Shown piece by piece: positions 1 to 64,000 of a stretch of 64,000 bases of DNA (positions within the stretch are counted from its first letter, which is position 1; each line of letters begins with the position of its first letter). Below the pieces are notes generated by a model. That model had not been told where the DNA came from. It worked only from the letters and a program-made list of their open reading frames with translations, and did not search any database. A program made the position numbers and the translations under genes. The stretch comes from Amycolatopsis acidiphila. Lineage in GTDB: Bacteria; Actinomycetota; Actinomycetes; Mycobacteriales; Pseudonocardiaceae. The stretch is taken from assembly GCF_021391495.1 (NCBI RefSeq), contig NZ_CP090063.1:3844001-3908000 (forward strand), in the 5' to 3' direction.

Positions 1-590
1 AACCCGAGCCCGCGGCCGAGCCCGTCGTTGAACAACGCGAACCCCAGCCCGCCGCTCTGGGCGACCACCGCGACGTCCCCGGCGATCAGCCGGTCGAGCC
101 CGCGGTCGTAGTTGATCGTCGGGCTGAACCCCACCGGGATCGCGTCCACGACGTTCATCAGCCCCTCGGCGTTGGGTCCCAGCACCCGCATCCGCGGGAA
201 CTGGTCGCACAGCGCCCGCAGCTCGCGCTGGCGCCGTCCGCCGTCGGACTGCTCGGCGAACCCGGAGCTGATGATCACCACGAACCGCGCGCCCGCGCGC
301 CCGCACTCGGCGACGACGGTGTTGACCCGTTCGGCGTTGACCACGACGAGCGCGATGTCCACCGGGTCCGGCACCGCCCCGATCCCGGGATAGCAGCGCA
401 GCCCGTCGATGCTGTCGTGGCGCGGGTTCACCGGGTACACCGCGCCGCGGTAGCCGTGCTGGGCCAGCATCCGCTGCGGCAGCCCGGAGATGATGTCCGG
501 GGTCGCCGACGCACCGACGATCGCGATCGACGCCGGGCGCAGCAGCGGGCCGAGGTCCAGCCGCGAGTGCTCGCCCACCGCCGCGGTCAC
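1..590 (-). CDS. ADP-forming acetate/acyl-CoA ligase, N-terminal part (runs off window)
   Basis: Only the first ~196 residues are present. The protein opens with a CoA-binding Rossmann segment (AIVGASATPD near residue 25, then YPVNPRHD), continues through a LVVVNAE/GAGARFVVI-like domain and reaches GPNAEGLMN and AVVAQSGGLG, all typical of NDP-forming acyl-CoA ligases that interconvert an acyl-CoA with the acid while making ATP. The GTG start shares bases with the TGA of the upstream acyl-CoA dehydrogenase (GTGA), so the two are translationally coupled in one operon. The C-terminal ATP-grasp part lies outside the window. Substrate cannot be read from this fragment; context suggests release or activation of a carboxylic acid in the adjacent catabolic pathway. 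Confidence 0.85.
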   Translation of the reverse strand, partial: MTAAVGEHSRLDLGPLLRPASIAIVGASATPDIISGLPQRMLAQHGYRGAVYPVNPRHDSIDGLRCYPGIGAVPDPVDIALVVVNAERVNTVVAECGRAGARFVVIISSGFAEQSDGGRRQRELRALCDQFPRMRVLGPNAEGLMNVVDAIPVGFSPTINYDRGLDRLIAGDVAVVAQSGGLGFALFNDGLGRGLG

Positions 591-1768
591 GAGGTCCGGC
601 CCAGCGCCGCGCCGCCGAGCATGTCCCGCGCGATGAGGAACCGGTGGATCTCGCTCGGCCCCTCCACCACCCTGGCCACCCGCAGCCCGCGGAACCAGTG
701 CTCCAGCGGCAGGTCCTTGGTCATGCCCATGCCGCCCAGGATCTGCATCATCGCGTCCACCACGGCGAACCCGGTCTCGGTGCCGTACAGCTTCGCGATC
801 GACGCCTTCGTCCGCGCGTCCCGGCCCTGGTCGGCGTCCCAGGCTGCCTCCCAGGTCAGGTGCCGGGCGGCGGTGATCCGCACCCGCGCGTCGGCGATGG
901 CGAACTGCACCGCCTGGCGGGTGGCCAGCAGCGCGCCGAACGTCTCGCGCGACTTGGCCCAGTCGCTCGCGATCCGCACCGCTTCCTCGGCGACCCCGAT
1001 CGCCTGCGCCGCGTACCGCAGCCTGCCGCGCACCAGCCACTGCTGCGCGAGCCCGAAGCCCTGGCCCTCCTCGCCGATGAGGTTCTCCGCCGGGACCACG
1101 CAGTCGTCGAAGAGCACCTCGGTGGTCCAGTGGTCACGCAGCACCGGCACGCTGGTGACGTTCATCCCGGGAGTGCCGGCGTCGATGAGGATCGCGCTGA
1201 TCCCGCCCCGCCCGGCGGTACGGTCGGTGCGGGCGTAGACGATCCCGTAGCGCGCGGAGTCCGCCCCGGTGGTCCACAGCTTGTGCCCGTTGATGCGGTA
1301 GGTGTCCCCGTCACGGGTCGCGGTCGTCCGGATCGCCCGCGCCGGGTCCGACCCGCCGGTCGGCTCGCTGATCGCGGTGAACGCCGGCCACGAGTGCTCG
1401 ATCGTGGGCAGCACGTACTTCTCGATCTGACGCGGGCTGCCCTTGTACAGCACCACCGGTGGCTCGATGCCGAACACGCCGCCGCCGGGGGAGGGGAAGC
1501 TGTAGCGGTGCTTGGCCATCTGCTCGGTGAGCACGATCCCCTCGAACGTGCTCAGCCCGCCGCCGCCGAACTCCTTCGGCGCCTCCAGGCACCAGAACCC
1601 GGCGTCACGCGCCTTCTGCCGCAGCTTCGCCAGCTGCTCGGCGGGGATCGCCCGGGCGTCGCCCGGCACGGCGGCCTCCGCGGGCACGATCTCCTCGCGG
1701 ACGAACTCCGCAATCGTGTCCGACAGCATCTTCAGCTCTTCGGGAAGGTCGAAACCTTGGAACGGCAA
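587..1768 (-). CDS. Acyl-CoA dehydrogenase
   Basis: A 393-residue acyl-CoA dehydrogenase, the family's usual length. FAD-linked alpha,beta-desaturation of an acyl-CoA is the expected reaction. Visible are the N-terminal helical domain (ending PKEFGGGGLS), the flavin/substrate segment AISEPTGGSDPA near residue 135, and the C-terminal helical domain with QILGGMGMTKD and VVEGPSEIHR, where the glutamate matches the catalytic-base region of the family. It sits 16 bp downstream of the crotonase-fold gene and overlaps the start of the CoA ligase, forming an operon on the minus strand. Chain length or ring specificity cannot be told from sequence alone. Confidence 0.93.
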   Translation of the reverse strand: MPFQGFDLPEELKMLSDTIAEFVREEIVPAEAAVPGDARAIPAEQLAKLRQKARDAGFWCLEAPKEFGGGGLSTFEGIVLTEQMAKHRYSFPSPGGGVFGIEPPVVLYKGSPRQIEKYVLPTIEHSWPAFTAISEPTGGSDPARAIRTTATRDGDTYRINGHKLWTTGADSARYGIVYARTDRTAGRGGISAILIDAGTPGMNVTSVPVLRDHWTTEVLFDDCVVPAENLIGEEGQGFGLAQQWLVRGRLRYAAQAIGVAEEAVRIASDWAKSRETFGALLATRQAVQFAIADARVRITAARHLTWEAAWDADQGRDARTKASIAKLYGTETGFAVVDAMMQILGGMGMTKDLPLEHWFRGLRVARVVEGPSEIHRFLIARDMLGGAALGRTS

Positions 1769-1784
1769 GGGAAGTCCTTTCTGG

Positions 1785-2576
1785 TCAGTGGCCGGCGTAG
1801 CTGCCGGGACGCTGCTCGCGGAACGCGGCGAGCGCCTCGGCGGAGTCCTGTGTGGATGTCACGACGGCCATGTGGGACGAGATGAGGTCCAGTGCGGTGC
1901 GCAGGTCGCTGCGCGCGGACTGGTAGACCGCGCGTTTGATGGTGCGCACCGCGATCGGGGGCGCGTCGGCGAGCTTGCGGGCCAGCCGGGTCACGGCCGC
2001 CGGCAGCTCGTCGTCGTCGACGACGTGGTTGGCGATGCCCAGGCGCGCGGCCTCCTCGGCGTCGATGAAGTCGCCGGTGAGCAGCAGCTCCAGCGCCTTC
2101 GCGTGGCCCACCAGGCGCGGCAGGTAGTAACAGCCGCCGTCGCCGGGCACCAGGCCGACCCGGATGTAGCCCTCCGACAGCCGTGCCGACCGGGCGATGA
2201 TCCGCATGTCGCACATCAGCGCCATGTCCATGCCCGCACCCACCGCGACCCCGTTGATCCCGGCGATCACCGGCTTGTCCAGGTCCTCCAGGGCGAACGG
2301 GATGCGGTGGATGTGCTCGCTCAGGTGCTGCTTGCGCTGCAACGGGGTCGGGCGCTCGCCCGACATCGACCCCGAGCCCAGGTCCACCCCCGAGCAGAAC
2401 GCGTCCCCCGCACCGGTCAGCACGATCACCCGGACGTCGGGATCGGTGCGGGCGCCGACGAGGATCTCGGCCCACTGCTCGATCATCTCGTGGGTGAAGG
2501 CGTTCTTGCGGTGCGGCCGGTTCAGCAGGATCGTGCCGATCCCGTCGGCGACCGTGTACTCCAGGTCTGCCATCAA
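1785..2576 (-). CDS. Enoyl-CoA hydratase/isomerase (crotonase) family protein
   Basis: A 263-residue crotonase-fold protein. The oxyanion-hole strands are clear (FCSGVDLG near residue 60, GVAVGAGMDM near 113). However, the two glutamates of classical hydratases map to Asp117 (GAGMD) and Tyr137 (SEGYIRVGLVPGDGG), so simple syn-hydration is not assured; an isomerase, hydrolase or ring-acting crotonase is possible. Two adjacent ATGs exist (2576 and 2573). It is the first gene of the ech-acad-CoA ligase minus-strand run and probably handles the CoA ester made by the synthetase at 4.2-5.7 kb. Family certain, reaction uncertain. Confidence 0.88.
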   Translation of the reverse strand: MMADLEYTVADGIGTILLNRPHRKNAFTHEMIEQWAEILVGARTDPDVRVIVLTGAGDAFCSGVDLGSGSMSGERPTPLQRKQHLSEHIHRIPFALEDLDKPVIAGINGVAVGAGMDMALMCDMRIIARSARLSEGYIRVGLVPGDGGCYYLPRLVGHAKALELLLTGDFIDAEEAARLGIANHVVDDDELPAAVTRLARKLADAPPIAVRTIKRAVYQSARSDLRTALDLISSHMAVVTSTQDSAEALAAFREQRPGSYAGH

Positions 2577-2664
2577 ACGTCCTTTCAGTGTTCTGCGGTG
2601 TTCCGCACCCGTCCGGTCCTCGGACGCGGAGGCTGCTTCATCGCGTCCGCTGCCTGCGGTCCTT

Positions 2665-3251
2665 TCAGTCGGTGAGCAGCGTCGAGTAGCCGGTCATCAA
2701 CCATTTCGACGGCAGGTGGTCGGCGAGCCAGCCCACCACGATCTGGCTGCCCAGCGGGGCCCGGTTGCTCAGCCCGAACAGGAACGCCGCCGCGCCGCGT
2801 CACGCAGGAACCGGCCTGCCGCGAGCACCAGCAGCAGCGGCGCGAACGCGATGAAGAACAGCGGCCGCCACCCTTTGGCCTTTCTCGCCTGGGCCCTGGT
2901 TTCGATGGACAACGTGACGCTCGGCGTCGCCGTGCCCGCGCTGGCCCCGGCCCCGCACCTGTCACTGTCCACAATGGAATACCTCGTCGGGGTGTTCTCG
3001 TTCGTCACCTAGGAGAGAGCTGGAAGTTCGCGCGGCGGCCGAACCGGTCGATCAGCCGCCCGGCGAGCACCGGGGCGGCGAATCAACACCCTCGTCGCCG
3101 AGGAGACGCCCCGGCGGCGGCGCGGGGATCACGGGCACGATCGCGGCGGTGCTGCTGCCCGCGCCAGCAGGACCACGAAGATCACGTAACCGGTGCTGCT
3201 GCGGCCCGCGGGCGGGGTCTGTTGTGCGGATCGGGGTCGGGCAGAGGTCAT
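2665..3251 (-). pseudogene. Decayed MFS transporter, with an inverted internal piece
   Basis: The ATG at 3251 follows a near-perfect AAGGAGG (3259-3265) 7 nt upstream and starts a plausible N-terminus running into a membrane segment (STGYVIFVVLLA). The frame then breaks. Further along the minus strand, in other frames, come the MFS motif-A-like GRLIDRFGRR (~3040-3075), the helix GWRPLFFIAFAPLLLVL (~2820-2875) and a C-terminal GSQIVVGWLADHLPSK ending at the TGA 2665-2667. Between them, on the plus strand (~2873-3010), is a first-helix-like segment AWALVSMDNVTLGVAVPAL, as if part of the gene had been inverted. The original was probably a sugar/acid:H+ symporter of this catabolic locus. No intact product is possible. 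Confidence 0.7.
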
Positions 3252-3342
3252 GACGGTGCCTCCTTGCACACGTCGCGGCGCCCGGGGCAGCACGGGGCGC
3301 ACCGGCGGTCATGCCGGTGTCGCGGTTCCCGTGGGGCGGGCG

Positions 3343-4008
3343 CTACCGGTGGGGGTGGGAGAGCACCGAGACGACGTCCTGCTCGCCGGTGCCCCGATGG
3401 TCGTCCATGAACTGGATCAACCGCTCCACATCGCCGCGCCGCAGCGCGTCGATGAGCTTGTCGTGATCGGCCACGATGCGCACCCGCGCGGCGCGCTCAG
3501 TGCTGTAGACCAGGCGGTAGGGCGAGGTCTTCTCCCACAGCCGCGCCGTTTCGGCGACGACGTGGGGCAGCCCGGACAGCCGGAACATCCGGAAGTGGAA
3601 CTCCTGGTTGAGCTGCCTGAGCTCGCGGGAGGGGTTGTCGATCAGCTCGGCCATCCGGCCGTTGAGCTCGGTGAGCGCAGCCAGCTCGGCCTCGGGCACC
3701 GAGCTGACCCGGCGCAGCAGCTCGGTCTCCAGCAGCCGCCGCATCAGGTAGATCTGGCTCAGCTCGTCCGCGGACAGCCGGGCCACCACGAACCCCCCGG
3801 TGGGGGAGGGCTCGACGAGGCCTTCCGACTCGAGGTTCTTCAGCGCCTCGCGGACCGGGACGCGGCTGATCCCCAGCTGCTCGGCGACCGCGGCCTGCCG
3901 GATCGGCTGACCCGGCAGCAGGACACCGTCGTGCACCAGCTCCCGCAGCGCGAGCACGGCCCGCTCCGCGAGCGACGTCGTCCGCGCCTGAGTCGGTGTC
4001 TCGGGCAT
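3343..4008 (-). CDS. GntR-family (FadR/FCD) transcriptional regulator
   Basis: A 221-residue regulator. The N-terminal winged helix-turn-helix spans about residues 10-75 (RQAAVAEQLGISRVPVREAL is the recognition region). The rest is an all-helical FCD effector domain with the conserved EFHFRMFRLSG and VADHDKLIDALRRGD stretches, whose Asp/His residues usually bind a metal and a carboxylate effector. It sits between the decayed transporter and the acyl-CoA ligase and has an inverted repeat just upstream (4031-4062), consistent with autoregulation and control of the flanking catabolic genes. Effector unknown; an organic acid or acyl-CoA is the family norm. Confidence 0.9.
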   Translation of the reverse strand: MPETPTQARTTSLAERAVLALRELVHDGVLLPGQPIRQAAVAEQLGISRVPVREALKNLESEGLVEPSPTGGFVVARLSADELSQIYLMRRLLETELLRRVSSVPEAELAALTELNGRMAELIDNPSRELRQLNQEFHFRMFRLSGLPHVVAETARLWEKTSPYRLVYSTERAARVRIVADHDKLIDALRRGDVERLIQFMDDHRGTGEQDVVSVLSHPHR

Positions 4009-4030
4009 CCCGGCCTCCTCGAACGCGGAG

Positions 4031-4062
4031 TGAATACAATCATGAATACGCTGCTGTATTCA
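4031..4062. promoter_or_regulatory. Operator-like inverted repeat before the GntR gene
   Basis: TGAATACA (4031-4038) and TGTATTCA (4055-4062) are perfect inverted copies, with a second pair GAATAC (4044-4049) and GTATTC (4056-4061) sharing the right arm. It lies 23-54 bp upstream of the GntR start and is AT-rich against a GC-rich background. It is most simply read as an autoregulatory operator; binding is inferred. Confidence 0.6.
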
Positions 4063-4107
4063 GTGCGGTCAACCCCCTGGGGGTGGCGCATACCGGGCCG
4101 AACAGGC

Positions 4108-4141
4108 AGCGGGCCGCCTTTCACGCGAAAGGCGGCCCGCT
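4108..4141 (-). terminator. Terminator hairpin after the acyl-CoA ligase
   Basis: A perfect 15-bp stem (4108-4122 with 4127-4141) closed by an ACGC loop begins 11 bp past the stop codon of the minus-strand ligase. There is no long T-run, as is common for actinobacterial terminators. It separates the ligase from the GntR gene. Confidence 0.75.
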
Positions 4142-4152
4142 GTGCCGGGGTT

Positions 4153-5655
4153 TCAGGGCAGGGCGCGTTTGAGGATCTTGCCGGTCGAGGTCATCGGCAG
4201 CTCGTCCTGCACGATGATCCGGCGCGGGTACTTGTACTCGGCGAGCCGCTCCCGGGCGAACGCGGAGAGCTCCTCGACGTCGACCTCGTGCCCGGTGCGC
4301 GGCACCACGTAGGCGACGACCTCCTGCCCGAGCCGTTCGTGCGGCTGCCCGACCACGGCTGTCATCGCCACCGACGGGTGCTGCAGCAGCACCTGCTCCA
4401 CCTCCGCCGGGTACACGTTGTAGCCGCCGCGCAGGATGAGGTCCTTGAGCCGGTCGACGACGTAGAGCCAGCCGTCCTCGTCGAAGCGGCCCAGGTCGCC
4501 GGTGTGGAACCAGCCGTCGCGGATCGCCTCGGCCGTCGCCTCCGGGCGGTTGAAGTAGCCCAGCATCAGGCAGTGGCCGCGGATGACGATCTCGCCGACC
4601 GTGCCGGCGGGTACCGGCTGGTCCTGGTGGTCGAAGACCTGGATGTCCACCCCCCACACCGGCTTGCCGACCGACGCCGGGCGGATCGGCTCGTCCCACG
4701 GGCAGAACGTGACCGTAGGGCTGGTCTCGGACAGCCCGTAGCCCTGGCGGATCTGCAGCCCGCACAGCCGGTCGAACCGCTCGAAGACCGCCACCGGCAG
4801 CGGGGCGCCGCCGGAGGTGATCAGCCGGACGGTCTCGGCCGCCTTGCGCAGCCGCACGCCGTCGGGGTCGACCTGCAGGAAGGCCTGGAACATCGAGGGC
4901 ACCCCGGAGAACAGCGTGACCCGGTGCTCGATGAGCAGGTCCAGGGCCGTGCCGGGGTCGAACCGGGGGAGCAGCACGAGTGTGGCGCCGCCGTGGATGT
5001 TGCCGTTGAGCACCGAGGTCTGCCCGAAGATGTGGTAGAGCGGCAGGGCCACCAGCACCACGTCGTGGTCGTGCTTCGGGATCAGCAGTTCCTTCATCCG
5101 CGCGTTGAGCAGCAGGCTCACGTGCGAGAGGGTGGCGCCTTTCGGGGTGCCGGTGGTGCCGCTGGTGTAGATGATCACCGCCGGGTCCTCCGCCCCGGTC
5201 GGCTCGGTCGCCGCCGTCCCGGGATGCGGGGCGAGCAGGTCCGCCAGCTCGCCGAGCGCGATCACCTCCGGCGTGCCCGGCGCGGCCGCCGCGGCCCGGC
5301 GCGCGGTGTCCAGCACCGGCAGCTGCTCGCTGCCCTCCCACGCGAACACCGCCACCGCGCCGCTGTCGCCGAAGATGAACTCCAGCTCGCGCTCCTTGAG
5401 CAGCGGGTTGAGCGGGACCACCACCGCGCCGGCCTTGAGCAGCCCGAAGTAGACGACGGGGAACTCGGGCAGGTTCGGGCAGATCAGCGCCACCCGGTCG
5501 CCGGGGCGCACCCCGCGGGCGCGGACGGCCTCCGCGAGCTGCCGGGCCTTGCGGTCCAGCTCGGCGTAGCTGATGGTCTGCTCGCCGGAGACCACGGCGG
5601 TCCGGTCGGGGTGTGCCCGCGCGGTCGACTCCAGCAGTACCGAGAGATTGAGCAT
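4153..5655 (-). CDS. AMP-forming acyl-CoA synthetase (FadD/ANL superfamily)
   Basis: A 500-residue adenylate-forming ligase that would activate a carboxylic acid to its CoA thioester via an acyl-AMP. Diagnostic motifs in order are the phosphate loop YTSGTTGTPKGA near residue 170, QGYGLSETSP near 300, the hinge TGDLGRFDEDGWLYVVDRLKDLI near 390-410, GGYNVYPAEVE, and the C-terminal catalytic lysine in STGKILKRA. Its length fits medium-chain or aromatic acyl-CoA ligases. It is divergent from the ABC importer genes and shares a promoter region with them, so it probably activates what that importer brings in. Confidence 0.92.
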   Translation of the reverse strand: MLNLSVLLESTARAHPDRTAVVSGEQTISYAELDRKARQLAEAVRARGVRPGDRVALICPNLPEFPVVYFGLLKAGAVVVPLNPLLKERELEFIFGDSGAVAVFAWEGSEQLPVLDTARRAAAAAPGTPEVIALGELADLLAPHPGTAATEPTGAEDPAVIIYTSGTTGTPKGATLSHVSLLLNARMKELLIPKHDHDVVLVALPLYHIFGQTSVLNGNIHGGATLVLLPRFDPGTALDLLIEHRVTLFSGVPSMFQAFLQVDPDGVRLRKAAETVRLITSGGAPLPVAVFERFDRLCGLQIRQGYGLSETSPTVTFCPWDEPIRPASVGKPVWGVDIQVFDHQDQPVPAGTVGEIVIRGHCLMLGYFNRPEATAEAIRDGWFHTGDLGRFDEDGWLYVVDRLKDLILRGGYNVYPAEVEQVLLQHPSVAMTAVVGQPHERLGQEVVAYVVPRTGHEVDVEELSAFARERLAEYKYPRRIIVQDELPMTSTGKILKRALP

Positions 5656-5854
5656 CGACTCCCCTTTTCAGAACGCCGTTCGGTGCTACTCGCACGGTAG
5701 CAAGTGCCCCGGTCACGGGGAGATAACACCGTGGCGGCCGATTTGCCTGATTTCCCGGAAGGTCTGGGCAAGCCGGACCCGGCGTTGTACTGTTCGCCCG
5801 AACCGAATCCCGTTCGGTGATCTGCACCCTGCAACGAGGCGGTGGTCGCGAGAC
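5656..5854. promoter_or_regulatory. Divergent control region with shared CCGTTCGGTG motifs
   Basis: The 199-bp gap between the acyl-CoA ligase and the importer operon carries ACCGAA/TTCGGT arms around a 5-nt centre (5802-5818) and a related copy (GAAC GCC GTTCGGTG, 5671-5685) close to the ligase start. Both share CCGTTCGGTG. A possible minus-10 TACTGT lies at 5788-5793. The arrangement, one copy per transcript, suits a single regulator controlling both directions; the TetR protein encoded at 10.75 kb is a candidate. Inference only. Confidence 0.45.
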
Positions 5855-6649
5855 ATGCTCGACGCCGGTCCACTGTTACGGGCCGAGGGGCTGTGTGTGT
5901 CCTTCGGTGGCCTTCAAGTGCTCAACAAGGTTTCGGTCGAGGTGACCCCCGGCACCGTGCTGGGCGTCATCGGCCCCAACGGAGCCGGCAAGACCACCCT
6001 GTTCAACACCGTGTGCGGCTTCGTCCGGCCCGAATCCGGTTCGCTCCACTTCGACGGGCGACCACTGCGCCGGCCCCGGCCGCACCAGCTGACCCGCCAC
6101 GGCATCGCCCGCACGCTGCAGGGGCTCGGCCTGTTCCCGCGGCTGACGGTGCTGGAGAACGTGCTCGCCGGCGCCACCGCCCGCGCCCGCACCGGCGCGC
6201 TGCCCGCACTGCTCGCCTCGCCGTGGGCACAACGCCACGACCGGCGCCTGGCCGCGCAGGCCATGGACGTGCTGGAGACGCTGGACATCGCGGCCGAGGC
6301 CCGCCGGGTGTGCGCCAGTCTTCCTTACGGGACAAGGAAACGCGTCGCGCTCGCCCGCGCACTGGTCAGCGAGCCACGGCTGCTGCTGCTCGACGAGCCC
6401 GCCGCGGGACTGTCCGAAACGGAGACCGCGGAGCTCGCCGGCATCGTGCGCGGCCTGCGCGAGCGCACCACCGTCATGCTCGTCGAACACCACATGGACT
6501 TCGTGATGAACCTGTGCGACCAGCTCGTCGTCCTCGACTTCGGCGAGGTCATCGCCCGCGGCACCCCCGCCGAGGTCCGCGCGGACCCGGTCGTGCAGCG
6601 CGCGTACCTGGGCGAAGCGGTCGAGGCCGCCGGAGGCCGCGATGCTTGA
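5855..6649 (+). CDS. ABC importer ATPase, LivG type
   Basis: A 264-residue ATPase of the hydrophobic/branched-chain amino acid transport (HAAT) group. Walker A GPNGAGKT lies at residues 40-47, a degenerate signature LPYGTRKRVALARAL near 160, Walker B LLLLDEPAAGLS and the switch histidine in LVEHHMDFV. The longer C-terminal tail and the LPYG signature distinguish LivG from LivF. ATG 5855 was chosen because homologous LivG proteins begin close to it. Its stop overlaps the start of the next ATPase, the first link of a five-gene importer operon. Confidence 0.92.
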   Translation: MLDAGPLLRAEGLCVSFGGLQVLNKVSVEVTPGTVLGVIGPNGAGKTTLFNTVCGFVRPESGSLHFDGRPLRRPRPHQLTRHGIARTLQGLGLFPRLTVLENVLAGATARARTGALPALLASPWAQRHDRRLAAQAMDVLETLDIAAEARRVCASLPYGTRKRVALARALVSEPRLLLLDEPAAGLSETETAELAGIVRGLRERTTVMLVEHHMDFVMNLCDQLVVLDFGEVIARGTPAEVRADPVVQRAYLGEAVEAAGGRDA

Positions 6650-7349
6650 GATCACCGGGCTGGTCGCCGAGTACGGCCCGGTGCGGGCACTCGACGGGAT
6701 CGACATCACTGTCGAGCGCGGTTCGATCACCGCCGTGCTGGGCGTCAACGGCGCCGGCAAGACCACCCTGCTGCGCTCGATCAGCGGCCTGCTGCCCGCG
6801 AAGTCCGGTGCGGTGCGCCTCGCCGGACGCGACATCACCCGCGCCGGCCCCGAGGACCTCGTGCGGCTCGGCGTCTCGCACGTCCCGGAGGGCCGCGGCG
6901 TCATCGTCGAGCTGACGGTGGAGGAGAACCTGCGCCTCGGCGGGCTGTGGCGACGCGACCGCGCCTGGCTCAAGACCGGCCTGGCGCAGATGCTCGAGCT
7001 GTTCCCGCCGCTGGCGCAGCGCCGCCGCCGGCGGGCCGAGACGCTCTCGGGCGGCGAGCGGCAGATGCTCGCCATCGCCCGCGCGCTGATGAGCCGCCCG
7101 GAGCTGCTGCTGCTCGACGAGCCCTCGCTCGGGCTCGCCCCGCGCACCGCCGCGCAGATCGTGGCGACCCTGCGCACCCTGCGCGAGGACACCGGGCTGA
7201 CCCTGCTGCTCGTCGAGCAGAACGCCGGCACCGCGCTGTCGGTCGCCGACCGCGCGGTCGTGCTCAACCTCGGCCGCAAGGTGGCCGACGACGCCGCCGC
7301 GAGCCTCGCCGCCGACGACCGCGTCCGGCGCGCCTACCTGGAGGGGTGA
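6642..7349 (+). CDS. ABC importer ATPase, LivF type
   Basis: A 235-residue second ATPase. Walker A GVNGAGKT is near residue 36, the signature LSGGERQMLAIARAL near 140, and Walker B LLLLDEPSLGLAP, a LivF hallmark, follows it. It overlaps the upstream LivG gene by 8 bp, and its TGA shares bases with the ATG of the next permease (TGATG), showing tight translational coupling. It would pair with LivG to energise the two permeases encoded downstream. Confidence 0.93.
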   Translation: MLEITGLVAEYGPVRALDGIDITVERGSITAVLGVNGAGKTTLLRSISGLLPAKSGAVRLAGRDITRAGPEDLVRLGVSHVPEGRGVIVELTVEENLRLGGLWRRDRAWLKTGLAQMLELFPPLAQRRRRRAETLSGGERQMLAIARALMSRPELLLLDEPSLGLAPRTAAQIVATLRTLREDTGLTLLLVEQNAGTALSVADRAVVLNLGRKVADDAAASLAADDRVRRAYLEG

Positions 7350-8227
7350 TGGGCCGTTTCCTCGACCTGACGCTGGCGGGAATCACCAGCGGCGCGGTGT
7401 ACGCCGCGGTCGCGCTGGCACTGGTGCTGATCTGGCGCTCGACCCGGATCGTCAACTTCGCCCAGGGCGGCATGCTGATGGTCACCACGTTCCTCGCCTA
7501 CACCGTCGTCAGCCACGGCGGGTCCTACTGGCTCGCACTGCTCGTGGCCGTCCTCAGTGGACTGATCCTGGGCGCGGTGGTGGAACGGCTGCTGATCCGG
7601 CCGGTGGAGAACCGATCGCCGTTGGACGCCGTGGTGGTGACCTTCGGCCTGCTGGTGCTGCTGCAGGGGCTCGCCGGGATGATCTTCGGCGGCACCCCGC
7701 GCTCGTACCCGCCCGGCTTCGCCATCACCGGGTTCCGCGTCGGTGACCACCAGTTGTTGTTCTCTCCCAACGACTTGTGGGTCATCCTCGTCGTGCTCGG
7801 GGTGATGGCGGTGCTGGCCGTGGTGTTCCGGCGGACCTCGCTGGGCCTGCGGATGCGCTCGGCCGCGTTCGCCCCGGAGGTCGCCCGGCTGCTCGGCGTC
7901 CGCGTCGGGCGGATGCTCACCATCGGCTGGGCGCTGGCCGCCGTCGTCGGCGCGGTCGCCGGGGTGCTCATCGCGCCCAGCACCTTCGTCAGCCCGAGCG
8001 CCTTCGACGCGACGCTCGTGTTCGGCTTCACCGCGGCGGTCATCGGCGGGCTCGACAGCCCGCCCGGCGCGGTGGTCGGCGGGCTCGTCCTCGGCGCGGT
8101 GCTCAGCTACGTGGCCGGTTACCTCGGCTCCGACGTCGTCACGCTGGCGTCCCTGGTCGTGTTGATCCTCGTGCTGATGGTCCGCCCCAGCGGGCTGTTC
8201 GGCACGAAGGCGGGACGGCGGGTATGA
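7349..8227 (+). CDS. ABC importer permease, LivH type
   Basis: A 292-residue membrane protein with about eight predicted hydrophobic helices, opening with GITSGAVYAAVALALVLI and the family motif TRIVNFAQGGMLM near residue 35. The LGVRVGRMLTIGWALAA segment near residue 180 is the cytoplasmic coupling region that contacts the ATPases. Start and stop codons overlap both neighbouring genes. It should form a heterodimeric channel with the LivM-type permease. Confidence 0.92.
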   Translation: MGRFLDLTLAGITSGAVYAAVALALVLIWRSTRIVNFAQGGMLMVTTFLAYTVVSHGGSYWLALLVAVLSGLILGAVVERLLIRPVENRSPLDAVVVTFGLLVLLQGLAGMIFGGTPRSYPPGFAITGFRVGDHQLLFSPNDLWVILVVLGVMAVLAVVFRRTSLGLRMRSAAFAPEVARLLGVRVGRMLTIGWALAAVVGAVAGVLIAPSTFVSPSAFDATLVFGFTAAVIGGLDSPPGAVVGGLVLGAVLSYVAGYLGSDVVTLASLVVLILVLMVRPSGLFGTKAGRRV

Positions 8228-9288
8228 CGGCGACGAAGGAACGGGAAAACCCGGTGAAGGCCCCGAAGGTGCCGCCCGCGTGGCGGGAGTCCACTTTGCT
8301 GCGTCACCTGTTCTGGTCGGTGCTGGGCCTGCTCGCGCTGTACCTGTTGTCGATCTCGCTCGACCCGTTCCGCAACCTGCAACTGGCCCAGATCTGCTAC
8401 ATGGCGATCGCGACGGCCGGGCTGACCGTGCTGTCCGGCCTCAGTGGACAGATCTCGCTCGGCCACGGCGCGTTCGTCGCGGTGGGCGCGTACTCGACCG
8501 CGTTGCTGCTGGAACACGAGCAGTGGCCGATCGCGCTGGTGCTCGTCGTCTCGGCCGCGATCACCGCCGCCCTCGGCGCGCTCGTCGGCGTCGCCGCCGC
8601 CCGCCTGCGCGGCCCGTACCTCGCCGGCGCGACCCTCGCGCTCGCGGTCGGCCTGCCGTCGCTGGCGGACTACCACGGGCTGCGCGAGGTCCTCGGCGGC
8701 GCCAACGGCCTGATCGTGACCCCGCCCCCGCCGCCGCTGTCGCTCGGCGAGTCGTTCCCGCTCGAGCGCTGGCAGGCCTGGATCGGCGGGCTGTGCCTGG
8801 TGATCGTGTTGTTCCTGCTGGCGAACCTGGTGCGCAGCCCGGTCGGGCGCAACATGCGGCTCGTCCGGGAGGACGAGGACGCCGCCGCGCTGTCCGGCGT
8901 GCACGTGGCCCGCACCCAGATCCTCGCGTTCTGGGTCAGCGCCGGCTGCGCCGGCCTCGCGGGCGGGCTGTTCGCGATGGTCAACAACCTTGCCTCACCC
9001 GGCGCGTTCACCCTCACCCTGTCGCTGTCGCTGCTGACCGCGGCGGTACTCGGCGGGATGGGCAGCCTCGCGGGAGCCGTGTACGGCGCGGTGATCGTGA
9101 CGCTGCTGCCCAACTGGTCCAACAACCTCGCGCAGTCGGCGAACCTGCCCCAGGAGGTCTACGCCAACGTGCCGCTGGTGCTCTACGGCGTCGTGCTGAT
9201 CGTGGTGATCATGCTCTTCCCCGGTGGCATCCAGTCCGGCGTCCGCTGGGCAGGGGTGTTCCTGCGCTCGAAGATCCGCCCCGAGTAA
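8224..9288 (+). CDS. ABC importer permease, LivM type
   Basis: A 354-residue permease with a ~30-residue charged N-terminus before the first helix. It carries the LivM motif GLSGQISLGHGAFVAVGAY near residue 75 and the coupling segment GRNMRLVREDEDAAALSGVHVARTQ near 215. About nine hydrophobic stretches are visible. It overlaps the LivH gene by 4 bp (ATGA) and is followed after 30 bp by the receptor gene. Confidence 0.92.
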   Translation: MTATKERENPVKAPKVPPAWRESTLLRHLFWSVLGLLALYLLSISLDPFRNLQLAQICYMAIATAGLTVLSGLSGQISLGHGAFVAVGAYSTALLLEHEQWPIALVLVVSAAITAALGALVGVAAARLRGPYLAGATLALAVGLPSLADYHGLREVLGGANGLIVTPPPPPLSLGESFPLERWQAWIGGLCLVIVLFLLANLVRSPVGRNMRLVREDEDAAALSGVHVARTQILAFWVSAGCAGLAGGLFAMVNNLASPGAFTLTLSLSLLTAAVLGGMGSLAGAVYGAVIVTLLPNWSNNLAQSANLPQEVYANVPLVLYGVVLIVVIMLFPGGIQSGVRWAGVFLRSKIRPE

Positions 9289-9318
9289 CACCCGAGAAAT
9301 TCCGGTGAAGGAGAAGAA

Positions 9319-10623
9319 ATGGCCGCTTCGAGACAGGTGCGGGCAGGTATCGCGCTGACCGCCGCACTGGCGCTGACGCTCAGCGCGTGCGCCGGGGGAG
9401 GGGGCGGCGGGAGCAGCACGCCCGGCGTCACCGACAACTCGGTGACCATCGGCAGCACCATCCCGCTGACCGGGCCCGCGGCCCCGGGCTACAGCGAGCA
9501 GGGCCCGGCGGCGAAGGCGTTCTTCGACTACGTCAACGCCAACGGCGGGGTCAACGGGCGCCAGATCAGCCTCAAGTACCTCGACGACGGCTACAACCCG
9601 GCGCAGACGGTGACGCTGACCAAGCAGCTGGTGTTGCAGGACAACGTGTTCGCGGTCGTCGGCGCGCTCGGCACCCCGACCCACACCAAGGTCGTGGACT
9701 TCCTCAACAGCTCCCGGGTGCCCGACCTGTTCGTCGCCTCGGGCTGCACCTGCTGGGACAACCCCAAGGAACACCCCTACACCTACGGCTGGCAGCCCGA
9801 CTACACCGTCGAGGGCAAGATCCTCGGCGACTACGTGAAGAAGAACTTCGCCGGGAAGAAGGTCGCCTACTTCTACCAGGACGACGACTTCGGCCGGGAC
9901 GGCATGAAGGGCCTGGACAAGTACATCGACCCGAGCCAGGTCGTGCAGCGCCAGCCCTACCAGCCGGGCAACACCGACGTGGCGGCGCAGGTCTCCGCGA
10001 TCGCCCGGTCGCAGGCCGACGTCGTGGTGCTCGAGACGATCCCCGCCTACACCGCGCTGTTCAAGCTGACTTCGCTGAAGCTGGGCTACAACCCGAAGCT
10101 GCTCGCCTCGAGCGTCGGCGCCGACCCGATCACCGTGTCGGGGCTGCTGGAGAACTTCGCCAAGCAGTCCGGCGCCTCGGTGAAGGGCTCGGACCTGATC
10201 GAGGGCCTGGTCACCAGCGCGTACCTGCCGGCGCTGAACGACATGAGCAACTCCTGGACGGCGTTGTTCAAGAAGATCCACGACCAGTACATCCCGAACG
10301 TTCCGTTCGACGGGAACGTGTACTACGCGATGTCCTACGCTTACACCTTCGTGCAGGCGCTGCAGGCGGCCGGGAAGAACCTGACCCGGCAGGGCCTGAT
10401 CGACGCGCTGAACAAGGGCGGCCTGCGCGGACCGGGCCTGGTGCCCTTCCGCTACGGCGCGGACAGCCACGCCGGGTTCACCGGCGGCCAGATCGCGATC
10501 GTGCAGAGCGGGGCGCAGGCCGCGCAGGGCACACCGGTCACCACGGACGACGCCGACGGGCCCGTCGTCCCGTACACCGAAAAGCAGCCGACGGCCCCGC
10601 CCAACGGGATCCCGGCGGCATGA
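9319..10623 (+). CDS. Substrate-binding lipoprotein of the HAAT-type importer
   Basis: A 434-residue periplasmic-binding-fold lipoprotein. The lipobox LSAC places the lipidated cysteine at residue 24, followed by a glycine/serine linker and then VTIGSTIPLTGPAAPGYSEQG, the start of a Peripla_BP_6 domain. An AAGGAGA ribosome site precedes the ATG. As last gene of the importer operon it decides specificity. The family also binds aromatic and short aliphatic acids, and the neighbouring CoA enzymes argue for an organic acid rather than leucine. A strong terminator hairpin follows immediately. Confidence 0.92.
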   Translation: MAASRQVRAGIALTAALALTLSACAGGGGGGSSTPGVTDNSVTIGSTIPLTGPAAPGYSEQGPAAKAFFDYVNANGGVNGRQISLKYLDDGYNPAQTVTLTKQLVLQDNVFAVVGALGTPTHTKVVDFLNSSRVPDLFVASGCTCWDNPKEHPYTYGWQPDYTVEGKILGDYVKKNFAGKKVAYFYQDDDFGRDGMKGLDKYIDPSQVVQRQPYQPGNTDVAAQVSAIARSQADVVVLETIPAYTALFKLTSLKLGYNPKLLASSVGADPITVSGLLENFAKQSGASVKGSDLIEGLVTSAYLPALNDMSNSWTALFKKIHDQYIPNVPFDGNVYYAMSYAYTFVQALQAAGKNLTRQGLIDALNKGGLRGPGLVPFRYGADSHAGFTGGQIAIVQSGAQAAQGTPVTTDDADGPVVPYTEKQPTAPPNGIPAA

Positions 10624-10625
10624 GC

Positions 10626-10666
10626 CCCGGGGGCGGGTGCCTACGCGCCGGGCACCCGCCCCCGGG
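10626..10666 (+). terminator. Terminator of the importer operon
   Basis: A perfect 16-bp GC-rich stem (10626-10641 with 10651-10666) around a 9-nt loop starts 3 bp after the receptor gene's stop codon. No U-tract is evident. It cleanly ends the five-gene operon before the TetR gene. Confidence 0.8.
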
Positions 10667-10749
10667 CCGGCCTCCACGACGGCGTGAAAACGGAATCGGA
10701 CCTGTGTGCCTGCGGTCGTCACCGCCGGGACATCCGGCACAATCGGGGC

Positions 10750-11340
10750 ATGACTGAGGTGGCAGGCAGCAAGAGAGCACAGATCACGCGCGCGGCACTG
10801 CTCGAGGCGGCGCGCGAGGTCTTTTCCGCTGCCGGCTATGACGCCGCCAACATGGTCGACATCGCCGACCGCGCCGGAGCCAGCATCGGCAGTCTCTACC
10901 ACCACTTCGCCGCCAAGTCCGACCTCTACATCACGCTGTACAACGAGTACCAGCGACGGCAGCAGCACCGCTCGGCACAGGCCTTCCGCACGGCGCTCGA
11001 CCGCGGTGAGAAGGACGCGCTGCAGCTGTTCATCATCGGCACCCGCGCCTACCTGGAAGGCTGCTGGGAGGAACGCGAGCTCGCCACGATGTTCCTCTCC
11101 GGCGGCGGTCCGGCCGGGTTCGGCCTGCTGACCCGGCAGCGGTTCCGCGAGTGGCTGCACGCGAACTCCACCCTCACCAACGGCCACACCCGGCCGTTGA
11201 GCGAGATGCTCGTGCTGTGCCTGACCGCGATGGCCACCGAGGCGGGACGAGAGGTCGCGAGCGCGCCCAGCCGCGCCAAGGCCCGCCGGATGGTCGACGA
11301 GGTCCTCGAACTGATGCGGCGGCTGTACCCCAGCTCGTAG
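10750..11340 (+). CDS. TetR-family transcriptional regulator
   Basis: A 196-residue regulator. The N-terminal HTH is classical: ITRAALLEAAREVFSAAGYDA, then MVDIADRAGASIGSLYHHFAAKSDLY around residues 12-60. The C-terminal ligand domain is not specific enough to assign. ATG 10750 was preferred because the HTH begins 12 residues later; a CACAAT box 6 nt upstream suggests a leaderless message. It lies directly downstream of the importer operon and may recognise the repeats at 5671-5685 and 5802-5818. Target and ligand are inferred. Confidence 0.9.
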   Translation: MTEVAGSKRAQITRAALLEAAREVFSAAGYDAANMVDIADRAGASIGSLYHHFAAKSDLYITLYNEYQRRQQHRSAQAFRTALDRGEKDALQLFIIGTRAYLEGCWEERELATMFLSGGGPAGFGLLTRQRFREWLHANSTLTNGHTRPLSEMLVLCLTAMATEAGREVASAPSRAKARRMVDEVLELMRRLYPSS

Positions 11341-11350
11341 CTGTGCTTGG

Positions 11351-12484
11351 TCAGGCCAGCGCGGTGAACATCTCCAGCAGCCCCTGTGGCGCGTCGGCGC
11401 GGAAGCACAGCTCCAGGGTCGCCGCGGAGCTCGCCGCCGCCTCCGCCGCACGGGCGAACATCGTCGCCTCGTAGCCGGCCAGCGCCGCCTCCATGTCGTC
11501 CGGGCGGGCCGCGAGCGCGAGGCCGAGCTCGGCGCCGTCGATCATCGCGAGGTTCGCGCCCTCCCCGGCGAAGGGGGACATCAGGTGCGCGGCGTCGCCG
11601 AGCAGGGTCACGCCGGGCACGCGGTCCCAGCGGTGCCCGACGGGCAGGGCGTGTATCCGGCGCGGGACGAGGTCGCCGTCGGCCTCGGCGAGCAGCGCCC
11701 GCAGGCTCTCGTCCCAGTCGTCGAACTCGGCGAGCACGGCGGCCTTGGCGGCCGCGGGATCGGTGAAGTCGGTGCCGGACAACCAGTCCTCGGCGGCCCG
11801 CACCCCGGCGTAGACGTGCACGCTGCCGTCGGGCTTCCGGTGCGAGAGGAACCCCTTGCCCGCACCGAGCGCGAACAGCATCCCCTCGCCGGCGACCGCG
11901 GCGCAGCCGGGATGGCGGACGTCGGCGTCGAGCAGGTCCGCCTCCACAAAGGACACCCCGGCGTATTCGGGTGCCGCTGCGGACAGCAGGGGCCGGACAC
12001 GGGACCAGGCGCCGTCGGCGCCGATCAGCAGGCCGGTGGTGAACGACGTGCCGTCCGCGAGCGTGACCTCGTGCCGCCCGGCACCGAGCGGGCGGGCACC
12101 GGTGACCTTGGCGCCCCAGCGGACCATGCCCTCGGGCAGTGACCCGAGCAGCAGGTCGCGCAGGGCACCGCGCTCGACCTCCGGGCGGCCGTGCCCGTCG
12201 CCGGCCTCCTCGCTGAGGTGGACGACGCCGTGCTTGTCGAGCACGCGCACGGCCTCACCGCCCTCGTGGATCAGCGATCGGAACGGCTCGTGCAGGCCCG
12301 CGCTGCGCAGTGCGGCCTGCCCGGTGTCCTCGTGGATGTCGAGCATGCTGCCCTGGGGGCGGTCGGCGGGGGAGGCGGCGAGGTCGAAGACGGTGGCCCG
12401 GATGCCGTGGACGTGCAGCACGCGCGCCAGGGTGAGGCCGCCGAGACCGGCGCCGATGACGGCGATGGGGTGGTGTTCGGTCAT
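11351..12484 (-). CDS. Tet(X)-like FAD-dependent monooxygenase
   Basis: A 377-residue group A flavoprotein monooxygenase. Evidence: the N-terminal dinucleotide motif VIGAGLGGLTLA at residues 8-19, the second FAD motif with LLGDAAHLMSPFAGEGANLA near 290, and a GADGAWS segment near 150. Two regions resemble the tetracycline-oxidising enzyme Tet(X): SMLDIHEDTGQAALRSAGL (compare its LDLHKGSGQEAM) and PEVERGALRDLLLGSL (compare PEINRNDLRAILLNSL). Hydroxylation of a polyketide or aromatic drug is therefore plausible, but the substrate is not proven. Its ATG overlaps the stop of the TetR gene, so regulator and enzyme are one transcript. Confidence 0.85.
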   Translation of the reverse strand: MTEHHPIAVIGAGLGGLTLARVLHVHGIRATVFDLAASPADRPQGSMLDIHEDTGQAALRSAGLHEPFRSLIHEGGEAVRVLDKHGVVHLSEEAGDGHGRPEVERGALRDLLLGSLPEGMVRWGAKVTGARPLGAGRHEVTLADGTSFTTGLLIGADGAWSRVRPLLSAAAPEYAGVSFVEADLLDADVRHPGCAAVAGEGMLFALGAGKGFLSHRKPDGSVHVYAGVRAAEDWLSGTDFTDPAAAKAAVLAEFDDWDESLRALLAEADGDLVPRRIHALPVGHRWDRVPGVTLLGDAAHLMSPFAGEGANLAMIDGAELGLALAARPDDMEAALAGYEATMFARAAEAAASSAATLELCFRADAPQGLLEMFTALA

Positions 12485-13257
12485 GATCGCTCCTGGGAGG
12501 TCGGGGTGCGCGGGGTGTAGGCGATGCCGTTGACGAGCACCCGGAACCCCCACGCGAGGCGTTCGTCCGGGGTGCCGGACAGCAGGTCGGCGCCGATCGC
12601 GGCGATGTGCGGATGAGACGGGCCGCGCACGGCCCGCGCGAGCGCGTTCCAGTCGTGCTCGCCGGGGCTCGTGCCGGGGTTCGCGGCGGAGTGCTTTGCG
12701 GGTCCGGTGCCGGAGTGCTCGGCCATGGAGTGCTCGGCGGATCCGGTGCCGGGGCCCGCGGCGGAGTGCTCGGCGGCGGTCGCGGTGCCGTGCTGCAGCA
12801 GCACGTCCACCCCCCAGGCCGCCTGCGCCCGCGGTACGCCGCCCTCGTCCAGCAGTGCGAGCAGCGCCTCGATCAGCTCGAGGTAGTGCTTGCCGCTGGG
12901 ACGGGCGACGACGGCGGAGCGGGCCAGCCCGGGATGGTCGAACAGTACGGCGGTGTAGGACGTGAGCACCGCGATGAGCCGGTCGCGCCAGTCGCCCCGT
13001 GCGTGCACGGGAGCCAGGTCGACCGTGCCCAGCAGCTCGTCGAGCACCGCGGCGTGCAGCTCCGCGGTGTTGGCGACGTAGACGTAGAGCGAAGCCGCGC
13101 CGGTGTCGAGCTCCTGCGCGAGCCGGCGCATGGTCACCTTCTGCAGGCCCTCGGCCCGCATGATCCCGACCGCCGCGGCGATGATGCCCGCCCTCGTGAG
13201 GGCCGGCTTCGCCGGGCGTTCGCGACGACTGGGGGTCCGTTCCGATCCGGTGGCCAT
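12481..13257 (-). CDS. TetR-family repressor with TetR_C-type ligand domain
   Basis: A 258-residue regulator with an N-terminal HTH (residues ~17-70: LTRAGIIAAAVGIMRAEGL, then MRRLAQELDTGAASLYVYVANTAEL). The TGAASLYVYV wording is typical of the class that includes the tetracycline repressor itself. A low-complexity insertion (repeats of AEHS, GPG and SAE around residues 165-205) is unusual and may be a flexible loop. It overlaps the monooxygenase gene by 4 bp and is preceded by operator-like palindromes at 13268-13327, consistent with autorepression and drug-inducible expression of the enzyme. Confidence 0.9.
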   Translation of the reverse strand: MATGSERTPSRRERPAKPALTRAGIIAAAVGIMRAEGLQKVTMRRLAQELDTGAASLYVYVANTAELHAAVLDELLGTVDLAPVHARGDWRDRLIAVLTSYTAVLFDHPGLARSAVVARPSGKHYLELIEALLALLDEGGVPRAQAAWGVDVLLQHGTATAAEHSAAGPGTGSAEHSMAEHSGTGPAKHSAANPGTSPGEHDWNALARAVRGPSHPHIAAIGADLLSGTPDERLAWGFRVLVNGIAYTPRTPTSQERS

Positions 13258-13267
13258 GCGGCCACTG

Positions 13268-13327
13268 TAGCGAACGTGTTCGTCACGAACAAGTTCGCTA
13301 CAAACACGTTCGTAGCGAACTTGTTCG
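13268..13327. promoter_or_regulatory. Tandem operator palindromes upstream of the TetR/monooxygenase operon
   Basis: The first element (13268-13300) is a 33-bp near-perfect palindrome with outer arms TAGCGAAC and GTTCGCTA. An overlapping second pair is GTTCGCTAC (13293-13301) and GTAGCGAAC (13312-13320), extended by CGAACTTGTTCG (13316-13327). Such repeated TTCGCTA/TAGCGAA arms, 10-70 bp before the repressor's start, are a typical TetR operator layout. A further copy of the CGAACGTGTTCG core sits at 13408-13419. Confidence 0.7.
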
Positions 13328-13818
13328 ATGTGACCGGGGTCGTTCTCTTTCTCGCGAGATATCCAGGTAGAAGAGTTCTTCGCGCGAGTGGCTGCCGGGG
13401 CAGGAGACGAACGTGTTCGCTCGGTCTCGCTGGGCGGCTCGGCGGTGCGTCAGTGCATCGTTGGTCGGCCGGTCACTGGGTCCCTGCGGCGAGGCGGTTG
13501 GGGTGATCGAGGTGATCGCGGTGGTTGGGGTGGTCCCTGCGGCGAGGCGCTCACTGTCGGTCGCCGCGGTCGAGGTGGCCGAGCGCGAGCACGGCGGCGC
13601 CCACGCCGCCGACGCCAAGCCGCCGCGCGAGCACGTCGGCCCAAGCCGCTGCGTGAGCGCCACGCCCAAGCCGCCGGGCAAACACGGCGGGCACCTCCGC
13701 GGCGAGCCGGAGCAGCTCGCGGACGGCCCGGCCGGTTTCCAAGCCGGGCGCGGGTGTGGGCGTCACCGGATCAGGGCAGCCTGGGCGCTGGACAATCGAG
13801 TGATCTCCGGGAGACCCC
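13328..13818. other. Gene-poor stretch with an extra operator core and a short direct repeat
   Basis: No convincing gene is visible. The stretch holds the isolated operator core CGAACGTGTTCG (13408-13419) and a perfect 18-bp direct repeat, GGTCCCTGCGGCGAGGCG, at 13479-13496 and 13532-13549. A minus-strand reading frame at about 13551-13750 has protein-like helical composition (LLRLAAEVPAVFARRLGRG) but no start signal or family and is left uncalled. Confidence 0.5.
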
Positions 13819-14808
13819 ATGACCGCAGCACACCTCGTCGGCCGCCTGGCGGACACGCTTCTCGACCGCACCGTGCTCGGCGGCTACCCCCGCTGGGGGC
13901 TGGAGCTGCGCCGCAGGCTGCCCGGCTGGCCCGCGGACCCCGCGCCGGGCGCGCTGCGCGGCCGGTCGGTGCTGATCACCGGCGCCAACTCCGGGCTCGG
14001 CAAGGCCACGGCCGCGGGAGTGGCCCGCCTGGGCGCGTGCGCGCACCTGCTCGTGCGCGACCCCGTCAAGGGCGAACACGCCCGCGCGGAGCTGCTGGCC
14101 GAGATCCCGGGAGCCGACGTGCGGCTGTGGTGCTGCGACGTCTCCGACCTCGAGGACGTGCAGCGGTTCACCGCGAAGTTCGCCGCCGCCGAGTCGAAGC
14201 TCGACGTCCTCGTGCACAACGCCGGGGTGCTGCCCGACCGGCGCACGACCAGCGCCCAGGGCCATGAGCAGACGCTGGCCACCCATGTGCTCGGCCCGCT
14301 GCGGATGACCGAGTCGCTCCGCCCGCACCTGCGCGCGGCCGGCGCCGCCCGGGTGATCCTGCTGTCCTCCGGCGGCATGTACACCCAGAAACTCCCCACC
14401 GGGGACCTCGAGTACCGCGACGGGTCGTACCGCGGCGCGACCGCCTACGCCCGCACCAAACGCGTCCAGGTCGCGCTGCTGCCGATCCTCGCCCAGCGGT
14501 GGGCCGCCGACGGCATCCGCGTGCACGGCACCCATCCCGGCTGGGCCGACACCCCCGGCGTCGCCGACTCGCTGCCCGGGTTCCACAGGCTCACCGGCCG
14601 CATCCTGCGCGATCCCGCGCAGGGCGCGGACACCACCGTCTGGCTCGCCGCCACCACACCCGCGCCGCCGGGCGGGCAGCTCTGGCACGACCGCCGTCCG
14701 CGTCCGGCCGACCTCGTGCCGTGGACCCACGCGAGCGATGCCGACCGGCAGGCGGTGTGGGCCGAATGCGCCCGCGCCGCCGGGATCGACCCGGGGGAGA
14801 CCGGGTGA
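13819..14808 (+). CDS. Short-chain dehydrogenase/reductase
   Basis: A 329-residue SDR. After a ~45-residue leader come the cofactor motif TGANSGLGKATA, the NAG motif (LVHNAGVLPD), the catalytic serine in ILLSSGGMYTQ and the YxxxK pair in AYARTKRVQ. The extended N-terminus and the wording WGLELRRRLPGWP resemble the DHRS12-like group. It would oxidise or reduce a lipophilic alcohol or ketone with NAD(P). Start at 13819 is supported by GGGAG upstream. It is the first gene in a short plus-strand run with the phosphodiesterase; no regulator is obviously linked. Confidence 0.87.
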   Translation: MTAAHLVGRLADTLLDRTVLGGYPRWGLELRRRLPGWPADPAPGALRGRSVLITGANSGLGKATAAGVARLGACAHLLVRDPVKGEHARAELLAEIPGADVRLWCCDVSDLEDVQRFTAKFAAAESKLDVLVHNAGVLPDRRTTSAQGHEQTLATHVLGPLRMTESLRPHLRAAGAARVILLSSGGMYTQKLPTGDLEYRDGSYRGATAYARTKRVQVALLPILAQRWAADGIRVHGTHPGWADTPGVADSLPGFHRLTGRILRDPAQGADTTVWLAATTPAPPGGQLWHDRRPRPADLVPWTHASDADRQAVWAECARAAGIDPGETG

Positions 14809-14936
14809 CCGCCCGGAAACCTGGCCGCCACCCGTCCCAAGGCGTCGCGGTGCGGCGTGCACCGAAAACCAGGCGGCGATCGCGCCTGGATGACTTAGCC
14901 TCACGGGGACGACCGACCCCCTCGGAGGCGACCGCC

Positions 14937-15677
14937 ATGATCGTGCTGGCCCACCTCAGCGACACCCACCTCGACGGCAGCGAACACCGGGCGGCGCGGG
15001 CGAAGCGGGTGCTGGACTACCTCACCGATCTGCCCGGCCCTGTCGCGGCCGTGCTGGTCACCGGCGACCTCGCCGACCACGGCACACCGGCCGAGTACGA
15101 GGAGGTGCGCAAGACACTGGCTTCGGCGAACCCGGTGTTCACCTGCCCCGGCAACCACGACGTCCGCGAGTCCTACCGCTCGGTCCTGCTGGGCGAGCGG
15201 GCCGGGGGCGGCCCGGTCAACCGCCTGCACCACGCGGGCGGCGCGGTCTTCGCGATGTGCGACTCCTCGATCCCCGGCCGCGACGAGGGCTACCTCGACG
15301 ACGAGACGCTCGCCTGGCTCGGCGACGCGCTCGCCGCCACCGACGCCGACACCCCGGTGTTCGTGTGCTTCCACCACCCGCCGGTGCGGCTGCACAGCCC
15401 GTTCATCGACGGGACCCGCCAGCGCGGCGAGGAGCGGCTCGCGGCGCTGCTCGCCCGGTACCCGCAGGTCGTCGCGGTGCTGTGCGGGCACGCGCACACC
15501 GGCGCCGCGAGCAGTTTCGCGGGCAAGCCGCTGCGCGTCGCGCCCGGTGTGGTGTCCACGCTCAAGCTGCCCTGGGAGCACCGCGACGACCTGGACTACG
15601 ACCTGCCCCCGGCCATCGCGTTCCACGTCCTCGACGACGACCGCCGGCTGACCACGCACTACCGCGTCGTCCCCTGA
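14937..15677 (+). CDS. Class III metallophosphoesterase (CpdA-like)
   Basis: A 246-residue calcineurin-like phosphoesterase with all metal-binding blocks in order: SDTHLDG (residues 8-14), VTGDLADHG, CPGNHDVRE, FHHPPV and VLCGHAHTGA. This set defines CpdA-type enzymes, which hydrolyse cyclic nucleotides or other phosphodiesters at a di-metal centre. A CGGAGG ribosome site precedes the ATG. It ends one base before the stop of the convergent methyltransferase gene. The true substrate, cAMP or otherwise, cannot be told from sequence. Confidence 0.88.
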   Translation: MIVLAHLSDTHLDGSEHRAARAKRVLDYLTDLPGPVAAVLVTGDLADHGTPAEYEEVRKTLASANPVFTCPGNHDVRESYRSVLLGERAGGGPVNRLHHAGGAVFAMCDSSIPGRDEGYLDDETLAWLGDALAATDADTPVFVCFHHPPVRLHSPFIDGTRQRGEERLAALLARYPQVVAVLCGHAHTGAASSFAGKPLRVAPGVVSTLKLPWEHRDDLDYDLPPAIAFHVLDDDRRLTTHYRVVP

Positions 15678-16586
15678 TCACCGGGTGGCGCTGAGCAGCC
15701 ACACCCCGACCCGGTCCGGGGCGCCGTGGTCGAAGACGTCGGGCACCGGGCGGCCGTGGCGGCGTGTCTCGGCCGCGATGTCGGTGACCTCGGCCGTCCA
15801 GCCGTGGCGGGCCACCCACGGCGCCGGCTCGGTGTCCGGGCCGCGCCGCACGAGGTTGGCCATCATCATCGCCGACACCCGTTCCGCCTCGTCGGTCGCG
15901 CGGGAGGTCATGGTGGCCTCGTCGACCACCCGCTCCGGGTACTCGGTCAGCAGCCACGCCCGCCCGCGCGACTGCGCGGTGACGGCGGCCAGCAGGCGCT
16001 CGCTGTCCCCGGTGGTCAAGTACATCAGCAGCCCCTCGGCCACCCACACGACCGGTTCCCCCGGCCGGAAGCCCGCCGCGAGGAGGTCACCACTCCAGTC
16101 CGCGCGCAGGTCCACCCCGATCGGCACGCGGCGGCACGACGCCCGTGCGTGGTGGCGGGAGAGCACCGCGTCCTTGAAGTCGAGCACGGAGGCGTTGTCC
16201 AGTTCGAACACCGTCGTGTCCGGCGGCAGCGCCAGCCGGTACGGGCGGGTGTCCATGCTCGCCGCCACCAGCACCACCTGCCGGGCCCCGGCCGCGACGG
16301 CACGCAGGATGTGCTCGTCGTAGAACGGGGTGCGCAGCGTGAAGTACGAGCTGAACGCCGCCCACAGCGGGGAGACCTTGTCGTCGCGGGCCATGCCGAT
16401 GCGGGGCAGGCCGGCACCGGTGAACGCGGTGGCCTCGGCGATGAACAGGCGCGCCCACGGGTCGTCGAAGAGCCTGTCGGGGCGAGCGGTCTCCTGGGCG
16501 CGCGCGTACGCGGTGAGCAGCGCCGTGGCGCGCACCCCTTCCGGTGCGGTCACTCGCTTCACGCCCATCGCCCCCAGGCTCGACAT
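15678..16586 (-). CDS. SAM-dependent methyltransferase (PPM1/LCMT-like, actinobacterial type)
   Basis: A 302-residue class I methyltransferase of the leucine-carboxyl-methyltransferase-like family that is expanded in mycobacteria and relatives. Markers are an ALLTAYARAQET opening, FDDPWARLFI, the SAM-binding VVLVAASMDTRPYRL near residue 100, FELDNASVLDFK, and WVAEGLLMYL. Substrates of this family are mostly unknown, with some O-methylating polyketides. It has its own ~260-bp upstream region and converges with the phosphodiesterase. Confidence 0.88.
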   Translation of the reverse strand: MSSLGAMGVKRVTAPEGVRATALLTAYARAQETARPDRLFDDPWARLFIAEATAFTGAGLPRIGMARDDKVSPLWAAFSSYFTLRTPFYDEHILRAVAAGARQVVLVAASMDTRPYRLALPPDTTVFELDNASVLDFKDAVLSRHHARASCRRVPIGVDLRADWSGDLLAAGFRPGEPVVWVAEGLLMYLTTGDSERLLAAVTAQSRGRAWLLTEYPERVVDEATMTSRATDEAERVSAMMMANLVRRGPDTEPAPWVARHGWTAEVTDIAAETRRHGRPVPDVFDHGAPDRVGVWLLSATR

Positions 16587-16811
16587 TGAATCACCGGAAA
16601 CGATAGCGAAGCGTGTCGGCCTTGGTCCCTCCCACGTTGGGACTTACGGCCGTATCGGGTGTGCGCCGAACGGCGCAGACTGTTTCGCACGTGCTGGTGT
16701 TCGGGACACCGGTACGGCGGGGGCGGGTGGCGGTCAATCGGGGACACGCCGCTCGCACGGAGCGTTCCGCGACGGCCGGTCGGGGCGACACAGCCGGGTC
16801 GGAAGCTCCCC

Positions 16812-16845
16812 GCTGGGGCAGTCCGGATCACCGGGCTGCCCCAGC
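16812..16845 (-). terminator. Terminator after the 16.8-17.5 kb gene
   Basis: A 15-bp stem with a single G-T wobble (16812-16826 with 16831-16845) and an ATCA loop lies 1 bp beyond the stop codon of the minus-strand hypothetical gene. The remaining gap to 16587 has a smaller TGCGCC/GGCGCA hairpin and presumably the methyltransferase promoter. Confidence 0.75.
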
Positions 16846-16846
16846 T

Positions 16847-17458
16847 TCAGCTTCGGGCCGCGGCATCGCGGCCTTCCGCGAAGAAGGCGGCGATGTCGGG
16901 AAGCTCGCGCAGCGCCCGGGCGGCACCGAAGGGGGCGGTCCAAAAAGGACCCTGGCGTGGCCGGTGCGGGCCGACGTAGGCATAGGGCTCGGGCGAGTAC
17001 CCGTCGCCGGGGGAGACCCCGTAGTTGATCTCGTCGACGGTGACGGCGAGATCGAAGTGCTCCGGCCACAGCACCGGTTCCCCCGCGGGCGCGAACCGCC
17101 GCAGCGCCTCCTCCCCGGCGGCGAAGGCCTCGACGGCGGCCCGTAGCGCCGTGGGATCGAGCACGATCCGCTCGTCCGGCCCGGCGCCGGAGCCGTCCTT
17201 GTACAGCCCCGCCGGCGAGCCCGCCTCGACACCGGCGGCCCGGGCGACGTCGCGGTAGGTCGCGCCCTCCAACGGAATCCGCCGGGTGCCCGCCACGAGC
17301 TGGTCGCCCTCGACGCGCAGGTCCGGTTCGAGTGTGGTGCCGAACCCGCCAGGCGTGGCGCGCAACCTGATCCGCCCCGACGCCCGGTGCTGCGGGCCGG
17401 CGAGCACCAGTTCGGCGATGCCGTGCAGCGACCGGAGAGTCGCTTCCGTCGCGTTCAT
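16847..17458 (-). CDS. Conserved hypothetical protein
   Basis: A 203-residue soluble protein without signal peptide or membrane segment. I do not recognise a named domain. The first half is beta-rich (RIRLRATPGGFGTTLEPDLRVEG) and the second half carries VLWPEHFDLAVTVDEINYGVSPGD and PFWTAPFGAARALREL. Its codon use matches its neighbours and it has a terminator directly downstream, so it is a real gene. It is divergent from the MBL-fold hydrolase. Confidence 0.75.
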   Translation of the reverse strand: MNATEATLRSLHGIAELVLAGPQHRASGRIRLRATPGGFGTTLEPDLRVEGDQLVAGTRRIPLEGATYRDVARAAGVEAGSPAGLYKDGSGAGPDERIVLDPTALRAAVEAFAAGEEALRRFAPAGEPVLWPEHFDLAVTVDEINYGVSPGDGYSPEPYAYVGPHRPRQGPFWTAPFGAARALRELPDIAAFFAEGRDAAARS

Positions 17459-17696
17459 CGGGTTTCCTCCCTCTCCACACTGCGGTCCAACCTAGCCGGG
17501 CCCCAGGAGGCGTGACGGTGTCCGCGGCGATGTCCCAGCTCGGTAATCACCCGGACCGCTTTCACCGTGCGGATCACCCGTTTCCGCACGGTGGGCTCCG
17601 CCTGCCCGGTGGCGACCGCAGGTCGCCGACGGCGCCCGGCTCGCGGTGGTGCTCGCGCTCACCCACCCGATGCTCTCCCGCGCCCGCGTCGCTCAG

Positions 17697-17702
17697 TACG
17701 GT
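17697..17702 (+). promoter_or_regulatory. Minus-10 box of a likely leaderless MBL transcript
   Basis: TACGGT ends 7 nt before the ATG at 17710, the spacing expected when transcription starts at the start codon. There is no Shine-Dalgarno sequence, which also favours this start over upstream ones. Confidence 0.5.
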
Positions 17703-17709
17703 GAGCGCC

Positions 17710-18633
17710 ATGGGACCGGACGCGGCGCAGCTGCGGGAAGTCGTTGACGGCGTGTACGCGTGGGTGCAGCCGGACGGCACCTGGTGGGTCAACAACGCGG
17801 GCGCGATCGCCGGCACGGGCGGCACGATCTTGGTCGACACCTGCGCGACCGCCGAGCGGACCCGCCGCTTCCTCGCCGCCGTCGCCGCCGCGACCGGGGA
17901 CGACCCGCCGCGCTGGGCGGTCAACACCCACCAGCACGGCGACCACACCTACGGCAACAGCCTGCTGCCGGCCTCGACCGTGCTGATCGGGCACGAGGCG
18001 ATGCGCGCCGCGCTCCTGGCGGACCCCATGATCGAGGGCTGCCCGCCGTTCTGGTCCCCGCTGCCGGACTGGGGCCCGGTGACCCGCCGCGTGCCCGACA
18101 CCGTGCTGCGCTCGGAGCTGACCCTGCACACCGGCGCGCGGCGGGTGGAGCTGCGCCATCCCGGCTATCCGGTGCACACGCCCGGCGACGTGGTGGTGTG
18201 GCTGCCGGCGGAACGGGTGCTGTTCACCGGCGACCTGCTGTTCCACGGGCTCACCCCGATGATGGCCATGGGCTCGGGCGAGGGCGCGCTGCGGTCGTTG
18301 GACTGGCTGGGCTCGTTCGGCGCCGAGCACGTCGTGCCCGGGCACGGGCCGGTGTTCGGCGCGGCGGAACTGCCCGGGGTGCTCGCCCAGCACGAGCGCT
18401 ACTACCGCTTGGTGCTCGAGACCGCCGCGGCCGGCAGGCGGGACGGGCTGACGCCGCTGGCGGCGGCCCGGCGATGTGACCTCGGCGAGTTCGCGGCCTG
18501 GCCCGACAGCGAACGGCTCGTGCTCAACCTGCACCGCGAGTACGCGCTCGCCGACGGCCGGGACACCGACCTGATCGCCGCGCTCACCGACGCCACCACC
18601 TGGAACCACGGCCCCCTGCACACCTCGGTCTAG
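17710..18633 (+). CDS. MBL-fold metallohydrolase
   Basis: A 307-residue metallo-beta-lactamase-fold enzyme. The zinc motif HxHxDH is intact (NTHQHGDHTYG near residue 77), with further ligands in RVLFTGDLLFHG and VVPGHGPVFG. The spacing resembles the glyoxalase II/SoxH-like branch rather than true beta-lactamases. The start was set by the leaderless promoter box. Its TAG stop shares the palindromic CTAG with the stop of the convergent CYTH-CHAD gene. Substrate unknown. Confidence 0.88.
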   Translation: MGPDAAQLREVVDGVYAWVQPDGTWWVNNAGAIAGTGGTILVDTCATAERTRRFLAAVAAATGDDPPRWAVNTHQHGDHTYGNSLLPASTVLIGHEAMRAALLADPMIEGCPPFWSPLPDWGPVTRRVPDTVLRSELTLHTGARRVELRHPGYPVHTPGDVVVWLPAERVLFTGDLLFHGLTPMMAMGSGEGALRSLDWLGSFGAEHVVPGHGPVFGAAELPGVLAQHERYYRLVLETAAAGRRDGLTPLAAARRCDLGEFAAWPDSERLVLNLHREYALADGRDTDLIAALTDATTWNHGPLHTSV

Positions 18634-20150
18634 CGGAGCAGGGCGCCGAAGCGGCCCGCGTCGGCGAGGAAAACCGCCAGCGCGGCCGTCAGCTCGCGGC
18701 GCGCCTCGTGCTGGCGCCGGACGAACCCGGCGAGCAGCTCACCCATCGCGAGCAGTGTCGCGGCCGGTGGCGGGCCGCCCGCGAGCATCTCCCCGGCGTG
18801 CGTCCGCAGGGTCTCGGCCTGCACCTCGCCGTCCTGGAACGCGCCGAGCACGTCCTGCAGCCGTTTGAGGTCCCCGAGCACGACCCGGTGCACCGCCGGG
18901 TCGCACAGCGGCCGGAACACCTCCAGCGCGTAGCGCAGTTCCTTGCACCGCTTGCGCAGGTCGTGCACCTGCTCGGCCGGGGAGCCGGGGGTGGTCGCCG
19001 CGGCCTGTGTCGTGACGCGTTTCGTCAAGCGCCGCAACCGGTTCGCGGCCAGCTGGTCCACTGTGGTCTTCGACCGGCCGGACTCGGCCACCCCGGTGAG
19101 CGCGGCGCGCCAGCTGTCGATCGCCCGCACGAACCGCTGGGAGCGCAGACCGCGGACGAGCGCCTTCCGCTCGGCGTCGCGCCGCTGCCGCAGATGCGTG
19201 CCGAACGGCGCGAGGTCGACCGGCTCGCCGACGGTCAGGCTCGCCGCGAGGGCGTCGAACTCCAGCAGGTACACGTCGAGGTCGCGGGTCGGGCTGGTCA
19301 GCTCGCCCAGGTCCTTGAACCGCTGCGCGTACCGGCGGGCGAGCTCGCCGGGCAGCACGTCCCCGGCGATCTTGAGCAGGGAGCGGGTGCGGCGCACGCC
19401 GACCCGCAGCTCGTGCAGGAACTCCGGGTCGATGTCGTCGACCGCGCCCTCGACGTTCGCGGTGACCTCCTCGGCGAACCCGAGCAGCGCCGTCGCCACC
19501 GCCGCGTCCGCGGGCATCCCGGCGGTGATCCGGAAGCGCGGCGGCTTCGCCGGCAGCCCGCACGCGGCGAGCAGGTTCTCGTAGACCGTGCCTTCGCCGG
19601 TCTCGAACTCGCCGGCCGCCAGCAGCGTCCGCACGATCCACTTGGCGTCGCGGCGCCGCCCGGGCGCGGGGGTCAGGGTCACGCGCACCACCGGCGCGGT
19701 CCGGACCGGGTGCACCGTCGTGGCCTCGGCCCAGTCGAGCCGGGCCGCCTCCTCGCCGTCGCCGTCGCAGAGCACGAGTGCGCGTGACGTGGTGCGGCTG
19801 CGGATCTTGGGGGCGATCGCGCGGACCCACATCGCGTCGGCGACCGCGTCCCGCACCGGCCCTTCGGGCAGTGCTTCCGCCCGTGCGGGCCAGGCCGGCG
19901 GCTCGGTGAGCTTGACCGCGTCCGGGCCGAGCACGAGCGACCCGGGCCCGGCGGCGCCTTCGTGGGTCAGCACGAGTCCCCGCCGCCGCAACCGCCAGTC
20001 CGCCGTGTCCAGATAGGACGCCGTCCGCACCCGGCGCGGCCCCGGGACGAGCTGGTAGCGCGCGGTGAGCGGGGCGAGCGCGCGCAGGAGCCCGGCGGGT
20101 TCGCCGCGGGTCGGGCGGCCGCGCCAGCGCAGCGTCACGTCGGTCGGCAC
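18630..20150 (-). CDS. CYTH and CHAD domain protein
   Basis: A ~506-residue protein from the GTG at 20150. Residues ~1-200 form a CYTH (triphosphate tunnel) domain with alternating charged strands such as RYQLVPGPRRVRTASYLDTADWRLRRRGLVL. Residues ~220-505 form a CHAD domain: an all-helical, His/Arg/Lys-rich bundle including DPEFLHELRVGVRRTRSLLK and EQVHDLRKRCKELRYALEVF, thought to bind inorganic polyphosphate. The reading frame stays open upstream of 20150, but that part looks like the antisense of neighbouring DNA. A role in polyphosphate or triphosphate handling is known for the family, not shown here. Confidence 0.88.
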   Translation of the reverse strand: MPTDVTLRWRGRPTRGEPAGLLRALAPLTARYQLVPGPRRVRTASYLDTADWRLRRRGLVLTHEGAAGPGSLVLGPDAVKLTEPPAWPARAEALPEGPVRDAVADAMWVRAIAPKIRSRTTSRALVLCDGDGEEAARLDWAEATTVHPVRTAPVVRVTLTPAPGRRRDAKWIVRTLLAAGEFETGEGTVYENLLAACGLPAKPPRFRITAGMPADAAVATALLGFAEEVTANVEGAVDDIDPEFLHELRVGVRRTRSLLKIAGDVLPGELARRYAQRFKDLGELTSPTRDLDVYLLEFDALAASLTVGEPVDLAPFGTHLRQRRDAERKALVRGLRSQRFVRAIDSWRAALTGVAESGRSKTTVDQLAANRLRRLTKRVTTQAAATTPGSPAEQVHDLRKRCKELRYALEVFRPLCDPAVHRVVLGDLKRLQDVLGAFQDGEVQAETLRTHAGEMLAGGPPPAATLLAMGELLAGFVRRQHEARRELTAALAVFLADAGRFGALLR

Positions 20151-20279
20151 AGCGGCTGTCCCCAGGGTCGATGGCAGGACTGGCCAGTATAGGCGAGGCG
20201 GAACGGGCCCCCTTGCCGTAACGGCCGGGGCCCGCGCGCGACTACCGGACGCGACGTCCGTTCCCCGAGGGGGTAGGCC

Positions 20280-21152
20280 ATGACGCTGACTCTCATCAAA
20301 GGCTCCTACCGGATCATCGGCGCGTCCCCGGACGGCGACTCGGTGCGCTTCTATCCCGACGACCCGGCCGCGTTCACCAAGGCGGGGCTGCGGGTCCGGC
20401 TCAACTCCCGCGGCGGGGTGCAGCTGCGCCTCGACGGCATCGACGCGCTGGAAACCCACTACCAGGCCCAGAACCACGGCGGGCAGTGGCGCCAGCCCGT
20501 CGCTCCCGCGCAGGACGCGGCCACCGGCCTGCTGTCCCACCTGGGTTTCCGCACGGTCGAGCGGGACGAGGACGGCACGGTGACGGCGGCGACGCCCGAG
20601 CAGGTGCCGGGGCACATCCTGACCCGCTTCGCCGACAAGTACGGGCGCGCCGTGGCGTTCGCGTTCCCCGGGCAGCGCTCGGGCCGGACCGCCGACGGTG
20701 GCCAGGTGCGCCTCGACGTGCGCGGGCTGCGGCCGTCGGCCAACTACGCGCTGCTCCAGGCAGGGCTGGTGTATCCGACGTTCTACTCGCTGCTCTACGT
20801 CGACCTGCGCGAGGCGATGGCGAGCGCGGCGGTCGCGGCACGCGACGCGGGCAAGGGGTTGTGGGCGGCGGACGTGACGGCGGGCGGGTTCCGGCTGAAG
20901 TCACGCACGCAGCTGCGCGACGAGCTGGTGATCCTGCCGAAGCTGTTCCGCAGGCTGGTGGACTACCTCGGCCTGGACGAGACCGGCGGCGTGTCGCTGT
21001 CGGGGTTCGCCGACTACCTCGACACCCGCGACGACCGGCTGTTCACCGTGCCCGACGGGCATTCGACCGAACTCGAGACCCTGGTGAAGGTGCGTCGGCA
21101 GAGCATCGAGCTGACCGTCGCGCCCGAACAGATCGTGTTCGACGAAGGCTGA
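20280..21152 (+). CDS. Thermonuclease (SNase)-like protein
   Basis: A 290-residue protein resembling staphylococcal-nuclease-fold enzymes: GSYRIIGASPDGDSVRFYPDD, then VQLRLDGIDALETHY (the VRLxGIDAPE-like strand), ADKYGRAVAFAF (KYGR, usual YGR motif) and NYALLQAGLVYPTFY (the LLxxGLA-like helix), ending with AAVAARDAGKGLW. It lacks a signal peptide, so it appears cytoplasmic. The C-terminal ~80 residues are extra. It starts after GAGGGGGTAGGCC, a weak ribosome site, and converges with the NagZ-like gene. Nuclease activity is inferred from fold only. Confidence 0.7.
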   Translation: MTLTLIKGSYRIIGASPDGDSVRFYPDDPAAFTKAGLRVRLNSRGGVQLRLDGIDALETHYQAQNHGGQWRQPVAPAQDAATGLLSHLGFRTVERDEDGTVTAATPEQVPGHILTRFADKYGRAVAFAFPGQRSGRTADGGQVRLDVRGLRPSANYALLQAGLVYPTFYSLLYVDLREAMASAAVAARDAGKGLWAADVTAGGFRLKSRTQLRDELVILPKLFRRLVDYLGLDETGGVSLSGFADYLDTRDDRLFTVPDGHSTELETLVKVRRQSIELTVAPEQIVFDEG

Positions 21153-21153
21153 C

Positions 21154-22284
21154 TCAGCACGCCCGCTTCGCCGGCAGGACCCGGTGCAGCGCCTCGTCGA
21201 CACGCGCGGCGGGCAGCTCCCCGGAAGCCAGTGCCTGCGCCAGGCGGTCCAGCACCGGGCCCACGTTCCCGCCGGAGGACCACAGCGCCTGGTCGGCCCC
21301 GGCGAGCAGGGCGTGCAGCACGGCGTCGGGCAGGGGGTAGCTGGCGGTGATCGCCCGCATCGCGCCGAGGTCGTCGGTGAGCACGGGCCCGGTGAAGTGG
21401 TAGTCGGTGCGCAGCAGCTGGTACGCCGCGGGCGAGAGCGACGCGGGCTGCCCGCCGGTCAGGCCCGGCACGGTGAGGTGCCCGACCATGACCTCCCCGC
21501 CGGCGAAGTCGCTGACGGCTTCGTAGGGCACGAGGTCGTTGCCGCGCAGGGACGACAGCGGCGGGGTGGTCACCGCTCCCTGGTGCGAGTCGCCCTGCGC
21601 GTGCCCGTGCCCGGGGAAGTGCTTGAACACCGGGGTCACCCCGCCGTCGCGCAACCCGGCGGCGAACGCGAGGCCGTAGTCGCGGGCCTTGACGGGATCG
21701 CTGCTGAACGAGCGGTCGCCGATCGGGCCGTCGTCGGGCTGGGAGCTGACGTCGAGGCTGGGGGCGAAGTCGACGGTGACGCCGCGGGCCCGCAGCTGCC
21801 TGCCGCGCTCGCTCCCGGCCGCGCGGACCTGCTCGACGGTCATCGTCCGGGCCAGCCGGCGGGCGCTGGGCATCGGGCCGTCGAGCTGGTCGATGCGCTG
21901 GACGCGGCCGCCCTCCTCGTCGACGGCGACCGACAGGCCCCACCGCGCGGCCCGCTGGATGGGCTCGAGGGCGTTGTCGCGCAACAGGTTCGTCGCGTTG
22001 CCGCCGATGAACACGCCGCCGACCTGTGCGCTGCGCACGACGTTCAGCGCGGCGGCGGGATCGCTCGGGCTGACGCCGACGAACAGCAGCTGGGCCAGCC
22101 GCTCGCGGGGTGTCATCTGGGCGATCACGCCCGCACACGCGTCGGCGGGCGGGGTGGCGCTGGGGCTCGCGGCGCTCGACGGTGCGGCCGGGGCCGGTGG
22201 CACGCTCGCCGGTCGCGGGGTGCTTCCGCAGCCGACGAGCAGTGTGGCCGTCAGGGCAAGGCTGGTGGCGATCCGGGACTTCAT
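21154..22284 (-). CDS. Glycoside hydrolase family 3 lipoprotein (NagZ-like)
   Basis: A 376-residue exported lipoprotein with lipobox LVGC (Cys19) and a proline/alanine/serine linker of ~35 residues. The GH3 barrel carries the KHFPGHGHAQGD motif near residue 220 and the nucleophile aspartate in VLTDDLGAMRAI near 305. Most like beta-N-acetylhexosaminidases that cleave muropeptide or chitin sugars at the cell surface. ATG 22284 is fixed by the signal peptide. It is divergent from the M24 peptidase gene. Confidence 0.88.
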   Translation of the reverse strand: MKSRIATSLALTATLLVGCGSTPRPASVPPAPAAPSSAASPSATPPADACAGVIAQMTPRERLAQLLFVGVSPSDPAAALNVVRSAQVGGVFIGGNATNLLRDNALEPIQRAARWGLSVAVDEEGGRVQRIDQLDGPMPSARRLARTMTVEQVRAAGSERGRQLRARGVTVDFAPSLDVSSQPDDGPIGDRSFSSDPVKARDYGLAFAAGLRDGGVTPVFKHFPGHGHAQGDSHQGAVTTPPLSSLRGNDLVPYEAVSDFAGGEVMVGHLTVPGLTGGQPASLSPAAYQLLRTDYHFTGPVLTDDLGAMRAITASYPLPDAVLHALLAGADQALWSSGGNVGPVLDRLAQALASGELPAARVDEALHRVLPAKRAC

Positions 22285-22386
22285 GGGCTCCTGAGGTTGT
22301 GCGGCAGGCCCCGGGGAGTCTAAAGGCCACCGCCCGTTGTCGCGCCACGCGGCGCGGCCCTCGGCCGACGATCGCGTCCCGGCGGC

Positions 22387-22392
22387 TACTCT
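22387..22392 (+). promoter_or_regulatory. Minus-10 box of leaderless M24 peptidase transcript
   Basis: TACTCT lies 6 nt before the ATG at 22399, with no ribosome binding site between, matching the leaderless pattern seen elsewhere in the window. Confidence 0.5.
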
Positions 22393-22398
22393 TCGGAT

Positions 22399-23544
22399 AT
22401 GTCGCGCCGTTCTCCACAGAGCCCGCCCCTCGACCCGACGATCCTGCGCTCCCGGCTGGAGCGCGCGCGGAAGGCGACAGCGGGCGCCGAGACCGACGCG
22501 CTGCTCATCGCCCCGGGCTCGGACCTGCGGTATCTGCTCGGCGAAGCGGGCGGCTCCTTCGAACGGCTGACCACGCTCGTGCTGCCCGCCGACGGCGTCC
22601 CGGCGCTGGTCGTGCCGAAGCTCGAGGCCCCCGGCTACGCCCACGTGCCCACCGACGAGCTCGGCGTCGAGCTGATCACCTGGGTCGACGGCGAGAACCC
22701 CTACCGCATGGTCGCCGACCGGCTCGGCCGGACCGGGCGGGTCGCCGTCAGCGACAACACCATGGCCCTGCACGTGCTCGCGTTCCGCGACGCGCTCGGC
22801 CGCGCCGAGCAGACCCTCGCCGGCCCGGTCGTGCGCGAGCTGCGGATGCGCAAGGACGCTGCCGAGGTCGACGCGCTGCGTCGCGCCGGTGCCGCGATCG
22901 ACCGCGTGCACGCTCGGATGGGCGAATGGCTGCGGCCGGGCCGCACGGAGGCCCAGGTCGGCGCGGACATCGCCGACGCGATCGTGGCGGAGGGCCACGC
23001 GCTCGCCGACTTCGTGATCGTCGGCTCCGGGCCCAACGGTGCCAGCCCGCACCACGACGTGTCCGGGCGCGTCATCGAACCCGGCGACGTCGTGGTGATC
23101 GACATCGGCGGGCCGATCCCGGAGGGCTACAACTCCGACTCCACCCGCACCTATGCCGTGGGCGAGCCGCGCGACGCGGACGTGACCGAAACCTACGCGG
23201 TGCTGCAGCGCGCGCAGCGGGCCGCGGTCGAGGCGGTGCGCCCGGGCGTCACGGCGCAGGAGGTCGACGCGGCGGCCCGCGACCTGATCACCGATGCGGG
23301 CTTCGGCGAGTTCTTCATCCACCGCACCGGGCACGGCATCGGGCTCGACGTGCACGAGGAGCCCTACATCGTCGGCGGCAACACGCTGCCGCTGGAGCCG
23401 GGGATGGCCTTCAGCGTCGAGCCGGGCATCTACCAGCCGGGCCGCTGGGGCGCCCGGATCGAGGACATCGTCGTGGTCACCGCGGACGGGGCGGAGTCAC
23501 TCAACAACCAGCCGCACGAGCTCGTCGTGCTGGATCCCGCGTGA
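22399..23544 (+). CDS. M24 family metallopeptidase (Xaa-Pro peptidase type)
   Basis: A 381-residue two-domain protein: an N-terminal creatinase-like domain (to ~150) and a pita-bread catalytic domain. All five metal ligands are visible: VIDIGG (Asp), NSDSTRT (Asp), HRTGHGIGLDVHE (His), AFSVEPGIY (Glu) and ARIEDIV (Glu). It would cleave peptides before proline or a related bond. The next gene, an Lrp regulator, starts in an overlapping GTGA, so the pair is co-transcribed. Confidence 0.92.
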   Translation: MSRRSPQSPPLDPTILRSRLERARKATAGAETDALLIAPGSDLRYLLGEAGGSFERLTTLVLPADGVPALVVPKLEAPGYAHVPTDELGVELITWVDGENPYRMVADRLGRTGRVAVSDNTMALHVLAFRDALGRAEQTLAGPVVRELRMRKDAAEVDALRRAGAAIDRVHARMGEWLRPGRTEAQVGADIADAIVAEGHALADFVIVGSGPNGASPHHDVSGRVIEPGDVVVIDIGGPIPEGYNSDSTRTYAVGEPRDADVTETYAVLQRAQRAAVEAVRPGVTAQEVDAAARDLITDAGFGEFFIHRTGHGIGLDVHEEPYIVGGNTLPLEPGMAFSVEPGIYQPGRWGARIEDIVVVTADGAESLNNQPHELVVLDPA

Positions 23545-24005
23545 CCGGGACGGGGCCGCTGGAGCCGCTGGACCAGGCGATCGCGCGTGAGCTCGCGGTG
23601 GACGGGCGGTGCAGCTTCACCGACCTGGCCGAACGGGTCGGGTTGTCGGTCTCCGCGGTGCACCAGCGCGTGCGGCGGCTGGAGCAGCGCGGGGTCATCC
23701 GCGGCTACACCGCGCAGCTCGACGGGGAGCTCATCGGGCTGCCGCTCACGGCGCTGATCTCGCTGACCCCGAACGACCCCGCCGCGCCGGACGACTACCC
23801 GCAGCGCATCCAGCACATCACCGAGATCGAGTCCTGCTACTCGGTGGCGGGGGACGAGTCCTACATCCTGCTGGTCCGGGTGGCCTCGCCGCGGGCGCTG
23901 GAGGACCTGCTGCGACGGATCCGCGAGTCGGCGAAGGTCTCCACCCGCACCACGGTGGTGCTCTCGACCCCGTTCGAGGGCCGCACGCCGACGCTGTCCT
24001 CCTAG
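23541..24005 (+). CDS. Lrp/AsnC-family transcriptional regulator
   Basis: A 154-residue regulator from an overlapping GTG start. The N-terminal HTH is clear (LDQAIARELAVDGRCSFTDLAERVGLSVSAVHQRVRRLEQRGVI), followed by the RAM effector domain (SCYSVAGDESYILLVRVASPRALEDLLRRI). It would sense an amino acid and probably regulates its own operon with the peptidase, linking peptide breakdown to amino acid supply. Confidence 0.92.
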   Translation: MTGTGPLEPLDQAIARELAVDGRCSFTDLAERVGLSVSAVHQRVRRLEQRGVIRGYTAQLDGELIGLPLTALISLTPNDPAAPDDYPQRIQHITEIESCYSVAGDESYILLVRVASPRALEDLLRRIRESAKVSTRTTVVLSTPFEGRTPTLSS

Positions 24006-24017
24006 CCGCATCAGGAG

Positions 24018-24023
24018 TACGGT
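24018..24023 (+). promoter_or_regulatory. Minus-10 box for the toxin-antitoxin operon
   Basis: TACGGT sits 7 nt before the antitoxin ATG and overlaps the region where an autoregulating RHH antitoxin would bind. It is 12 bp after the end of the Lrp gene. Confidence 0.45.
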
Positions 24024-24030
24024 AAAAGGT

Positions 24031-24261
24031 ATGGCAACACGGAAGGTGACGCTCTCGCTCGACGCCTCGGCGATCGAGTACGCCGAGCGCGCCGCGAAGG
24101 CACACGGGTTGTCGCTGTCGTCGTGGCTGTCGAAGGCCGCGCGCCGCGAAGCCGTCCGCACCGGATACCGGGCCCGCCCGGCCGCCGACCCGGAGAAACT
24201 GGCGAAGGCCGACGAGGCCGAGGTCGCGGCGGCGGAGAAGGAGCTGCGTGCGGAAGGGTGA
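24031..24261 (+). CDS. Small ribbon-helix-helix-like antitoxin
   Basis: A 76-residue protein. The N-terminus reads as an RHH/CopG-like fold: a short strand KVTLSLD, helix SAIEYAERAAKAHG and helix SLSSWLSKAARREA. The acidic tail (KADEAEVAAAEKEL) is the usual toxin-neutralising segment. It overlaps the MazF-like gene by 14 bp. Antitoxin function is inferred from size, architecture and partner. Confidence 0.75.
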   Translation: MATRKVTLSLDASAIEYAERAAKAHGLSLSSWLSKAARREAVRTGYRARPAADPEKLAKADEAEVAAAEKELRAEG

Positions 24262-24547
24262 GGTCTGGGCCTACCGTCCGCCGACGCAGCCCGCCCGGGA
24301 GCGCACGGTGCTCCTGTTGTCCTCCGACGGGGTGAACGAGTCCGACCGGCCGTGGCTGCTGGGCACCGAACTGCTCGAGCAGGACCCGCAGGACATCCTC
24401 GGGGTGCCGCTGGACTCCCGGTTCTGGGTCTCGACGCTGTTCCTCACCCGCCTCTACCGCCCCTGGCTGCGCGAGCGGGTCGCGGAGATCGACCAGGCCA
24501 CCCAGGAGCAGATCGACGCGGCCCTGCGCGCGGCGCTGGACCTCTAG
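24248..24547 (+). CDS. MazF/PemK-like toxin
   Basis: A 99-residue protein opening with the family signature RKGEVWAY and continuing with RTVLLLSSDGVNESDRPWLLGTEL, a MazF-type beta-barrel pattern. MazF toxins are usually mRNA interferases. The C-terminal helix is acidic and longer than typical. The GTG start lies inside the antitoxin gene, so translation is coupled. Its end overlaps the convergent SGNH gene by 4 bp. Divergent enough from canonical MazF that RNase activity needs proof. Confidence 0.72.
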   Translation: MRKGEVWAYRPPTQPARERTVLLLSSDGVNESDRPWLLGTELLEQDPQDILGVPLDSRFWVSTLFLTRLYRPWLRERVAEIDQATQEQIDAALRAALDL

Positions 24548-25629
24548 CCGGGCGTGGCGACGCTCGCCGCGGCGTGGAGGTTGCCGTCGGAGCCGGACAG
24601 GCACGCGGCCGAGGGCAGCGCGGTGGCGAGGAACTCGGTGAGGCACCGGCCGATCTCGGCGTGGCCGTTCGCGTTGGGGTGGAACGACTCCTGCAGCGCA
24701 TGGCTCGCCCTGTCGGCGTCGGCGAGGTCGTTGAGCTGCAGGGTGAGCCTGCTGAACCACTCCTTGCCCGCGTCGGCGCCGCCGCTGCACGCCTCGTGCC
24801 CGCGGCCCGCGCGCGAAAGGTCCAGGAACCGTGCGCCGGTCTGGGTCGCGGCGCGCGCGAGGCCCGCGGAAAGCGCTGTCACGCCCTCGTCGCGCACCCA
24901 CCGCAGGTCCTCGGTGCGGAACGGGCAGCCGTTGAGGTTCTGCAGGTCGGGCGCGATGTCCGGGCCGATCGGCGCGGCGTAGGACTGCAGCACCAGCTGG
25001 TAGTCCCCCGGCTCGTACCCGGCGCGCGCGAGGACCGTCTTGACGTCCGCGACCGCGCCCACCACCTTCGGCACCATCGCGTCGATCCGGTTCTGCCAGG
25101 TCGCCCTGATCGCGTTGCTGCACGGGGCGTTGCCCGCCAGGAACCACGCCTGGAAGCAGTCCGAGATCAGCGCGGAGAAGTGCGGGTCGTCGTTCGCGCC
25201 GACGGCGATCACCACCACGGCGACCCGGTGGTCCTTCAGCAGCCCGGCCAGCTGCCCGGCCTGCGAGGGCTCGGTCCACTGCTTGACGTCGCCGAGCGCG
25301 ACCTGCCCGGCGGGCGCCCCGGAGCAGGCGAGGTTGACCTTCGCGGCGATGCCCGGCACGTCGGTGTCGAACACCGTCGCCTTCGGCGAGCGGTGACACC
25401 AGTCGCCCCCGGTGCCGTTGGTGTCCGCGGTGTAGTCGCCCGCCCCCTCGCCGGACAGGGTGCTGTCGCCCATCGTGACGATCGTGAGCGGGCCGGTGCC
25501 GGGCGGGCCCGGGCGCCGCACCGGTCCGGGCGGCGTGCCGGGGCCGGAGAACACGAAGATCGCGATGAGACCCACGACGAACAGCAGGACGCCCCCGCCG
25601 ATCCACCACCGATACCGTCGCATCGCCAT
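24544..25629 (-). CDS. Membrane-anchored SGNH/GDSL hydrolase
   Basis: A 361-residue protein. An N-terminal membrane anchor (WWIGGGVLLFVVGLIAIFVF, residues ~8-27) precedes a proline-rich linker and an extracytoplasmic SGNH hydrolase: block I TMGDSTLSGEGAGDY (nucleophile Ser), block III VIAVGANDDP (Asn) and block V SFHPNANGHAEI (His). Several cysteines suggest disulfides. Likely an esterase/lipase acting on envelope or external esters. It is preceded by 31 bp of non-coding DNA before the ABC exporter operon on the same strand. Confidence 0.87.
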   Translation of the reverse strand: MAMRRYRWWIGGGVLLFVVGLIAIFVFSGPGTPPGPVRRPGPPGTGPLTIVTMGDSTLSGEGAGDYTADTNGTGGDWCHRSPKATVFDTDVPGIAAKVNLACSGAPAGQVALGDVKQWTEPSQAGQLAGLLKDHRVAVVVIAVGANDDPHFSALISDCFQAWFLAGNAPCSNAIRATWQNRIDAMVPKVVGAVADVKTVLARAGYEPGDYQLVLQSYAAPIGPDIAPDLQNLNGCPFRTEDLRWVRDEGVTALSAGLARAATQTGARFLDLSRAGRGHEACSGGADAGKEWFSRLTLQLNDLADADRASHALQESFHPNANGHAEIGRCLTEFLATALPSAACLSGSDGNLHAAASVATPG

Positions 25630-25660
25630 GAAGTCTACGGAGGCGCGGGTGAGGCGGTGA

Positions 25661-26314
25661 TCATGCCGCTGAGAGCACCCCGTCGGCGAGTCGCACGCGG
25701 CGGTCGGCGATCGCGTGCAGCGCGTCGTCGTGGGTGGCGACGATGACCGCGACGCCTTCCCCGGCGCAGCGGCGCAGCAGCCGCAGGACCGCGGGCGTGC
25801 TCCCGGCGTCGAGGTGCGCGGTCGGTTCGTCGGTCAGCAGCACCTTCGGCCGCCCGCTGACCGCGCGGGCGAGCGCGACCCGCTGCTGCTGGCCGAACGA
25901 CACCTCGCCGGGGTAGCGGTCGGCCAGCTGCCCGACGCCCAGGTCCGCCAGCAGCTGCGCGACCCGGTCCTCGACGACGTCCTTGCCCGGGCGCAACCGC
26001 AGCGGCAGCGCGACGTTCTCGGCCACGGTCAGCTCCTGGGCGAGCCCGAGCGCCTGAGGCAGCACCGCGCAGGTGTGCCACGGCGGGGCACCGTCGATGG
26101 GCTGCCCGGCGAGCAGGACCCGGCCGGAGTCGGGGGAGTCGAAACCGCCGAGCAGCGCCAGCAGCGCGCTCTTGCCGGAGCCGGAACGCCCGGAGACGGT
26201 GACCAGCTCACCGCCGTGGACGGACAGCTCCAGCCCACGCAAGACCTCGACGTCGCCACTGGGGTGGGCGAAGCGGCGCCGCAGCGCCGAGGCGCGCAGC
26301 ACGGGCGTGGTCAT
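25661..26314 (-). CDS. ABC exporter ATPase (LolD/MacB type), second copy
   Basis: A 217-residue ATPase: Walker A SGRSGSGKSALL near residue 38, signature VSFGQQQRVALARAV (Ser-Phe-Gly, slightly degenerate), Walker B VLLTDEPTAHLDAGS. It overlaps the preceding ATPase gene by 4 bp (ATGA). Together with that gene and the FtsX-type permease it forms a three-gene exporter operon; two different ATPases with one permease suggests an asymmetric complex. Confidence 0.9.
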   Translation of the reverse strand: MTTPVLRASALRRRFAHPSGDVEVLRGLELSVHGGELVTVSGRSGSGKSALLALLGGFDSPDSGRVLLAGQPIDGAPPWHTCAVLPQALGLAQELTVAENVALPLRLRPGKDVVEDRVAQLLADLGVGQLADRYPGEVSFGQQQRVALARAVSGRPKVLLTDEPTAHLDAGSTPAVLRLLRRCAGEGVAVIVATHDDALHAIADRRVRLADGVLSAA

Positions 26315-26988
26315 CGCTGCTCGACCCCTTCCAGCCGGCCGCCGCGCAGCCGCGCGATCCGGGTGCCCAGATCGACGAGCCGGTCGTCGTGGGAGGCCAC
26401 CAGCACGGCGAAGTCCTGCTCGGCCAGGTAGCGCAGGGTGTCCAGGACGAGGTCGGCGGACGCCTCGTCCAGCTGTGAGGTCGGTTCGTCGGCGAGGATC
26501 ACCGAGGAACCGCGCGCGAGCGCGCAGCCGAACGCGAGCCGCTGCTGCTGACCGCCCGAGAGCGCCGGGACGGCCCACTCGCCGGTACCGCCGAGCCCCA
26601 GCTGTTCGAGGATCCGTTCCGGCTCGCAGCCGCGGCGGGCGGCCTGGGCGGCGGCACGCAGGTTGTCCGCGACGCTCAGGTAGTCGAGCAGGTTCTCGGA
26701 CGGGTTCTGGAACACCAGCCCGAGATGCTCGCGGCGCAACGCGCGGCGGCCGGCGTGGCGCAACGCGCCGGTGTCGACGCCGTCGAAACGCAGGGTGCCG
26801 CGCGCGGGCCGTTCGAACAGCCCCAGCACCCGCAGCAGCGTCGACTTGCCCGAGCCGGACGGGCCGGCGAACACGGTGATCCCGGAGCGGGGCACGGCGA
26901 GGCTCACGTCGTGCAGACCGGTGACGGTGCCGGCGGGGGTGGGATAGTCCACGCCGACGCGGTCGAGCTCGAACACGGTGTCAGCCAC
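26311..26988 (-). CDS. ABC exporter ATPase (LolD/MacB type), first copy
   Basis: A 225-residue ATPase starting at a GTG that overlaps the permease stop by 8 bp. Walker A GPSGSGKSTLLR is near residue 38, the signature LSGGQQQRLAFGCAL is canonical, and Walker B reads VILADEPTSQLDEAS. Overlaps on both sides show a tightly coupled operon. It is the more canonical of the two ATPases. Confidence 0.92.
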   Translation of the reverse strand: MADTVFELDRVGVDYPTPAGTVTGLHDVSLAVPRSGITVFAGPSGSGKSTLLRVLGLFERPARGTLRFDGVDTGALRHAGRRALRREHLGLVFQNPSENLLDYLSVADNLRAAAQAARRGCEPERILEQLGLGGTGEWAVPALSGGQQQRLAFGCALARGSSVILADEPTSQLDEASADLVLDTLRYLAEQDFAVLVASHDDRLVDLGTRIARLRGGRLEGVEQR

Positions 26989-29560
26989 GCAGCAGCTCCG
27001 CGGTCCTGGCGGTGCGCACCGAACGCACCGCGAGCCAGCCCGCCAGCAGCACCACCAGGATCGCGACGGCGGCGACGGCGAGCACGAACGTCGTCTGGTC
27101 GGGCAATGCCGAACGCGGGGCGAGCCAGCGCACCGGGTCGAACCGCGGCACGGCCAGGCTCGCCACGGTGACCCCGCAGGCCACCCCGGCGAGGGTGGCC
27201 AGCCCGGCGAGCGCGCCCAGCTCGATGAGATGGCTGCCGAACAGCGCCCGCACCCCCATGCCCATCCGCAGCACCAGCGCCCCGGCGAGCGCGTTCTGCC
27301 GCCGCCGCACCTCGACCGCGACCAGCAGGGCCAGCACCGCGACCACGCCGAGCACCCCACCGAGCAGGGTGACGAAGGAGAACGTCCACTCCACGACGTA
27401 GAACGGCAGGGCGTCGAGCGCGCTGTCGCGGCTGGTCCGGTTGACCTGCACCAGCCCGGCGCCCGACAACGCCGCGGACACCTGCTCCAGCGGCGCCTTC
27501 GACAGCAGGCTCCACTGCGGGATGGCGGCCAGCTGCGCCGGGGTGAGCGCGCTGCGCGACACGACATAGCCCTGGCTGCCGCCCAGCACGGGGAACCAGG
27601 GCAGGTCGGCGACGGTGACCGCGGGTGGCAGCCCGGGCATGCTCGCGGACTGCCCGGCCGTGTGCCCGATGCGGATCGCGGGCAGCCCGCCCGGCACGGG
27701 GGAGGCGAGCTTCGGCAGCAGCTCGGCGACCCGCTGCTGCAGCGAGCCGAGGTAGGCGGTGGTGGCGAAGCTCGCCGGGTCCACCACGAACACCACGCTG
27801 CCGGTGCCGCTCGTGCGCCCGGCGATGGTGCTGTCCCCGGCGATCGCGGCGGGCAGCGGCTTGTCGCCCAGCCCGACCGCGGTCTCGACGTCCACCCTGC
27901 TCGCACCGCCGACGAGGGTGCCGCTCTTGGCGTCGAGCGCGCTGCGCTGCCCCGCGGCGATACCGCTGCCCGCGGCGAGGGTGCCGATCGCGAGGACCCC
28001 GATCACCAGCACCCCGGTGACCGGGGCCCGCGCACCGGCGAGCCGCCGGATCGCCAGCTGCAGCGGCGGTTTCGACCACAGCCGCACCCGGTGCGACGCG
28101 CGCAGCAGCAGCCACACCACGCGCGCCGCGACCAGGCCGGCGGTCAGCACCACGAACACGGGATAGGTCAGCGCGAGCGAGTTGATCTGCGGCAGCGGGG
28201 TGCCCAGCCGGGAGGACGCGCCGTAGTCCGCCAGCCGGGTCCAGCCGAGCAGCGCGAGCCCGGCCGTGACCAGCTCCCACGGGAACAGCACCAGCAGCCG
28301 CCGTGGCACGCCGGGTCGCGGCACCCGGCCGACCTGGAAGTCGCGGTGCGCCCGGACCCCGGCCACGACCGCGAGCAGCACCAGCGACACCACCAGCACG
28401 CCGAGCGCGATGCCGGCGGCCGCGAGCCGGGGTCCCGGGGCCAGATGTCCCGGCGGGGCGTAGAGGGGGAGGGAGAACCGGCCCACGAGCCCGCCGACGA
28501 CGCCCCCGGCGAGCACGGGCAGGCCGAGCTCGGCGACCGCGAGCCCGCCGAGGGCGACCGGGCCGGCGCCGCGCGCGGCGAGCAGCCGGACCTGGGCGCG
28601 CCGCCGCTGGTACCACTGCAGCGCCACCACGGCGATCCCGCCGCAGCCGACCAGGACGCTGATCGCGGCCAGCGGGAGGATCGAGACGAGCACATTGGAC
28701 TGTGCCTGTTCGGCCAGCTGCGCCGAGCGTTCGAACGGGGCCTGCATCGCGACGCTGTCGCCGAGTCCCTGCCGGTACAGGTCCGCGGTGACCGCGGCGA
28801 TCAGCTCGTGCGAGCGGTCGAGGTCCGTGCGCGCCTGCTCCGTGGTGCGCGGCGGGTCCAGGTAGAAGGAGACCGACAGGTTCGACAGCACCGGCAGCCT
28901 GAGCTTGGCGACGGTGTCGGTGAAGGTCTTCCGGTCGCTGGCGAACGCGATCGTGTTGAGCGGGTCGTTGGCGTAGAGGTAGACGGTCGCGTTGTTCTGC
29001 TGCGAGCACCACCAGCGCGGCGGCGGCACCGACAGCGCGTGGTAGACCCCGGCGACCGGCGGCAGCAGCCCGTCCGCGACCGCGTCACCGGGCTTGACGG
29101 GGTCGAACCGGGTCAGGTCGTCGCCCACCCACAGCCCCTGCCCGCTGCCCTGCTGGACCGGCTGCAGGTGCGCCGTGCCCTCGTCGCGGTAGCCGAGGAC
29201 GAACTTGCGCCGCTCGGCGGGCCCGATGTCGGCGAACAGCGTCCCGGTGTACATCGAGACGACCGGCTGCGGGAACCCGTGGGCCGCGGCCTGGCGCTGG
29301 ATGGTCTGGATCACCGCGGGCGCCTTGGCGACGGGGAGGGAGGCGCGGGAGAACACCGGGCCGTAGGAATCGGGACACGCGGTGGTGGCCTGGTAGTCGG
29401 TGGCCGCGCCGCCGGCTGCGGAGGCGATCAGCACGGCCGAGGTCGCGAGGAAGCACGACAGCAGCGCGGTGAACCCGGCGACGACCAAGGTGAGCTTGCT
29501 CGACAACGCGGCTCTCGCCGCGCGCGACCACGGCAGGGAGACCCCCCTCGGTTCTCGCAT
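26981..29560 (-). CDS. FtsX-type ABC permease, large two-module protein
   Basis: An 859-residue membrane protein. A first helix (LTLVVAGFTALLSCFLATSAVLIASA, ~23-48) is followed by a ~230-residue extracytoplasmic domain, then an FtsX-like three-helix core around 290-400. Further helices and a second extracytoplasmic domain come next, and the last three helices form the C-terminal FtsX core. This is the usual layout of large actinobacterial MacB-like permeases, which export lipids, peptides or drugs, or extract lipoproteins. ATG 29560 is chosen because the first helix follows it directly. The substrate is unknown. Confidence 0.87.
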   Translation of the reverse strand: MREPRGVSLPWSRAARAALSSKLTLVVAGFTALLSCFLATSAVLIASAAGGAATDYQATTACPDSYGPVFSRASLPVAKAPAVIQTIQRQAAAHGFPQPVVSMYTGTLFADIGPAERRKFVLGYRDEGTAHLQPVQQGSGQGLWVGDDLTRFDPVKPGDAVADGLLPPVAGVYHALSVPPPRWWCSQQNNATVYLYANDPLNTIAFASDRKTFTDTVAKLRLPVLSNLSVSFYLDPPRTTEQARTDLDRSHELIAAVTADLYRQGLGDSVAMQAPFERSAQLAEQAQSNVLVSILPLAAISVLVGCGGIAVVALQWYQRRRAQVRLLAARGAGPVALGGLAVAELGLPVLAGGVVGGLVGRFSLPLYAPPGHLAPGPRLAAAGIALGVLVVSLVLLAVVAGVRAHRDFQVGRVPRPGVPRRLLVLFPWELVTAGLALLGWTRLADYGASSRLGTPLPQINSLALTYPVFVVLTAGLVAARVVWLLLRASHRVRLWSKPPLQLAIRRLAGARAPVTGVLVIGVLAIGTLAAGSGIAAGQRSALDAKSGTLVGGASRVDVETAVGLGDKPLPAAIAGDSTIAGRTSGTGSVVFVVDPASFATTAYLGSLQQRVAELLPKLASPVPGGLPAIRIGHTAGQSASMPGLPPAVTVADLPWFPVLGGSQGYVVSRSALTPAQLAAIPQWSLLSKAPLEQVSAALSGAGLVQVNRTSRDSALDALPFYVVEWTFSFVTLLGGVLGVVAVLALLVAVEVRRRQNALAGALVLRMGMGVRALFGSHLIELGALAGLATLAGVACGVTVASLAVPRFDPVRWLAPRSALPDQTTFVLAVAAVAILVVLLAGWLAVRSVRTARTAELLRG

Positions 29561-29707
29561 GACGGGGAACGCTACCCCGAACGTGTTGTTCTGCGGCGGT
29601 TTCTCCCCGAATCGTTGCCCAGCGTAAGCAGTTTGGGAGAGGTTTGCCCGCTCGTGCATGTGGAACCCCCTGACCAGGGAGTGTGAGCGGGAAGGGACGC
29701 GCGGGGC

Positions 29708-30121
29708 ATGACTGCCGAGGCCATCGACACGACCGGCATGATCAACGCGACAGAGACGACCCAGTGGCTGGTCAACGCCCGGACCGCGCCATGCCGGTTC
29801 TGCGAGCAGCCGGGAACCGAGGGTCGCTACCGCGCACCGGGCCCGCTGGGCCCCATCTGTCCCGAGTGCCTGGACGCGGGCCGCAAGCTGTGCCAGGACG
29901 GGCAGGAGCGCATCCTCGGGGACCTGAAGCTGGCCCGGCTGGTGACCGCGCCCGGTGATCCGTGTGAGTTCTGCGGCCGCGGCGAGCGCCGAGACCTCCT
30001 GCGCCGCAGCCGCCCGCTGCCCCGGATGCGGTGCGTGCAGGGCGAGGCCGTGATCTGCGCGGACTGCCTCATCCTCGGCGGCCGCCTGCTCGCCCACGTG
30101 TCCCGGGCGCGCCGCGGCTGA
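29708..30121 (+). CDS. Double ClpX-type zinc-finger protein
   Basis: A 137-residue protein with two C4 zinc sites. The first is C29-x2-C32-x18-C51-x2-C54, exactly the spacing of the ClpX N-terminal zinc-binding domain, with a similar ICPECL wording. The second is C86-x2-C89-x27-C117-x2-C120 (ICADCL). There is no ATPase part. It could be a stand-alone adaptor-like module that dimerises or binds ClpX partners, but no function is established. It is divergent from the ABC exporter operon. Confidence 0.75.
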   Translation: MTAEAIDTTGMINATETTQWLVNARTAPCRFCEQPGTEGRYRAPGPLGPICPECLDAGRKLCQDGQERILGDLKLARLVTAPGDPCEFCGRGERRDLLRRSRPLPRMRCVQGEAVICADCLILGGRLLAHVSRARRG

Positions 30122-30173
30122 AATTCTGTAAGGTCAGCAGCGAAACTTCACAGCCACCCCACCGGGAGGGCGC

Positions 30174-31106
30174 ATGGTGTCGGCGAGCGGCACCTCGTTG
30201 CTGCTGGCGGTGCCGGCCGCCGTCGTCGGCGCGGCGAGCATGGGACTGGCCAGTGCCGCGCAGGCACGTGCGACCAAGGAAGTCGAAGTAAGCCGCATCC
30301 TCGACCCCGGTCTGCTGCGTGGGCTCGCGCACCGGCCGCTGTGGCTGATCGGCATGGTCGCCACCGGCGCAGGGCTCGCTCTGCAGCTGGTGGCGCTCGC
30401 GTTCGCCCCGCTGCTGGTGGTCCAGCCGCTGCTGATCACCTCGCTGATGTTCGCCGGGGTCATCTCGGCCCGCCTCGAGCGCCGGCCGCTGGACCGGGTG
30501 ATGGTGGCCGGCGCCCTGGTGTGCGTGGCGGGACTGGCCGGGTTCCTGGTCGTCGCCCGCCCCAGCGGCGAGTCCGCGGGGTTCTCCGCCGCGACCCGGC
30601 CGCTGCCGCTGGCGATCGTGCTGGGCACCGTCACCGTGGTCGCGCTCGTGGTGTCCGTGCTGTTCCACCACTCCCTGCGCGTGCTGGGCCTGGCCGTCGC
30701 CACCGGCGTCCTGTACGGGGTGACCGCGGGGCTGATGAAGGTCGTCGCCGGGCAGGCGCGCGACGGGCTGGCCGAGCCGTTCCAGAACTGGACGCTCTAC
30801 CTCGTGTGCGTCATCGGGCCACTGGGGTTCCTGCTCAGTCAGAACACCTTCCAGCAGGGCCGGTTCCTCACCCCGGCGCTGGCCGTGATCACCGCGCTCG
30901 ACCCGCTGGTCGGCGTGGGGATCGGTGTGTGGTGGATGGGGGAGACCGCGAACGCGTCGCCGTGGGCACTGGCCGGCGAGGCGGTCGCGGGCGTGGTGAT
31001 CCTCGTGGGCATCGCGCTGCTGGCCAGTCGTGCGGAACATCTCGCCCGCGCCCAGTCGGGGGCTGACCCGGACGTTCCGCTGAACGCTTCGGAAGGGACG
31101 GCATGA
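30174..31106 (+). CDS. DMT-superfamily membrane protein
   Basis: A 310-residue integral membrane protein with about nine to ten hydrophobic helices and very short loops, e.g. SSLLLAVPAAVVGAASMGLA-like first helix and VMVAGALVCVAGLAGFLVVA near 105. The pattern matches the DMT/EamA-like group. Its stop overlaps the start of the following glycosyltransferase by 4 bp, so they are coupled. It might move a lipid or nucleotide-sugar for that enzyme; this is inference from linkage. Confidence 0.8.
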   Translation: MVSASGTSLLLAVPAAVVGAASMGLASAAQARATKEVEVSRILDPGLLRGLAHRPLWLIGMVATGAGLALQLVALAFAPLLVVQPLLITSLMFAGVISARLERRPLDRVMVAGALVCVAGLAGFLVVARPSGESAGFSAATRPLPLAIVLGTVTVVALVVSVLFHHSLRVLGLAVATGVLYGVTAGLMKVVAGQARDGLAEPFQNWTLYLVCVIGPLGFLLSQNTFQQGRFLTPALAVITALDPLVGVGIGVWWMGETANASPWALAGEAVAGVVILVGIALLASRAEHLARAQSGADPDVPLNASEGTA

Positions 31107-32242
31107 ACAAGGTGCTGGTCGTCTCGGCGGCCATGGGTGAGGGGCACAACGCGACGGGGCGGGCGCTGGAGGACGCCGTGCACCGGCTGTGGCCCGAGGC
31201 GGCCGTGACGTGGCTCGACGCGCTCGACGTGATGGGCGCCGGGGTGGGCCCGCTGTTCCGCTGGATCTACGTGTCCAACGTGCAGCGCACCCCGTGGCTG
31301 TACGAGTTCTTCTACCGCTCCCTGTGGCGGCACCGGTGGTTCGCGACGGCGTCGAAGCGGTTCGTGGGGGTGTGGTGCGGCAGGCGGCTGGCCCGCAGGG
31401 TCGACGACTACGGGCCCGACCTGGTGCTGTCCACCTACCCGCTCGGCTCGGCCGGGCTGGACTGGCTGCGCCGCCACCACCGGCTGGACGCGCCGGTCGG
31501 GGCGTGGATCTCCGACTTCGCCCCGCACCCGTTCTGGGTCTACGGCGACCTCGACCTCAACCTCGTGATGCACGAGCAGGCCGTGCCCCCGGCACTCAAG
31601 TGCGTGCCGCGGGCGAAGGTGGCGGTGTCGGCCCCGCCGGTGCGGGCGGCGTTCCGCCCCGGTGATCGCGACACCGCCCGCCAGCACCTGGGCCTGCCAC
31701 CGGAGGCGTTCGTCGCGCTCGTGTCGTGCGGTTCGCTGGGCTTCGGCGACGTAGAAGACGCCGCGAAGGAGCTGCTCGAAGCGCACCCCGACGTCGTCCC
31801 CGTGGTGGTGTGCGGGCGCAACGACCAGCTCAAGCGGCGGTTGCAGCCGCTGGCCGACCGCGAGCCGCGGCTGCGGCTGCTCGGCTGGACCGACGAGATG
31901 GCGGCGCACACCATCGCCGCCGACGTCGTCGTCACCAACGCCGGTGGCGCCACCGGCCTGGAGGCGCTCGCCTGCGGCCGCCCGGTCCTGATGCACCGGC
32001 CCATCGCCGCGCACGGGCGCGCGAACGCGCAGCTGATGGCCGACGCCGGGCTGGCGATCGTCTGCGAGACCGACGGCGAGCTGGGCGACGCGGTGCGCGA
32101 GCTGATCGCCGAACCCGAGCGGTGGAAGGCGATGGCCGAAGCGGCCACCCACCACTGCGACAGCACCGGTGCCCTCGAGGACGGCCTGCTCGCGCTCGGC
32201 GGGCTCACCTCGGCAGCGCACAGGGGGAGTACCGCCCGCTGA
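31103..32242 (+). CDS. MGDG synthase-like glycosyltransferase
   Basis: A 379-residue GT-B enzyme. The N-terminus VLVVSAAMGEGHNATGRAL carries the G-x-GH-N loop of monogalactosyldiacylglycerol synthase/MurG relatives. The C-terminal half has VVVCGRNDQLKRRL and the sugar-nucleotide motif VVTNAGGATGLEALACGRPV with LMHRPIAAHGRANA. It likely transfers a sugar from a UDP-sugar to a lipid acceptor on the membrane. Coupled to the DMT protein gene upstream. Confidence 0.87.
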   Translation: MNKVLVVSAAMGEGHNATGRALEDAVHRLWPEAAVTWLDALDVMGAGVGPLFRWIYVSNVQRTPWLYEFFYRSLWRHRWFATASKRFVGVWCGRRLARRVDDYGPDLVLSTYPLGSAGLDWLRRHHRLDAPVGAWISDFAPHPFWVYGDLDLNLVMHEQAVPPALKCVPRAKVAVSAPPVRAAFRPGDRDTARQHLGLPPEAFVALVSCGSLGFGDVEDAAKELLEAHPDVVPVVVCGRNDQLKRRLQPLADREPRLRLLGWTDEMAAHTIAADVVVTNAGGATGLEALACGRPVLMHRPIAAHGRANAQLMADAGLAIVCETDGELGDAVRELIAEPERWKAMAEAATHHCDSTGALEDGLLALGGLTSAAHRGSTAR

Positions 32243-32261
32243 ACGCGGGTACGCCGACGAC

Positions 32262-32911
32262 ATGGCGAAGGTGCGAGAGGTCCTGGACAAGGCCGGGCAG
32301 ACCTACGCGGCGGAGGCGGGCATCAAGCTCGCCGACACGCCGGCCCCGCTGTACCGGCTGCTGGTGCTGTCGGTGCTGCTGTCCGCGCGCATCCAGGCGA
32401 AGATCGCGATCGCGGCGACGCGGGAGCTGGTCGACGCCGGGCTCGGCACACCGCAACGGATGGCGGACGCGAGCTGGCAGGAGCGGGTCGACGCGCTGGG
32501 CGCGGGCACTACGTCCGCTACGACGAGAGCACCGCCACCGCGCTCGGCGACGGCGCGCGGCTGCTGCTCGACAAGTACGGCGGCGACCTGCGCAAGCTGC
32601 ACCGCCAGGCAGCCGACCGCGCCGCGCTGGGCGAGCTGCTGCGCGAGTTCCCCCGGCTCGGGCCGGTCGGCGTGGACATCTTCTGCCGCGAGGCCCAGCA
32701 GGTCTGGCCCGACCTGCGCCCGTACTTCGACGGCAAGGCCCGCCAAGGCGCCGAACGCCTCGGCCTGCCGGCGAAACCGGACCGGCTGGCCGAGCTCGTC
32801 GACGGCGGCGACCTCGCCGCGTTCGCGGCCGCGCTCGTCCGCATCGGCCGGGACAAGAAACTCGCCGGCTCTCTCCGGCGGGCCGCTTCCTCACCGCCAC
32901 CTCAACGGTGA
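32262..32911 (+). pseudogene. HhH-GPD-type DNA glycosylase/endonuclease, frameshifted
   Basis: The first ~82 residues (MAKVREVLDKAGQTYAAEAG onward) run in one frame and contain LLVLSVLLSARIQAKIAI, the helical core of endonuclease III relatives. At about 32500-32510 the frame shifts by one missing base (or two extra): the other frame continues in register with GHYVRYDEST, then LGPVGVDIFCREAQQVWPDL, where the HhH hairpin and catalytic-Asp region belong, to a stop at 32911. Either a true inactivating frameshift or a sequencing error in a GC-run. Reading the first frame on happens to run into the polX frame, so a naive call fuses them. Confidence 0.72.
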
Positions 32912-32927
32912 CCCTGCGCGTCGCAGC

Positions 32928-32933
32928 TACATT
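32928..32933 (+). promoter_or_regulatory. Minus-10 box for leaderless polX transcript
   Basis: TACATT lies 6 nt before the GTG at 32940 in an AT-rich patch, giving polX its own start independent of the broken upstream gene. Confidence 0.5.
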
Positions 32934-32939
32934 CAAACT

Positions 32940-34670
32940 GTGCCCAGGGCCAACGAGGAGGTCGAAGCGCTGCTGCGGGAGTACGCCGACCTCCTGGCGA
33001 TCACCGGCGGCGACGCGTTCAAGGCGCGCGCCTACGAGAAGGCCGCCCGCGCGGTCGCGGGCCACCACGACGACCTGTCGAAGCTCGACCTCAAGCAGCT
33101 GCGCGCGATCCCGGGCGTCGGCCGCTCGATCGCGGACAAGATCGCCGAGTACTTCGAGCGCGGTAGCGTCGCGGTCGTCGAGGAGGCGCGCGCACGCATC
33201 CCGGCCGGGGTCCGCGAGCTGATCGAGATCCCGACCCTGGGCCCGAAGAAGGCGATGCTGCTCTACCGGGACCTGGGCATCTCCTCGATCGAGCAGCTCG
33301 TCGACGCCATCCACGACGAACGGCTGCGCGAGCTGAAGGGCTTCGGTCCCAAGACCGAGGAGAACATCCTGCACGGCGTCGAGCTGCTGCGGCAGTCCGG
33401 CGGCCGGGTGCTGATCGATGTCGCGATGGAGCTGGCCGAGGAGATCGTCGCCCGGCTCTCCTCCGTCGACGGTTGCGTGCGCTGCACCTATGCCGGGTCG
33501 CTGCGCCGGTTCCGCGAGACGATCGGCGACGTCGACATCCTCGCCGCCGCCGCGGACTCCGCGCCGCTGATGGCCGCCTTCCGCGAGCTGGCCGTGGTCG
33601 CCGAGGTGATCGCGAGCGGGGAGAAGAAGACCTCGATCCGCACCGGGCGGGGGTTGCAGGTCGACCTGCGGGTGGTCCCACCGGAGTCGTGGGGCGCGGC
33701 GCTGCAGTACTTCACCGGCTCGCAGGCGCACAACATCCGCACCCGCGAGATCGCCGTGCGCGCCAAGCTCAAGCTCTCCGAGTACGGCCTGTTCGACGTG
33801 GAGACCGGCGAGCTGATCGTGTCGCGCACCGAGGAGGAGGTGTACCAGCGACTCGGGCTGCCGTGGATCCCGCCGCCGCTGCGCGAGGACCGCGGCGAGA
33901 TCGAGGCCGCCCTGCGCGGCGAGCTGCCGGAGCTGGTGCGGGAGCAGGACCTGCGTGGCGACCTGCACACGCACACCGACCTCACCGACGGGATCGCGCC
34001 GCTGGAGGAGATGCTCGACGCGGCCGCCGCCCGCGGCTACGCCTACTACGCGATCACCGACCACGCGCCGAACCTGTTCATGCAGCGGATGTCCGACGAG
34101 AAGATGCTCGCGCAGCGCGAACGGGTCCGAGCGCTGGACCGGCGGTCGGGAATGCGGCTGCTGCACGGTACCGAGCTGAACATCGACCCGGACGGCGGCG
34201 TCGACTGGCCCGCGCAGTTCCTCGCCGGGTTCGACCTGTGCGTCGCCTCGGTGCACTCCGCGTTCACCCAGTCCCGCGCCGACACCACCCGCCGGCTCGT
34301 GCGGGCCTGCGAGAACCCGCACGTCAACATCCTCGGCCACCTCACCGGACGGCAGATCGGGCACCGAGCGCCGGTCGACGCCGACTTCGACGAGGTGTTC
34401 CGCGCCTGCGCCCGCACCGGCACCGCGCTCGAGGTCAACTCGTTCCCCGACCGGCTCGACGTGCGCGACGAGCACATCCTGCACGCCAAGCGGTACGGGG
34501 TGAAGTTCGCGATCGACAGCGACGCGCACTCGACCCGCGACCTGGCCCAGATCCGCTACGGCGTGGGCACCGCGCAGCGCGGCTGGCTCACCCCGGATGA
34601 CGTGATCAACACCTGGCCGCTGACCCGGCTGAAGAAGTTCCTGCGGAAACCCAGTGCGCGGGACGCGTGA
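32940..34670 (+). CDS. polX: DNA polymerase X family protein with PHP domain
   Basis: A 576-residue bacterial PolX. N-terminal HhH repeats (residues ~1-140: LRAIPGVGRSIADKIAEYF and LIEIPTLGPKKAMLLYRDLG), a polymerase core with the metal aspartates in GSLRRFRETIGDVDIL near 185-200, and a C-terminal PHP domain with DLHTHTDLTDG near 340, ITDHAPN, and INSDAHS-like AIDSDAHSTRDLAQI. Family members fill short gaps in base-excision repair and carry 3'-5' exonuclease activity in the PHP domain. GTG start is supported by the leaderless box. Its last 65 bp overlap the convergent pentapeptide-repeat gene. Confidence 0.9.
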   Translation: MPRANEEVEALLREYADLLAITGGDAFKARAYEKAARAVAGHHDDLSKLDLKQLRAIPGVGRSIADKIAEYFERGSVAVVEEARARIPAGVRELIEIPTLGPKKAMLLYRDLGISSIEQLVDAIHDERLRELKGFGPKTEENILHGVELLRQSGGRVLIDVAMELAEEIVARLSSVDGCVRCTYAGSLRRFRETIGDVDILAAAADSAPLMAAFRELAVVAEVIASGEKKTSIRTGRGLQVDLRVVPPESWGAALQYFTGSQAHNIRTREIAVRAKLKLSEYGLFDVETGELIVSRTEEEVYQRLGLPWIPPPLREDRGEIEAALRGELPELVREQDLRGDLHTHTDLTDGIAPLEEMLDAAAARGYAYYAITDHAPNLFMQRMSDEKMLAQRERVRALDRRSGMRLLHGTELNIDPDGGVDWPAQFLAGFDLCVASVHSAFTQSRADTTRRLVRACENPHVNILGHLTGRQIGHRAPVDADFDEVFRACARTGTALEVNSFPDRLDVRDEHILHAKRYGVKFAIDSDAHSTRDLAQIRYGVGTAQRGWLTPDDVINTWPLTRLKKFLRKPSARDA

Positions 34671-35439
34671 GCGGGGCGGGCAACTTCGTGGCCGCGTCGC
34701 CCTTCGCCGCGTTCAGCTGCGCCTGGGTGAGGAAGATGCTGCCGGTCAGGTCGGCACCCCGCAGGTCCGCGCCGCGGAAGTCGGCGCCGATGAGATCCGC
34801 CGCCCGCAGGTCGGCCGCGCGCAGGTCCGCGCCGATCAGGTAGGCGCCCCGCAGCGAGGCGCCCCGCAGGTTCGCGCCCTTGAGCTTCGCCCCGATCAGG
34901 TCGGCGCCCCGGTGGTTCTTCTTGCGGCCCGGCACCTCTGCCCGCGCGAGCTCACTCGCCCGCAGCAGCAGCTCGTTGACGCCGGCACGGACGGCGCCGA
35001 CGTCGAGCGCGGCCAGCTCGTCCGGCCCGGTGCCGGTGAGGCGCTCGGTGTCCTTCAGCGCTGTGCGCAGCCGCTCCCGGATCGGCGCGGCCGCCGGGAG
35101 GGCGGCCGCCTCCGTCAGGTAGTACAGCAGCTCGTGCAGCTGGCGCATGACGGGGAACACGGCGAACATCCGCCGCGCCGCAGCGGGATCCTGCCGCCAG
35201 TCCCGCCCGCCGAAGGTCACCTGCGAGACCTGCTGCCCGGCGCCGAAGCAGTCGAAGACGGTGCAGCCGGCGAAACCCCGCTCGCGCAGCTGGGCGTGGA
35301 TGCCGCAGCGGAAGTCGTGGCGCAGGTTGGTGCACGGGGTGCCGGCGGCCTTGTCGACGGCGAAGTCGGCCGAAGCGGAGAACGGCAGGGCGACGCAGCA
35401 GAGCCCGAAGCAGGACGAGCAGTCGGCGGACAGGGTCAT
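34606..35439 (-). CDS. Pentapeptide-repeat protein with cysteine-rich N-terminus
   Basis: A 277-residue protein. The first ~65 residues hold eight cysteines (C7, C10, C14, C15, C36, C45, C59, C64), suggesting a zinc or Fe-S site. A helical middle follows, then about eleven pentapeptide repeats of the A(D/N)LxG type at ~180-235 (e.g. GADLRAADLRAADLIGADF) forming a right-handed beta-helix. Repeat proteins of this fold can mimic DNA (Qnr-like) or act as scaffolds; the Cys-rich head argues against a simple Qnr. Its start is isolated and no operon partner is obvious. Confidence 0.85.
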   Translation of the reverse strand: MTLSADCSSCFGLCCVALPFSASADFAVDKAAGTPCTNLRHDFRCGIHAQLRERGFAGCTVFDCFGAGQQVSQVTFGGRDWRQDPAAARRMFAVFPVMRQLHELLYYLTEAAALPAAAPIRERLRTALKDTERLTGTGPDELAALDVGAVRAGVNELLLRASELARAEVPGRKKNHRGADLIGAKLKGANLRGASLRGAYLIGADLRAADLRAADLIGADFRGADLRGADLTGSIFLTQAQLNAAKGDAATKLPAPLTRPAHWVSAGTSSAGSAARC

Positions 35440-35469
35440 GCCCCCATTGTCGCCTGCGGCCCTGCCCTC

Positions 35470-36564
35470 TCAGCGCCCGGACAGCTCGAGCGGCCGGGAC
35501 CAGTCCAGCTGGCGCGCCAGCTCGTCGTCGCTGACCGGCGGCGGGTCCGCCGGCGGTGGCAGGCGGGCTGTCATCCGCGCGCTGGCCGCGATGTTGTGCT
35601 CGACGCGCGGGCGGCGCAACCGCTCGTAGGCCTCCAGCGGGTTCTCCGTGTCCCGCATCGCCTTCGCCAGCACCACGGCGTCCTCCAGTGCCATCGACGC
35701 GCCCTGCCCGGTCGCGGGTGACGCGGCGTGGGCGGCGTCGCCGATCACCAGCATCCGGCGGGTGCGCCATCGCCGCACGCCGGGCAGGTCCCGCGCGTTC
35801 GTGCCCAGCAACGGGCCCCGGGTGGCGGCGACGATGTCCGCGCACGGCGTGTCGTCCGGGCGCAGCAGCTCCAGCAGCCGCTCCCGCCAGTGCGGGCCCG
35901 GCCGCGCCGACGCCGGCAGCTCCTCGCCGTCCACCCGGGCGAACCAGGACGTCTCGCCGGTGGGGGAGACGGCGAACCCGAACGCGACCGCACTGCCGCG
36001 CACCATCACCATGCGTCCCGGTTCGCACGGCGGCCGGGGCTGGCGGCTGTAGCCGTAGAACACCTGCTGCCCCGCGTACCGCGGCGCCGCTCCCGGGCAG
36101 ATCAGCCCCCGCACGGTCGAGTTGAGCCCGTCCGCCCCGATCAGCAGGTCACCGCGGGCGATCCCGCTGTCGGTGAAGCGGGCCGTCACCCCGTCGGCGT
36201 CCTCGGTCGCCGACACGAGCCGTTTGCCGTGGTGCACCGGGATGCGCCGCCGGACGGCCTCGGCCTGCAACACCCGGCTCAGCTCGGCGCGGCGCAGGCA
36301 CCGGTACCCCTCCAGCGCCCGCTCGTTGCCCGCGAACTCCAAGGTGTGCAGGGCGAACCCGGCCCTGGCGACCGCCTTCGCCGCCCCCAGCTGGGACAGC
36401 GCCACGGTGCCGTTGCGGGCCAGGGCCAGGAACGCCCCGATGTCCTCGCCGCTGTCGGGATGGCCTTCGAACACCACCGGCTCGAACCCGGCGCGCTGCA
36501 GGCCCAGCGCGGTGGCCGTCCCGGCGATGCCGCCGCCGACGACCAGCACCCGTTCCGTGTCCAT
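35470..36564 (-). CDS. FAD-dependent aromatic monooxygenase
   Basis: A 364-residue group A flavoprotein hydroxylase: VLVVGGGIAGTATALGLQRAG (dinucleotide fold) at residues 6-26, a LIGADGLNSTVRGLI DG-motif near 150, and VIGDAAHAASPATGQGASMALEDAVVLA near 275. Salicylate-hydroxylase-like in layout. NAD(P)H-dependent hydroxylation of an aromatic or polyketide ring is the likely reaction. It lies 37 bp after kamA on the same strand and may be co-transcribed, although no metabolic link is obvious. Confidence 0.87.
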   Translation of the reverse strand: MDTERVLVVGGGIAGTATALGLQRAGFEPVVFEGHPDSGEDIGAFLALARNGTVALSQLGAAKAVARAGFALHTLEFAGNERALEGYRCLRRAELSRVLQAEAVRRRIPVHHGKRLVSATEDADGVTARFTDSGIARGDLLIGADGLNSTVRGLICPGAAPRYAGQQVFYGYSRQPRPPCEPGRMVMVRGSAVAFGFAVSPTGETSWFARVDGEELPASARPGPHWRERLLELLRPDDTPCADIVAATRGPLLGTNARDLPGVRRWRTRRMLVIGDAAHAASPATGQGASMALEDAVVLAKAMRDTENPLEAYERLRRPRVEHNIAASARMTARLPPPADPPPVSDDELARQLDWSRPLELSGR

Positions 36565-36601
36565 CGGCACACCCCCGGGCGCCACGATAAAACAGTCCGG
36601 C

Positions 36602-37969
36602 TCAGCTTCGCTGGTTTTCCCACCAGAGGCGACCGGACTCGGGCAGCGTCGGGATCGGGTCGTAGTACGGGTAGCGGCGCAGCAGCGCGTCCGGGTCCTC
36701 GCGTTCGATGCCGGTGCGGTAGTTCTTCGTCCAGTAGGAGATCCCGCGCTCGCGGTCGTACTCGGCGAGCTGGTGCACCCAGCGCTTGCCGACGTAGGGC
36801 ACATCGCACACGATGCGCGGGGTCGCGTAGCCGGGCAGGTAGCCCATGATGGCGTGCTGCAGCTCCTGCGCCTCCCACACCGCGACCCGCCAGTGCTCGG
36901 CGTTGGGGATCATGTCGCACAGGTAGAAGTAGTACGGCAGGATGTTCGCCTCACCCTGCAGTGCGAAGCACAGGTCCAGCAGTGCCGCGGGCGTGGCGTT
37001 CACCCCGCGCATCAGCACGCCCTGGTTCCGCACGTCCCGCACCCCGACGTCGAGCGCGGTGCGGGCGGCCTCCGCGACCAGCGGGGTGACCGACCGGGCG
37101 TGGTTGACGTGGGTGTGGATCGCGAGGTTCACCCCGCGCCGCTGCGCGGTGCCGGCGACCCGTTCCAGCCCTTCGACCACCTTCGGCTGCAGCCAGTGCT
37201 GCGGCAGCCCGGCCAGTGCCTTGGTCGCCAGCCGGATGTCGCGCACGGTCTCGATGTCCAGCAGCCGCATCAGGAACGACTCGAGCTGGTGCCACGGCAC
37301 GTTCGCCACGTCGCCGCCGGAGACCACCACGTCCCGCACGCCCGGCGTGCGCCGCAGGTAGTCGATCATCGCGTCCTGCCGGTCGACGGGCTTGAGCTCG
37401 AGCTTGTGCTTGGCCACCTGCTCGGTCGAGTTCCCGACGAGGTCCATCCGGGTGCAGTGCCCGCAGTACTGGGGGCAGGTGGACAGCAGCTCGGCCAGCA
37501 CCTTGGTGGGGTAGCGGTGGGTCAGCCCCTCGGCCACCCACATCTCCGCCTCGTGCAGCGAGTCCCGCGCCGAGTGCGGGTGACTCGGCCAGGCCTGGTC
37601 GCGGTCGCTGCGCACGGGCAGCATGTAGCGGCGGACCGGGTCGGCGTAGAACGCCTCGGTCGAGCCGGCGTTCATCGTGTTGAGCATCTGCGGCGGCAGC
37701 AGCATCGACATCGTCGCCAGCTCCCGCTGGTCGGCGGCCAGGTCGTCGAAGAACCGCTCGTCCACCAGGTCCCCGAGCACCGCGCGCAGCTGCTTGATGT
37801 TGCGCAGGCAGTGCACCCGCTGCCACTGCGCGTCCCGCCACTGCGCCTCGGTGACGTCTCGCCAGCCGGGGAAGCGGCACCAGTCCGGCTCGACCAGCTC
37901 CTCGCGCTCGTAGACGTAGGGCTGGCCGTAGGTGTCGGCAGGCGAGACAGCGTCCTGGATTGCAGTCAT
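36602..37969 (-). CDS. kamA: Lysine 2,3-aminomutase family radical SAM enzyme
   Basis: A 455-residue radical-SAM aminomutase. The 4Fe-4S motif CxxxCxxC is STCPQYCGHCTRMDLVG near residue 157, followed by VVVSGGDVANVPW and ATKALAGLPQHW, all typical of KamA. The family moves the amino group of lysine to C3 using SAM and PLP. The usual glycine-rich PLP loop near the C-terminus appears as VPYVGKRWV rather than PGGGGK, so specificity may differ. Beta-lysine would be a compatible solute or antibiotic building block. It is divergent from the amidohydrolase gene. Confidence 0.85.
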   Translation of the reverse strand: MTAIQDAVSPADTYGQPYVYEREELVEPDWCRFPGWRDVTEAQWRDAQWQRVHCLRNIKQLRAVLGDLVDERFFDDLAADQRELATMSMLLPPQMLNTMNAGSTEAFYADPVRRYMLPVRSDRDQAWPSHPHSARDSLHEAEMWVAEGLTHRYPTKVLAELLSTCPQYCGHCTRMDLVGNSTEQVAKHKLELKPVDRQDAMIDYLRRTPGVRDVVVSGGDVANVPWHQLESFLMRLLDIETVRDIRLATKALAGLPQHWLQPKVVEGLERVAGTAQRRGVNLAIHTHVNHARSVTPLVAEAARTALDVGVRDVRNQGVLMRGVNATPAALLDLCFALQGEANILPYYFYLCDMIPNAEHWRVAVWEAQELQHAIMGYLPGYATPRIVCDVPYVGKRWVHQLAEYDRERGISYWTKNYRTGIEREDPDALLRRYPYYDPIPTLPESGRLWWENQRS

Positions 37970-38017
37970 CTGTACTCCTTGTCGGCGAGTTCGCGTGAAA
38001 ATCTCCCGTCAAAGTGA

Positions 38018-38040
38018 CAATACGGCGTAAATATTGCCGT
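38018..38040. promoter_or_regulatory. AT-rich inverted repeats between kamA and the amidohydrolase
   Basis: In the 98-bp divergent region, CAATA (38018-38022) faces TATTG (38032-38036), and ACGGC (38022-38026) faces GCCGT (38036-38040), two interlocked inverted repeats. Their AT-rich centre in a GC-rich genome suggests a regulator site, possibly Lrp-like given the lysine enzyme. Inference. Confidence 0.4.
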
Positions 38041-38067
38041 CGCATCCGATCAGGCAGACTCGACACC

Positions 38068-39669
38068 GTGAACGACACGACGCTTCTGGTCGGCGGGCGG
38101 ATCCACTCCCCGAGCTCGCCCGACGCGACCGCCATGGCGGTCACCGGGGACACCGTGGTCTGGGTGGGGCAGGACGGCCCCGGCCGCGCCCTGCACCCCG
38201 GCGCACAGGTGGTCGACCTCGACGGTGCGTTCGTCGCGCCCGGGTTCGTCGACGCCCACGTGCACGCGACCGCCACCGGCCTGCACCTGACCGGCCTCGA
38301 CCTGACCGGGGTCCGCGGCGCCGCCGACCTGCTCGCCGCGGTCCGCGCGGCCGTGCGCCCCGGCGAGGTGCTCATCGCCCACGGCTGGGACGAGTCCAGC
38401 TGGACCGACCCGCGCCTGCCCAGCCGAGCCGACCTCGACGACGCGGTGGGCGGCACCCCGGTCTACCTCAGCCGCGTCGACGTGCACTCGGCCCTCGTCT
38501 CCACCGCACTGGTGGACCTCGCCCCCGAAGCCCGCGACGCCGAGGGCTGGTCGCCGGAAGGCCCGCTCGCCCGCGACGCCCACCACCGCGTCCGCACCGC
38601 CATGCAGGCGGCGATCACCGGCGAGCAGCGCCGCCGTGCCCAGGACGCCTTCCTGCGCCGCGCGGCCGAACGCGGCATCGTGAGCGTCCACGAATGCGCC
38701 GGGCCCGACATCTCCGGCGAAGCCGACCTCGCCGACCTGCTCGCCCTGGCCGCCGAGCCCGGACGGCCCGAGGTCACCGGCTACTGGGGCGAGACGGGCG
38801 CGGTCGACCTCGCGCGCCGGCACGGGCTGCGCGGCCTCGCCGGCGACCTGTTCGTCGACGGCGCCCTCGGCTCCCACACCGCGGCCCTGCGCGATCCCTA
38901 CACCGACCACCCCACCAGCACCGGCGCGCGCTACCTCGACGCCGATGCCATCGCCGCGCACGTGGTCACCTGCACCGAAGCGGGCCTGCAGGCCGGCTTC
39001 CACGTGATCGGCGACGCCGGGGTCACTGAGGTCGTCCGCGGCTTCCAGCTCGCCGAGAAGGCCGTCGGCCGGCGGGCGCTCACCGGCGCGAAGCACCGCC
39101 TCGAACACCTCGAGATGGTCGACCCCGCCCAGGCCGAGCTGCTCGCGGGCTGGGCCGTCACCGGCTCGATGCAACCCCAGTTCGACGCCCTGTGGGGCGG
39201 CGCGGACGGGATGTACGCCACCCGCCTGGGCGAACGGGCCGCCGCGCTCAACCCGTTCGCGACCCTCGCCGCCAACGGCGTGCTGCTCGCGTTCGGCTCG
39301 GACAGCCCGGTCACCTCCCTCGACCCCTGGGCGAGCGTCCGCGCCGCGGTGCACCACCACACCCCGGGGTCCGGGCTGTCCGCGCGCGCCGCGTTCAACG
39401 CCCACACCCGCGGCGGGCACCGCGCCGCCGGGGTCAACGACGGCATCACCGGCAGCCTCGTGCCCGGCGCGCCCGCGCACTACGCGATCTGGGACGCCGC
39501 CGAGCTCGTCGTGGCCGCCTCGGACTCCCGGGTCCAGCGCTGGTCCACCGACCCGCGCTCCCGGGTGCCCGCGCTGCCACCACTGGACCCGGGCATTCCG
39601 CTGCCGGCCTGCCTGCGCACGGTCCGCGCCGGTCAGGTGCTCTACGACGCGTTCACGTCGGCCGCCTAG
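38068..39669 (+). CDS. YtcJ-like amidohydrolase
   Basis: A 533-residue metal-dependent amidohydrolase. The N-terminal beta-sandwich contains VVDLDGAFVAPGFVDAHVHATATG, with the HxH metal motif near residue 70; later ligands are in GFHVIGDAGV and HRLEHLEMVD, and the final Asp region reads LAFGSDSPVTSLDPW. This is the YtcJ/exoenzyme-regulatory group, whose substrates are mostly unknown N-acyl or cyclic amides. GTG 38068 is chosen because the family begins a few residues before the first strand (TTLLVGGRIHS). A 67-bp gap leads to lnt. Confidence 0.87.
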   Translation: MNDTTLLVGGRIHSPSSPDATAMAVTGDTVVWVGQDGPGRALHPGAQVVDLDGAFVAPGFVDAHVHATATGLHLTGLDLTGVRGAADLLAAVRAAVRPGEVLIAHGWDESSWTDPRLPSRADLDDAVGGTPVYLSRVDVHSALVSTALVDLAPEARDAEGWSPEGPLARDAHHRVRTAMQAAITGEQRRRAQDAFLRRAAERGIVSVHECAGPDISGEADLADLLALAAEPGRPEVTGYWGETGAVDLARRHGLRGLAGDLFVDGALGSHTAALRDPYTDHPTSTGARYLDADAIAAHVVTCTEAGLQAGFHVIGDAGVTEVVRGFQLAEKAVGRRALTGAKHRLEHLEMVDPAQAELLAGWAVTGSMQPQFDALWGGADGMYATRLGERAAALNPFATLAANGVLLAFGSDSPVTSLDPWASVRAAVHHHTPGSGLSARAAFNAHTRGGHRAAGVNDGITGSLVPGAPAHYAIWDAAELVVAASDSRVQRWSTDPRSRVPALPPLDPGIPLPACLRTVRAGQVLYDAFTSAA

Positions 39670-39723
39670 GCCCCGGCCGCTTCGCCCACCACCACCCTCA
39701 ACGGAGGCGCTTCGCGCCGCGGC

Positions 39724-39729
39724 TATCGT
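39724..39729 (+). promoter_or_regulatory. Minus-10 box for leaderless lnt transcript
   Basis: TATCGT lies 7 nt before the GTG at 39737. The intervening GTAGGA is too close to the start codon to be a useful ribosome site, so a leaderless message is likely. Confidence 0.5.
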
Positions 39730-39736
39730 CGTAGGA

Positions 39737-41335
39737 GTGGCCGTAACCGCGCCGGAGACCACGGCGACCGAAACCCCGAAGTCCCGGCGCCTTGCCTGGC
39801 GGCCATGGCTGCTGCGCCTGGTGCTGGCGGCGGCTTCGGGCTTCGTGTTCTACCTCAGCTTCGCGCCGCGCCCGCTGTGGTGGCTCGCGCCCATCGGGTT
39901 CGCCGGCTTCGCCTTCGTCCTGCGCGGGCGACGCCTGTGGGGCGGGCTGGGCTACGGCTTCGTGTTCGGCCTCGCGCTCTACCTGCCGCTGCTGACCTGG
40001 CTGGAGGACTTCCTCGGCGTCGAGTTCGGCCCGTGGCCCTGGCTCGGGCTCTCCGCGGCGCTGGCCGCCTACCTCGGCGTCGGCGGCGCCCTGTGCACCC
40101 TCGCCGCACGGCTGCCCTGGGCCCCGGTGTGGATGAGCATGGTCATCATCGCCACCGAGACCCCGCGCACCTGGTGGCCGCTCGGCGGGTTCCCCTGGGG
40201 CCGGGTCGCCTTCAGCCAGCCCGAAGGCGCGTACCTGCCACTCGCCTCGATCGGCGGGGCGCCACTGGTCGGGTTCGCCGTCGTGCTCACCGGGTTCGCC
40301 GTGCCCGCGCTGGTGGCGCGGCTGCGCCGGCGCGACTGGCGCCGTTCGGTCCTGCCCGCCGTCGCCGTCGTGCTGCCGGTCGTGGCCGGGCTCGCGCTGT
40401 GGCCGACGATCGGCACCGGCGCGCAGACCGGCAGCCTCACCGTCGCCACGGTGCAGGGCAACGCTCCCGACGCCGGGCTCGACCTGATGGAGGAATCGGC
40501 CACGATCAGGGCGAACCACCTCGCGCAGAGCGAGCGCCTCGCCCAGGAGATTCACTCGGGCGCGGTGGCCAAACCCGACCTGGTGATCTGGCCCGAGACC
40601 GCGACCCAGCTGGCGGGCCCGGACCCGGTGCTCGACCAGGCCGTCGCCGACCTCGGCGTGCCGACCCTCATCGGCGCCATCGACCTGCCCCAGGGCGGCG
40701 GCCACCCGCAGAACAGCGAGATCGTCTGGGACCCGGCCACCGGCCCGGGGGAGCGGTACTCCAAACAGGAGCTGGTGCCCTTCGCCGAGTACGTCCCCGC
40801 GCGCGCCATCGCCCAGTGGGTCACCCCCTTCATCGACACCACCAGCGACATGACCCCCGGCAACCGGCCCGCCGTCCTCGACGTCGCCGGCACCAAGGTC
40901 GCCACGCCGATCTGCTACGAGGTCGCCTACGACAACGTCGCCCGCGACGCCGTCGACCTCGGCGCCCAGCTGATCGTCGTGCCGACCAACAACGCCTGGT
41001 TCGGCCAGAGCGAGATGAGCTACCAGCAGCTCGCGATGGCCCGCCTGCGCGCCGTCGAGCACAGCCGGGCCGTGGTGGTCTCCGCCACCAGCGGGGTCAG
41101 CGCGATCGTCGCCCCCGATGGCTCGATCACGCAGTCGACCAGCGAATTCACCGCCGCATCCCTGGTCGGGCGCGTGCCGCTGCGAGACACGACTACGCTG
41201 TCGGATCGACTCGGTGCGTGGACGGAGTACGGCCAGGTCGGCGCCGCGCTGGCGGCGGTGCTCGCCGGCCTCGGAATCCGTCTGCGCACCAGGCGCGCAG
41301 GCGCCGAGGACACGCGAGCAACCGGGGCGGGATGA
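39737..41335 (+). CDS. lnt: Apolipoprotein N-acyltransferase
   Basis: A 532-residue protein with six to seven N-terminal helices (~25-225) and a C-terminal nitrilase-type domain. The catalytic triad regions are visible: Glu in [12 protein letters not shown] near 285, Lys in [15 protein letters not shown] near 345, and Cys in [12 protein letters not shown] near 395. It adds the third acyl chain to lipoproteins in the membrane. In mycobacteria this protein is fused or adjacent to polyprenol-phosphate mannose synthase, and here that gene follows directly, 25 bp downstream. Confidence 0.93.
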
Positions 41336-41360
41336 GGACTCCCGCCGAGGGAGGACACGG

Positions 41361-42131
41361 ATGGCGCAGGCGCCACGGGCAGCACGACCGATCGAGCCGG
41401 TTCTGGTGGTGATCCCGACTTACAACGAGCGTGAGAACCTCACGCCCATCCTGCGCAGGCTGCACGAAAGCCTGCCGTCGGTGCACGCGCTCGTGGTCGA
41501 CGACGGCAGCCCCGACGGCACCGGCGAGCTGGCCGACGAGCTCGCCGCCGAGGACAAGCGCGTCCACGTGATGCACCGCAGCGAGAAGGCCGGCCTGGGG
41601 GCCGCCTACATCGCCGGGTTCCGCTGGGGGCTGGAACGCGACTACGCCACCATCGTCGAGATGGACGCCGACGGCTCGCACGCGCCCGAGGACCTGCCGC
41701 GCATGCTCGACGCGCTCGAAGACGCCGACCTCGTGCTCGGCTCGCGCTACGTCCCCGGCGGCAGCGTCGTCAACTGGCCCAAGCGGCGCGAGATCCTCTC
41801 CCGCGGCGCGAACCTGTACTCCCGCCTCGCCCTCGGCGGCAAGATCACCGAGTACACCTCCGGCTTCCGGGCCTACCGGCGCGCGGTACTCGAGAAGCTG
41901 GAGCTGGACGAGATCGCCTCGACCGGCTACTGCTTCCAGATCGACCTGGCCTGGCGCACCCTGCGGGCCGGGTTCGAGGTCGTCGAGGTGCCCATCACCT
42001 TCACCGAGCGCGAGATCGGCGAGTCGAAGATGAGCGGCTCGATCATCCGCGAGGCCATGCTCCGCGTCGGCATCTGGGGCACCCAGCACCGGCTCGCCCA
42101 GCTGCGCCGCCTGGCGCAGCGCCGCGGCTAG
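41361..42131 (+). CDS. ppm: Polyprenol-phosphate mannose synthase (GT2)
   Basis: A 256-residue family 2 glycosyltransferase: [13 protein letters not shown] at residues ~15-27, [30 protein letters not shown], the DxD-like [26 protein letters not shown] and the C-terminal [18 protein letters not shown]. These are the hallmarks of dolichol/polyprenol-phosphate mannose synthases. It transfers mannose from GDP-mannose to a polyprenyl phosphate for lipoglycan and protein mannosylation. A GAGGGAGGA ribosome site precedes the ATG. It is followed by a strong terminator. Confidence 0.93.
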
Positions 42132-42146
42132 CCACGCGGTCCGAAG

Positions 42147-42193
42147 ACACGAGCAGGCCCCCGCGGCGGGAGGACGCGGGGGCCTGCTCGTGT
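42147..42193. terminator. Bidirectional terminator between ppm and rbpA
   Basis: A perfect 19-bp stem (42147-42165 with 42175-42193) with a 9-nt loop lies between the convergent ppm and rbpA genes. It can serve both directions: ppm ends 15 bp before it and rbpA ends 20 bp after it. It is one of the two strongest hairpins in the window. Confidence 0.88.
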
Positions 42194-42213
42194 TTCGTGG
42201 TGGTACCGGCCAG

Positions 42214-42561
42214 CTACGCCGAGCGGCTCGTCCGGCGGCCCTTGAGCTCGGCCAGCCGTTCGTTCAGCAGATCCTCCAGCTCCGGGATCGAGCGCCGCTC
42301 CAGCAGCATGTCCCAGTGCGTGCGCGGAGGCTTGACCTTCTTCTGCTCGAGCTGCCCGCCGTTGACGATCTCGGACTCGCTGCCGTGCAGGCGACACTCC
42401 CACACGGACGGGATCTCCGCGTCGTCGGAGAAGGGCACCTCGAACTCGTGGTTCTTCGGGCACGCGTACCGCACCGTGCGGCGCGGGGCGAGATCGTGGT
42501 TCCGGTCGGTCTCGTAGCTGACCGCTCCCAGCCGGCTTCCACGGAGTACACGGTCGGCCAT
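42214..42561 (-). CDS. rbpA: RNA polymerase-binding protein RbpA
   Basis: A 115-residue protein matching RbpA throughout: MADRVLRGSRLGAVSYETDR, the zinc/core-fold segment TVRYACPKNHEFEVPFSDDAEIPSVWECRLHG, the basic linker QKKVKPPRTHWDMLLERR and the sigma-interacting helix SIPELEDLLNERLAEL. It binds RNA polymerase and the principal sigma factor, stabilising open complexes and lowering rifampicin sensitivity. A sigma-R-type promoter lies upstream. Confidence 0.97.
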   Translation of the reverse strand: MADRVLRGSRLGAVSYETDRNHDLAPRRTVRYACPKNHEFEVPFSDDAEIPSVWECRLHGSESEIVNGGQLEQKKVKPPRTHWDMLLERRSIPELEDLLNERLAELKGRRTSRSA

Positions 42562-42620
42562 GATGACGTCCTTTCAGTCGGCTCCGGTGGTTAAGAGCCA
42601 GAGTGATGCTCACCCTATGC

Positions 42621-42647
42621 AACGATCCCCGTCTTCCGGGAATTCCC
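42621..42647 (-). promoter_or_regulatory. Sigma-R-type promoter of rbpA
   Basis: Reading the minus strand, GGGAAT (42647-42642) is followed after exactly 18 nt by GTT (42623-42621), the consensus of the thiol-stress sigma factor SigR. It lies about 60 bp upstream of the rbpA ATG. In Streptomyces rbpA is known to have a SigR promoter, so this conserved site is strong evidence for disulfide-stress induction here too. A TAGGGT box overlaps it and could serve the housekeeping sigma factor. Confidence 0.8.
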
Positions 42648-42810
42648 GGAAGAACATGTCGTCGCTCACGATGAGCGGGCTCACCCCTCGGCAACAGCTT
42701 CCACCAGAGGGACACCGTTCGCGCCGCTAAGTGACGCGGTTTGGCCGTTCTTTCTGCGATTATCCCCCAGTCGGGCTACCGGATGGCGGCAAAAGAGGAA
42801 GCCAGGACCC

Positions 42811-43554
42811 TCAGCTGAGGCGTAGCTGTCCCCACTGCCCCGCACCCGGTCCGAGGTCGCCGAGACGGAAGTGCCGTCGGCACAGTACTTGGTAACGCAA
42901 AGTAGTGAGTTCGAGCTGCGTGCGTGATGAGGTTGCACCTTCAACCACGTCCGCGACCACCACCGTGTCCCCTTCACGCAGCACTTCGCCGTCCCGCACC
43001 CGCGCGTTGAACCGCCCCGGCGCACCACACCAGCACAGCACGTCCACCTGCACCGGCTGCAGCTCGTCGGCCAGTTCGAACAGCCGGCGCGCACCGGGGA
43101 ACAGGCTGCTCCGGAAGTCGGTGGCGATGCCGAAGCAGTAGACGTCGATCTGGACCTCGTCGGCGAGCTCGGCCAGCTGCTCGACCTGGGCGGGGGAGAG
43201 GAACTGCGCCTCGTCGACCACCAGGTAGTCCACGTGCTGCCCGGCGACCCACTGCTGGCGGATCAGCTGCCGCAGGTCCGTGTCGGCCCCGACCTCGACG
43301 GCCTTACGCGTGATGCCGATCCGGCTGGTGATCTGCGGCGCGCCCGAGCGGTCGTGACGCACCAGCAGCAGCCCCCGCCGGCCCTGCCGCGCGTGGTTGT
43401 GGTCGATCTGCAGCGCCAGCGTCGACTTCCCGCAGTCCATCGGTCCGTAGCAGAACCTGAGCAGGCCCCGGACCGGCGGACGCCGCGCGCCGGCACCCGG
43501 TACGGCGGACAGCGCGTCGGTGGGATCGAGGGCTTCGTCGGAAAGCGAGGTCAC
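42811..43554 (-). CDS. tdk: Thymidine kinase-like protein
   Basis: A ~247-residue type II thymidine kinase from the GTG at 43554. P-loop FCYGPMDCGKSTLAL near residue 40, a VRHDRSGAPQI segment, the Walker B/DEAQF motif YLVVDEAQFLSPAQVEQL near 118, and a zinc site built from CWCGAPG and CRRHF. The P-loop Cys replaces the usual Ser/Gly. It would phosphorylate thymidine in the salvage pathway. The ~35-residue N-terminal extension is uncertain; a later start is possible. It is divergent from the Rpf-like gene. Confidence 0.83.
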   Translation of the reverse strand: MTSLSDEALDPTDALSAVPGAGARRPPVRGLLRFCYGPMDCGKSTLALQIDHNHARQGRRGLLLVRHDRSGAPQITSRIGITRKAVEVGADTDLRQLIRQQWVAGQHVDYLVVDEAQFLSPAQVEQLAELADEVQIDVYCFGIATDFRSSLFPGARRLFELADELQPVQVDVLCWCGAPGRFNARVRDGEVLREGDTVVVADVVEGATSSRTQLELTTLRYQVLCRRHFRLGDLGPGAGQWGQLRLS

Positions 43555-43744
43555 GAAGCTCGACCCTATCTCTCCCTTGATCGGGTGAATTGAGCGGAGA
43601 TCCGCCCACCGCAAGCCGATGACAGGGGAGTGCCGCCCAGCCGGCACGTTTCTCCGCGTCCACCGGCCGACCCGGCACCGTGCGGCGTGTCGCTCAGAAC
43701 CCCGAAAGCTGTGACATGTGATTCTGGTGGGCTCGATGTGAAAG

Positions 43745-43773
43745 TTGTGGCTGCTGGGGCGAAAACCTACTGT
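43745..43773 (+). promoter_or_regulatory. Promoter of the Rpf-like gene (leaderless)
   Basis: TTGTGG (43745-43750), a 17-nt spacer and TACTGT (43768-43773) form a good housekeeping promoter whose minus-10 lies 6 nt before the ATG at 43780, so the message is probably leaderless. Confidence 0.6.
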
Positions 43774-43779
43774 GCTCGC

Positions 43780-44448
43780 ATGGTGAAGCACCGGTTCAGC
43801 CGCGCGGGCGCTCGTGTCCTGCTGATCGCGCTGGTCGCGGCGACGGTGCAACTGCTCACCAGCACCGCCGCCTCGGCGGACCCCGCCGCCTCGACCTGGC
43901 TGAAGCTGCGCATGTGCGAGTCCAGCAACCGGTACACCGTCAACACCGGCAACGGGTACTACGGCGCCTACCAGTTCGACCTGCCCACCTGGCGCAGCGT
44001 CGGCGGCCAGGGGAGACCCGACCAGGCCAGCCCCGCCGAGCAGGACTACCGCGCGCTGTACCTGTACCGGATGCGCGGCTGGCAGCCGTGGGAGTGCGCG
44101 AGCATGCTCAGCCTCCGCAACGACGCCGACGCCCGCAGCAAGCGCGTCCCGAGCTACGCCGAGTCCGCCTACATCGGCGGCGGCCCCGCGCCCGCACCCG
44201 CACCGGGCCCCGCGACCAAGCCCGCCTGGCCCGGCGTCGTCTACGCCTACGGCGACTGCGCCGCGGCGCTCAAGACCTTCCAGCTGCGGATGAACGCCTT
44301 CGGCTACGGCTTCGACGGCACCGGCTGCTACTACCAGAAGACCCAGCAGGCCGTCCTCGACCTGCAGCGCGCCAACGGGATCAACGACTCCGGCAGGCTC
44401 GGCCCCAAGACCTGGAACGCGGCCTGGGACGGCAAGCCGCCGCGCTGA
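43780..44448 (+). CDS. Resuscitation-promoting factor-like secreted transglycosylase
   Basis: A 222-residue exported protein. Signal peptide (VLLIALVAATVQLLTSTAASA, cleavage near residue 30), then a transglycosylase-like Rpf domain with the catalytic glutamate in LKLRMCESSNRY and GYYGAYQFDLPTWRSVGG. A proline/alanine linker (~133-145) leads to a C-terminal peptidoglycan-binding-like domain (KTQQAVLDLQRANGIND near 190). It should cleave peptidoglycan glycan strands and promote regrowth or germination. Cysteines in both domains suggest disulfides. Confidence 0.88.
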   Translation: MVKHRFSRAGARVLLIALVAATVQLLTSTAASADPAASTWLKLRMCESSNRYTVNTGNGYYGAYQFDLPTWRSVGGQGRPDQASPAEQDYRALYLYRMRGWQPWECASMLSLRNDADARSKRVPSYAESAYIGGGPAPAPAPGPATKPAWPGVVYAYGDCAAALKTFQLRMNAFGYGFDGTGCYYQKTQQAVLDLQRANGINDSGRLGPKTWNAAWDGKPPR

Positions 44449-44451
44449 CGC

Positions 44452-45228
44452 TCAGACCCACTCGCCCCGTTCGCGCAGCACCTCGCGCAGCAGGTCCGGC
44501 CGGTCGGTGACGATGCCGTGCACGCCGAGATCCAGCAGCCGCCGCATCTCGGCCTGGTCGTTGATCGTCCAGGTGTGCACCTCGACGCCCGCCTTCGCGG
44601 CGGTGCGCAGGAACGAAGGGTCGACGATCCGCAGTCGGGCCTGCCGGACCGGCACCTGGGCCATGGCGCCCCGGCACAGGAACCCCAGGCGCAGCCACGG
44701 CGTCCAGCCGTTGGCCCACAGCACCGCGACCGAGCGCGGGCCCATCGAGGTCAGCAGCTTCGGCCCGGCGAGCTTGCGGATGCGGGCGAGCCGGTTGTCC
44801 GAGAACGCCGCGGCCGCGACCCGCTCGTAGGCGCCGAGGCGCTCGATCACCTTCAGGAAGGGCACGACCGCGTTGTTGCTCTTCACGTCGATGTTGAAGC
44901 GCACCTCGGGCAGCTCCTCGAGCACGTCCTCCAGCCGCGCCACCGGCTCGCGCCCGCGGATCTTCGCCCGCTTGACCACCGGCCAGGGCTGCGCGCCGAT
45001 CGCGCCGTGGGCGTCGGTGGTGCGGTCGAGCACCGCGTCGTGGTGCACGACGACGACGCCGTCGGACGTGGCGTGCACGTCGGTCTCGACGTAGTGGAAC
45101 CCTTCCGCGGCCGCCCGGCGGAACGACGACAGCGAGTTCTCCATGCCCTCGAGCTCGTCCAGGTGCCACCCGCGGTGGGCGAACGCTCGGGGAAAGGCGC
45201 CGGCGAGGTACGGGTGAAGGCTTTGCAC
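44452..45228 (-). CDS. Glycerophosphodiester phosphodiesterase family protein
   Basis: A ~258-residue TIM-barrel GDPD from a GTG start. Visible: FAHRGWHLDELEGMENSLSSF with the first catalytic His and Glu, FHYVETDVHATSDGVVVVHHDAVLDRTT carrying the ExD metal pair and second His, and late strands HTWTINDQAEMRRLLDLGVHGIVTDRPDLL. It would hydrolyse glycerophosphodiesters to glycerol-3-phosphate and an alcohol. No signal peptide is seen. It ends 3 bp from the convergent Rpf-like gene. Confidence 0.9.
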   Translation of the reverse strand: MQSLHPYLAGAFPRAFAHRGWHLDELEGMENSLSSFRRAAAEGFHYVETDVHATSDGVVVVHHDAVLDRTTDAHGAIGAQPWPVVKRAKIRGREPVARLEDVLEELPEVRFNIDVKSNNAVVPFLKVIERLGAYERVAAAAFSDNRLARIRKLAGPKLLTSMGPRSVAVLWANGWTPWLRLGFLCRGAMAQVPVRQARLRIVDPSFLRTAAKAGVEVHTWTINDQAEMRRLLDLGVHGIVTDRPDLLREVLRERGEWV

Positions 45229-45281
45229 CAGACCAGTGTGCGGTATCGGCGTGGCCACGTCGTGAGCGAACGGTGGCCGGT

Positions 45282-45287
45282 TAGGGT
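45282..45287 (+). promoter_or_regulatory. Minus-10 box for leaderless 45.3-kb gene
   Basis: TAGGGT 7 nt before the GTG at 45295, a near-textbook actinobacterial leaderless arrangement. Confidence 0.55.
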
Positions 45288-45294
45288 CTGGCAC

Positions 45295-45657
45295 GTGAGC
45301 GAGACGGTCGACCTCCTGGCGGGGATTCCACGCAACCTCGCGCCGCAGCACTGCGGCTGGTGCGGACGGCGGCTCGAGCAGGCGGCGGCGAAGGGCCGGC
45401 GGCGCCGGTACTGCGGGCAGTCGTGCCGGCAGCGCGCCTACGAGCGGCGCACGGCCGTGCAGCGCAGCGGCCTGCCGGAGGACGCCGTGGTGCTCTCCGA
45501 CGCCGAGCTCACGGCCCTGCAGGACCGGCTGTTCCAGCTCCGCTGCGCCGCGGAGGACGTCGTGACGGCCGCCGACGACGGCGCGGGGTCCGACGAGCTG
45601 CGCCGGATGGCGCTGGAGCTGGCCCACTCGGCGCGCGACCTCGAACGGCTGCGCTGA
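45295..45657 (+). CDS. Small zinc-finger hypothetical protein
   Basis: A ~120-residue protein. The N-terminal half has a treble-clef-like zinc site (HCGWCGRRL, then RYCGQSCRQRAYERRT) with a very basic stretch, suggesting nucleic-acid binding. The C-terminal half is an acidic helix pair (LSDAELTALQDRLFQLRCAAEDVV). I know no assigned function for this type. It stops 1 bp before the convergent NTF2-like gene. Confidence 0.75.
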   Translation: MSETVDLLAGIPRNLAPQHCGWCGRRLEQAAAKGRRRRYCGQSCRQRAYERRTAVQRSGLPEDAVVLSDAELTALQDRLFQLRCAAEDVVTAADDGAGSDELRRMALELAHSARDLERLR

Positions 45658-45658
45658 G

Positions 45659-46087
45659 TCATCGCCTCAGGTGGTGGCTCACGTCGCCGACGAGATCGAC
45701 ACGAACCTCCCGCTCGGTGAACCGCCAGCTGCCGTCGTGGCGCTCGAAGCCGTCGGCGTAGCGGCCGCCGGCGACGGGTCGCAGCGGTAGCTCCGGCAGG
45801 GCTTGCAGGACGGTGAAGTACGCGCGTGCGGTCGCCGTCCCGGCTCGCTCGTCGACCTCGATCTGGACGTTGGTCGTGACGTGCTTGGTTCGCGGCGTCC
45901 CGTCGTCGTACACGATGACCGTCTCGCGGAGCATCCGCGCGATCGCGTCGCCACCGCGGACCGACCCGGTGCCACCGACGAAGACAGCATGCGCCAGCAA
46001 CTCGCCGACACCGGCGAAGTCACCGTCGTCGACCAGCTCCGCATACCTCGCGATCAGGTTCTCGATCGCCCTCTCGGCTGTTGTCAT
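45659..46087 (-). CDS. SnoaL/NTF2-like protein
   Basis: A 142-residue cone-fold (ketosteroid isomerase-like) protein: TAERAIENLIARYAELVDDGDFAGVGELLA is the typical opening helix pair, with HVTTNVQIEVDERAGTATARAYFTVLQ and SWRFTEREVRVDLVG as later strands. Such proteins are isomerases, cyclases or ligand binders. A GGGAGGG ribosome site precedes the ATG. It is divergent from an AraC regulator only 27 bp away, which probably controls it. Confidence 0.82.
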   Translation of the reverse strand: MTTAERAIENLIARYAELVDDGDFAGVGELLAHAVFVGGTGSVRGGDAIARMLRETVIVYDDGTPRTKHVTTNVQIEVDERAGTATARAYFTVLQALPELPLRPVAGGRYADGFERHDGSWRFTEREVRVDLVGDVSHHLRR

Positions 46088-46114
46088 CGCACCCTCCCCG
46101 GTCGGCGTTATGGC

Positions 46115-46570
46115 ATGATTTCGCAGGTGACCAGCAGTCCCGCCGCCGCCCAGTACCTGCGTGACCTCGCGCGGCTGCGTCGCGTCCGCGACCGGATCGA
46201 CCGGGAGTACGCGCGTCCCCTCGACGTCGAGGCGCTCGCCCGCGGCGCGCACATGTCGGCCGGGCACCTCAGCCGCGAGTTCAAGCGCGCGTACGGCGAG
46301 TCGCCGTATTCCTACCTGATGACCCGGCGCATCGAGCGTGCGATGGCGCTGCTGCGCCGGGGCGACCTCAGCGTCACCGAGGTCTGCTTCGCGGTCGGCT
46401 GCTCGTCGCTGGGCACCTTCAGCACCCGCTTCACCGAGCTGGTCGGCGTGCCGCCCAGCACCTACCGGCGCGAGACAACCCGCGTCACGGCGGGGATACC
46501 GTCCTGCGTCTCGAAACAGGTGACCAGACCGGTCAGGAATCGAGAAGCGTCGGCCCGGAGCCGGATCTAA
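46115..46570 (+). CDS. AraC-family regulator, DNA-binding domain only
   Basis: A 151-residue protein consisting almost entirely of the double helix-turn-helix of AraC proteins: PLDVEALARGAHMSAGHLSREFKRAYGESPYSYLMTRRIERA and LSVTEVCFAVGCSSLGTFSTRFTELVGVPPSTYRR. There is no N-terminal sensor domain, as in MarA/SoxS-type activators. It is divergent from the SnoaL-like gene and 10 bp upstream of a VOC gene, which it may also regulate. Confidence 0.88.
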   Translation: MISQVTSSPAAAQYLRDLARLRRVRDRIDREYARPLDVEALARGAHMSAGHLSREFKRAYGESPYSYLMTRRIERAMALLRRGDLSVTEVCFAVGCSSLGTFSTRFTELVGVPPSTYRRETTRVTAGIPSCVSKQVTRPVRNREASARSRI

Positions 46571-46580
46571 CGTAACCGCC

Positions 46581-46991
46581 ATGGACATCACCATTCACAC
46601 GAGCGTTCTCCCACACGACGACCCCGAGGCCTCCCTGGGCTTCTACCGCGACACCCTCGGCTTCGAGGTCCGCACCGACGTCGGCAGCGGCAAGATGCGC
46701 TGGATCACGGTCGGCCCCGTCGGCCAGCCCGACACGTCCATCCTCCTGGCGCCGCCTGCCGTCGACCCCGGGGTCACCGAGGACGAGCGCCGCACCATCG
46801 CCGAGATGATGGCCAAGGGCACCTACGGCTGGATCCTGCTGGCCACCAAAGACCTCGACGGCACCTTCGCGAAGGTGGAGGCCGGCGACGCCGAAGTCGT
46901 CCAGGAGCCGACCGAGCAGCCCTACGGCATCCGCGACTGTGCCTTCCGCGACCCCGCCGGCAACCTGGTCCGCATCCAGCAGCTGCGCTGA
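46581..46991 (+). CDS. VOC-superfamily (glyoxalase-like) protein
   Basis: A 136-residue single-module VOC protein: TIHTSVLPHDDPEASLGFYRDTLGFEVRTDV opens the first beta-alpha-beta unit and YGIRDCAFRDPAGNLVRIQQ closes the second, with the metal His and Glu positions partly visible. It could be a lyase, a dioxygenase or an antibiotic-binding protein. It starts 10 bp after the AraC gene and 41 bp before the UvrA-like gene, likely one transcript. Confidence 0.86.
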   Translation: MDITIHTSVLPHDDPEASLGFYRDTLGFEVRTDVGSGKMRWITVGPVGQPDTSILLAPPAVDPGVTEDERRTIAEMMAKGTYGWILLATKDLDGTFAKVEAGDAEVVQEPTEQPYGIRDCAFRDPAGNLVRIQQLR

Positions 46992-47032
46992 CACAGACCG
47001 CAACGGCGCCCCGCCCGACAGATGGAGAGACG

Positions 47033-49423
<2,391 letters not shown>

Positions 49424-49441
49424 TCGCCACCAGCGTTGCTC

Positions 49442-50053
49442 ACGTGGCCGACCCCATGCACTTCGAGGCCCGCGCCGAGATCTATGAACGGGCGCGGCCA
49501 CCGTACCCGGAGGCACTCTGGGACCGCCTGCGCGAGCCGGCGTGCGAGTGGTCGAGCTGGGCGCGGGCGCGGTGGCAGGCGACCGAGCACCTTCTCGGCG
49601 CCGGGGCGGCCGTCACAGCGATCGAGCCGGGCCCGTCGCTCGCGGAGCGCTTGAGGAGACGATGTGCGAGCGCGCTCGTGCATGGCGGCCACTTCGCGGT
49701 CTGGCGCACGGCGTTCGGGGACCCGGGTCGGAGAAGCCGGGTTCCGGGACCGGGTGGACGCGATCGTCGCTCTGCGTCGTGGCGAAGCCGGCCGAGGCGT
49801 GCCCGGTGAGTTCAGCACCGAGCAATGGGCGCGGCGGTTGGCTTCGAGCGGCGAGTTCGCGGTCGTCCATGTCGAGCATCGACCTCGACGCGAACCAGAT
49901 CCACGACTTGTTCAGCACCTTCAGCGACTGGACCGCGGATGAGGTCGACGCCGCGCGGCAGCGGCCGTTCGTCAGCTGGGCGGGACTGTGACCGAGCACT
50001 ACGTCACGCCGCTGATCGTCCTGGAGCGCGGGCCGGAAAGGCGCATCCGTTGA
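49442..50053 (+). pseudogene. SAM-dependent methyltransferase pseudogene (several frameshifts)
   Basis: Fragments of a class I methyltransferase occur in order but in different frames: MHFEARAEIYERARPPYPEALWDRLRE; VRVVELGAGA (SAM motif I); WQATEHLLGAGAAVTAIEPGPSLAERL; then DAIVALRRGEAGRG-like and DLDANQIHDLFSTFSDWTADEVDAA; and finally VTEHYVTPLIVLERG ending at TGA 50051-50053. At least three frame changes are needed, and a middle part seems missing, so it is non-functional. It ends exactly where the dif-like site begins. Confidence 0.78.
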
Positions 50054-50080
50054 GTGCCGATAATGTACATTATGTTAAGT
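50053..50080 (+). other. dif: dif-like XerC/XerD recombination site (chromosome dimer resolution)
   Basis: Inner sequence CCGATAA - TGTACA - TTATGTTAAGT (50057-50080) fits the actinobacterial dif consensus as I recall it at 23 of 24 positions (one C-to-T change in the XerD arm). The outermost four bases of the XerC arm (AGTG, 50053-50056) diverge. The near-palindromic AT-rich block stands out in this GC-rich region. dif marks the replication terminus, where XerC/XerD and FtsK resolve chromosome dimers. A Xer-using mobile element or plasmid could also carry such a site. Confidence 0.75.
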
Positions 50081-50837
50081 AAGGGTCGGGGGGCATGCTC
50101 CACGCCGCGCGCCGGTGGAGTTCGAATCCTGCCTTCGCCAGGTTGGTGGCGCTCACCGAACCGGGCCTGGCGCTCGCGACCGCCAGGACACAACCGTCCT
50201 CCGCGGCCAGCCTCAGGCGGTGTAGCAGCAGCACGGACTGCGCGCCGCGACCGCGATGTTCCCGCAGTGTCGCCGCCCCGCCGAGGACGGCTACCACACC
50301 ATGCTTTGTCATGCCTGCCACGGCGATCGGCGCGGCATCGTGCAAGACGGCGAAGCGCCGCACGTCCGGATGCCGGTGCTCCGCGGCGATGAACGCGCCG
50401 ACCTCACCGTCCACCTCGTACCCGGCGAGCAAGACGTCCAGAAACCTCGCGTCATCGGTGACAGCCACCGGATCTCCGGCAGGCGGCGGATTTCCGATCA
50501 GTTGCCGGATCGCCAGCATGCGGTCGGCTGCCCGCACGAAGCCCGCCGACGACAGCCTCTCCCCTGTTTCGTCGAGCTCCTCGGAAACCAGCACGGTCGG
50601 CGCGGCGCCCTGCCACGCCGAGGCACGCACGATGTCGGTCGCCGCGGCCACCGTCTGCGGCGTCACTCCAGACAGGGTGGACAGAAAGCTCAAGCCGGGC
50701 GCGGAAACCACGGCCGCCAGCACGCCGACCCGTTCCCACGTCTCGAACCTGCCGGGCAGACCAGCGTCCCGGGCCGCTGCGAAAGCCAGTTCCGCGCGGC
50801 GGTGCAGCGCTCGCTCCGCCTCGGCCACCGGCGTCAC
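50070..50837 (-). CDS. GNAT-like acetyltransferase
   Basis: A 255-residue protein from a GTG that overlaps the stop of the HemK-like gene (GTGA), so the two are coupled. The C-terminal half shows the GNAT acetyl-CoA loop in LGGAATLREHRGRGAQSVLLLHRL (R-x-x-G-x-G/A) near residue 200 and a preceding IAVAGMTKHGVVAVL strand; the N-terminal half is a degenerate GNAT repeat. Its last codons, including a rare TTA leucine, and its TAA stop lie inside the dif-like sequence, suggesting the original 3' end was replaced. Substrate unknown. Confidence 0.82.
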   Translation of the reverse strand: MTPVAEAERALHRRAELAFAAARDAGLPGRFETWERVGVLAAVVSAPGLSFLSTLSGVTPQTVAAATDIVRASAWQGAAPTVLVSEELDETGERLSSAGFVRAADRMLAIRQLIGNPPPAGDPVAVTDDARFLDVLLAGYEVDGEVGAFIAAEHRHPDVRRFAVLHDAAPIAVAGMTKHGVVAVLGGAATLREHRGRGAQSVLLLHRLRLAAEDGCVLAVASARPGSVSATNLAKAGFELHRRAAWSMPPDPYLT

Positions 50838-51595
50838 CGGACCTCGGCGGGCCGCTCACCACGCACGACCGTAGCGCCGATTTCGTCGCACCGGGCTACC
50901 AAGGGCACCAATCCGGCACCCGCGAGCACAGCTGCCGCCTGAGGTGCTTGCCGCTCGCTCGCCTCGACGAACAGGTAACCGCCCGGAGCGAGCCATTCCA
51001 CGGCCGCACCGGCGACGCGGCGCAGCACGTCCAAGCCGTCGGCACCGCCATCGAGCGCGACGAGTGGTTCGTGCAGCCGCGCCTCCGGCGGCATCGTGCC
51101 GATCTTCTCGCTCGGCACGTACGGCACGTTCGCGAGGAGGACGTGCACGCGGCCGCGAAGATCGGCAGGCAACGCGGCGAACAGGTCGCCCTCGAACACC
51201 TCCCCTGGCACATTGCGCCGGGCGCATCGCACGGCCGCTGGTTCGACGTCGGCGGCATACAACTCGACGGGCACCGACGCGGCGAGCGCGGCACCGAGCG
51301 CGCCGGAGCCACAGCACAGGTCGACCACGACCGCGCCGGGGACGGTGACCGAAACAGCCTGGCGCACCAGGAACTCCGTGCGCCGGCGCGGCACGAACAC
51401 GCCGGGCTCGACCGCGATCCGCAACCCGCAGAACTCGGCCCAGCCGAGCACGTGCTCCAGTGGCTCCCCCGCGACGCGGCGGGCCACCAGGGCGGACAAC
51501 TGACCGGGATCCGCCGCGGCGGCGACGAGCAGCGCGGCTTCGTCCTCGGCGAAGACACAGCCTGCGCGGCGCAGGCTGGTGACGATGTCGGACAT
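50834..51595 (-). CDS. HemK/PrmC-like methyltransferase
   Basis: A 253-residue protein with the HemK layout: an N-terminal helical part with VARRVAGEPLEHVLGWAEFCGL, then VEPGVFVPRRRTEFLV, SAM motif I VVVDLCCGSGALGAALA near residue 90, VELYAADVEPAAVRCA and the target-amide motif as LLANVPYVPSEKIG. The usual NPPY is NVPY here, as in the side group annotated as putative protein glutamine methyltransferases. True PrmC methylates release factors; this paralogue may act on another ribosome-linked target. Its ribosome site is sequestered in a hairpin behind a possible leader peptide. Confidence 0.85.
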   Translation of the reverse strand: MSDIVTSLRRAGCVFAEDEAALLVAAAADPGQLSALVARRVAGEPLEHVLGWAEFCGLRIAVEPGVFVPRRRTEFLVRQAVSVTVPGAVVVDLCCGSGALGAALAASVPVELYAADVEPAAVRCARRNVPGEVFEGDLFAALPADLRGRVHVLLANVPYVPSEKIGTMPPEARLHEPLVALDGGADGLDVLRRVAGAAVEWLAPGGYLFVEASERQAPQAAAVLAGAGLVPLVARCDEIGATVVRGERPAEVR

Positions 51596-51647
51596 GAGAA
51601 CGCCTTTCGGTGACGGCGCTCCCTAAACCGAAAGGGGTGCGAGCGCC
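51596..51647 (-). promoter_or_regulatory. Ribosome-site-sequestering hairpin with an alternative pairing
   Basis: On the mRNA, CCTTTCGG (51635-51628) pairs perfectly with CCGAAAGG (51610-51603). The latter contains the GAAAGG ribosome site 7 nt before the ATG at 51595. A competing 7-bp stem, GGGCGCTC region 51647-51641 with GAGCGCC 51621-51615, puts CCTTTCGG in its loop and would free the ribosome site. The two stems exclude each other, the hallmark of translational attenuation. Confidence 0.6.
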
Positions 51648-51676
51648 CGGCCGGTACCAGCGAAAATGGGGCTCAC
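51623..51676 (-). CDS. Putative 17-residue leader peptide of the attenuator
   Basis: A GTG at 51676 opens an 18-codon frame reading VSPIFAGTGRALAPLSV, ending at TAG (51625-51623) inside the sequestering hairpin. GGAGG lies 10 nt upstream of the GTG. The block AGGAGGTGA (51681-51673), complementary to the 16S 3' end, overlaps it and could instead serve an AUU start (IF...). The last codons encode the CCTTTCGG arm, so a ribosome at the end of the leader would expose the downstream ribosome site. The IFAGT run recalls drug-sensing erm leaders only loosely. Translation is unproven. Confidence 0.4.
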   Translation of the reverse strand: MSPIFAGTGRALAPLSV

Positions 51677-51766
51677 CTCCTCGTTCCCTCCGTCGCGGGA
51701 AACGTACTCCCGCAAGGCTCGCAGCCCTGCGCAGGGGTAGTCCTCAGACCTCTGCGGACTGTCTGT

Positions 51767-51772
51767 TAGCGT
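51767..51772 (+). promoter_or_regulatory. Minus-10 box of leaderless GntR transcript
   Basis: TAGCGT ends 7 nt before the GTG at 51780; no ribosome binding site intervenes. The opposite-strand attenuator transcript must start in the same ~100-bp region, which also holds a GCGGGA/TCCCGC hairpin (51695-51713). Confidence 0.55.
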
Positions 51773-51779
51773 CCGGGAC

Positions 51780-52466
51780 GTGGCAGTGCTGAAACACGGA
51801 CCCGTCGTCCCGCAGGTGGAGAGCCTGCTGCGGGACCGCCTGCGCGACGGCTACTGGACGCCTGGTGAGCGCCTGCCGAACGAGGTGCAGCTCGCCGCCG
51901 AGATCGGAGTCGGCAGGTCGTCGGTGCGCGAGGCCGTCCGGCTGCTGGCGCGCGACGGGCTGCTCGACGTGCGGCACGGCTCGGGCACGTTCGTCGCCGA
52001 ACCCCCGCCGGACTCCCCCGGCGTGCACCGGCTGCTGCGCCGGGCCCGGCTGCTGGAGGTCTACGAGGTGCGGCGCGCCCTGGAGGTCGAGGCCGCGCGG
52101 CTGGCCGCCCAGCGGGTGCGGCCCGAGGACATCGGGCGCGTGCGGGCCGGGCTGTGCAAACGCCAGGAGCTGCTGGGCGCCGAGCCTGCCGAGTTCGTCG
52201 ACGCCGACCTGGCCTTCCACCGGTCCATCGTGGAGCTCTCGGGCAACGCGCTCCTGCTCGACCTGTTCGCGGCCGCGGAACCGGTGCTGCACGAGGCGAT
52301 CACGGAGATGTTCCGGCACGAGCGGGAACTGCCCGACGTCTCCGACGCGCACGCGGACCTGCTCGACGCGCTCGAACGCGGGGACGCCGACGCGGCGGTC
52401 GCCGCCACCGTCACCCACCTGGAAGCCATTGTCTCCGAGATCCGAACGGCGGTGTCCGGCCAGTGA
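51780..52466 (+). CDS. GntR/FadR-family transcriptional regulator
   Basis: A 228-residue FCD-type GntR protein: HTH residues ~10-75 (YWTPGERLPNEVQLAAEIGVGRSSVREAVRLLARDGLLDVRHGSGTFV) and an FCD domain with DADLAFHRSIVELSGN and SDAHADLLDALERGDADAA carrying the Asp/His metal ligands. Its stop overlaps the start of an ABC ATPase gene (GTGA), so it probably regulates or co-expresses with it. The effector is probably an organic or amino acid. Confidence 0.9.
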   Translation: MAVLKHGPVVPQVESLLRDRLRDGYWTPGERLPNEVQLAAEIGVGRSSVREAVRLLARDGLLDVRHGSGTFVAEPPPDSPGVHRLLRRARLLEVYEVRRALEVEAARLAAQRVRPEDIGRVRAGLCKRQELLGAEPAEFVDADLAFHRSIVELSGNALLLDLFAAAEPVLHEAITEMFRHERELPDVSDAHADLLDALERGDADAAVAATVTHLEAIVSEIRTAVSGQ

Positions 52467-53245
52467 ACGACGTGCTCGTCGCCGACGAGGTGGACCTGGT
52501 CCGCGACGGCAACTACCTGCTGAGCTCGGTCTCGATGACCGTCCGCGAGGGCGAGCACTGGGCGCTGCTCGGCGGCAACGGCGCGGGCAAGAGCACGCTG
52601 CTGAGCCTGCTGGGCGCGCGCGTGCACCCGACGCACGGCACGGTCGACGTGCTGGGGCACCGGCTCGGGCGGGTGGACATGCGCCGGCTGCGGGCCGAGA
52701 TCGGGCACATCGACCCGCGGCATCCGCTGCGCACCCCGCTGCGAGTGCGTGAGGTCGTGCTGACCGGGCTGACCAACACCACCGAGTTCGTGCCGCGGTG
52801 GTCGCCCACCGCCGAGCAGGTCGCCCAGGCCGACGAGCTGATCGGCATGCTCGGCCTGACCGGCCGGCGGGACGCGCTGTGGCCCGTGCTGTCGCAGGGC
52901 GAGCGCGGCCGGGCGCTCATCGCGCGGGCGCTGATGCCGCAGCCGCGGTTGCTGCTGCTCGACGAGCCCGCCACCGGCCTCGACCTCGCCGCCCGCGAGC
53001 AGCTGCTGACGAGCCTGGACGCGCTGCGGCGGCGGCACCCGGCCCTGGCGACCGTGCTGGTGACCCACCATCTGGAGGAGCTGCCGGAGAGCACGACGCA
53101 CGCCCTGCTGCTGCGAGAGGGGCGGGCGCTGGCGGCGGGCCCGGTGGCGGACGTGCTCACCAGCGACCAGGTCACCAAGTGCTTCGACCACCCCGTGCGC
53201 ATCACCCGCGAGGACGGTCGCTGGGCCGCGCGCGCCGATCGCTGA
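52463..53245 (+). CDS. Orphan ABC transporter ATPase
   Basis: A 260-residue ATPase: Walker A LLGGNGAGKSTLLSLLGARVHP near residue 38, signature SQGERGRALIARALMPQP near 155, Walker B RLLLLDEPATGLDLAA, and the switch His in VLVTHHLEELPE. ModF/YlmA-like ATPases with this LSQGE signature often lack a permease partner, and none is nearby. It may act in iron or molybdate supply or in translation. It overlaps the GntR gene by 4 bp and the convergent hydrolase by 44 bp. Confidence 0.88.
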   Translation: MNDVLVADEVDLVRDGNYLLSSVSMTVREGEHWALLGGNGAGKSTLLSLLGARVHPTHGTVDVLGHRLGRVDMRRLRAEIGHIDPRHPLRTPLRVREVVLTGLTNTTEFVPRWSPTAEQVAQADELIGMLGLTGRRDALWPVLSQGERGRALIARALMPQPRLLLLDEPATGLDLAAREQLLTSLDALRRRHPALATVLVTHHLEELPESTTHALLLREGRALAAGPVADVLTSDQVTKCFDHPVRITREDGRWAARADR

Positions 53246-53894
53246 GCAGGACCTTCAGCAGCTCGGCCGTCCCGTCACGCAGCACGTTGTGGCGGGTCTC
53301 CAGCTCGTGCACGGTCCACTGTGGATCGCCCCGGAGTCGCTGGTAGGTCGGGGTGAACGGTGACTCGCCGTCCCAGAGTTTCGCGTACACGTAGTCGCGG
53401 CGGTAGCGGCTCAGGTCGCCGCTGAGCCGGATGCGCTGCAGCAGCGTCGCCAGCGGATGCGGGGTCGCCCGCGCGTCGAAGAACGGCAGCGGCGGCATTT
53501 CGTACCCGTTCTCCCCCACGCTCAGATACCACTCGCGCTGCTCGTCGTTCGTCAGCGTCCAGCACGAGTCGCCGTCATCCGGGACGAACGCGTCGACGTA
53601 GACGAGGGAGTCGACGCGCTCGGGCGCGCGGTCGGCGACACCGCTGATCACCATGCCCCCGTAGCTGTGCCCCACGAGTACGGCGTCGTCGATCTGTTCG
53701 TACTCCAGGACGGCCAGCACGTCGCGGACGTGGGTGTCGAGGTTGATGCCCGCACACGCCGGATGCCGCCGCTCCCCCAGGCCGGTGAGGGTGAGCGGGT
53801 AGGCCCGGTGCCCGGCCCGGCGGAGGTCTTCGGCGAGCGGTTCGTACCACCAGCCGCCGTGGCAGGCGCCGGGGACGAGGACGAAGGTGGCCAT
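53202..53894 (-). CDS. Alpha/beta hydrolase
   Basis: A 230-residue alpha/beta hydrolase of the plant-esterase-like (MES/hydroxynitrile lyase) branch: FVLVPGACHGGWWYEPLAEDLRRAGH opens it, AVLVGHSYGGMVI holds the nucleophile Ser near residue 85, VYVDAFVPDDG follows, and the catalytic His lies toward the C-terminus (VHELETRHN). It would cleave an ester or amide. It overlaps the convergent ABC gene and lies 1 bp upstream of the NTF2-like gene's end, so the two minus-strand genes are likely one operon. Confidence 0.88.
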   Translation of the reverse strand: MATFVLVPGACHGGWWYEPLAEDLRRAGHRAYPLTLTGLGERRHPACAGINLDTHVRDVLAVLEYEQIDDAVLVGHSYGGMVISGVADRAPERVDSLVYVDAFVPDDGDSCWTLTNDEQREWYLSVGENGYEMPPLPFFDARATPHPLATLLQRIRLSGDLSRYRRDYVYAKLWDGESPFTPTYQRLRGDPQWTVHELETRHNVLRDGTAELLKVLLSDRRARPSDRPRG

Positions 53895-53895
53895 T

Positions 53896-54243
53896 TCAGG
53901 CCCCCGTGGTCTCGGGCCGGTCGATGACGCGCAGCCAGCTGCCGTCGGGCTGACGCCGGGCGAGCTGGACGCGGCCGCCGGTGCCGTCGGCCGGGCGAGT
54001 GGCGGTCAAGGCCAGGTCGCCGTGGCGCAGGGTGGGCAGGGGGTCTTCGAGCTGAAACCGCGGCACCTGCCGCAGCATCTGCTCGAAGACGCCGAGGATC
54101 GCGTCGCGGCCGACGGTCTGCGAGCCGGGCGGATACGCGAGGACGGCGTCGGGCTCGTACAGCTCGGCGAGGCCTTTCGCGTCGCGGGCGTTGGCCCGCT
54201 CGACGAAGAGGCGGGCGAGGTCTTCGGGTTCGTATGCGCTCAT
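53896..54243 (-). CDS. NTF2-like (SnoaL/DUF4440) protein
   Basis: A 115-residue cone-fold protein: PEDLARLFVERANARDAKGLAELYEPDAVLAYPPG, then GRDAILGVFEQML, and strands LALTATRPADG and GRVQLARRQPDGSWLRVIDRP. Family members are small isomerases, hydrolases or binding proteins. It is divergent from a LysR regulator 70 bp away, a classic LysR target arrangement, and co-directional with the hydrolase. Confidence 0.82.
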   Translation of the reverse strand: MSAYEPEDLARLFVERANARDAKGLAELYEPDAVLAYPPGSQTVGRDAILGVFEQMLRQVPRFQLEDPLPTLRHGDLALTATRPADGTGGRVQLARRQPDGSWLRVIDRPETTGA

Positions 54244-54313
54244 GGGTCCAGGTTGCGCCGGGTCGCGCCAGAAGCCCAAGAGCTGGTTCTGCTGGTTGTT
54301 AGAATCGTTGGTT
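54244..54313. promoter_or_regulatory. LysR/NTF2 divergent control region
   Basis: The 70-bp gap contains an AT-rich repeat, TTGTTAGAATCGTTGGTTATG overlapping the LysR start, where two GTT/TTG half-sites could serve as a LysR T-N11-A type site. Weak evidence; location is the main argument. Confidence 0.35.
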
Positions 54314-55192
54314 ATGGAACTGCGTCAGCTCGAGTACTTCGTGACGGTCGCCGAGGAGGGCAGCTTCACCCGGGCGGCGGAGAAGGTGCACGTGGCGCAG
54401 CCCGGGGTGAGCGCGCAGATCCGGCGCCTGGAGCGGGAGCTCGGCCAGGAACTGCTGGACCGCTCGGGGCGGACGGTGCGGCTGACCGACGTCGGCGCCG
54501 CGGTACTGCCCTACGCCCGGGCCGCGCTCGCCGCGGTGGCCGGCGCGCGGCTAGCGGTGGACGAGCTGACCGGGCTGCTGCGCGGGCGCGTGGCGGTGGG
54601 CATGGTGACCTCGCACAACGTCGATCTGCCCGGACTCCTGGCGCGGTTCCACCAGGACCATCCGGCCGTGGAGATCACGCTCGCCGAGGGCAACTCCGAC
54701 GATTTGGTCGAGTCGCTGCGTGACGGGCGGCTCGATGGCGCGATCGTCTCCCTCGGCGCGACTCCCCCGCCCGACCTGGACCATCTCGTCGTGACCGACG
54801 AGGCGATCGCGGCCGCCGTCGCGGTGGACCACGAGCTGGCGGGGCGCCCGGAGATCCCGCTCGGGCAGTTGCGGGAGCACCCGCTGATCAGCCTGCCGCC
54901 GGGCACCGGGATCCGGTCGCATCTGGACGCCGCGTGCGCGCGGGCCGGGTTCGCGCCGAAGATCGCGTTCGAGGCGAGTCAGCCGGTGATGCTCGCCCAG
55001 CTCGCCGGGCGGGGGCTGGGGGTGGCGATCCTGCCCGACTCGCTCGCGAGAAACCGCGCCGACCTGCATCCGCTGACGATCGTGCGGCCCGGCCTACGCG
55101 GGCAGCTCGTCTTCGCGTGGCGGTCCGGCGGGCCCGTCAGCCCCGCTGCCCGCGCTCTCCTCGGCCGCGCGCGCCGCGAGTTCGGCGCGTAG
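54314..55192 (+). CDS. LysR-family transcriptional regulator
   Basis: A 292-residue LysR protein: HTH MELRQLEYFVTVAEEGSFTRAAEKVHVAQPGVSAQIRRLERELG (residues 1-45), linker helix, and a type 2 periplasmic-binding effector domain (GRVAVGMVTSH near 95; LAGRGLGVAILPDS near 235). It probably controls the divergent NTF2-hydrolase operon. Its last 99 bp overlap the convergent coiled-coil gene. Confidence 0.92.
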   Translation: MELRQLEYFVTVAEEGSFTRAAEKVHVAQPGVSAQIRRLERELGQELLDRSGRTVRLTDVGAAVLPYARAALAAVAGARLAVDELTGLLRGRVAVGMVTSHNVDLPGLLARFHQDHPAVEITLAEGNSDDLVESLRDGRLDGAIVSLGATPPPDLDHLVVTDEAIAAAVAVDHELAGRPEIPLGQLREHPLISLPPGTGIRSHLDAACARAGFAPKIAFEASQPVMLAQLAGRGLGVAILPDSLARNRADLHPLTIVRPGLRGQLVFAWRSGGPVSPAARALLGRARREFGA

Positions 55193-56128
55193 TTCCCGCA
55201 GCTCGTCCCGGCTGGCGGCGAGTGCGGTGTCGAGGCTGTCGGCGCGGGCTTCGGCGACCCGCCGGGCGGTGTGCTCCTCGGCGACGCGGGCCAGGGCCCG
55301 CTCGCGTTCGGTGCGCTGCAGGTCGGCGGAAGCGCGGGCATCGGCGGTCTCCTGGCGGGCGTGCTCGACGGAGCGTTCGGCGGCGCTCAGCTGGGCCCGG
55401 GCGGCGGCGAGGCGTTCGGCGAGCACGGCCAGTTCGGTGTTGCGTTCGCGCAGCTCGGCGCGGGCGCTCTCGAGGTCCTGGGCCAGCTCCGCACGCGCGG
55501 CACGCAGGTCGTCGAGCTGGGCGCGGGTGGCTCGCAGGCTCTCGGCGTGATCGTCGCGGGCCTGCTCGGCGGCGTGCCGTGCGGCTTCGGCCGCTCCCTT
55601 TGCGCGCTCGTGCTCGGCGACCTTCGCCCAGGCTTCCCGTGTCTCCCGGTCCGCGGTGGCGACGGCCTTCTCGGCGAGCTTCTCGGCTTCGACGCGGGTG
55701 GCGCGGTCATCTCGGGACTGGACGAGGGCCTGGTCGCGGGAGCGTTCTGCCTGGTCTGCGCGCTTTGCCGCCTCGTCGGCTTCGGCGCGGGCAGCCCTGG
55801 CGTCCTCCTCGGCCTGACGGACCTGGGCGAGCGCGCCCGTCTCGGCCTCGTCGAGTCGTCGCCGTAGTTCGGTGATCGCGTCCAGCAGCGGCTGCGTGAC
55901 CGGGCCGAGCGCCTCGGTGACCCGCCGCATCTCGATGAGCGGGTCCACCGTGATGGCGGTCTGCGCTGCGCGTCGCGTACGGGAGGCCGCGTCGGCGTGG
56001 GACTTGCAGCAGTAGGACGACGGACGGCCGCCCTTTCGCCGTCCGTGCTCGTCCACCGACGGCGGCGGCAGCGGATTGTCACAGCCGTCGAGGGCGCAGA
56101 TCTGGGTCTCGACCAGGGCGTTTTCCAT
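55094..56128 (-). CDS. Zinc-finger/coiled-coil protein (KfrA-like architecture)
   Basis: A ~344-residue protein. The N-terminal ~50 residues hold a C-x4-C ... CC-x2-H zinc motif (QICALDGCDNPLPPP, then GRPSSYCCKSHADAAS) with basic residues. From ~75 to ~325 the sequence is almost continuous heptad coiled coil rich in Ala, Arg and Glu. Plasmid KfrA and related partition or nucleoid-binding proteins have this DNA-binding head plus coiled-coil tail; the zinc head differs. It is divergent from a tyrosine recombinase 94 bp away, and the two probably work together or are co-regulated. Confidence 0.78.
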   Translation of the reverse strand: MENALVETQICALDGCDNPLPPPSVDEHGRRKGGRPSSYCCKSHADAASRTRRAAQTAITVDPLIEMRRVTEALGPVTQPLLDAITELRRRLDEAETGALAQVRQAEEDARAARAEADEAAKRADQAERSRDQALVQSRDDRATRVEAEKLAEKAVATADRETREAWAKVAEHERAKGAAEAARHAAEQARDDHAESLRATRAQLDDLRAARAELAQDLESARAELRERNTELAVLAERLAAARAQLSAAERSVEHARQETADARASADLQRTERERALARVAEEHTARRVAEARADSLDTALAASRDELRELRAELAARAAEESAGSGADGPAGPPREDELPA

Positions 56129-56135
56129 GCCTCTA

Positions 56136-56230
56136 GTTTCGCGTACGCGATAGTGAAACCAGTTGAGCGACACGCGTTACTGCTCAACATCGGCGAGATA
56201 GTGATCCGTGATAATCACAGTTATGACGGA
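56136..56230. promoter_or_regulatory. Divergent control region of recombinase and coiled-coil genes
   Basis: The gap contains the perfect palindrome TCGCGTACGCGA and, close to the recombinase start, GTGAT CC GTGAT A ATCAC, whose last part is a perfect inverted repeat. These AT/GC-balanced repeats look like operators for one or both proteins. The GATAAT-5-TTATG layout at 56210-56225 also mimics the inner arms of dif. Confidence 0.45.
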
Positions 56231-57317
56231 GCTTGCCCTGCGGGGAGACTCGGGAGGCCTCGCGGAGGCTGTGGAACTGTTGCCCGCTCTCCCGCCTGCC
56301 GACCCCGGGGACCGGTACGCGATTCGTCACGTGACGATGCTGTGGCTGAAGGCCGACAAGAGCGAGCACACCCAGCGCGCGTACTACGCCGACCTCGCGG
56401 CCTGGCTTTCGTGGTGCCGGCGGACGGGGCTGGACCCGCTGCAGGCGCGGCGGGCGGACGTGGACGCGTGGAAGCTGACCCTGACGGTCACCGGCCGCGA
56501 CGGCGTCCCGCGCCCGGCGGCCCCGTCGACGGTCGCGCGCACGCTGGCCGGGGTGTCGAGCTGGTACCGGTATCTGCAGTCCAACGACGTGACCGAGCGG
56601 AATCCGGTGGCGGCCGCAGGGCGCCCGAAGCGGGCCCGGACCTCTCCCCTGCCCGCGCTCGACGAGAAGGCGACGGCGAAGCTGCTCGACCACGTGGAGG
56701 ACCGGGCGCGCCGCAACGGGACGGAAGCGTCCTGGCGGGATGCCGCCCTGATCGCGCTGCTGTTCTACACCGGGCTGCGGGTCTCCGGCGTCACCGGCGC
56801 GACGATCGCCGACCTCGACAGCGATGCCGGGCACAGCATCCTGCGCTACACCGCCAAGGGCGGGCAGCGGGACCTCGTGCCGCTCGTAGCACCCGCCCTG
56901 CGCCCGCTGCGGCAGTACCTCACTGTGCGGGCCGAGCGGGAACAGCGAGACCTCGACGGGCTCGCGGGGCCGCTGCTCGCGACGACGCCGCACGCCTACG
57001 ACCGGGCGAAGCCGGGCGGGAAGCCGTTGCGGCAGCGGGATGTCTGGCAGACCCTGCGCAAGCTCGCGGCCGAGGCGGACATCCCCGGCGCGGCGAGCAT
57101 CAGCCCGCACACCGCCCGCCGCACCACCGGCACCCTGCTGCTGGCGCACGACGTGCCGGTGCAGAAGGTGCAGGACCTGCTGGGGCACGCCGACATCCGC
57201 ACGACGCGGGACCACTACGACGCGCATCGCCACAAGCTCGACAGCTCGCCGGTGCACACGCTGGCGCAGATCCTGGCGGACCGCCGCGGCGACCAGGGCC
57301 GGGCAGCAGGGACGTGA
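56223..57317 (+). CDS. Tyrosine recombinase/integrase
   Basis: A 364-residue tyrosine recombinase with a SAM-like N-terminal arm-core domain (KADKSEHTQRAYYADLAAWLSWC near 40-60). The catalytic set is complete: Arg in FYTGLRVSG, Lys in YTAKGGQRDLVP, H296/R299 in SPHTARR, H322 in LLGHADIRTT, and nucleophile Tyr332 in RDHYDAHRH. ATG 56223 is preferred; a GTG at 56208 also fits but lies within operator repeats. It resembles stand-alone XerC/D-like recombinases more than phage integrases. It lies 6 kb from the dif-like site. Confidence 0.9.
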   Translation: MTELALRGDSGGLAEAVELLPALPPADPGDRYAIRHVTMLWLKADKSEHTQRAYYADLAAWLSWCRRTGLDPLQARRADVDAWKLTLTVTGRDGVPRPAAPSTVARTLAGVSSWYRYLQSNDVTERNPVAAAGRPKRARTSPLPALDEKATAKLLDHVEDRARRNGTEASWRDAALIALLFYTGLRVSGVTGATIADLDSDAGHSILRYTAKGGQRDLVPLVAPALRPLRQYLTVRAEREQRDLDGLAGPLLATTPHAYDRAKPGGKPLRQRDVWQTLRKLAAEADIPGAASISPHTARRTTGTLLLAHDVPVQKVQDLLGHADIRTTRDHYDAHRHKLDSSPVHTLAQILADRRGDQGRAAGT

Positions 57318-57340
57318 GCGGCACCGGCGGCGAAAAGTTG

Positions 57341-57375
57341 CACTGCCACCGGCCAGGATGTGAATTACACTGCCA
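57341..57375 (+). repeat. CACTGCCA direct repeat after the recombinase
   Basis: CACTGCCA occurs at 57341-57348 and 57368-57375, 27 bp apart start to start, just past the recombinase stop and before the STAS gene, in an unusually AT-rich patch (GTGAATTACAC between). Possible recombinase arm or core sites, or part of a promoter. Weak evidence. Confidence 0.35.
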
Positions 57376-57452
57376 AGAACACGGTTAAGCCCGTAGCCGT
57401 CACTGAAGCCGTCTGATCCACCTCGTTCCCACGGGTGGAAGTTGGAGGCGCC

Positions 57453-57869
57453 GTGACCGCGGCAGATGCTTTCCAGGAGCAGCAGACGAGGTTGACCCTG
57501 CCCCGGCAGCGGCCTTCCGGTGAATCCGCCGAGCACGGCTTCGCGCCGCCGCTAAGGCTGCGCGTGCGTCGCCCGAGACCCCGCACCGCGGTGGTGCTCG
57601 TCCGCGGCGAGGTGGACGTGCTCACCGCACCCCGGCTCACCGAGCTGCTCGTGGCCAGGCTGCGCGGCACTTTGCGCACGCTGGTCGTCGATCTGTCCGA
57701 AGTGGACTTCCTCGGCGCCGCCGGGCTGTCGTCGCTGCTCTACGCGGATCTGCTCGCCCGGCACCGCGGCGTCACGATGCGGGTGGTGACCGGCGACAAC
57801 CGCTGGGCCATCCGGCCGCTGACCGTCACCGGGATCGGCGACCGGCTCAACCTGGACAGGACCCGCTGA
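57453..57869 (+). CDS. STAS-domain anti-sigma factor antagonist-like protein
   Basis: A 138-residue protein with a ~35-residue variable N-terminus and a STAS domain: TAVVLVRGEVDVLTAPRLTELLVARLRG and LVVDLSEVDFLGAAGLSSLLYADLLA. In classical antagonists the serine phosphorylated by the anti-sigma kinase sits in a D-S-S/T-G block; here that block reads GAAG, so the phosphosite is absent. It may be constitutively active or act by another mechanism. GTG 57453 follows a GGAGG ribosome site. Confidence 0.85.
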   Translation: MTAADAFQEQQTRLTLPRQRPSGESAEHGFAPPLRLRVRRPRPRTAVVLVRGEVDVLTAPRLTELLVARLRGTLRTLVVDLSEVDFLGAAGLSSLLYADLLARHRGVTMRVVTGDNRWAIRPLTVTGIGDRLNLDRTR

Positions 57870-58709
57870 TCAGGCCCAGAACCAGGCCAGGTCCGCCGCC
57901 TCGCGCAGACCCTGCTCGTAACCGGCCTTCGCGGCCGGTGCCCGCACCGCGGGGTCCAGCAGGTTCGGTCCCAATGCGGTCTTCGCGGATTCGTCGGGCC
58001 GCACGACGGCCACCCGGGCGCCGTCGGCGCGCAGCGTCGCGACCTGTTCGTCGAGGTCGGCCGGCTCGGGGATCTCCATGACCTGCAGGACCAGGACCCG
58101 CGTGCAGCCCAGGGCGAGGTCGGCGTTCTCGGCCGAGCGGATGCCGCCGTCGATGTAGCGGCGTTCGCCGATGGTCACCGGCGGCCAGGTGGCGGGCACG
58201 GCGCAGCTCGCCGCGACCGCGTCGACCAGGTCCACCCCCGATGTCCTGTCGAAGACCCGCTCCTCGCCGGAGTGTGCGTCGACCGCCACGATCCTCAGCT
58301 CGGCTTCGGGCCAGGAGTGCTTGGGCAGCCGGGCGGCGACCACGGCGCGCCGCTCGGGTTCGGGGATGGTGGGGGCTTCGAGGGCCAGCGCGCCCACCCG
58401 CCGCCGCGCGTCGAGCTTGCCGGTGGCGCCTGCGTAGGCGGAGCCGAACAGGTCCGTGATCGCGTCGCCGTCGAGGACCGCGGCGAGTTCGGGTGTCTGC
58501 AGCGCTGGGTCCACCTGCCGCTGGTACAGCTCCGGCAGCAGGACACCGCTGGTGACCTGTGCGGCGACCGTCGAGCCGGCGGAGGTGCCGACGAACAGGT
58601 CCGCGTCGAGCACTGAGCGGCCCGCTTCCGCCAGCCCCGTCAGATATCCCGTCTCCCAGGCGATTCCGGCTACGCCGCCGCCACCCAACACCACTCCGCG
58701 TCGCGTCAT
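57870..58709 (-). CDS. Patatin-like phospholipase
   Basis: A 279-residue patatin: GVVLGGGGVAGIAWETGYL supplies the Gly-rich oxyanion loop (residues ~5-15), DLFVGTSAGSTVAA the nucleophile Ser near 44, and RRYIDGGIRSAEN the catalytic Asp near 190. Such acyl hydrolases cleave phospholipids or other esters. It shares ATGA with the upstream zinc-ribbon gene and abuts the convergent STAS gene. ATG 58709 is fixed by the short N-terminus typical of the family. Confidence 0.9.
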   Translation of the reverse strand: MTRRGVVLGGGGVAGIAWETGYLTGLAEAGRSVLDADLFVGTSAGSTVAAQVTSGVLLPELYQRQVDPALQTPELAAVLDGDAITDLFGSAYAGATGKLDARRRVGALALEAPTIPEPERRAVVAARLPKHSWPEAELRIVAVDAHSGEERVFDRTSGVDLVDAVAASCAVPATWPPVTIGERRYIDGGIRSAENADLALGCTRVLVLQVMEIPEPADLDEQVATLRADGARVAVVRPDESAKTALGPNLLDPAVRAPAAKAGYEQGLREAADLAWFWA

Positions 58710-58876
58710 GATCGGGACAACCCGGTGCTCCCGACGACTATTCCGTCGATCTCGACCAGCCACTCCCCGCAGGCGCACCGGCGGTAGCCGACCCTGCCCT
58801 CGGCGGCGCGGTGGACCGAACCGGGCAGGAGCTCGGCGAGGGGGCAGCCGCAGTGCGGGCATCGCGAGTCCGTCAT
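58706..58876 (-). CDS. Small zinc-ribbon protein
   Basis: A 56-residue protein with two CxxC/CxC knuckles: DSRCPHCGCPLAEL and GYRRCACGEWLVEID. A zinc ribbon of this size may be an accessory to an enzyme or a nucleic-acid contact. Its stop overlaps the patatin start, so it is coupled to it. It is divergent from a CGNR-type protein gene. Confidence 0.72.
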   Translation of the reverse strand: MTDSRCPHCGCPLAELLPGSVHRAAEGRVGYRRCACGEWLVEIDGIVVGSTGLSRS

Positions 58877-58901
58877 GACGCCAGCATGGTGTAATGGTTC
58901 A

Positions 58902-59426
58902 GTGCACTTCAACCCTTACGGTGGTGCGGCGGCACAGGTAGCCGCCGCGCTGGTGAACCTGGGCCCGGCTCCGGCGGACGAACTGGCCCGGACGCTGCGC
59001 GCGAACGGCATGTCCGTCTCGTCGATCTCGGCCGAGGACGCGGCCGCGGTGGGCGAATGGGCACGCCGGCTGCGCGAGGTGTTCGCCGAGGCCGATCCGG
59101 ACCGCCGGGTCGACCTGGTCAACCAGCTGCTCGCCGACTCCGCCTGCCGCCCCTACGTCTCGCGGCACGACGGCAAGCCCGCGCACCTGCACTACGCGAG
59201 CGAGCACGCCGACGGCGCACAGCGGGTGCGGGCGTATACCGCCGGCGGGATCGCACACCTGCTGTGCGAGGCCCCTTCGCGAATGGGTGCGTGCGCAGGC
59301 GAGGACTGCTCGACCGTGTTCGTGGACACCTCCCGCAACGGGCGGCGGCGGTTCTGCTCGACCCGGTGCGCGACCCGGGTCCACGTCGCGGAGCACCGCC
59401 GGCGCGCGGCTACGCTTTCGGTATGA
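58902..59426 (+). CDS. CGNR zinc-finger (ABATE-type) protein
   Basis: A 174-residue protein: an N-terminal helical ABATE domain (NPYGGAAAQVAAALVNLGPAP, then EWARRLREVFAEADP) and a C-terminal CGNR-type zinc finger, ACAGEDCSTVFVDTSRNGRRRFCSTRCATRVHVAEHRRR, with C-x4-C-x18-C-x3-C spacing. These proteins are stress-linked putative transcription regulators. GTG 58902 is chosen since the domain starts there. Its stop overlaps the next gene's ATG. Confidence 0.85.
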   Translation: MHFNPYGGAAAQVAAALVNLGPAPADELARTLRANGMSVSSISAEDAAAVGEWARRLREVFAEADPDRRVDLVNQLLADSACRPYVSRHDGKPAHLHYASEHADGAQRVRAYTAGGIAHLLCEAPSRMGACAGEDCSTVFVDTSRNGRRRFCSTRCATRVHVAEHRRRAATLSV

Positions 59427-60184
59427 GCAAGTGCTTAGTTGCCCTCGGCGACTCGTTCACCGAAGGTGTCGGCGACCCCGATCCCGGCCGCCCGAACGGC
59501 GTCCGGGGCTGGGCCGACCGGCTCGCCGAGACCCTGGCCGCCCGTGAACCCGGCTTCCGCTACGCCAACCTCGCGATCCGGGGCAGGCTGCTGGGCCAGG
59601 TGCTCTCCGAGCAGCTGGAGCCCGCGCTGGCGATGGAGCCGGACCTGGTGACCCTGTACGCGGGCGGCAACGACCTGATGCGCCCGAAGGTGGACATCGA
59701 CGCGCTCGCCGAGGAGTACGACAAGGCGGTCGCCCGGCTGGCCGAGACCGGGGCGACCGTAGTGCTGTTCACCGGCGTCGACGGCGTCGAGGATCCCCTG
59801 TTCCGCAAGATGCGTGGCCGCACCGCGATCTACAACGAGCACGCCCGCGTCATCGCCGCCCGGCACGGCGCGCGCGTGGTGGACATGTGGGCGATGCGGC
59901 AGCTGCGGGACCGGCGGCTGTGGTCGGCCGACCGGCTGCACCTGAACTCGCTGGGCCACGCCGAGGTGGCCATCGCCGTGCTCGACGTGCTGGGCGTGCC
60001 GCACGAGCTGACCCCCGCAGCGCTCGGGCCGCGCCCGACCGTGCACCCCCGCCGGCAGCGGGCGGAGAACCTGCGGTGGGCCCGGGAGCACGCGCTGCCG
60101 TGGCTCCGGCGCCGCCTGCGCGGCGAGTCCTCCGGGGACACGGTCAGCGCGAAGCGTCCGGCCCTGGCGCCGGTCGAGTTCTAG
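59423..60184 (+). CDS. SGNH/GDSL hydrolase
   Basis: A 253-residue cytoplasmic-type SGNH hydrolase: block I CLVALGDSFTEGVGDP with Ser11, block II/III NLAIRGRLLGQVL and LYAGGNDLMRP, block V ADRLHLNSLGHAEVA with Asp and His. The basic C-terminal tail is poorly conserved. An esterase of unknown substrate. It overlaps the CGNR gene by 4 bp, so the pair is co-expressed. Confidence 0.9.
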   Translation: MSKCLVALGDSFTEGVGDPDPGRPNGVRGWADRLAETLAAREPGFRYANLAIRGRLLGQVLSEQLEPALAMEPDLVTLYAGGNDLMRPKVDIDALAEEYDKAVARLAETGATVVLFTGVDGVEDPLFRKMRGRTAIYNEHARVIAARHGARVVDMWAMRQLRDRRLWSADRLHLNSLGHAEVAIAVLDVLGVPHELTPAALGPRPTVHPRRQRAENLRWAREHALPWLRRRLRGESSGDTVSAKRPALAPVEF

Positions 60185-60252
60185 AGCACTGCCCCGCCGT
60201 TGATCGAAGGACCTGGTGGGAGCCGTCCCGGCGAAGATCGCGGAAAGTGGTT

Positions 60253-60269
60253 GTCCACCCGGGCTGGAC
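60253..60269. promoter_or_regulatory. Inverted repeat before the MHS transporter gene
   Basis: GTCCA-CCCGGGC-TGGAC, perfect 5-bp arms around a palindromic CCCGGG-containing centre, lies 57-73 bp upstream of the transporter ATG. Possibly an operator; no regulator gene is adjacent. Confidence 0.35.
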
Positions 60270-60325
60270 TTCGCCCGTTTTGTCAGCGAAGGTTTCCGGA
60301 AGAGTGATGCCGGTCACTGGAGGCC

Positions 60326-61684
60326 ATGATGGTTCTCGGACGCAACGAGGCGAACAAGGTCATCGACAGCCAAGCCACCGAACAGCGCACCCAGGTCCGC
60401 CGAGCCGCGATCGCCAGCGCGATCGGCACGACCATCGAGTGGTACGACTTCTTCCTCTACAACACCGCCGCGGCGCTGATCTTCCCCCACCTGTTCTTCC
60501 CCGCGTCCAGCAGCTATGCGGGCGCGATGCAGTCCTTCGCCACCTACGCGGTCGGGTTCGCGGCGCGGCCTGTCGGCGCCGCGATCTTCGGCTACTGGGG
60601 GGACCGGATCGGCCGCAAGGTCACGCTCGTGATCACGCTGTTGCTGATGGGCATCGGGTCGGCGCTGGTCGGCCTGCTGCCCGGGGCGAGCACGATCGGG
60701 ATCGCGGCGCCGCTGATCCTGGTCGGCCTGCGGCTGATCCAGGGCATCGCGATCGGCGGCGAGTGGAGCGGCTCGGTGCTGCTCGCGATGGAATGGGGCG
60801 ACCAGCGCAAGCGCGGGCTGCTCGGCAGCTTCGCGCAGATCGGGGTGCCGGTCGGGCTCGTGCTCGGCACCGGCGGCATGACCCTGCTCTCGGCGGTGCT
60901 CTCCGACGCCGCGTTCGACTCCTGGGGCTGGCGCATCCCGTTCCTGCTCAGCTTCGTGCTCGTCGGGATCGGGCTGGTGATCCGGCTGCGGATCCTCGAG
61001 ACCCCGATGTTCGCCGCCGTCGTGGCCAAGCAGCAGACCTCGCGCAGCCCGGTCACCGACGCGATCAAGCACCACTGGCGGGAGATCCTGCTCTCGGCCG
61101 GGCTGCGCTTCAGCGAGCAGATGCCGTTCTACCTGTTCACCAGCTACGTCCTGGTGTACGTGGTGGCGCAGCACCACTACTCGAAGACGTTCGTGCTCAA
61201 CGCCGTACTGGTCGCGGCCGCACTGGAGCTGGTCGCGATCCCGTTCTTCTCCCAGCTCTCGGACCGGTTCGGGCGCAAGCAGGTCTACCTCACCGGCGCG
61301 GTGCTGACCGGCGTGCTGGCCTTCCCGTACTTCGCGGTGCTCAAGGACGGCGGGCACGTCGCGATCTTCATCGTGGTGATCGCCTCACTGATCGTGCACG
61401 CCATGCAGTACGGGCCGCAGGCGGCCTTCATCGGCGAGAGCTTCCCGACGCACCTGCGCTACGGCGGGGCCGGCCTGGGCTACCAGCTGGCGTCGGTGTT
61501 CGCCGGTGGTCCCGCGCCGCTGCTGGCAACGTGGCTCCTGCAGGTGACCGGCACGCCGTACTCGATCTCGGCGTACATCGTGCTCTCGGTCGTGGTGACC
61601 GCGCTGTGCGGGTGGTTGCTCAAGGACCGCTCGCGCTCTGACATCACCGACCACAGCGCTTACGCGCGCCCGGCGAAGGCCTGA
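60326..61684 (+). CDS. MFS transporter, metabolite:H+ symporter (MHS) type
   Basis: A 452-residue, 12-helix MFS protein. The MHS signature is clear: AIASAIGTTIEWYDFFLYNTAAALIF at the first helix, motif A GYWGDRIGRKVTLV near 90, RLIQGIAIGGEWSGSVLLAMEW near 140, and a second motif-A copy SDRFGRKQVYLTGA near 310. Relatives carry shikimate, alpha-ketoglutarate, proline/betaine or other carboxylates. Two ATGs overlap at 60326 and 60329; GGAGG at 60319-60323 gives the better spacing to the second. Confidence 0.92.
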   Translation: MMVLGRNEANKVIDSQATEQRTQVRRAAIASAIGTTIEWYDFFLYNTAAALIFPHLFFPASSSYAGAMQSFATYAVGFAARPVGAAIFGYWGDRIGRKVTLVITLLLMGIGSALVGLLPGASTIGIAAPLILVGLRLIQGIAIGGEWSGSVLLAMEWGDQRKRGLLGSFAQIGVPVGLVLGTGGMTLLSAVLSDAAFDSWGWRIPFLLSFVLVGIGLVIRLRILETPMFAAVVAKQQTSRSPVTDAIKHHWREILLSAGLRFSEQMPFYLFTSYVLVYVVAQHHYSKTFVLNAVLVAAALELVAIPFFSQLSDRFGRKQVYLTGAVLTGVLAFPYFAVLKDGGHVAIFIVVIASLIVHAMQYGPQAAFIGESFPTHLRYGGAGLGYQLASVFAGGPAPLLATWLLQVTGTPYSISAYIVLSVVVTALCGWLLKDRSRSDITDHSAYARPAKA

Positions 61685-61690
61685 CACACA

Positions 61691-61726
61691 AACGCTGCCC
61701 CTCCTCCCGGGAGGAGGGGCAGCGTT
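61691..61726. terminator. Strong terminator between the MHS and SPFH genes
   Basis: A 36-bp perfect palindrome (AACGCTGCCC opens it; centre CCCGGG), extendable by CACA/TGTG, sits between two convergent stop codons only 52 bp apart. It should stop transcription in both directions. Confidence 0.88.
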
Positions 61727-61736
61727 GTGAAAGCGC

Positions 61737-63155
61737 TTACTGACGCGGGAACGGCCCGCCCTGCGGCGGTCCCGGAGGCTGCGGCGGCTGCTGCGTCGGG
61801 TAGGGGCTGATCGGCGGGTTCGGGGTGCCGTAGTGCTGGCCGGGCTGGCGCAGCGGCAGACCCGGCTGCGGGCCGGTGGGCGGACCCGCCTGCTGCTGCG
61901 GCGCCGGCGGCTGCTGCGGGGCGATGGCCTGCGGCGGCGCCGGAGGTGGAGAGTCGACCGGGGCGGCCTCCTGCGCCTCCTCCGGCTCGGGTGCCGAACC
62001 GGTACCACGCAGCACGTTCGCCGCCGACGGGGCGGGCGGGGTGCTGCCCAGCGGCCCGGGCACCTCCTGGCGGGCGACCTTCTCCGCCTCGCGCACCGCC
62101 TCGGCGATCCGCGGGTCGGTGGAGGTGTCGAACCAGCTGGCCACATCGTCGTCGTCGAAGGTCGGGGGCGTGACGTCCTCGTCGGCGGCCGGCTCGTAGC
62201 GGAACACGCCGTCGTCGCCGGACTTGCCGAACGCGCGGGCGAAGCCCTCCAGCGCCTTGCCGTAGTCGCTGGGCACCAGCCACACCTTGTTCGCGTCGCC
62301 CTGTGCCATCTGCGGCAGGGTCTGCAGGTACTGGTAGGCCAGCACCTCCGGCGTCGGGCGCCCGGCCTTCACCGCGGCGAACACCTTCTCGATCGCCTTC
62401 GCCTGGCCCTGCGCCTGCAGGTAGCGGGCGGCCCGCTCACCCTGCGCGCGCAGGATGCGCGACTGCCGGTCGGCCTCCGCGGCCATGATCGTCGCCTGCT
62501 TCTGGCCCTCCGCCGCGAGGATCTGCGACTGCTTCTGCCCCTCCGCGGTCTTGATCGAGGCCTCCCGCTGGCCCTCGGCGTTGAGGATCATCGCGCGCTT
62601 CTCCCGGTCCGCGCGCATCTGCTTCTCCATCGAGTCCTGGATGGACGGCGGCGGGTCGATCGCCTTGAGCTCGACGCGGGCGACCCGGATGCCCCACCGG
62701 CCGGTCGCCTCGTCCAGCACCCCGCGCAGCTGGCTGTTGATCTGGTCGCGCGAGGTCAGCGCCTGCTCCAGGGTCATGCCACCGACCACGTTCCGCAGCG
62801 TGGTGGTGGTCAGCTGCTCCACACCGACGATGTAGTTCGAGATCTCGTAGACCGCGGCGCGTGAGTCGGTCACCTGGAAGTAGACGACGGTGTCGATCGA
62901 CACGGTCAGGTTGTCCTCGGTGATCACCGGCTGCGGCGGGAACGACACGACCTGCTCGCGCAGGTCGATCCGGGCGCGCACCTTGTCCAGGAACGGCACC
63001 AGGAAGTTCAGTCCCGGCGAGGCGACGGTGCGGAAGCGGCCCAGCCGTTCGATGACGGCGGACTGGGCCTGCGGGACCACCATGATCGCCTTCGCGATCG
63101 TGACGATCACGAACAGGGCGATGACCGCGACAACTATGATCGCTGCGGTTCCCAA
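61737..63155 (-). CDS. SPFH/band-7 (paraslipin/QmcA-like) membrane protein
   Basis: A 472-residue protein. One N-terminal helix (AIIVVAVIALFVIVTIAKAIMVV), a band-7 domain (VPQAQSAVIERLGRFRTVASPGLNFLVPF to ~200), a long charged coiled coil with repeated AEGQKQS/AEADRQS units (~195-270), and a proline/glutamine-rich C-terminal tail (~390-472). It is a paraslipin that scaffolds membrane microdomains and modulates proteases. It follows nfeD by 28 bp on the same strand, the classic NfeD-SPFH operon. Confidence 0.93.
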   Translation of the reverse strand: MGTAAIIVVAVIALFVIVTIAKAIMVVPQAQSAVIERLGRFRTVASPGLNFLVPFLDKVRARIDLREQVVSFPPQPVITEDNLTVSIDTVVYFQVTDSRAAVYEISNYIVGVEQLTTTTLRNVVGGMTLEQALTSRDQINSQLRGVLDEATGRWGIRVARVELKAIDPPPSIQDSMEKQMRADREKRAMILNAEGQREASIKTAEGQKQSQILAAEGQKQATIMAAEADRQSRILRAQGERAARYLQAQGQAKAIEKVFAAVKAGRPTPEVLAYQYLQTLPQMAQGDANKVWLVPSDYGKALEGFARAFGKSGDDGVFRYEPAADEDVTPPTFDDDDVASWFDTSTDPRIAEAVREAEKVARQEVPGPLGSTPPAPSAANVLRGTGSAPEPEEAQEAAPVDSPPPAPPQAIAPQQPPAPQQQAGPPTGPQPGLPLRQPGQHYGTPNPPISPYPTQQPPQPPGPPQGGPFPRQ

Positions 63156-63183
63156 GATCTCTCCCGTTGTGCAGTTGGTCGGT

Positions 63184-63615
63184 TCATGACTCCGGGACGA
63201 CCACGGCCGTGGCGCCCGCTATCTGTACCACGGTCACCTTGGTGCCGGGCTCGATCCGCTGACCTTCGGCCACGCTGCGGGCCGACCAGAGGTCGCCGCC
63301 CAGCTTCACCTGGCCGCCGTCGCCGTTGACCGCCGACACGACCACGCCGTGCGTGCCGATCAGCGCCTCCGGGCCCATCCTGATCTCGGGCCCGTGCAGG
63401 AAGCGGCGCTTGAGCGCGGGGCGGGCCAGCCACAGCAACGCCGTCGAGGCGACGGCGAACACGATCACGTCGATGACCGGGTTCCCGGTGAACGCGGCCG
63501 ATGCGGCGCCGACCAGGGCGCCGCCGCCGAGCATCAGGAGCACGAGGTCGCCGGAGACGACCTCGGCAGCCATCAGCACGATGCCTGCGATCAGCCAGAT
63601 CAGGGCCGGGGTCAT
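63184..63615 (-). CDS. NfeD-like membrane protein
   Basis: A 143-residue short NfeD. Two to four membrane helices (ALIWLIAGIVLMAAEVV, LLMLGGGALVGAASAAF, VIDVIVFAVASTALLWLA) precede a C-terminal OB-fold domain (EALIGTHGVVVSAVNGDGGQVKLGGDLWSARS) that binds SPFH partners. It is the first gene of the nfeD-SPFH operon. A 12-bp palindrome lies just upstream. Confidence 0.92.
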   Translation of the reverse strand: MTPALIWLIAGIVLMAAEVVSGDLVLLMLGGGALVGAASAAFTGNPVIDVIVFAVASTALLWLARPALKRRFLHGPEIRMGPEALIGTHGVVVSAVNGDGGQVKLGGDLWSARSVAEGQRIEPGTKVTVVQIAGATAVVVPES

Positions 63616-63634
63616 GGCCTCATCGTGGCAGAAA

Positions 63635-63646
63635 GTGACCGGTCAC
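63635..63646. promoter_or_regulatory. Palindrome upstream of the nfeD-SPFH operon
   Basis: GTGACCGGTCAC, a perfect 12-bp palindrome, lies 20 bp upstream of the nfeD start. It could be an operator or part of a hairpin ending the DUF3097-like gene. No adjacent regulator. Confidence 0.35.
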
Positions 63647-63678
63647 AGCCAGCGAACACGCGAAAACACCGGGCCCGA

Positions 63679-64000
63679 TCAGCCTTCCGGCGTCGTCACG
63701 AAGTCGATCAGCCGCTCCACCGCGCCGATGAGCGGGGTCTCCAGCTCGCGGAAGCTGGACACCGCGCCGAGCACCCGCTGCCAGCCCTCGTACGGCTCGC
63801 CCCAGCCGAGCGCGGCGCAGATGCCCTCCTTCCAGGGGGTGCCGCGGGGCACGGTGGGCCAGGCGCGGATGCCGACGGCGGCGGGTTTGACGGCCTGCCA
63901 GATGTCGATGTACGGGTGGCCGGTCACCAGGACGTGCTCGTCGCGGATCGCGTCGACGAGGCGGGACTCCTTACTCCCCGCGACCAGATGGTCGACCAGG
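63679..64000 (-). CDS. DUF3097-like protein, C-terminal part (runs off window)
   Basis: The last ~107 residues of a minus-strand gene. The sequence HLVAGSKESRLVDAIRDEHVLVTGHPYIDIWQAVKP then GIRAWPTVPRGTPWKEGICAALGW matches, as I recall it, the C-terminal part of the actinobacterial DUF3097 family, which has a TOPRIM-like look (DEHVLVTGHPYID). No function is established. The true start lies beyond 64000; an internal ATG at 63927 is not the start. Confidence 0.72.
   Translation of the reverse strand, partial: LVDHLVAGSKESRLVDAIRDEHVLVTGHPYIDIWQAVKPAAVGIRAWPTVPRGTPWKEGICAALGWGEPYEGWQRVLGAVSSFRELETPLIGAVERLIDFVTTPEG

Follow-up and report, generated by a model that had tools for sequence, protein, structure and literature searches.

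A very probable chromosomal dif site in Amycolatopsis acidiphila and reversed strand asymmetry beside dif in related genera

The 28 bp at positions 50053-50080 of a 64-kb stretch of the Amycolatopsis acidiphila genome (the window, bases 3,844,001-3,908,000 of a single contig of 8,183,622 bp) are, as judged from sequence, very probably the chromosomal dif of this organism, and as such an ordinary one. In nine of ten relatives from the same family, both flanks of dif (2-6 kb away) are C-rich and A-rich on the dif-pointing strand, that is, the strand with its 3' end toward dif, and the sign of this asymmetry is the reverse of the normal leading-strand skew. We tentatively propose that in this family DNA is repeatedly synthesised outward from dif over a zone of about 10 kb to either side, the reversed asymmetry being its possible trace.

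The dif site and its place on the chromosome

A sequence-only reading of the window had singled out these 28 bp as a dif candidate that would place the replication terminus there. Direct reading of the window confirmed the sequence at 50053-50080 on the forward strand, with the 11-6-11 layout of a XerC arm, a centre and a XerD arm (Table 1); on the chromosome the site lies at 3,894,053-3,894,080. The 21-bp core ATAATGTACATTATGTTAAGT has one match at ≤3 mismatches in the window, and the search for further copies in the replicon that had been recommended found one only in the 8,183,622-bp contig at the same stringency (reversed control, 0).

Among 150 genomes of the family, A. acidiphila included, 88 carry a dif match at ≤1 mismatch, once each and with no control hits. 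A looser dif pattern applied to the other 62 genomes gave, by hand count, 47 with a match at ≤1 mismatch, 3 with a best match at 2 and 6 with a best match at 3, and 6 with no match even to this loose pattern; because the reversed control gave hits in 4 of the 62 at loose stringency, the 3-mismatch hits carry little weight. When the window was read side by side with 30 other loci, that of Amycolatopsis pithecellobii among them, the XerC arm varied in its first 3-4 bases, and so the divergence of the outer XerC-arm bases that the sequence-only reading had pointed out turns out to be normal. Agreement in the core and the XerD arm is built in, since the search pattern included both; the CG immediately preceding ATAAT, which the pattern left free, is present in 31/31 loci, the window counted. 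The centre reads TGTACA, TCTACA or TGCACA in most of the relatives listed, and beyond dif the flanking sequence varies across the 31 loci.

By eye, 5 of the 28 positions differ from what we take to be the letters of E. coli dif, an exact match to which was located in K-12. Prediction of dif has been extended to many phyla, including 66 actinobacterial genomes (Kono et al. 2011, PMC3025954). With the chromosomal dif/XerCD system as described in the available part of that source, the A. acidiphila site shares the length of 28 bp, the 11-6-11 layout, the single copy, the location at the terminus and the XerD and FtsK genes, together with a candidate XerC gene; the only differences are the centre TGTACA and the outer part of the XerC arm, which is variable.

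The chromosome encodes XerD (346.6 bits against an equivalog cut-off of 329.6) and a XerC-like protein whose best family is XerC at 316.2 bits, 19 below the cut-off of 335.15. FtsK-gamma has one match in the chromosome, above its cut-off, and the motor and gamma parts of that protein align to the solved FtsK structures 2iut and 2ius. It is the combination of sequence, position and the XerD and XerC-like genes that makes dif very likely. By analogy with the known family, XerC and XerD would bind the two arms of dif and swap strands in the 6-bp centre, by which chromosome dimers would be split; FtsK would run toward dif along DNA in which GGGGGAG points at dif, bring the two chromosome copies together and switch on XerD. 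Elsewhere on the chromosome, 13 of 24 tyrosine recombinase matches form a dense cluster at 7.61-7.93 Mb, in which some pairs of recombinases lie 25 kb apart and have equal scores.

The C-terminal domain of dnaA lies at 1315-1515 (about 1.3 kb) of the same contig, and the origin was therefore placed near base 1. As the replicon carries dnaA, it is the chromosome and no plasmid, which, like the single copy, speaks for dif. Measured from dnaA, dif lies at 47.6% of the circle, and the exact antipode is about 198 kb further on. Skew and motifs over the chromosome were measured in the window and in a sample of 120 further stretches, each of 20 kb. In bins of about 1 Mb, mean GC skew runs from +0.013 to +0.023 in the left arm and from -0.011 to -0.017 in the right arm; the best single step falls at 3.818-3.854 Mb, with near-equal fits up to 4.09 Mb. 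This step is compatible with the position of dif, but broad. The skew check suggested by the sequence-only reading thus yields a whole-chromosome step near dif (3.82-4.09 Mb), whereas GC skew within the 64-kb window alone has no clean switch and the terminus is not visible in it.

Table 1. Features of the window at and around dif (window coordinates; skews refer to the dif-pointing strand)
Feature	Position	Strand	Remarks
Left flank, weak asymmetry zone	40066..48065		2-10 kb from dif; GC skew -0.047, AT skew +0.053
Transglycosylase-like gene	43630..44448	+	With the adjoining GDPD gene, conserved dif neighbour, XerC side
Glycerophosphodiester phosphodiesterase (GDPD) gene	44452..45627	-	Conserved dif neighbour, XerC side
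Last + strand GGGGGAG before dif	49135..49141	+	16/16 window copies left of dif on +
dif XerC-binding arm, predicted	50053..50063	+	AGTGCCGATAA; outer 3-4 bases differ among relatives
dif 6-bp central region	50064..50069	+	TGTACA
dif XerD-binding arm, predicted	50070..50080	+	TTATGTTAAGT
GNAT-like acetyltransferase ORF	50070..50837	-	TAA stop (50072-50070, -) within the dif XerD arm
First - strand GGGGGAG after dif	51464..51470	-	5/5 window copies right of dif on -
Right flank, weak asymmetry zone	52066..60065		2-10 kb from dif; GC skew -0.024, AT skew +0.045
Xer-like tyrosine recombinase gene	56208..57317	+	6 kb from dif, XerD side

Polarity of GGGGGAG and the neighbourhood of dif

All 6- to 8-mers were counted on the leading strand of the sampled DNA, with the arms split at dif, and GGGGGAG was singled out as polar, with 337 copies on the leading strand and 39 on the other. 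The choice of this motif relied on the split at dif; the later fit of the switch point was free of it. From the 376 sampled copies, the changepoint was placed between 3,893,135 and 3,895,464, an interval of 2.3 kb that contains dif (support interval 3,887,192-3,895,464): the motif is on the + strand in 207 of 226 sampled copies left of the switch and in 20 of 150 right of it. Over the contiguous 84 kb around dif, all 24 copies of GGGGGAG point toward dif. The search for FtsK-orienting motifs around 50 kb that had been advised therefore gave a polarity flip bracketing dif within 2.3 kb. As for the terminus that had been claimed at this spot, dif is the junction of polar-motif polarity, which does not imply that the forks meet exactly at dif.

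Toward the terminus, the share of GGGGGAG on the + strand of the left arm rises from 33/40 to 68/70 and its density from 0.133 to 0.230 per kb, while in the right arm the share on the - strand rises from 11/21 to 66/68 and the density from 0.062 to 0.200 per kb. The architecture-imparting sequences (AIS) (T/C)GGGGGAG of Corynebacterium are reportedly to be credited to Hendrickson and Lawrence, in 2006. In the sampled DNA both the bias and the abundance of GGGGGAG grow toward the terminus in both arms, in agreement with the definition of AIS by leading-strand bias and abundance growing toward the terminus, as given in the accessible part of PMC5993296; of that definition, our test covered these two properties. 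GGGGGAG is not new as a motif: (T/C)GGGGGAG served to locate dif in Corynebacterium aurimucosum, according to the portion available of PMC2830990. The two cases have in common the core motif, its leading-strand bias and its use in placing dif; here, by comparison with that portion, the switch is resolved to 2.3 kb and ten relatives from the same family are examined as well. The polarity of GGGGGAG is far above that of the E. coli KOPS GGGNAGGG and the B. subtilis SRS GAGAAGGG, which are weakly polar in the sampled DNA (215 to 148 and 47 to 31, respectively), and this polarity makes it a candidate for a sequence read by FtsK.

Within 20 kb of dif in the ten relatives, 117 of 126 copies of GGGGGAG point toward dif, against 20 of 75 for a reversed control motif. 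The flip interval includes dif in eight of the ten and is off dif by 0.6-1.2 kb in G086 and by 2.1-4.8 kb in G117; agreement with a single flip is 12 of 17 copies in G023 and 6 of 8 in G117.

The window, Amycolatopsis pithecellobii and five of the ten relatives (G064, G085, G115, G076 and G073) all have a GDPD gene to the XerC side of dif; since this neighbour is kept, dif seems to be inherited in place. One exact 29-bp match and protein identity near 80% also make a placement in or near Amycolatopsis probable from sequence. It is very improbable that an IMEX-type element using the host Xer enzymes left the site behind as a dif-like attachment site. Such an origin would suit the tyrosine recombinase gene 6 kb off (56208-57317), but an integrated element would leave two copies and one was found at ≤3 mismatches, so that the second copy expected of an IMEX or phage att site is lacking; the single copy in all 88 genomes matching at ≤1 mismatch, the inclusion of dif in the polarity flip interval in 8/10 relatives and the retained GDPD neighbour also speak against it. 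A chance AT-rich near-palindrome, for which the shortness of dif alone could be invoked, has a negligible probability, as none of 100 dinucleotide shuffles of the window contained a core match at ≤3 mismatches and the site is conserved across the family.

Two further observations concern the surroundings of dif. Related recombinases are encoded on its XerD side in G117 (about 7 kb away, 38% identity) and in G023 (about 15 kb, 30%). Just to the right of dif in the window (about 50113-50139), GGTGGAGTTCGAATCCTGCCTTCGCCA resembles the 3' end of a tRNA. ARAGORN found no tRNA in the 64-kb window, and Rfam gave no match at gathering scores and, below them, only two unrelated matches nearby; as the sequence also lies inside the GNAT-like ORF, its reading as a tRNA or attachment site was dropped.

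Reversed strand asymmetry flanking dif

The ten relatives stand for ten genera, one of them that of the window, and were picked by contig position before their skew was viewed. On the dif-pointing strand of their 20 flanks (2-6 kb from dif), GC skew is negative in 18 and AT skew positive in 19; G073 accounts for both flanks whose GC skew is positive. Further away, at 15-20 kb, GC skew is negative in 7 of 20 flanks. The zone is clear in eight of the ten relatives, weak in G064, the genus-mate, and absent in G073, and its best centre lies no further than 2.25 kb from dif in every relative except G073. Measured against 590 background windows of 4 kb from the A. acidiphila chromosome, which for the relatives serve as a cross-genome yardstick, 14 of the 20 flanks are below the lowest value (-0.110) and 16 below the 1% point. 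The strongest 2-kb bin has a GC skew of -0.41 (G059).

In the eight strong genomes (all ten but G064 and G073, picked after the profiles had been seen), mean GC skew on the dif-pointing strand starts near 0 at dif, falls to about -0.21 between 2 and 5 kb and has returned to -0.04 at 12 kb, and mean AT skew is its mirror image, at about +0.18; in this average the asymmetry has faded by about 12 kb. Closer in, at 500-1480 bp from dif, 3-kb loci (28 with the window's own, two loci of less than 3000 bases being excluded) have negative values on both sides in 12 cases and positive values on both sides in 8, which agrees with the dip beside dif and alone lends no support to the zone.

Asymmetry in A. 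acidiphila itself has the same sign as in the relatives and is weak (Table 1; background GC skew +0.015, sd 0.028). The pair mean of GC skew in its flanks is reached by 0.4% of random pairs, that of AT skew alone by 7.2% and the two together by 0.17%, all of these percentages being nominal and referring to one hypothesis taken from the relatives; ranked among 4-kb windows, the flanks at 2-6 kb fall in the bottom 3.7% and 2.9%. In E. coli, represented by K-12, there is no two-sided zone: within 6 kb of dif the skew is slightly negative on one side and positive on the other. In G115, 15-20 kb to the left of dif, the dif-pointing strand has a GC skew of +0.30 and an AT skew of -0.26, opposite to the zone, and strong skew of that opposite sign can thus arise without dif.

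No description of a two-sided reversed-skew zone at dif was found in open-access titles and the starts of abstracts among the matches listed, and the available parts of PMC3317982 and PMC3469384 contain no account of such a zone.

Possible origins of the asymmetry

Strand asymmetry in mitochondrial DNA is attributed to deamination of exposed single strands, the exposed strand being rich in G+T, with a gradient. The zone near dif has the same G+T-rich strand and a gradient, and differs in being bacterial and two-sided. A mechanism of outward synthesis may lie behind it. Synthesis running outward from dif could begin by over-replication after fork fusion or, alternatively, by recombination-dependent restart at breaks formed where the septum closes. 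The strand directed away from dif would then stay single-stranded, and its C and A would be deaminated. The poverty of that strand in C and A fits deamination, because it is the strand that would be single-stranded if synthesis runs outward. The resulting reversed asymmetry, up to -0.41 in 2-kb bins, would bend protein composition and would depend on the lineage. In E. coli, recG and other mutants over-replicate the terminus, and this replication can enter both arms, as reported in PMC10331603. The E. coli case, as described there, resembles ours in that synthesis born in the terminus at fusing forks enters the arms in the direction opposite to normal; there it occurs in mutants, whereas here an evolutionary trace near dif in wild genomes is concerned.

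A less likely explanation takes the composition of the zone to be the work of selection and not of mutation, for instance because it would give FtsK a directional cue in the vicinity of dif. The dif activity zone of E. coli extends about 10 kb either side of dif and is not precisely defined by KOPS, according to the accessible part of PMC2680272. That the asymmetry zone has the same size, about 10 kb either side, and is centred near dif agrees with selection, although the activity zone was defined genetically in that source and ours is an asymmetry of base composition. The sign of the asymmetry, however, is opposite to that of the G-rich polar motif embedded in the zone, and G073 has dif without the zone. 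The bias also reaches fourfold sites in both gene directions, intergenic gaps and amino acids, and because of this the zone looks like the product of broad mutation pressure. Among fourfold sites lying 1.5-6 kb from dif, the eight strong genomes have C at 68% and G at 23% on the dif-pointing strand if the gene faces dif, and C at 64% and G at 24% if it faces away; further out (15-20 kb) the C/G values are 47/43 and 37/54, respectively. In gaps of 40-500 bp between predicted genes, GC skew is -0.136 (s.e. 0.022) close to dif, compared with -0.034 (s.e. 0.019) at a distance. DNA near dif that is outside every ORF of at least 100 aa has no skew (GC -0.027, AT -0.067; 609 bases), a result that counts against the zone and comes from a tiny set biased toward stop codons. 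In the three strongest genomes, the products of genes facing dif are enriched in Thr, His and Pro, and those of genes facing away in Val, Phe and Trp. Genes were predicted by our own rule based on GC at codon positions, which covers 61-77% of the DNA, so that the set of genes is an approximate one.

If transcription ran outward from dif and exposed the non-template strand, the sign would be the same, but genes facing dif are as biased as genes facing away, and we consider this origin improbable. Gene by gene, fourfold skew near dif in the eight strong genomes is negative in 28/28 genes facing dif and 20/20 facing away (medians -0.55 and -0.48); over all ten relatives (1.5-6 kb) it is negative in 33/34 and 21/27, respectively, the exceptions being in G073 and G064. 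Gene direction does not account for the asymmetry. There is equally little to recommend the idea that ordinary forks overrun dif into the other arm. Although dif need not be the point at which forks meet, mixed fork directions give only about +0.015 to -0.015, as estimated from the A. acidiphila arms, and the relatives' flanks at 2-6 kb reach -0.35; a reversal by overrun cannot exceed the normal skew, for which that of the A. acidiphila arms was used.

A firm dif fixes the boundary between the arms of the A. acidiphila chromosome, and GGGGGAG becomes a testable candidate for FtsK orientation in the family Pseudonocardiaceae. Over-replication of the terminus is described for E. coli mutants; if the zone reflects outward synthesis, such over-replication would take place regularly in actinomycetes in the wild, and its extent would be readable from sequence and comparable with the dif activity zone.
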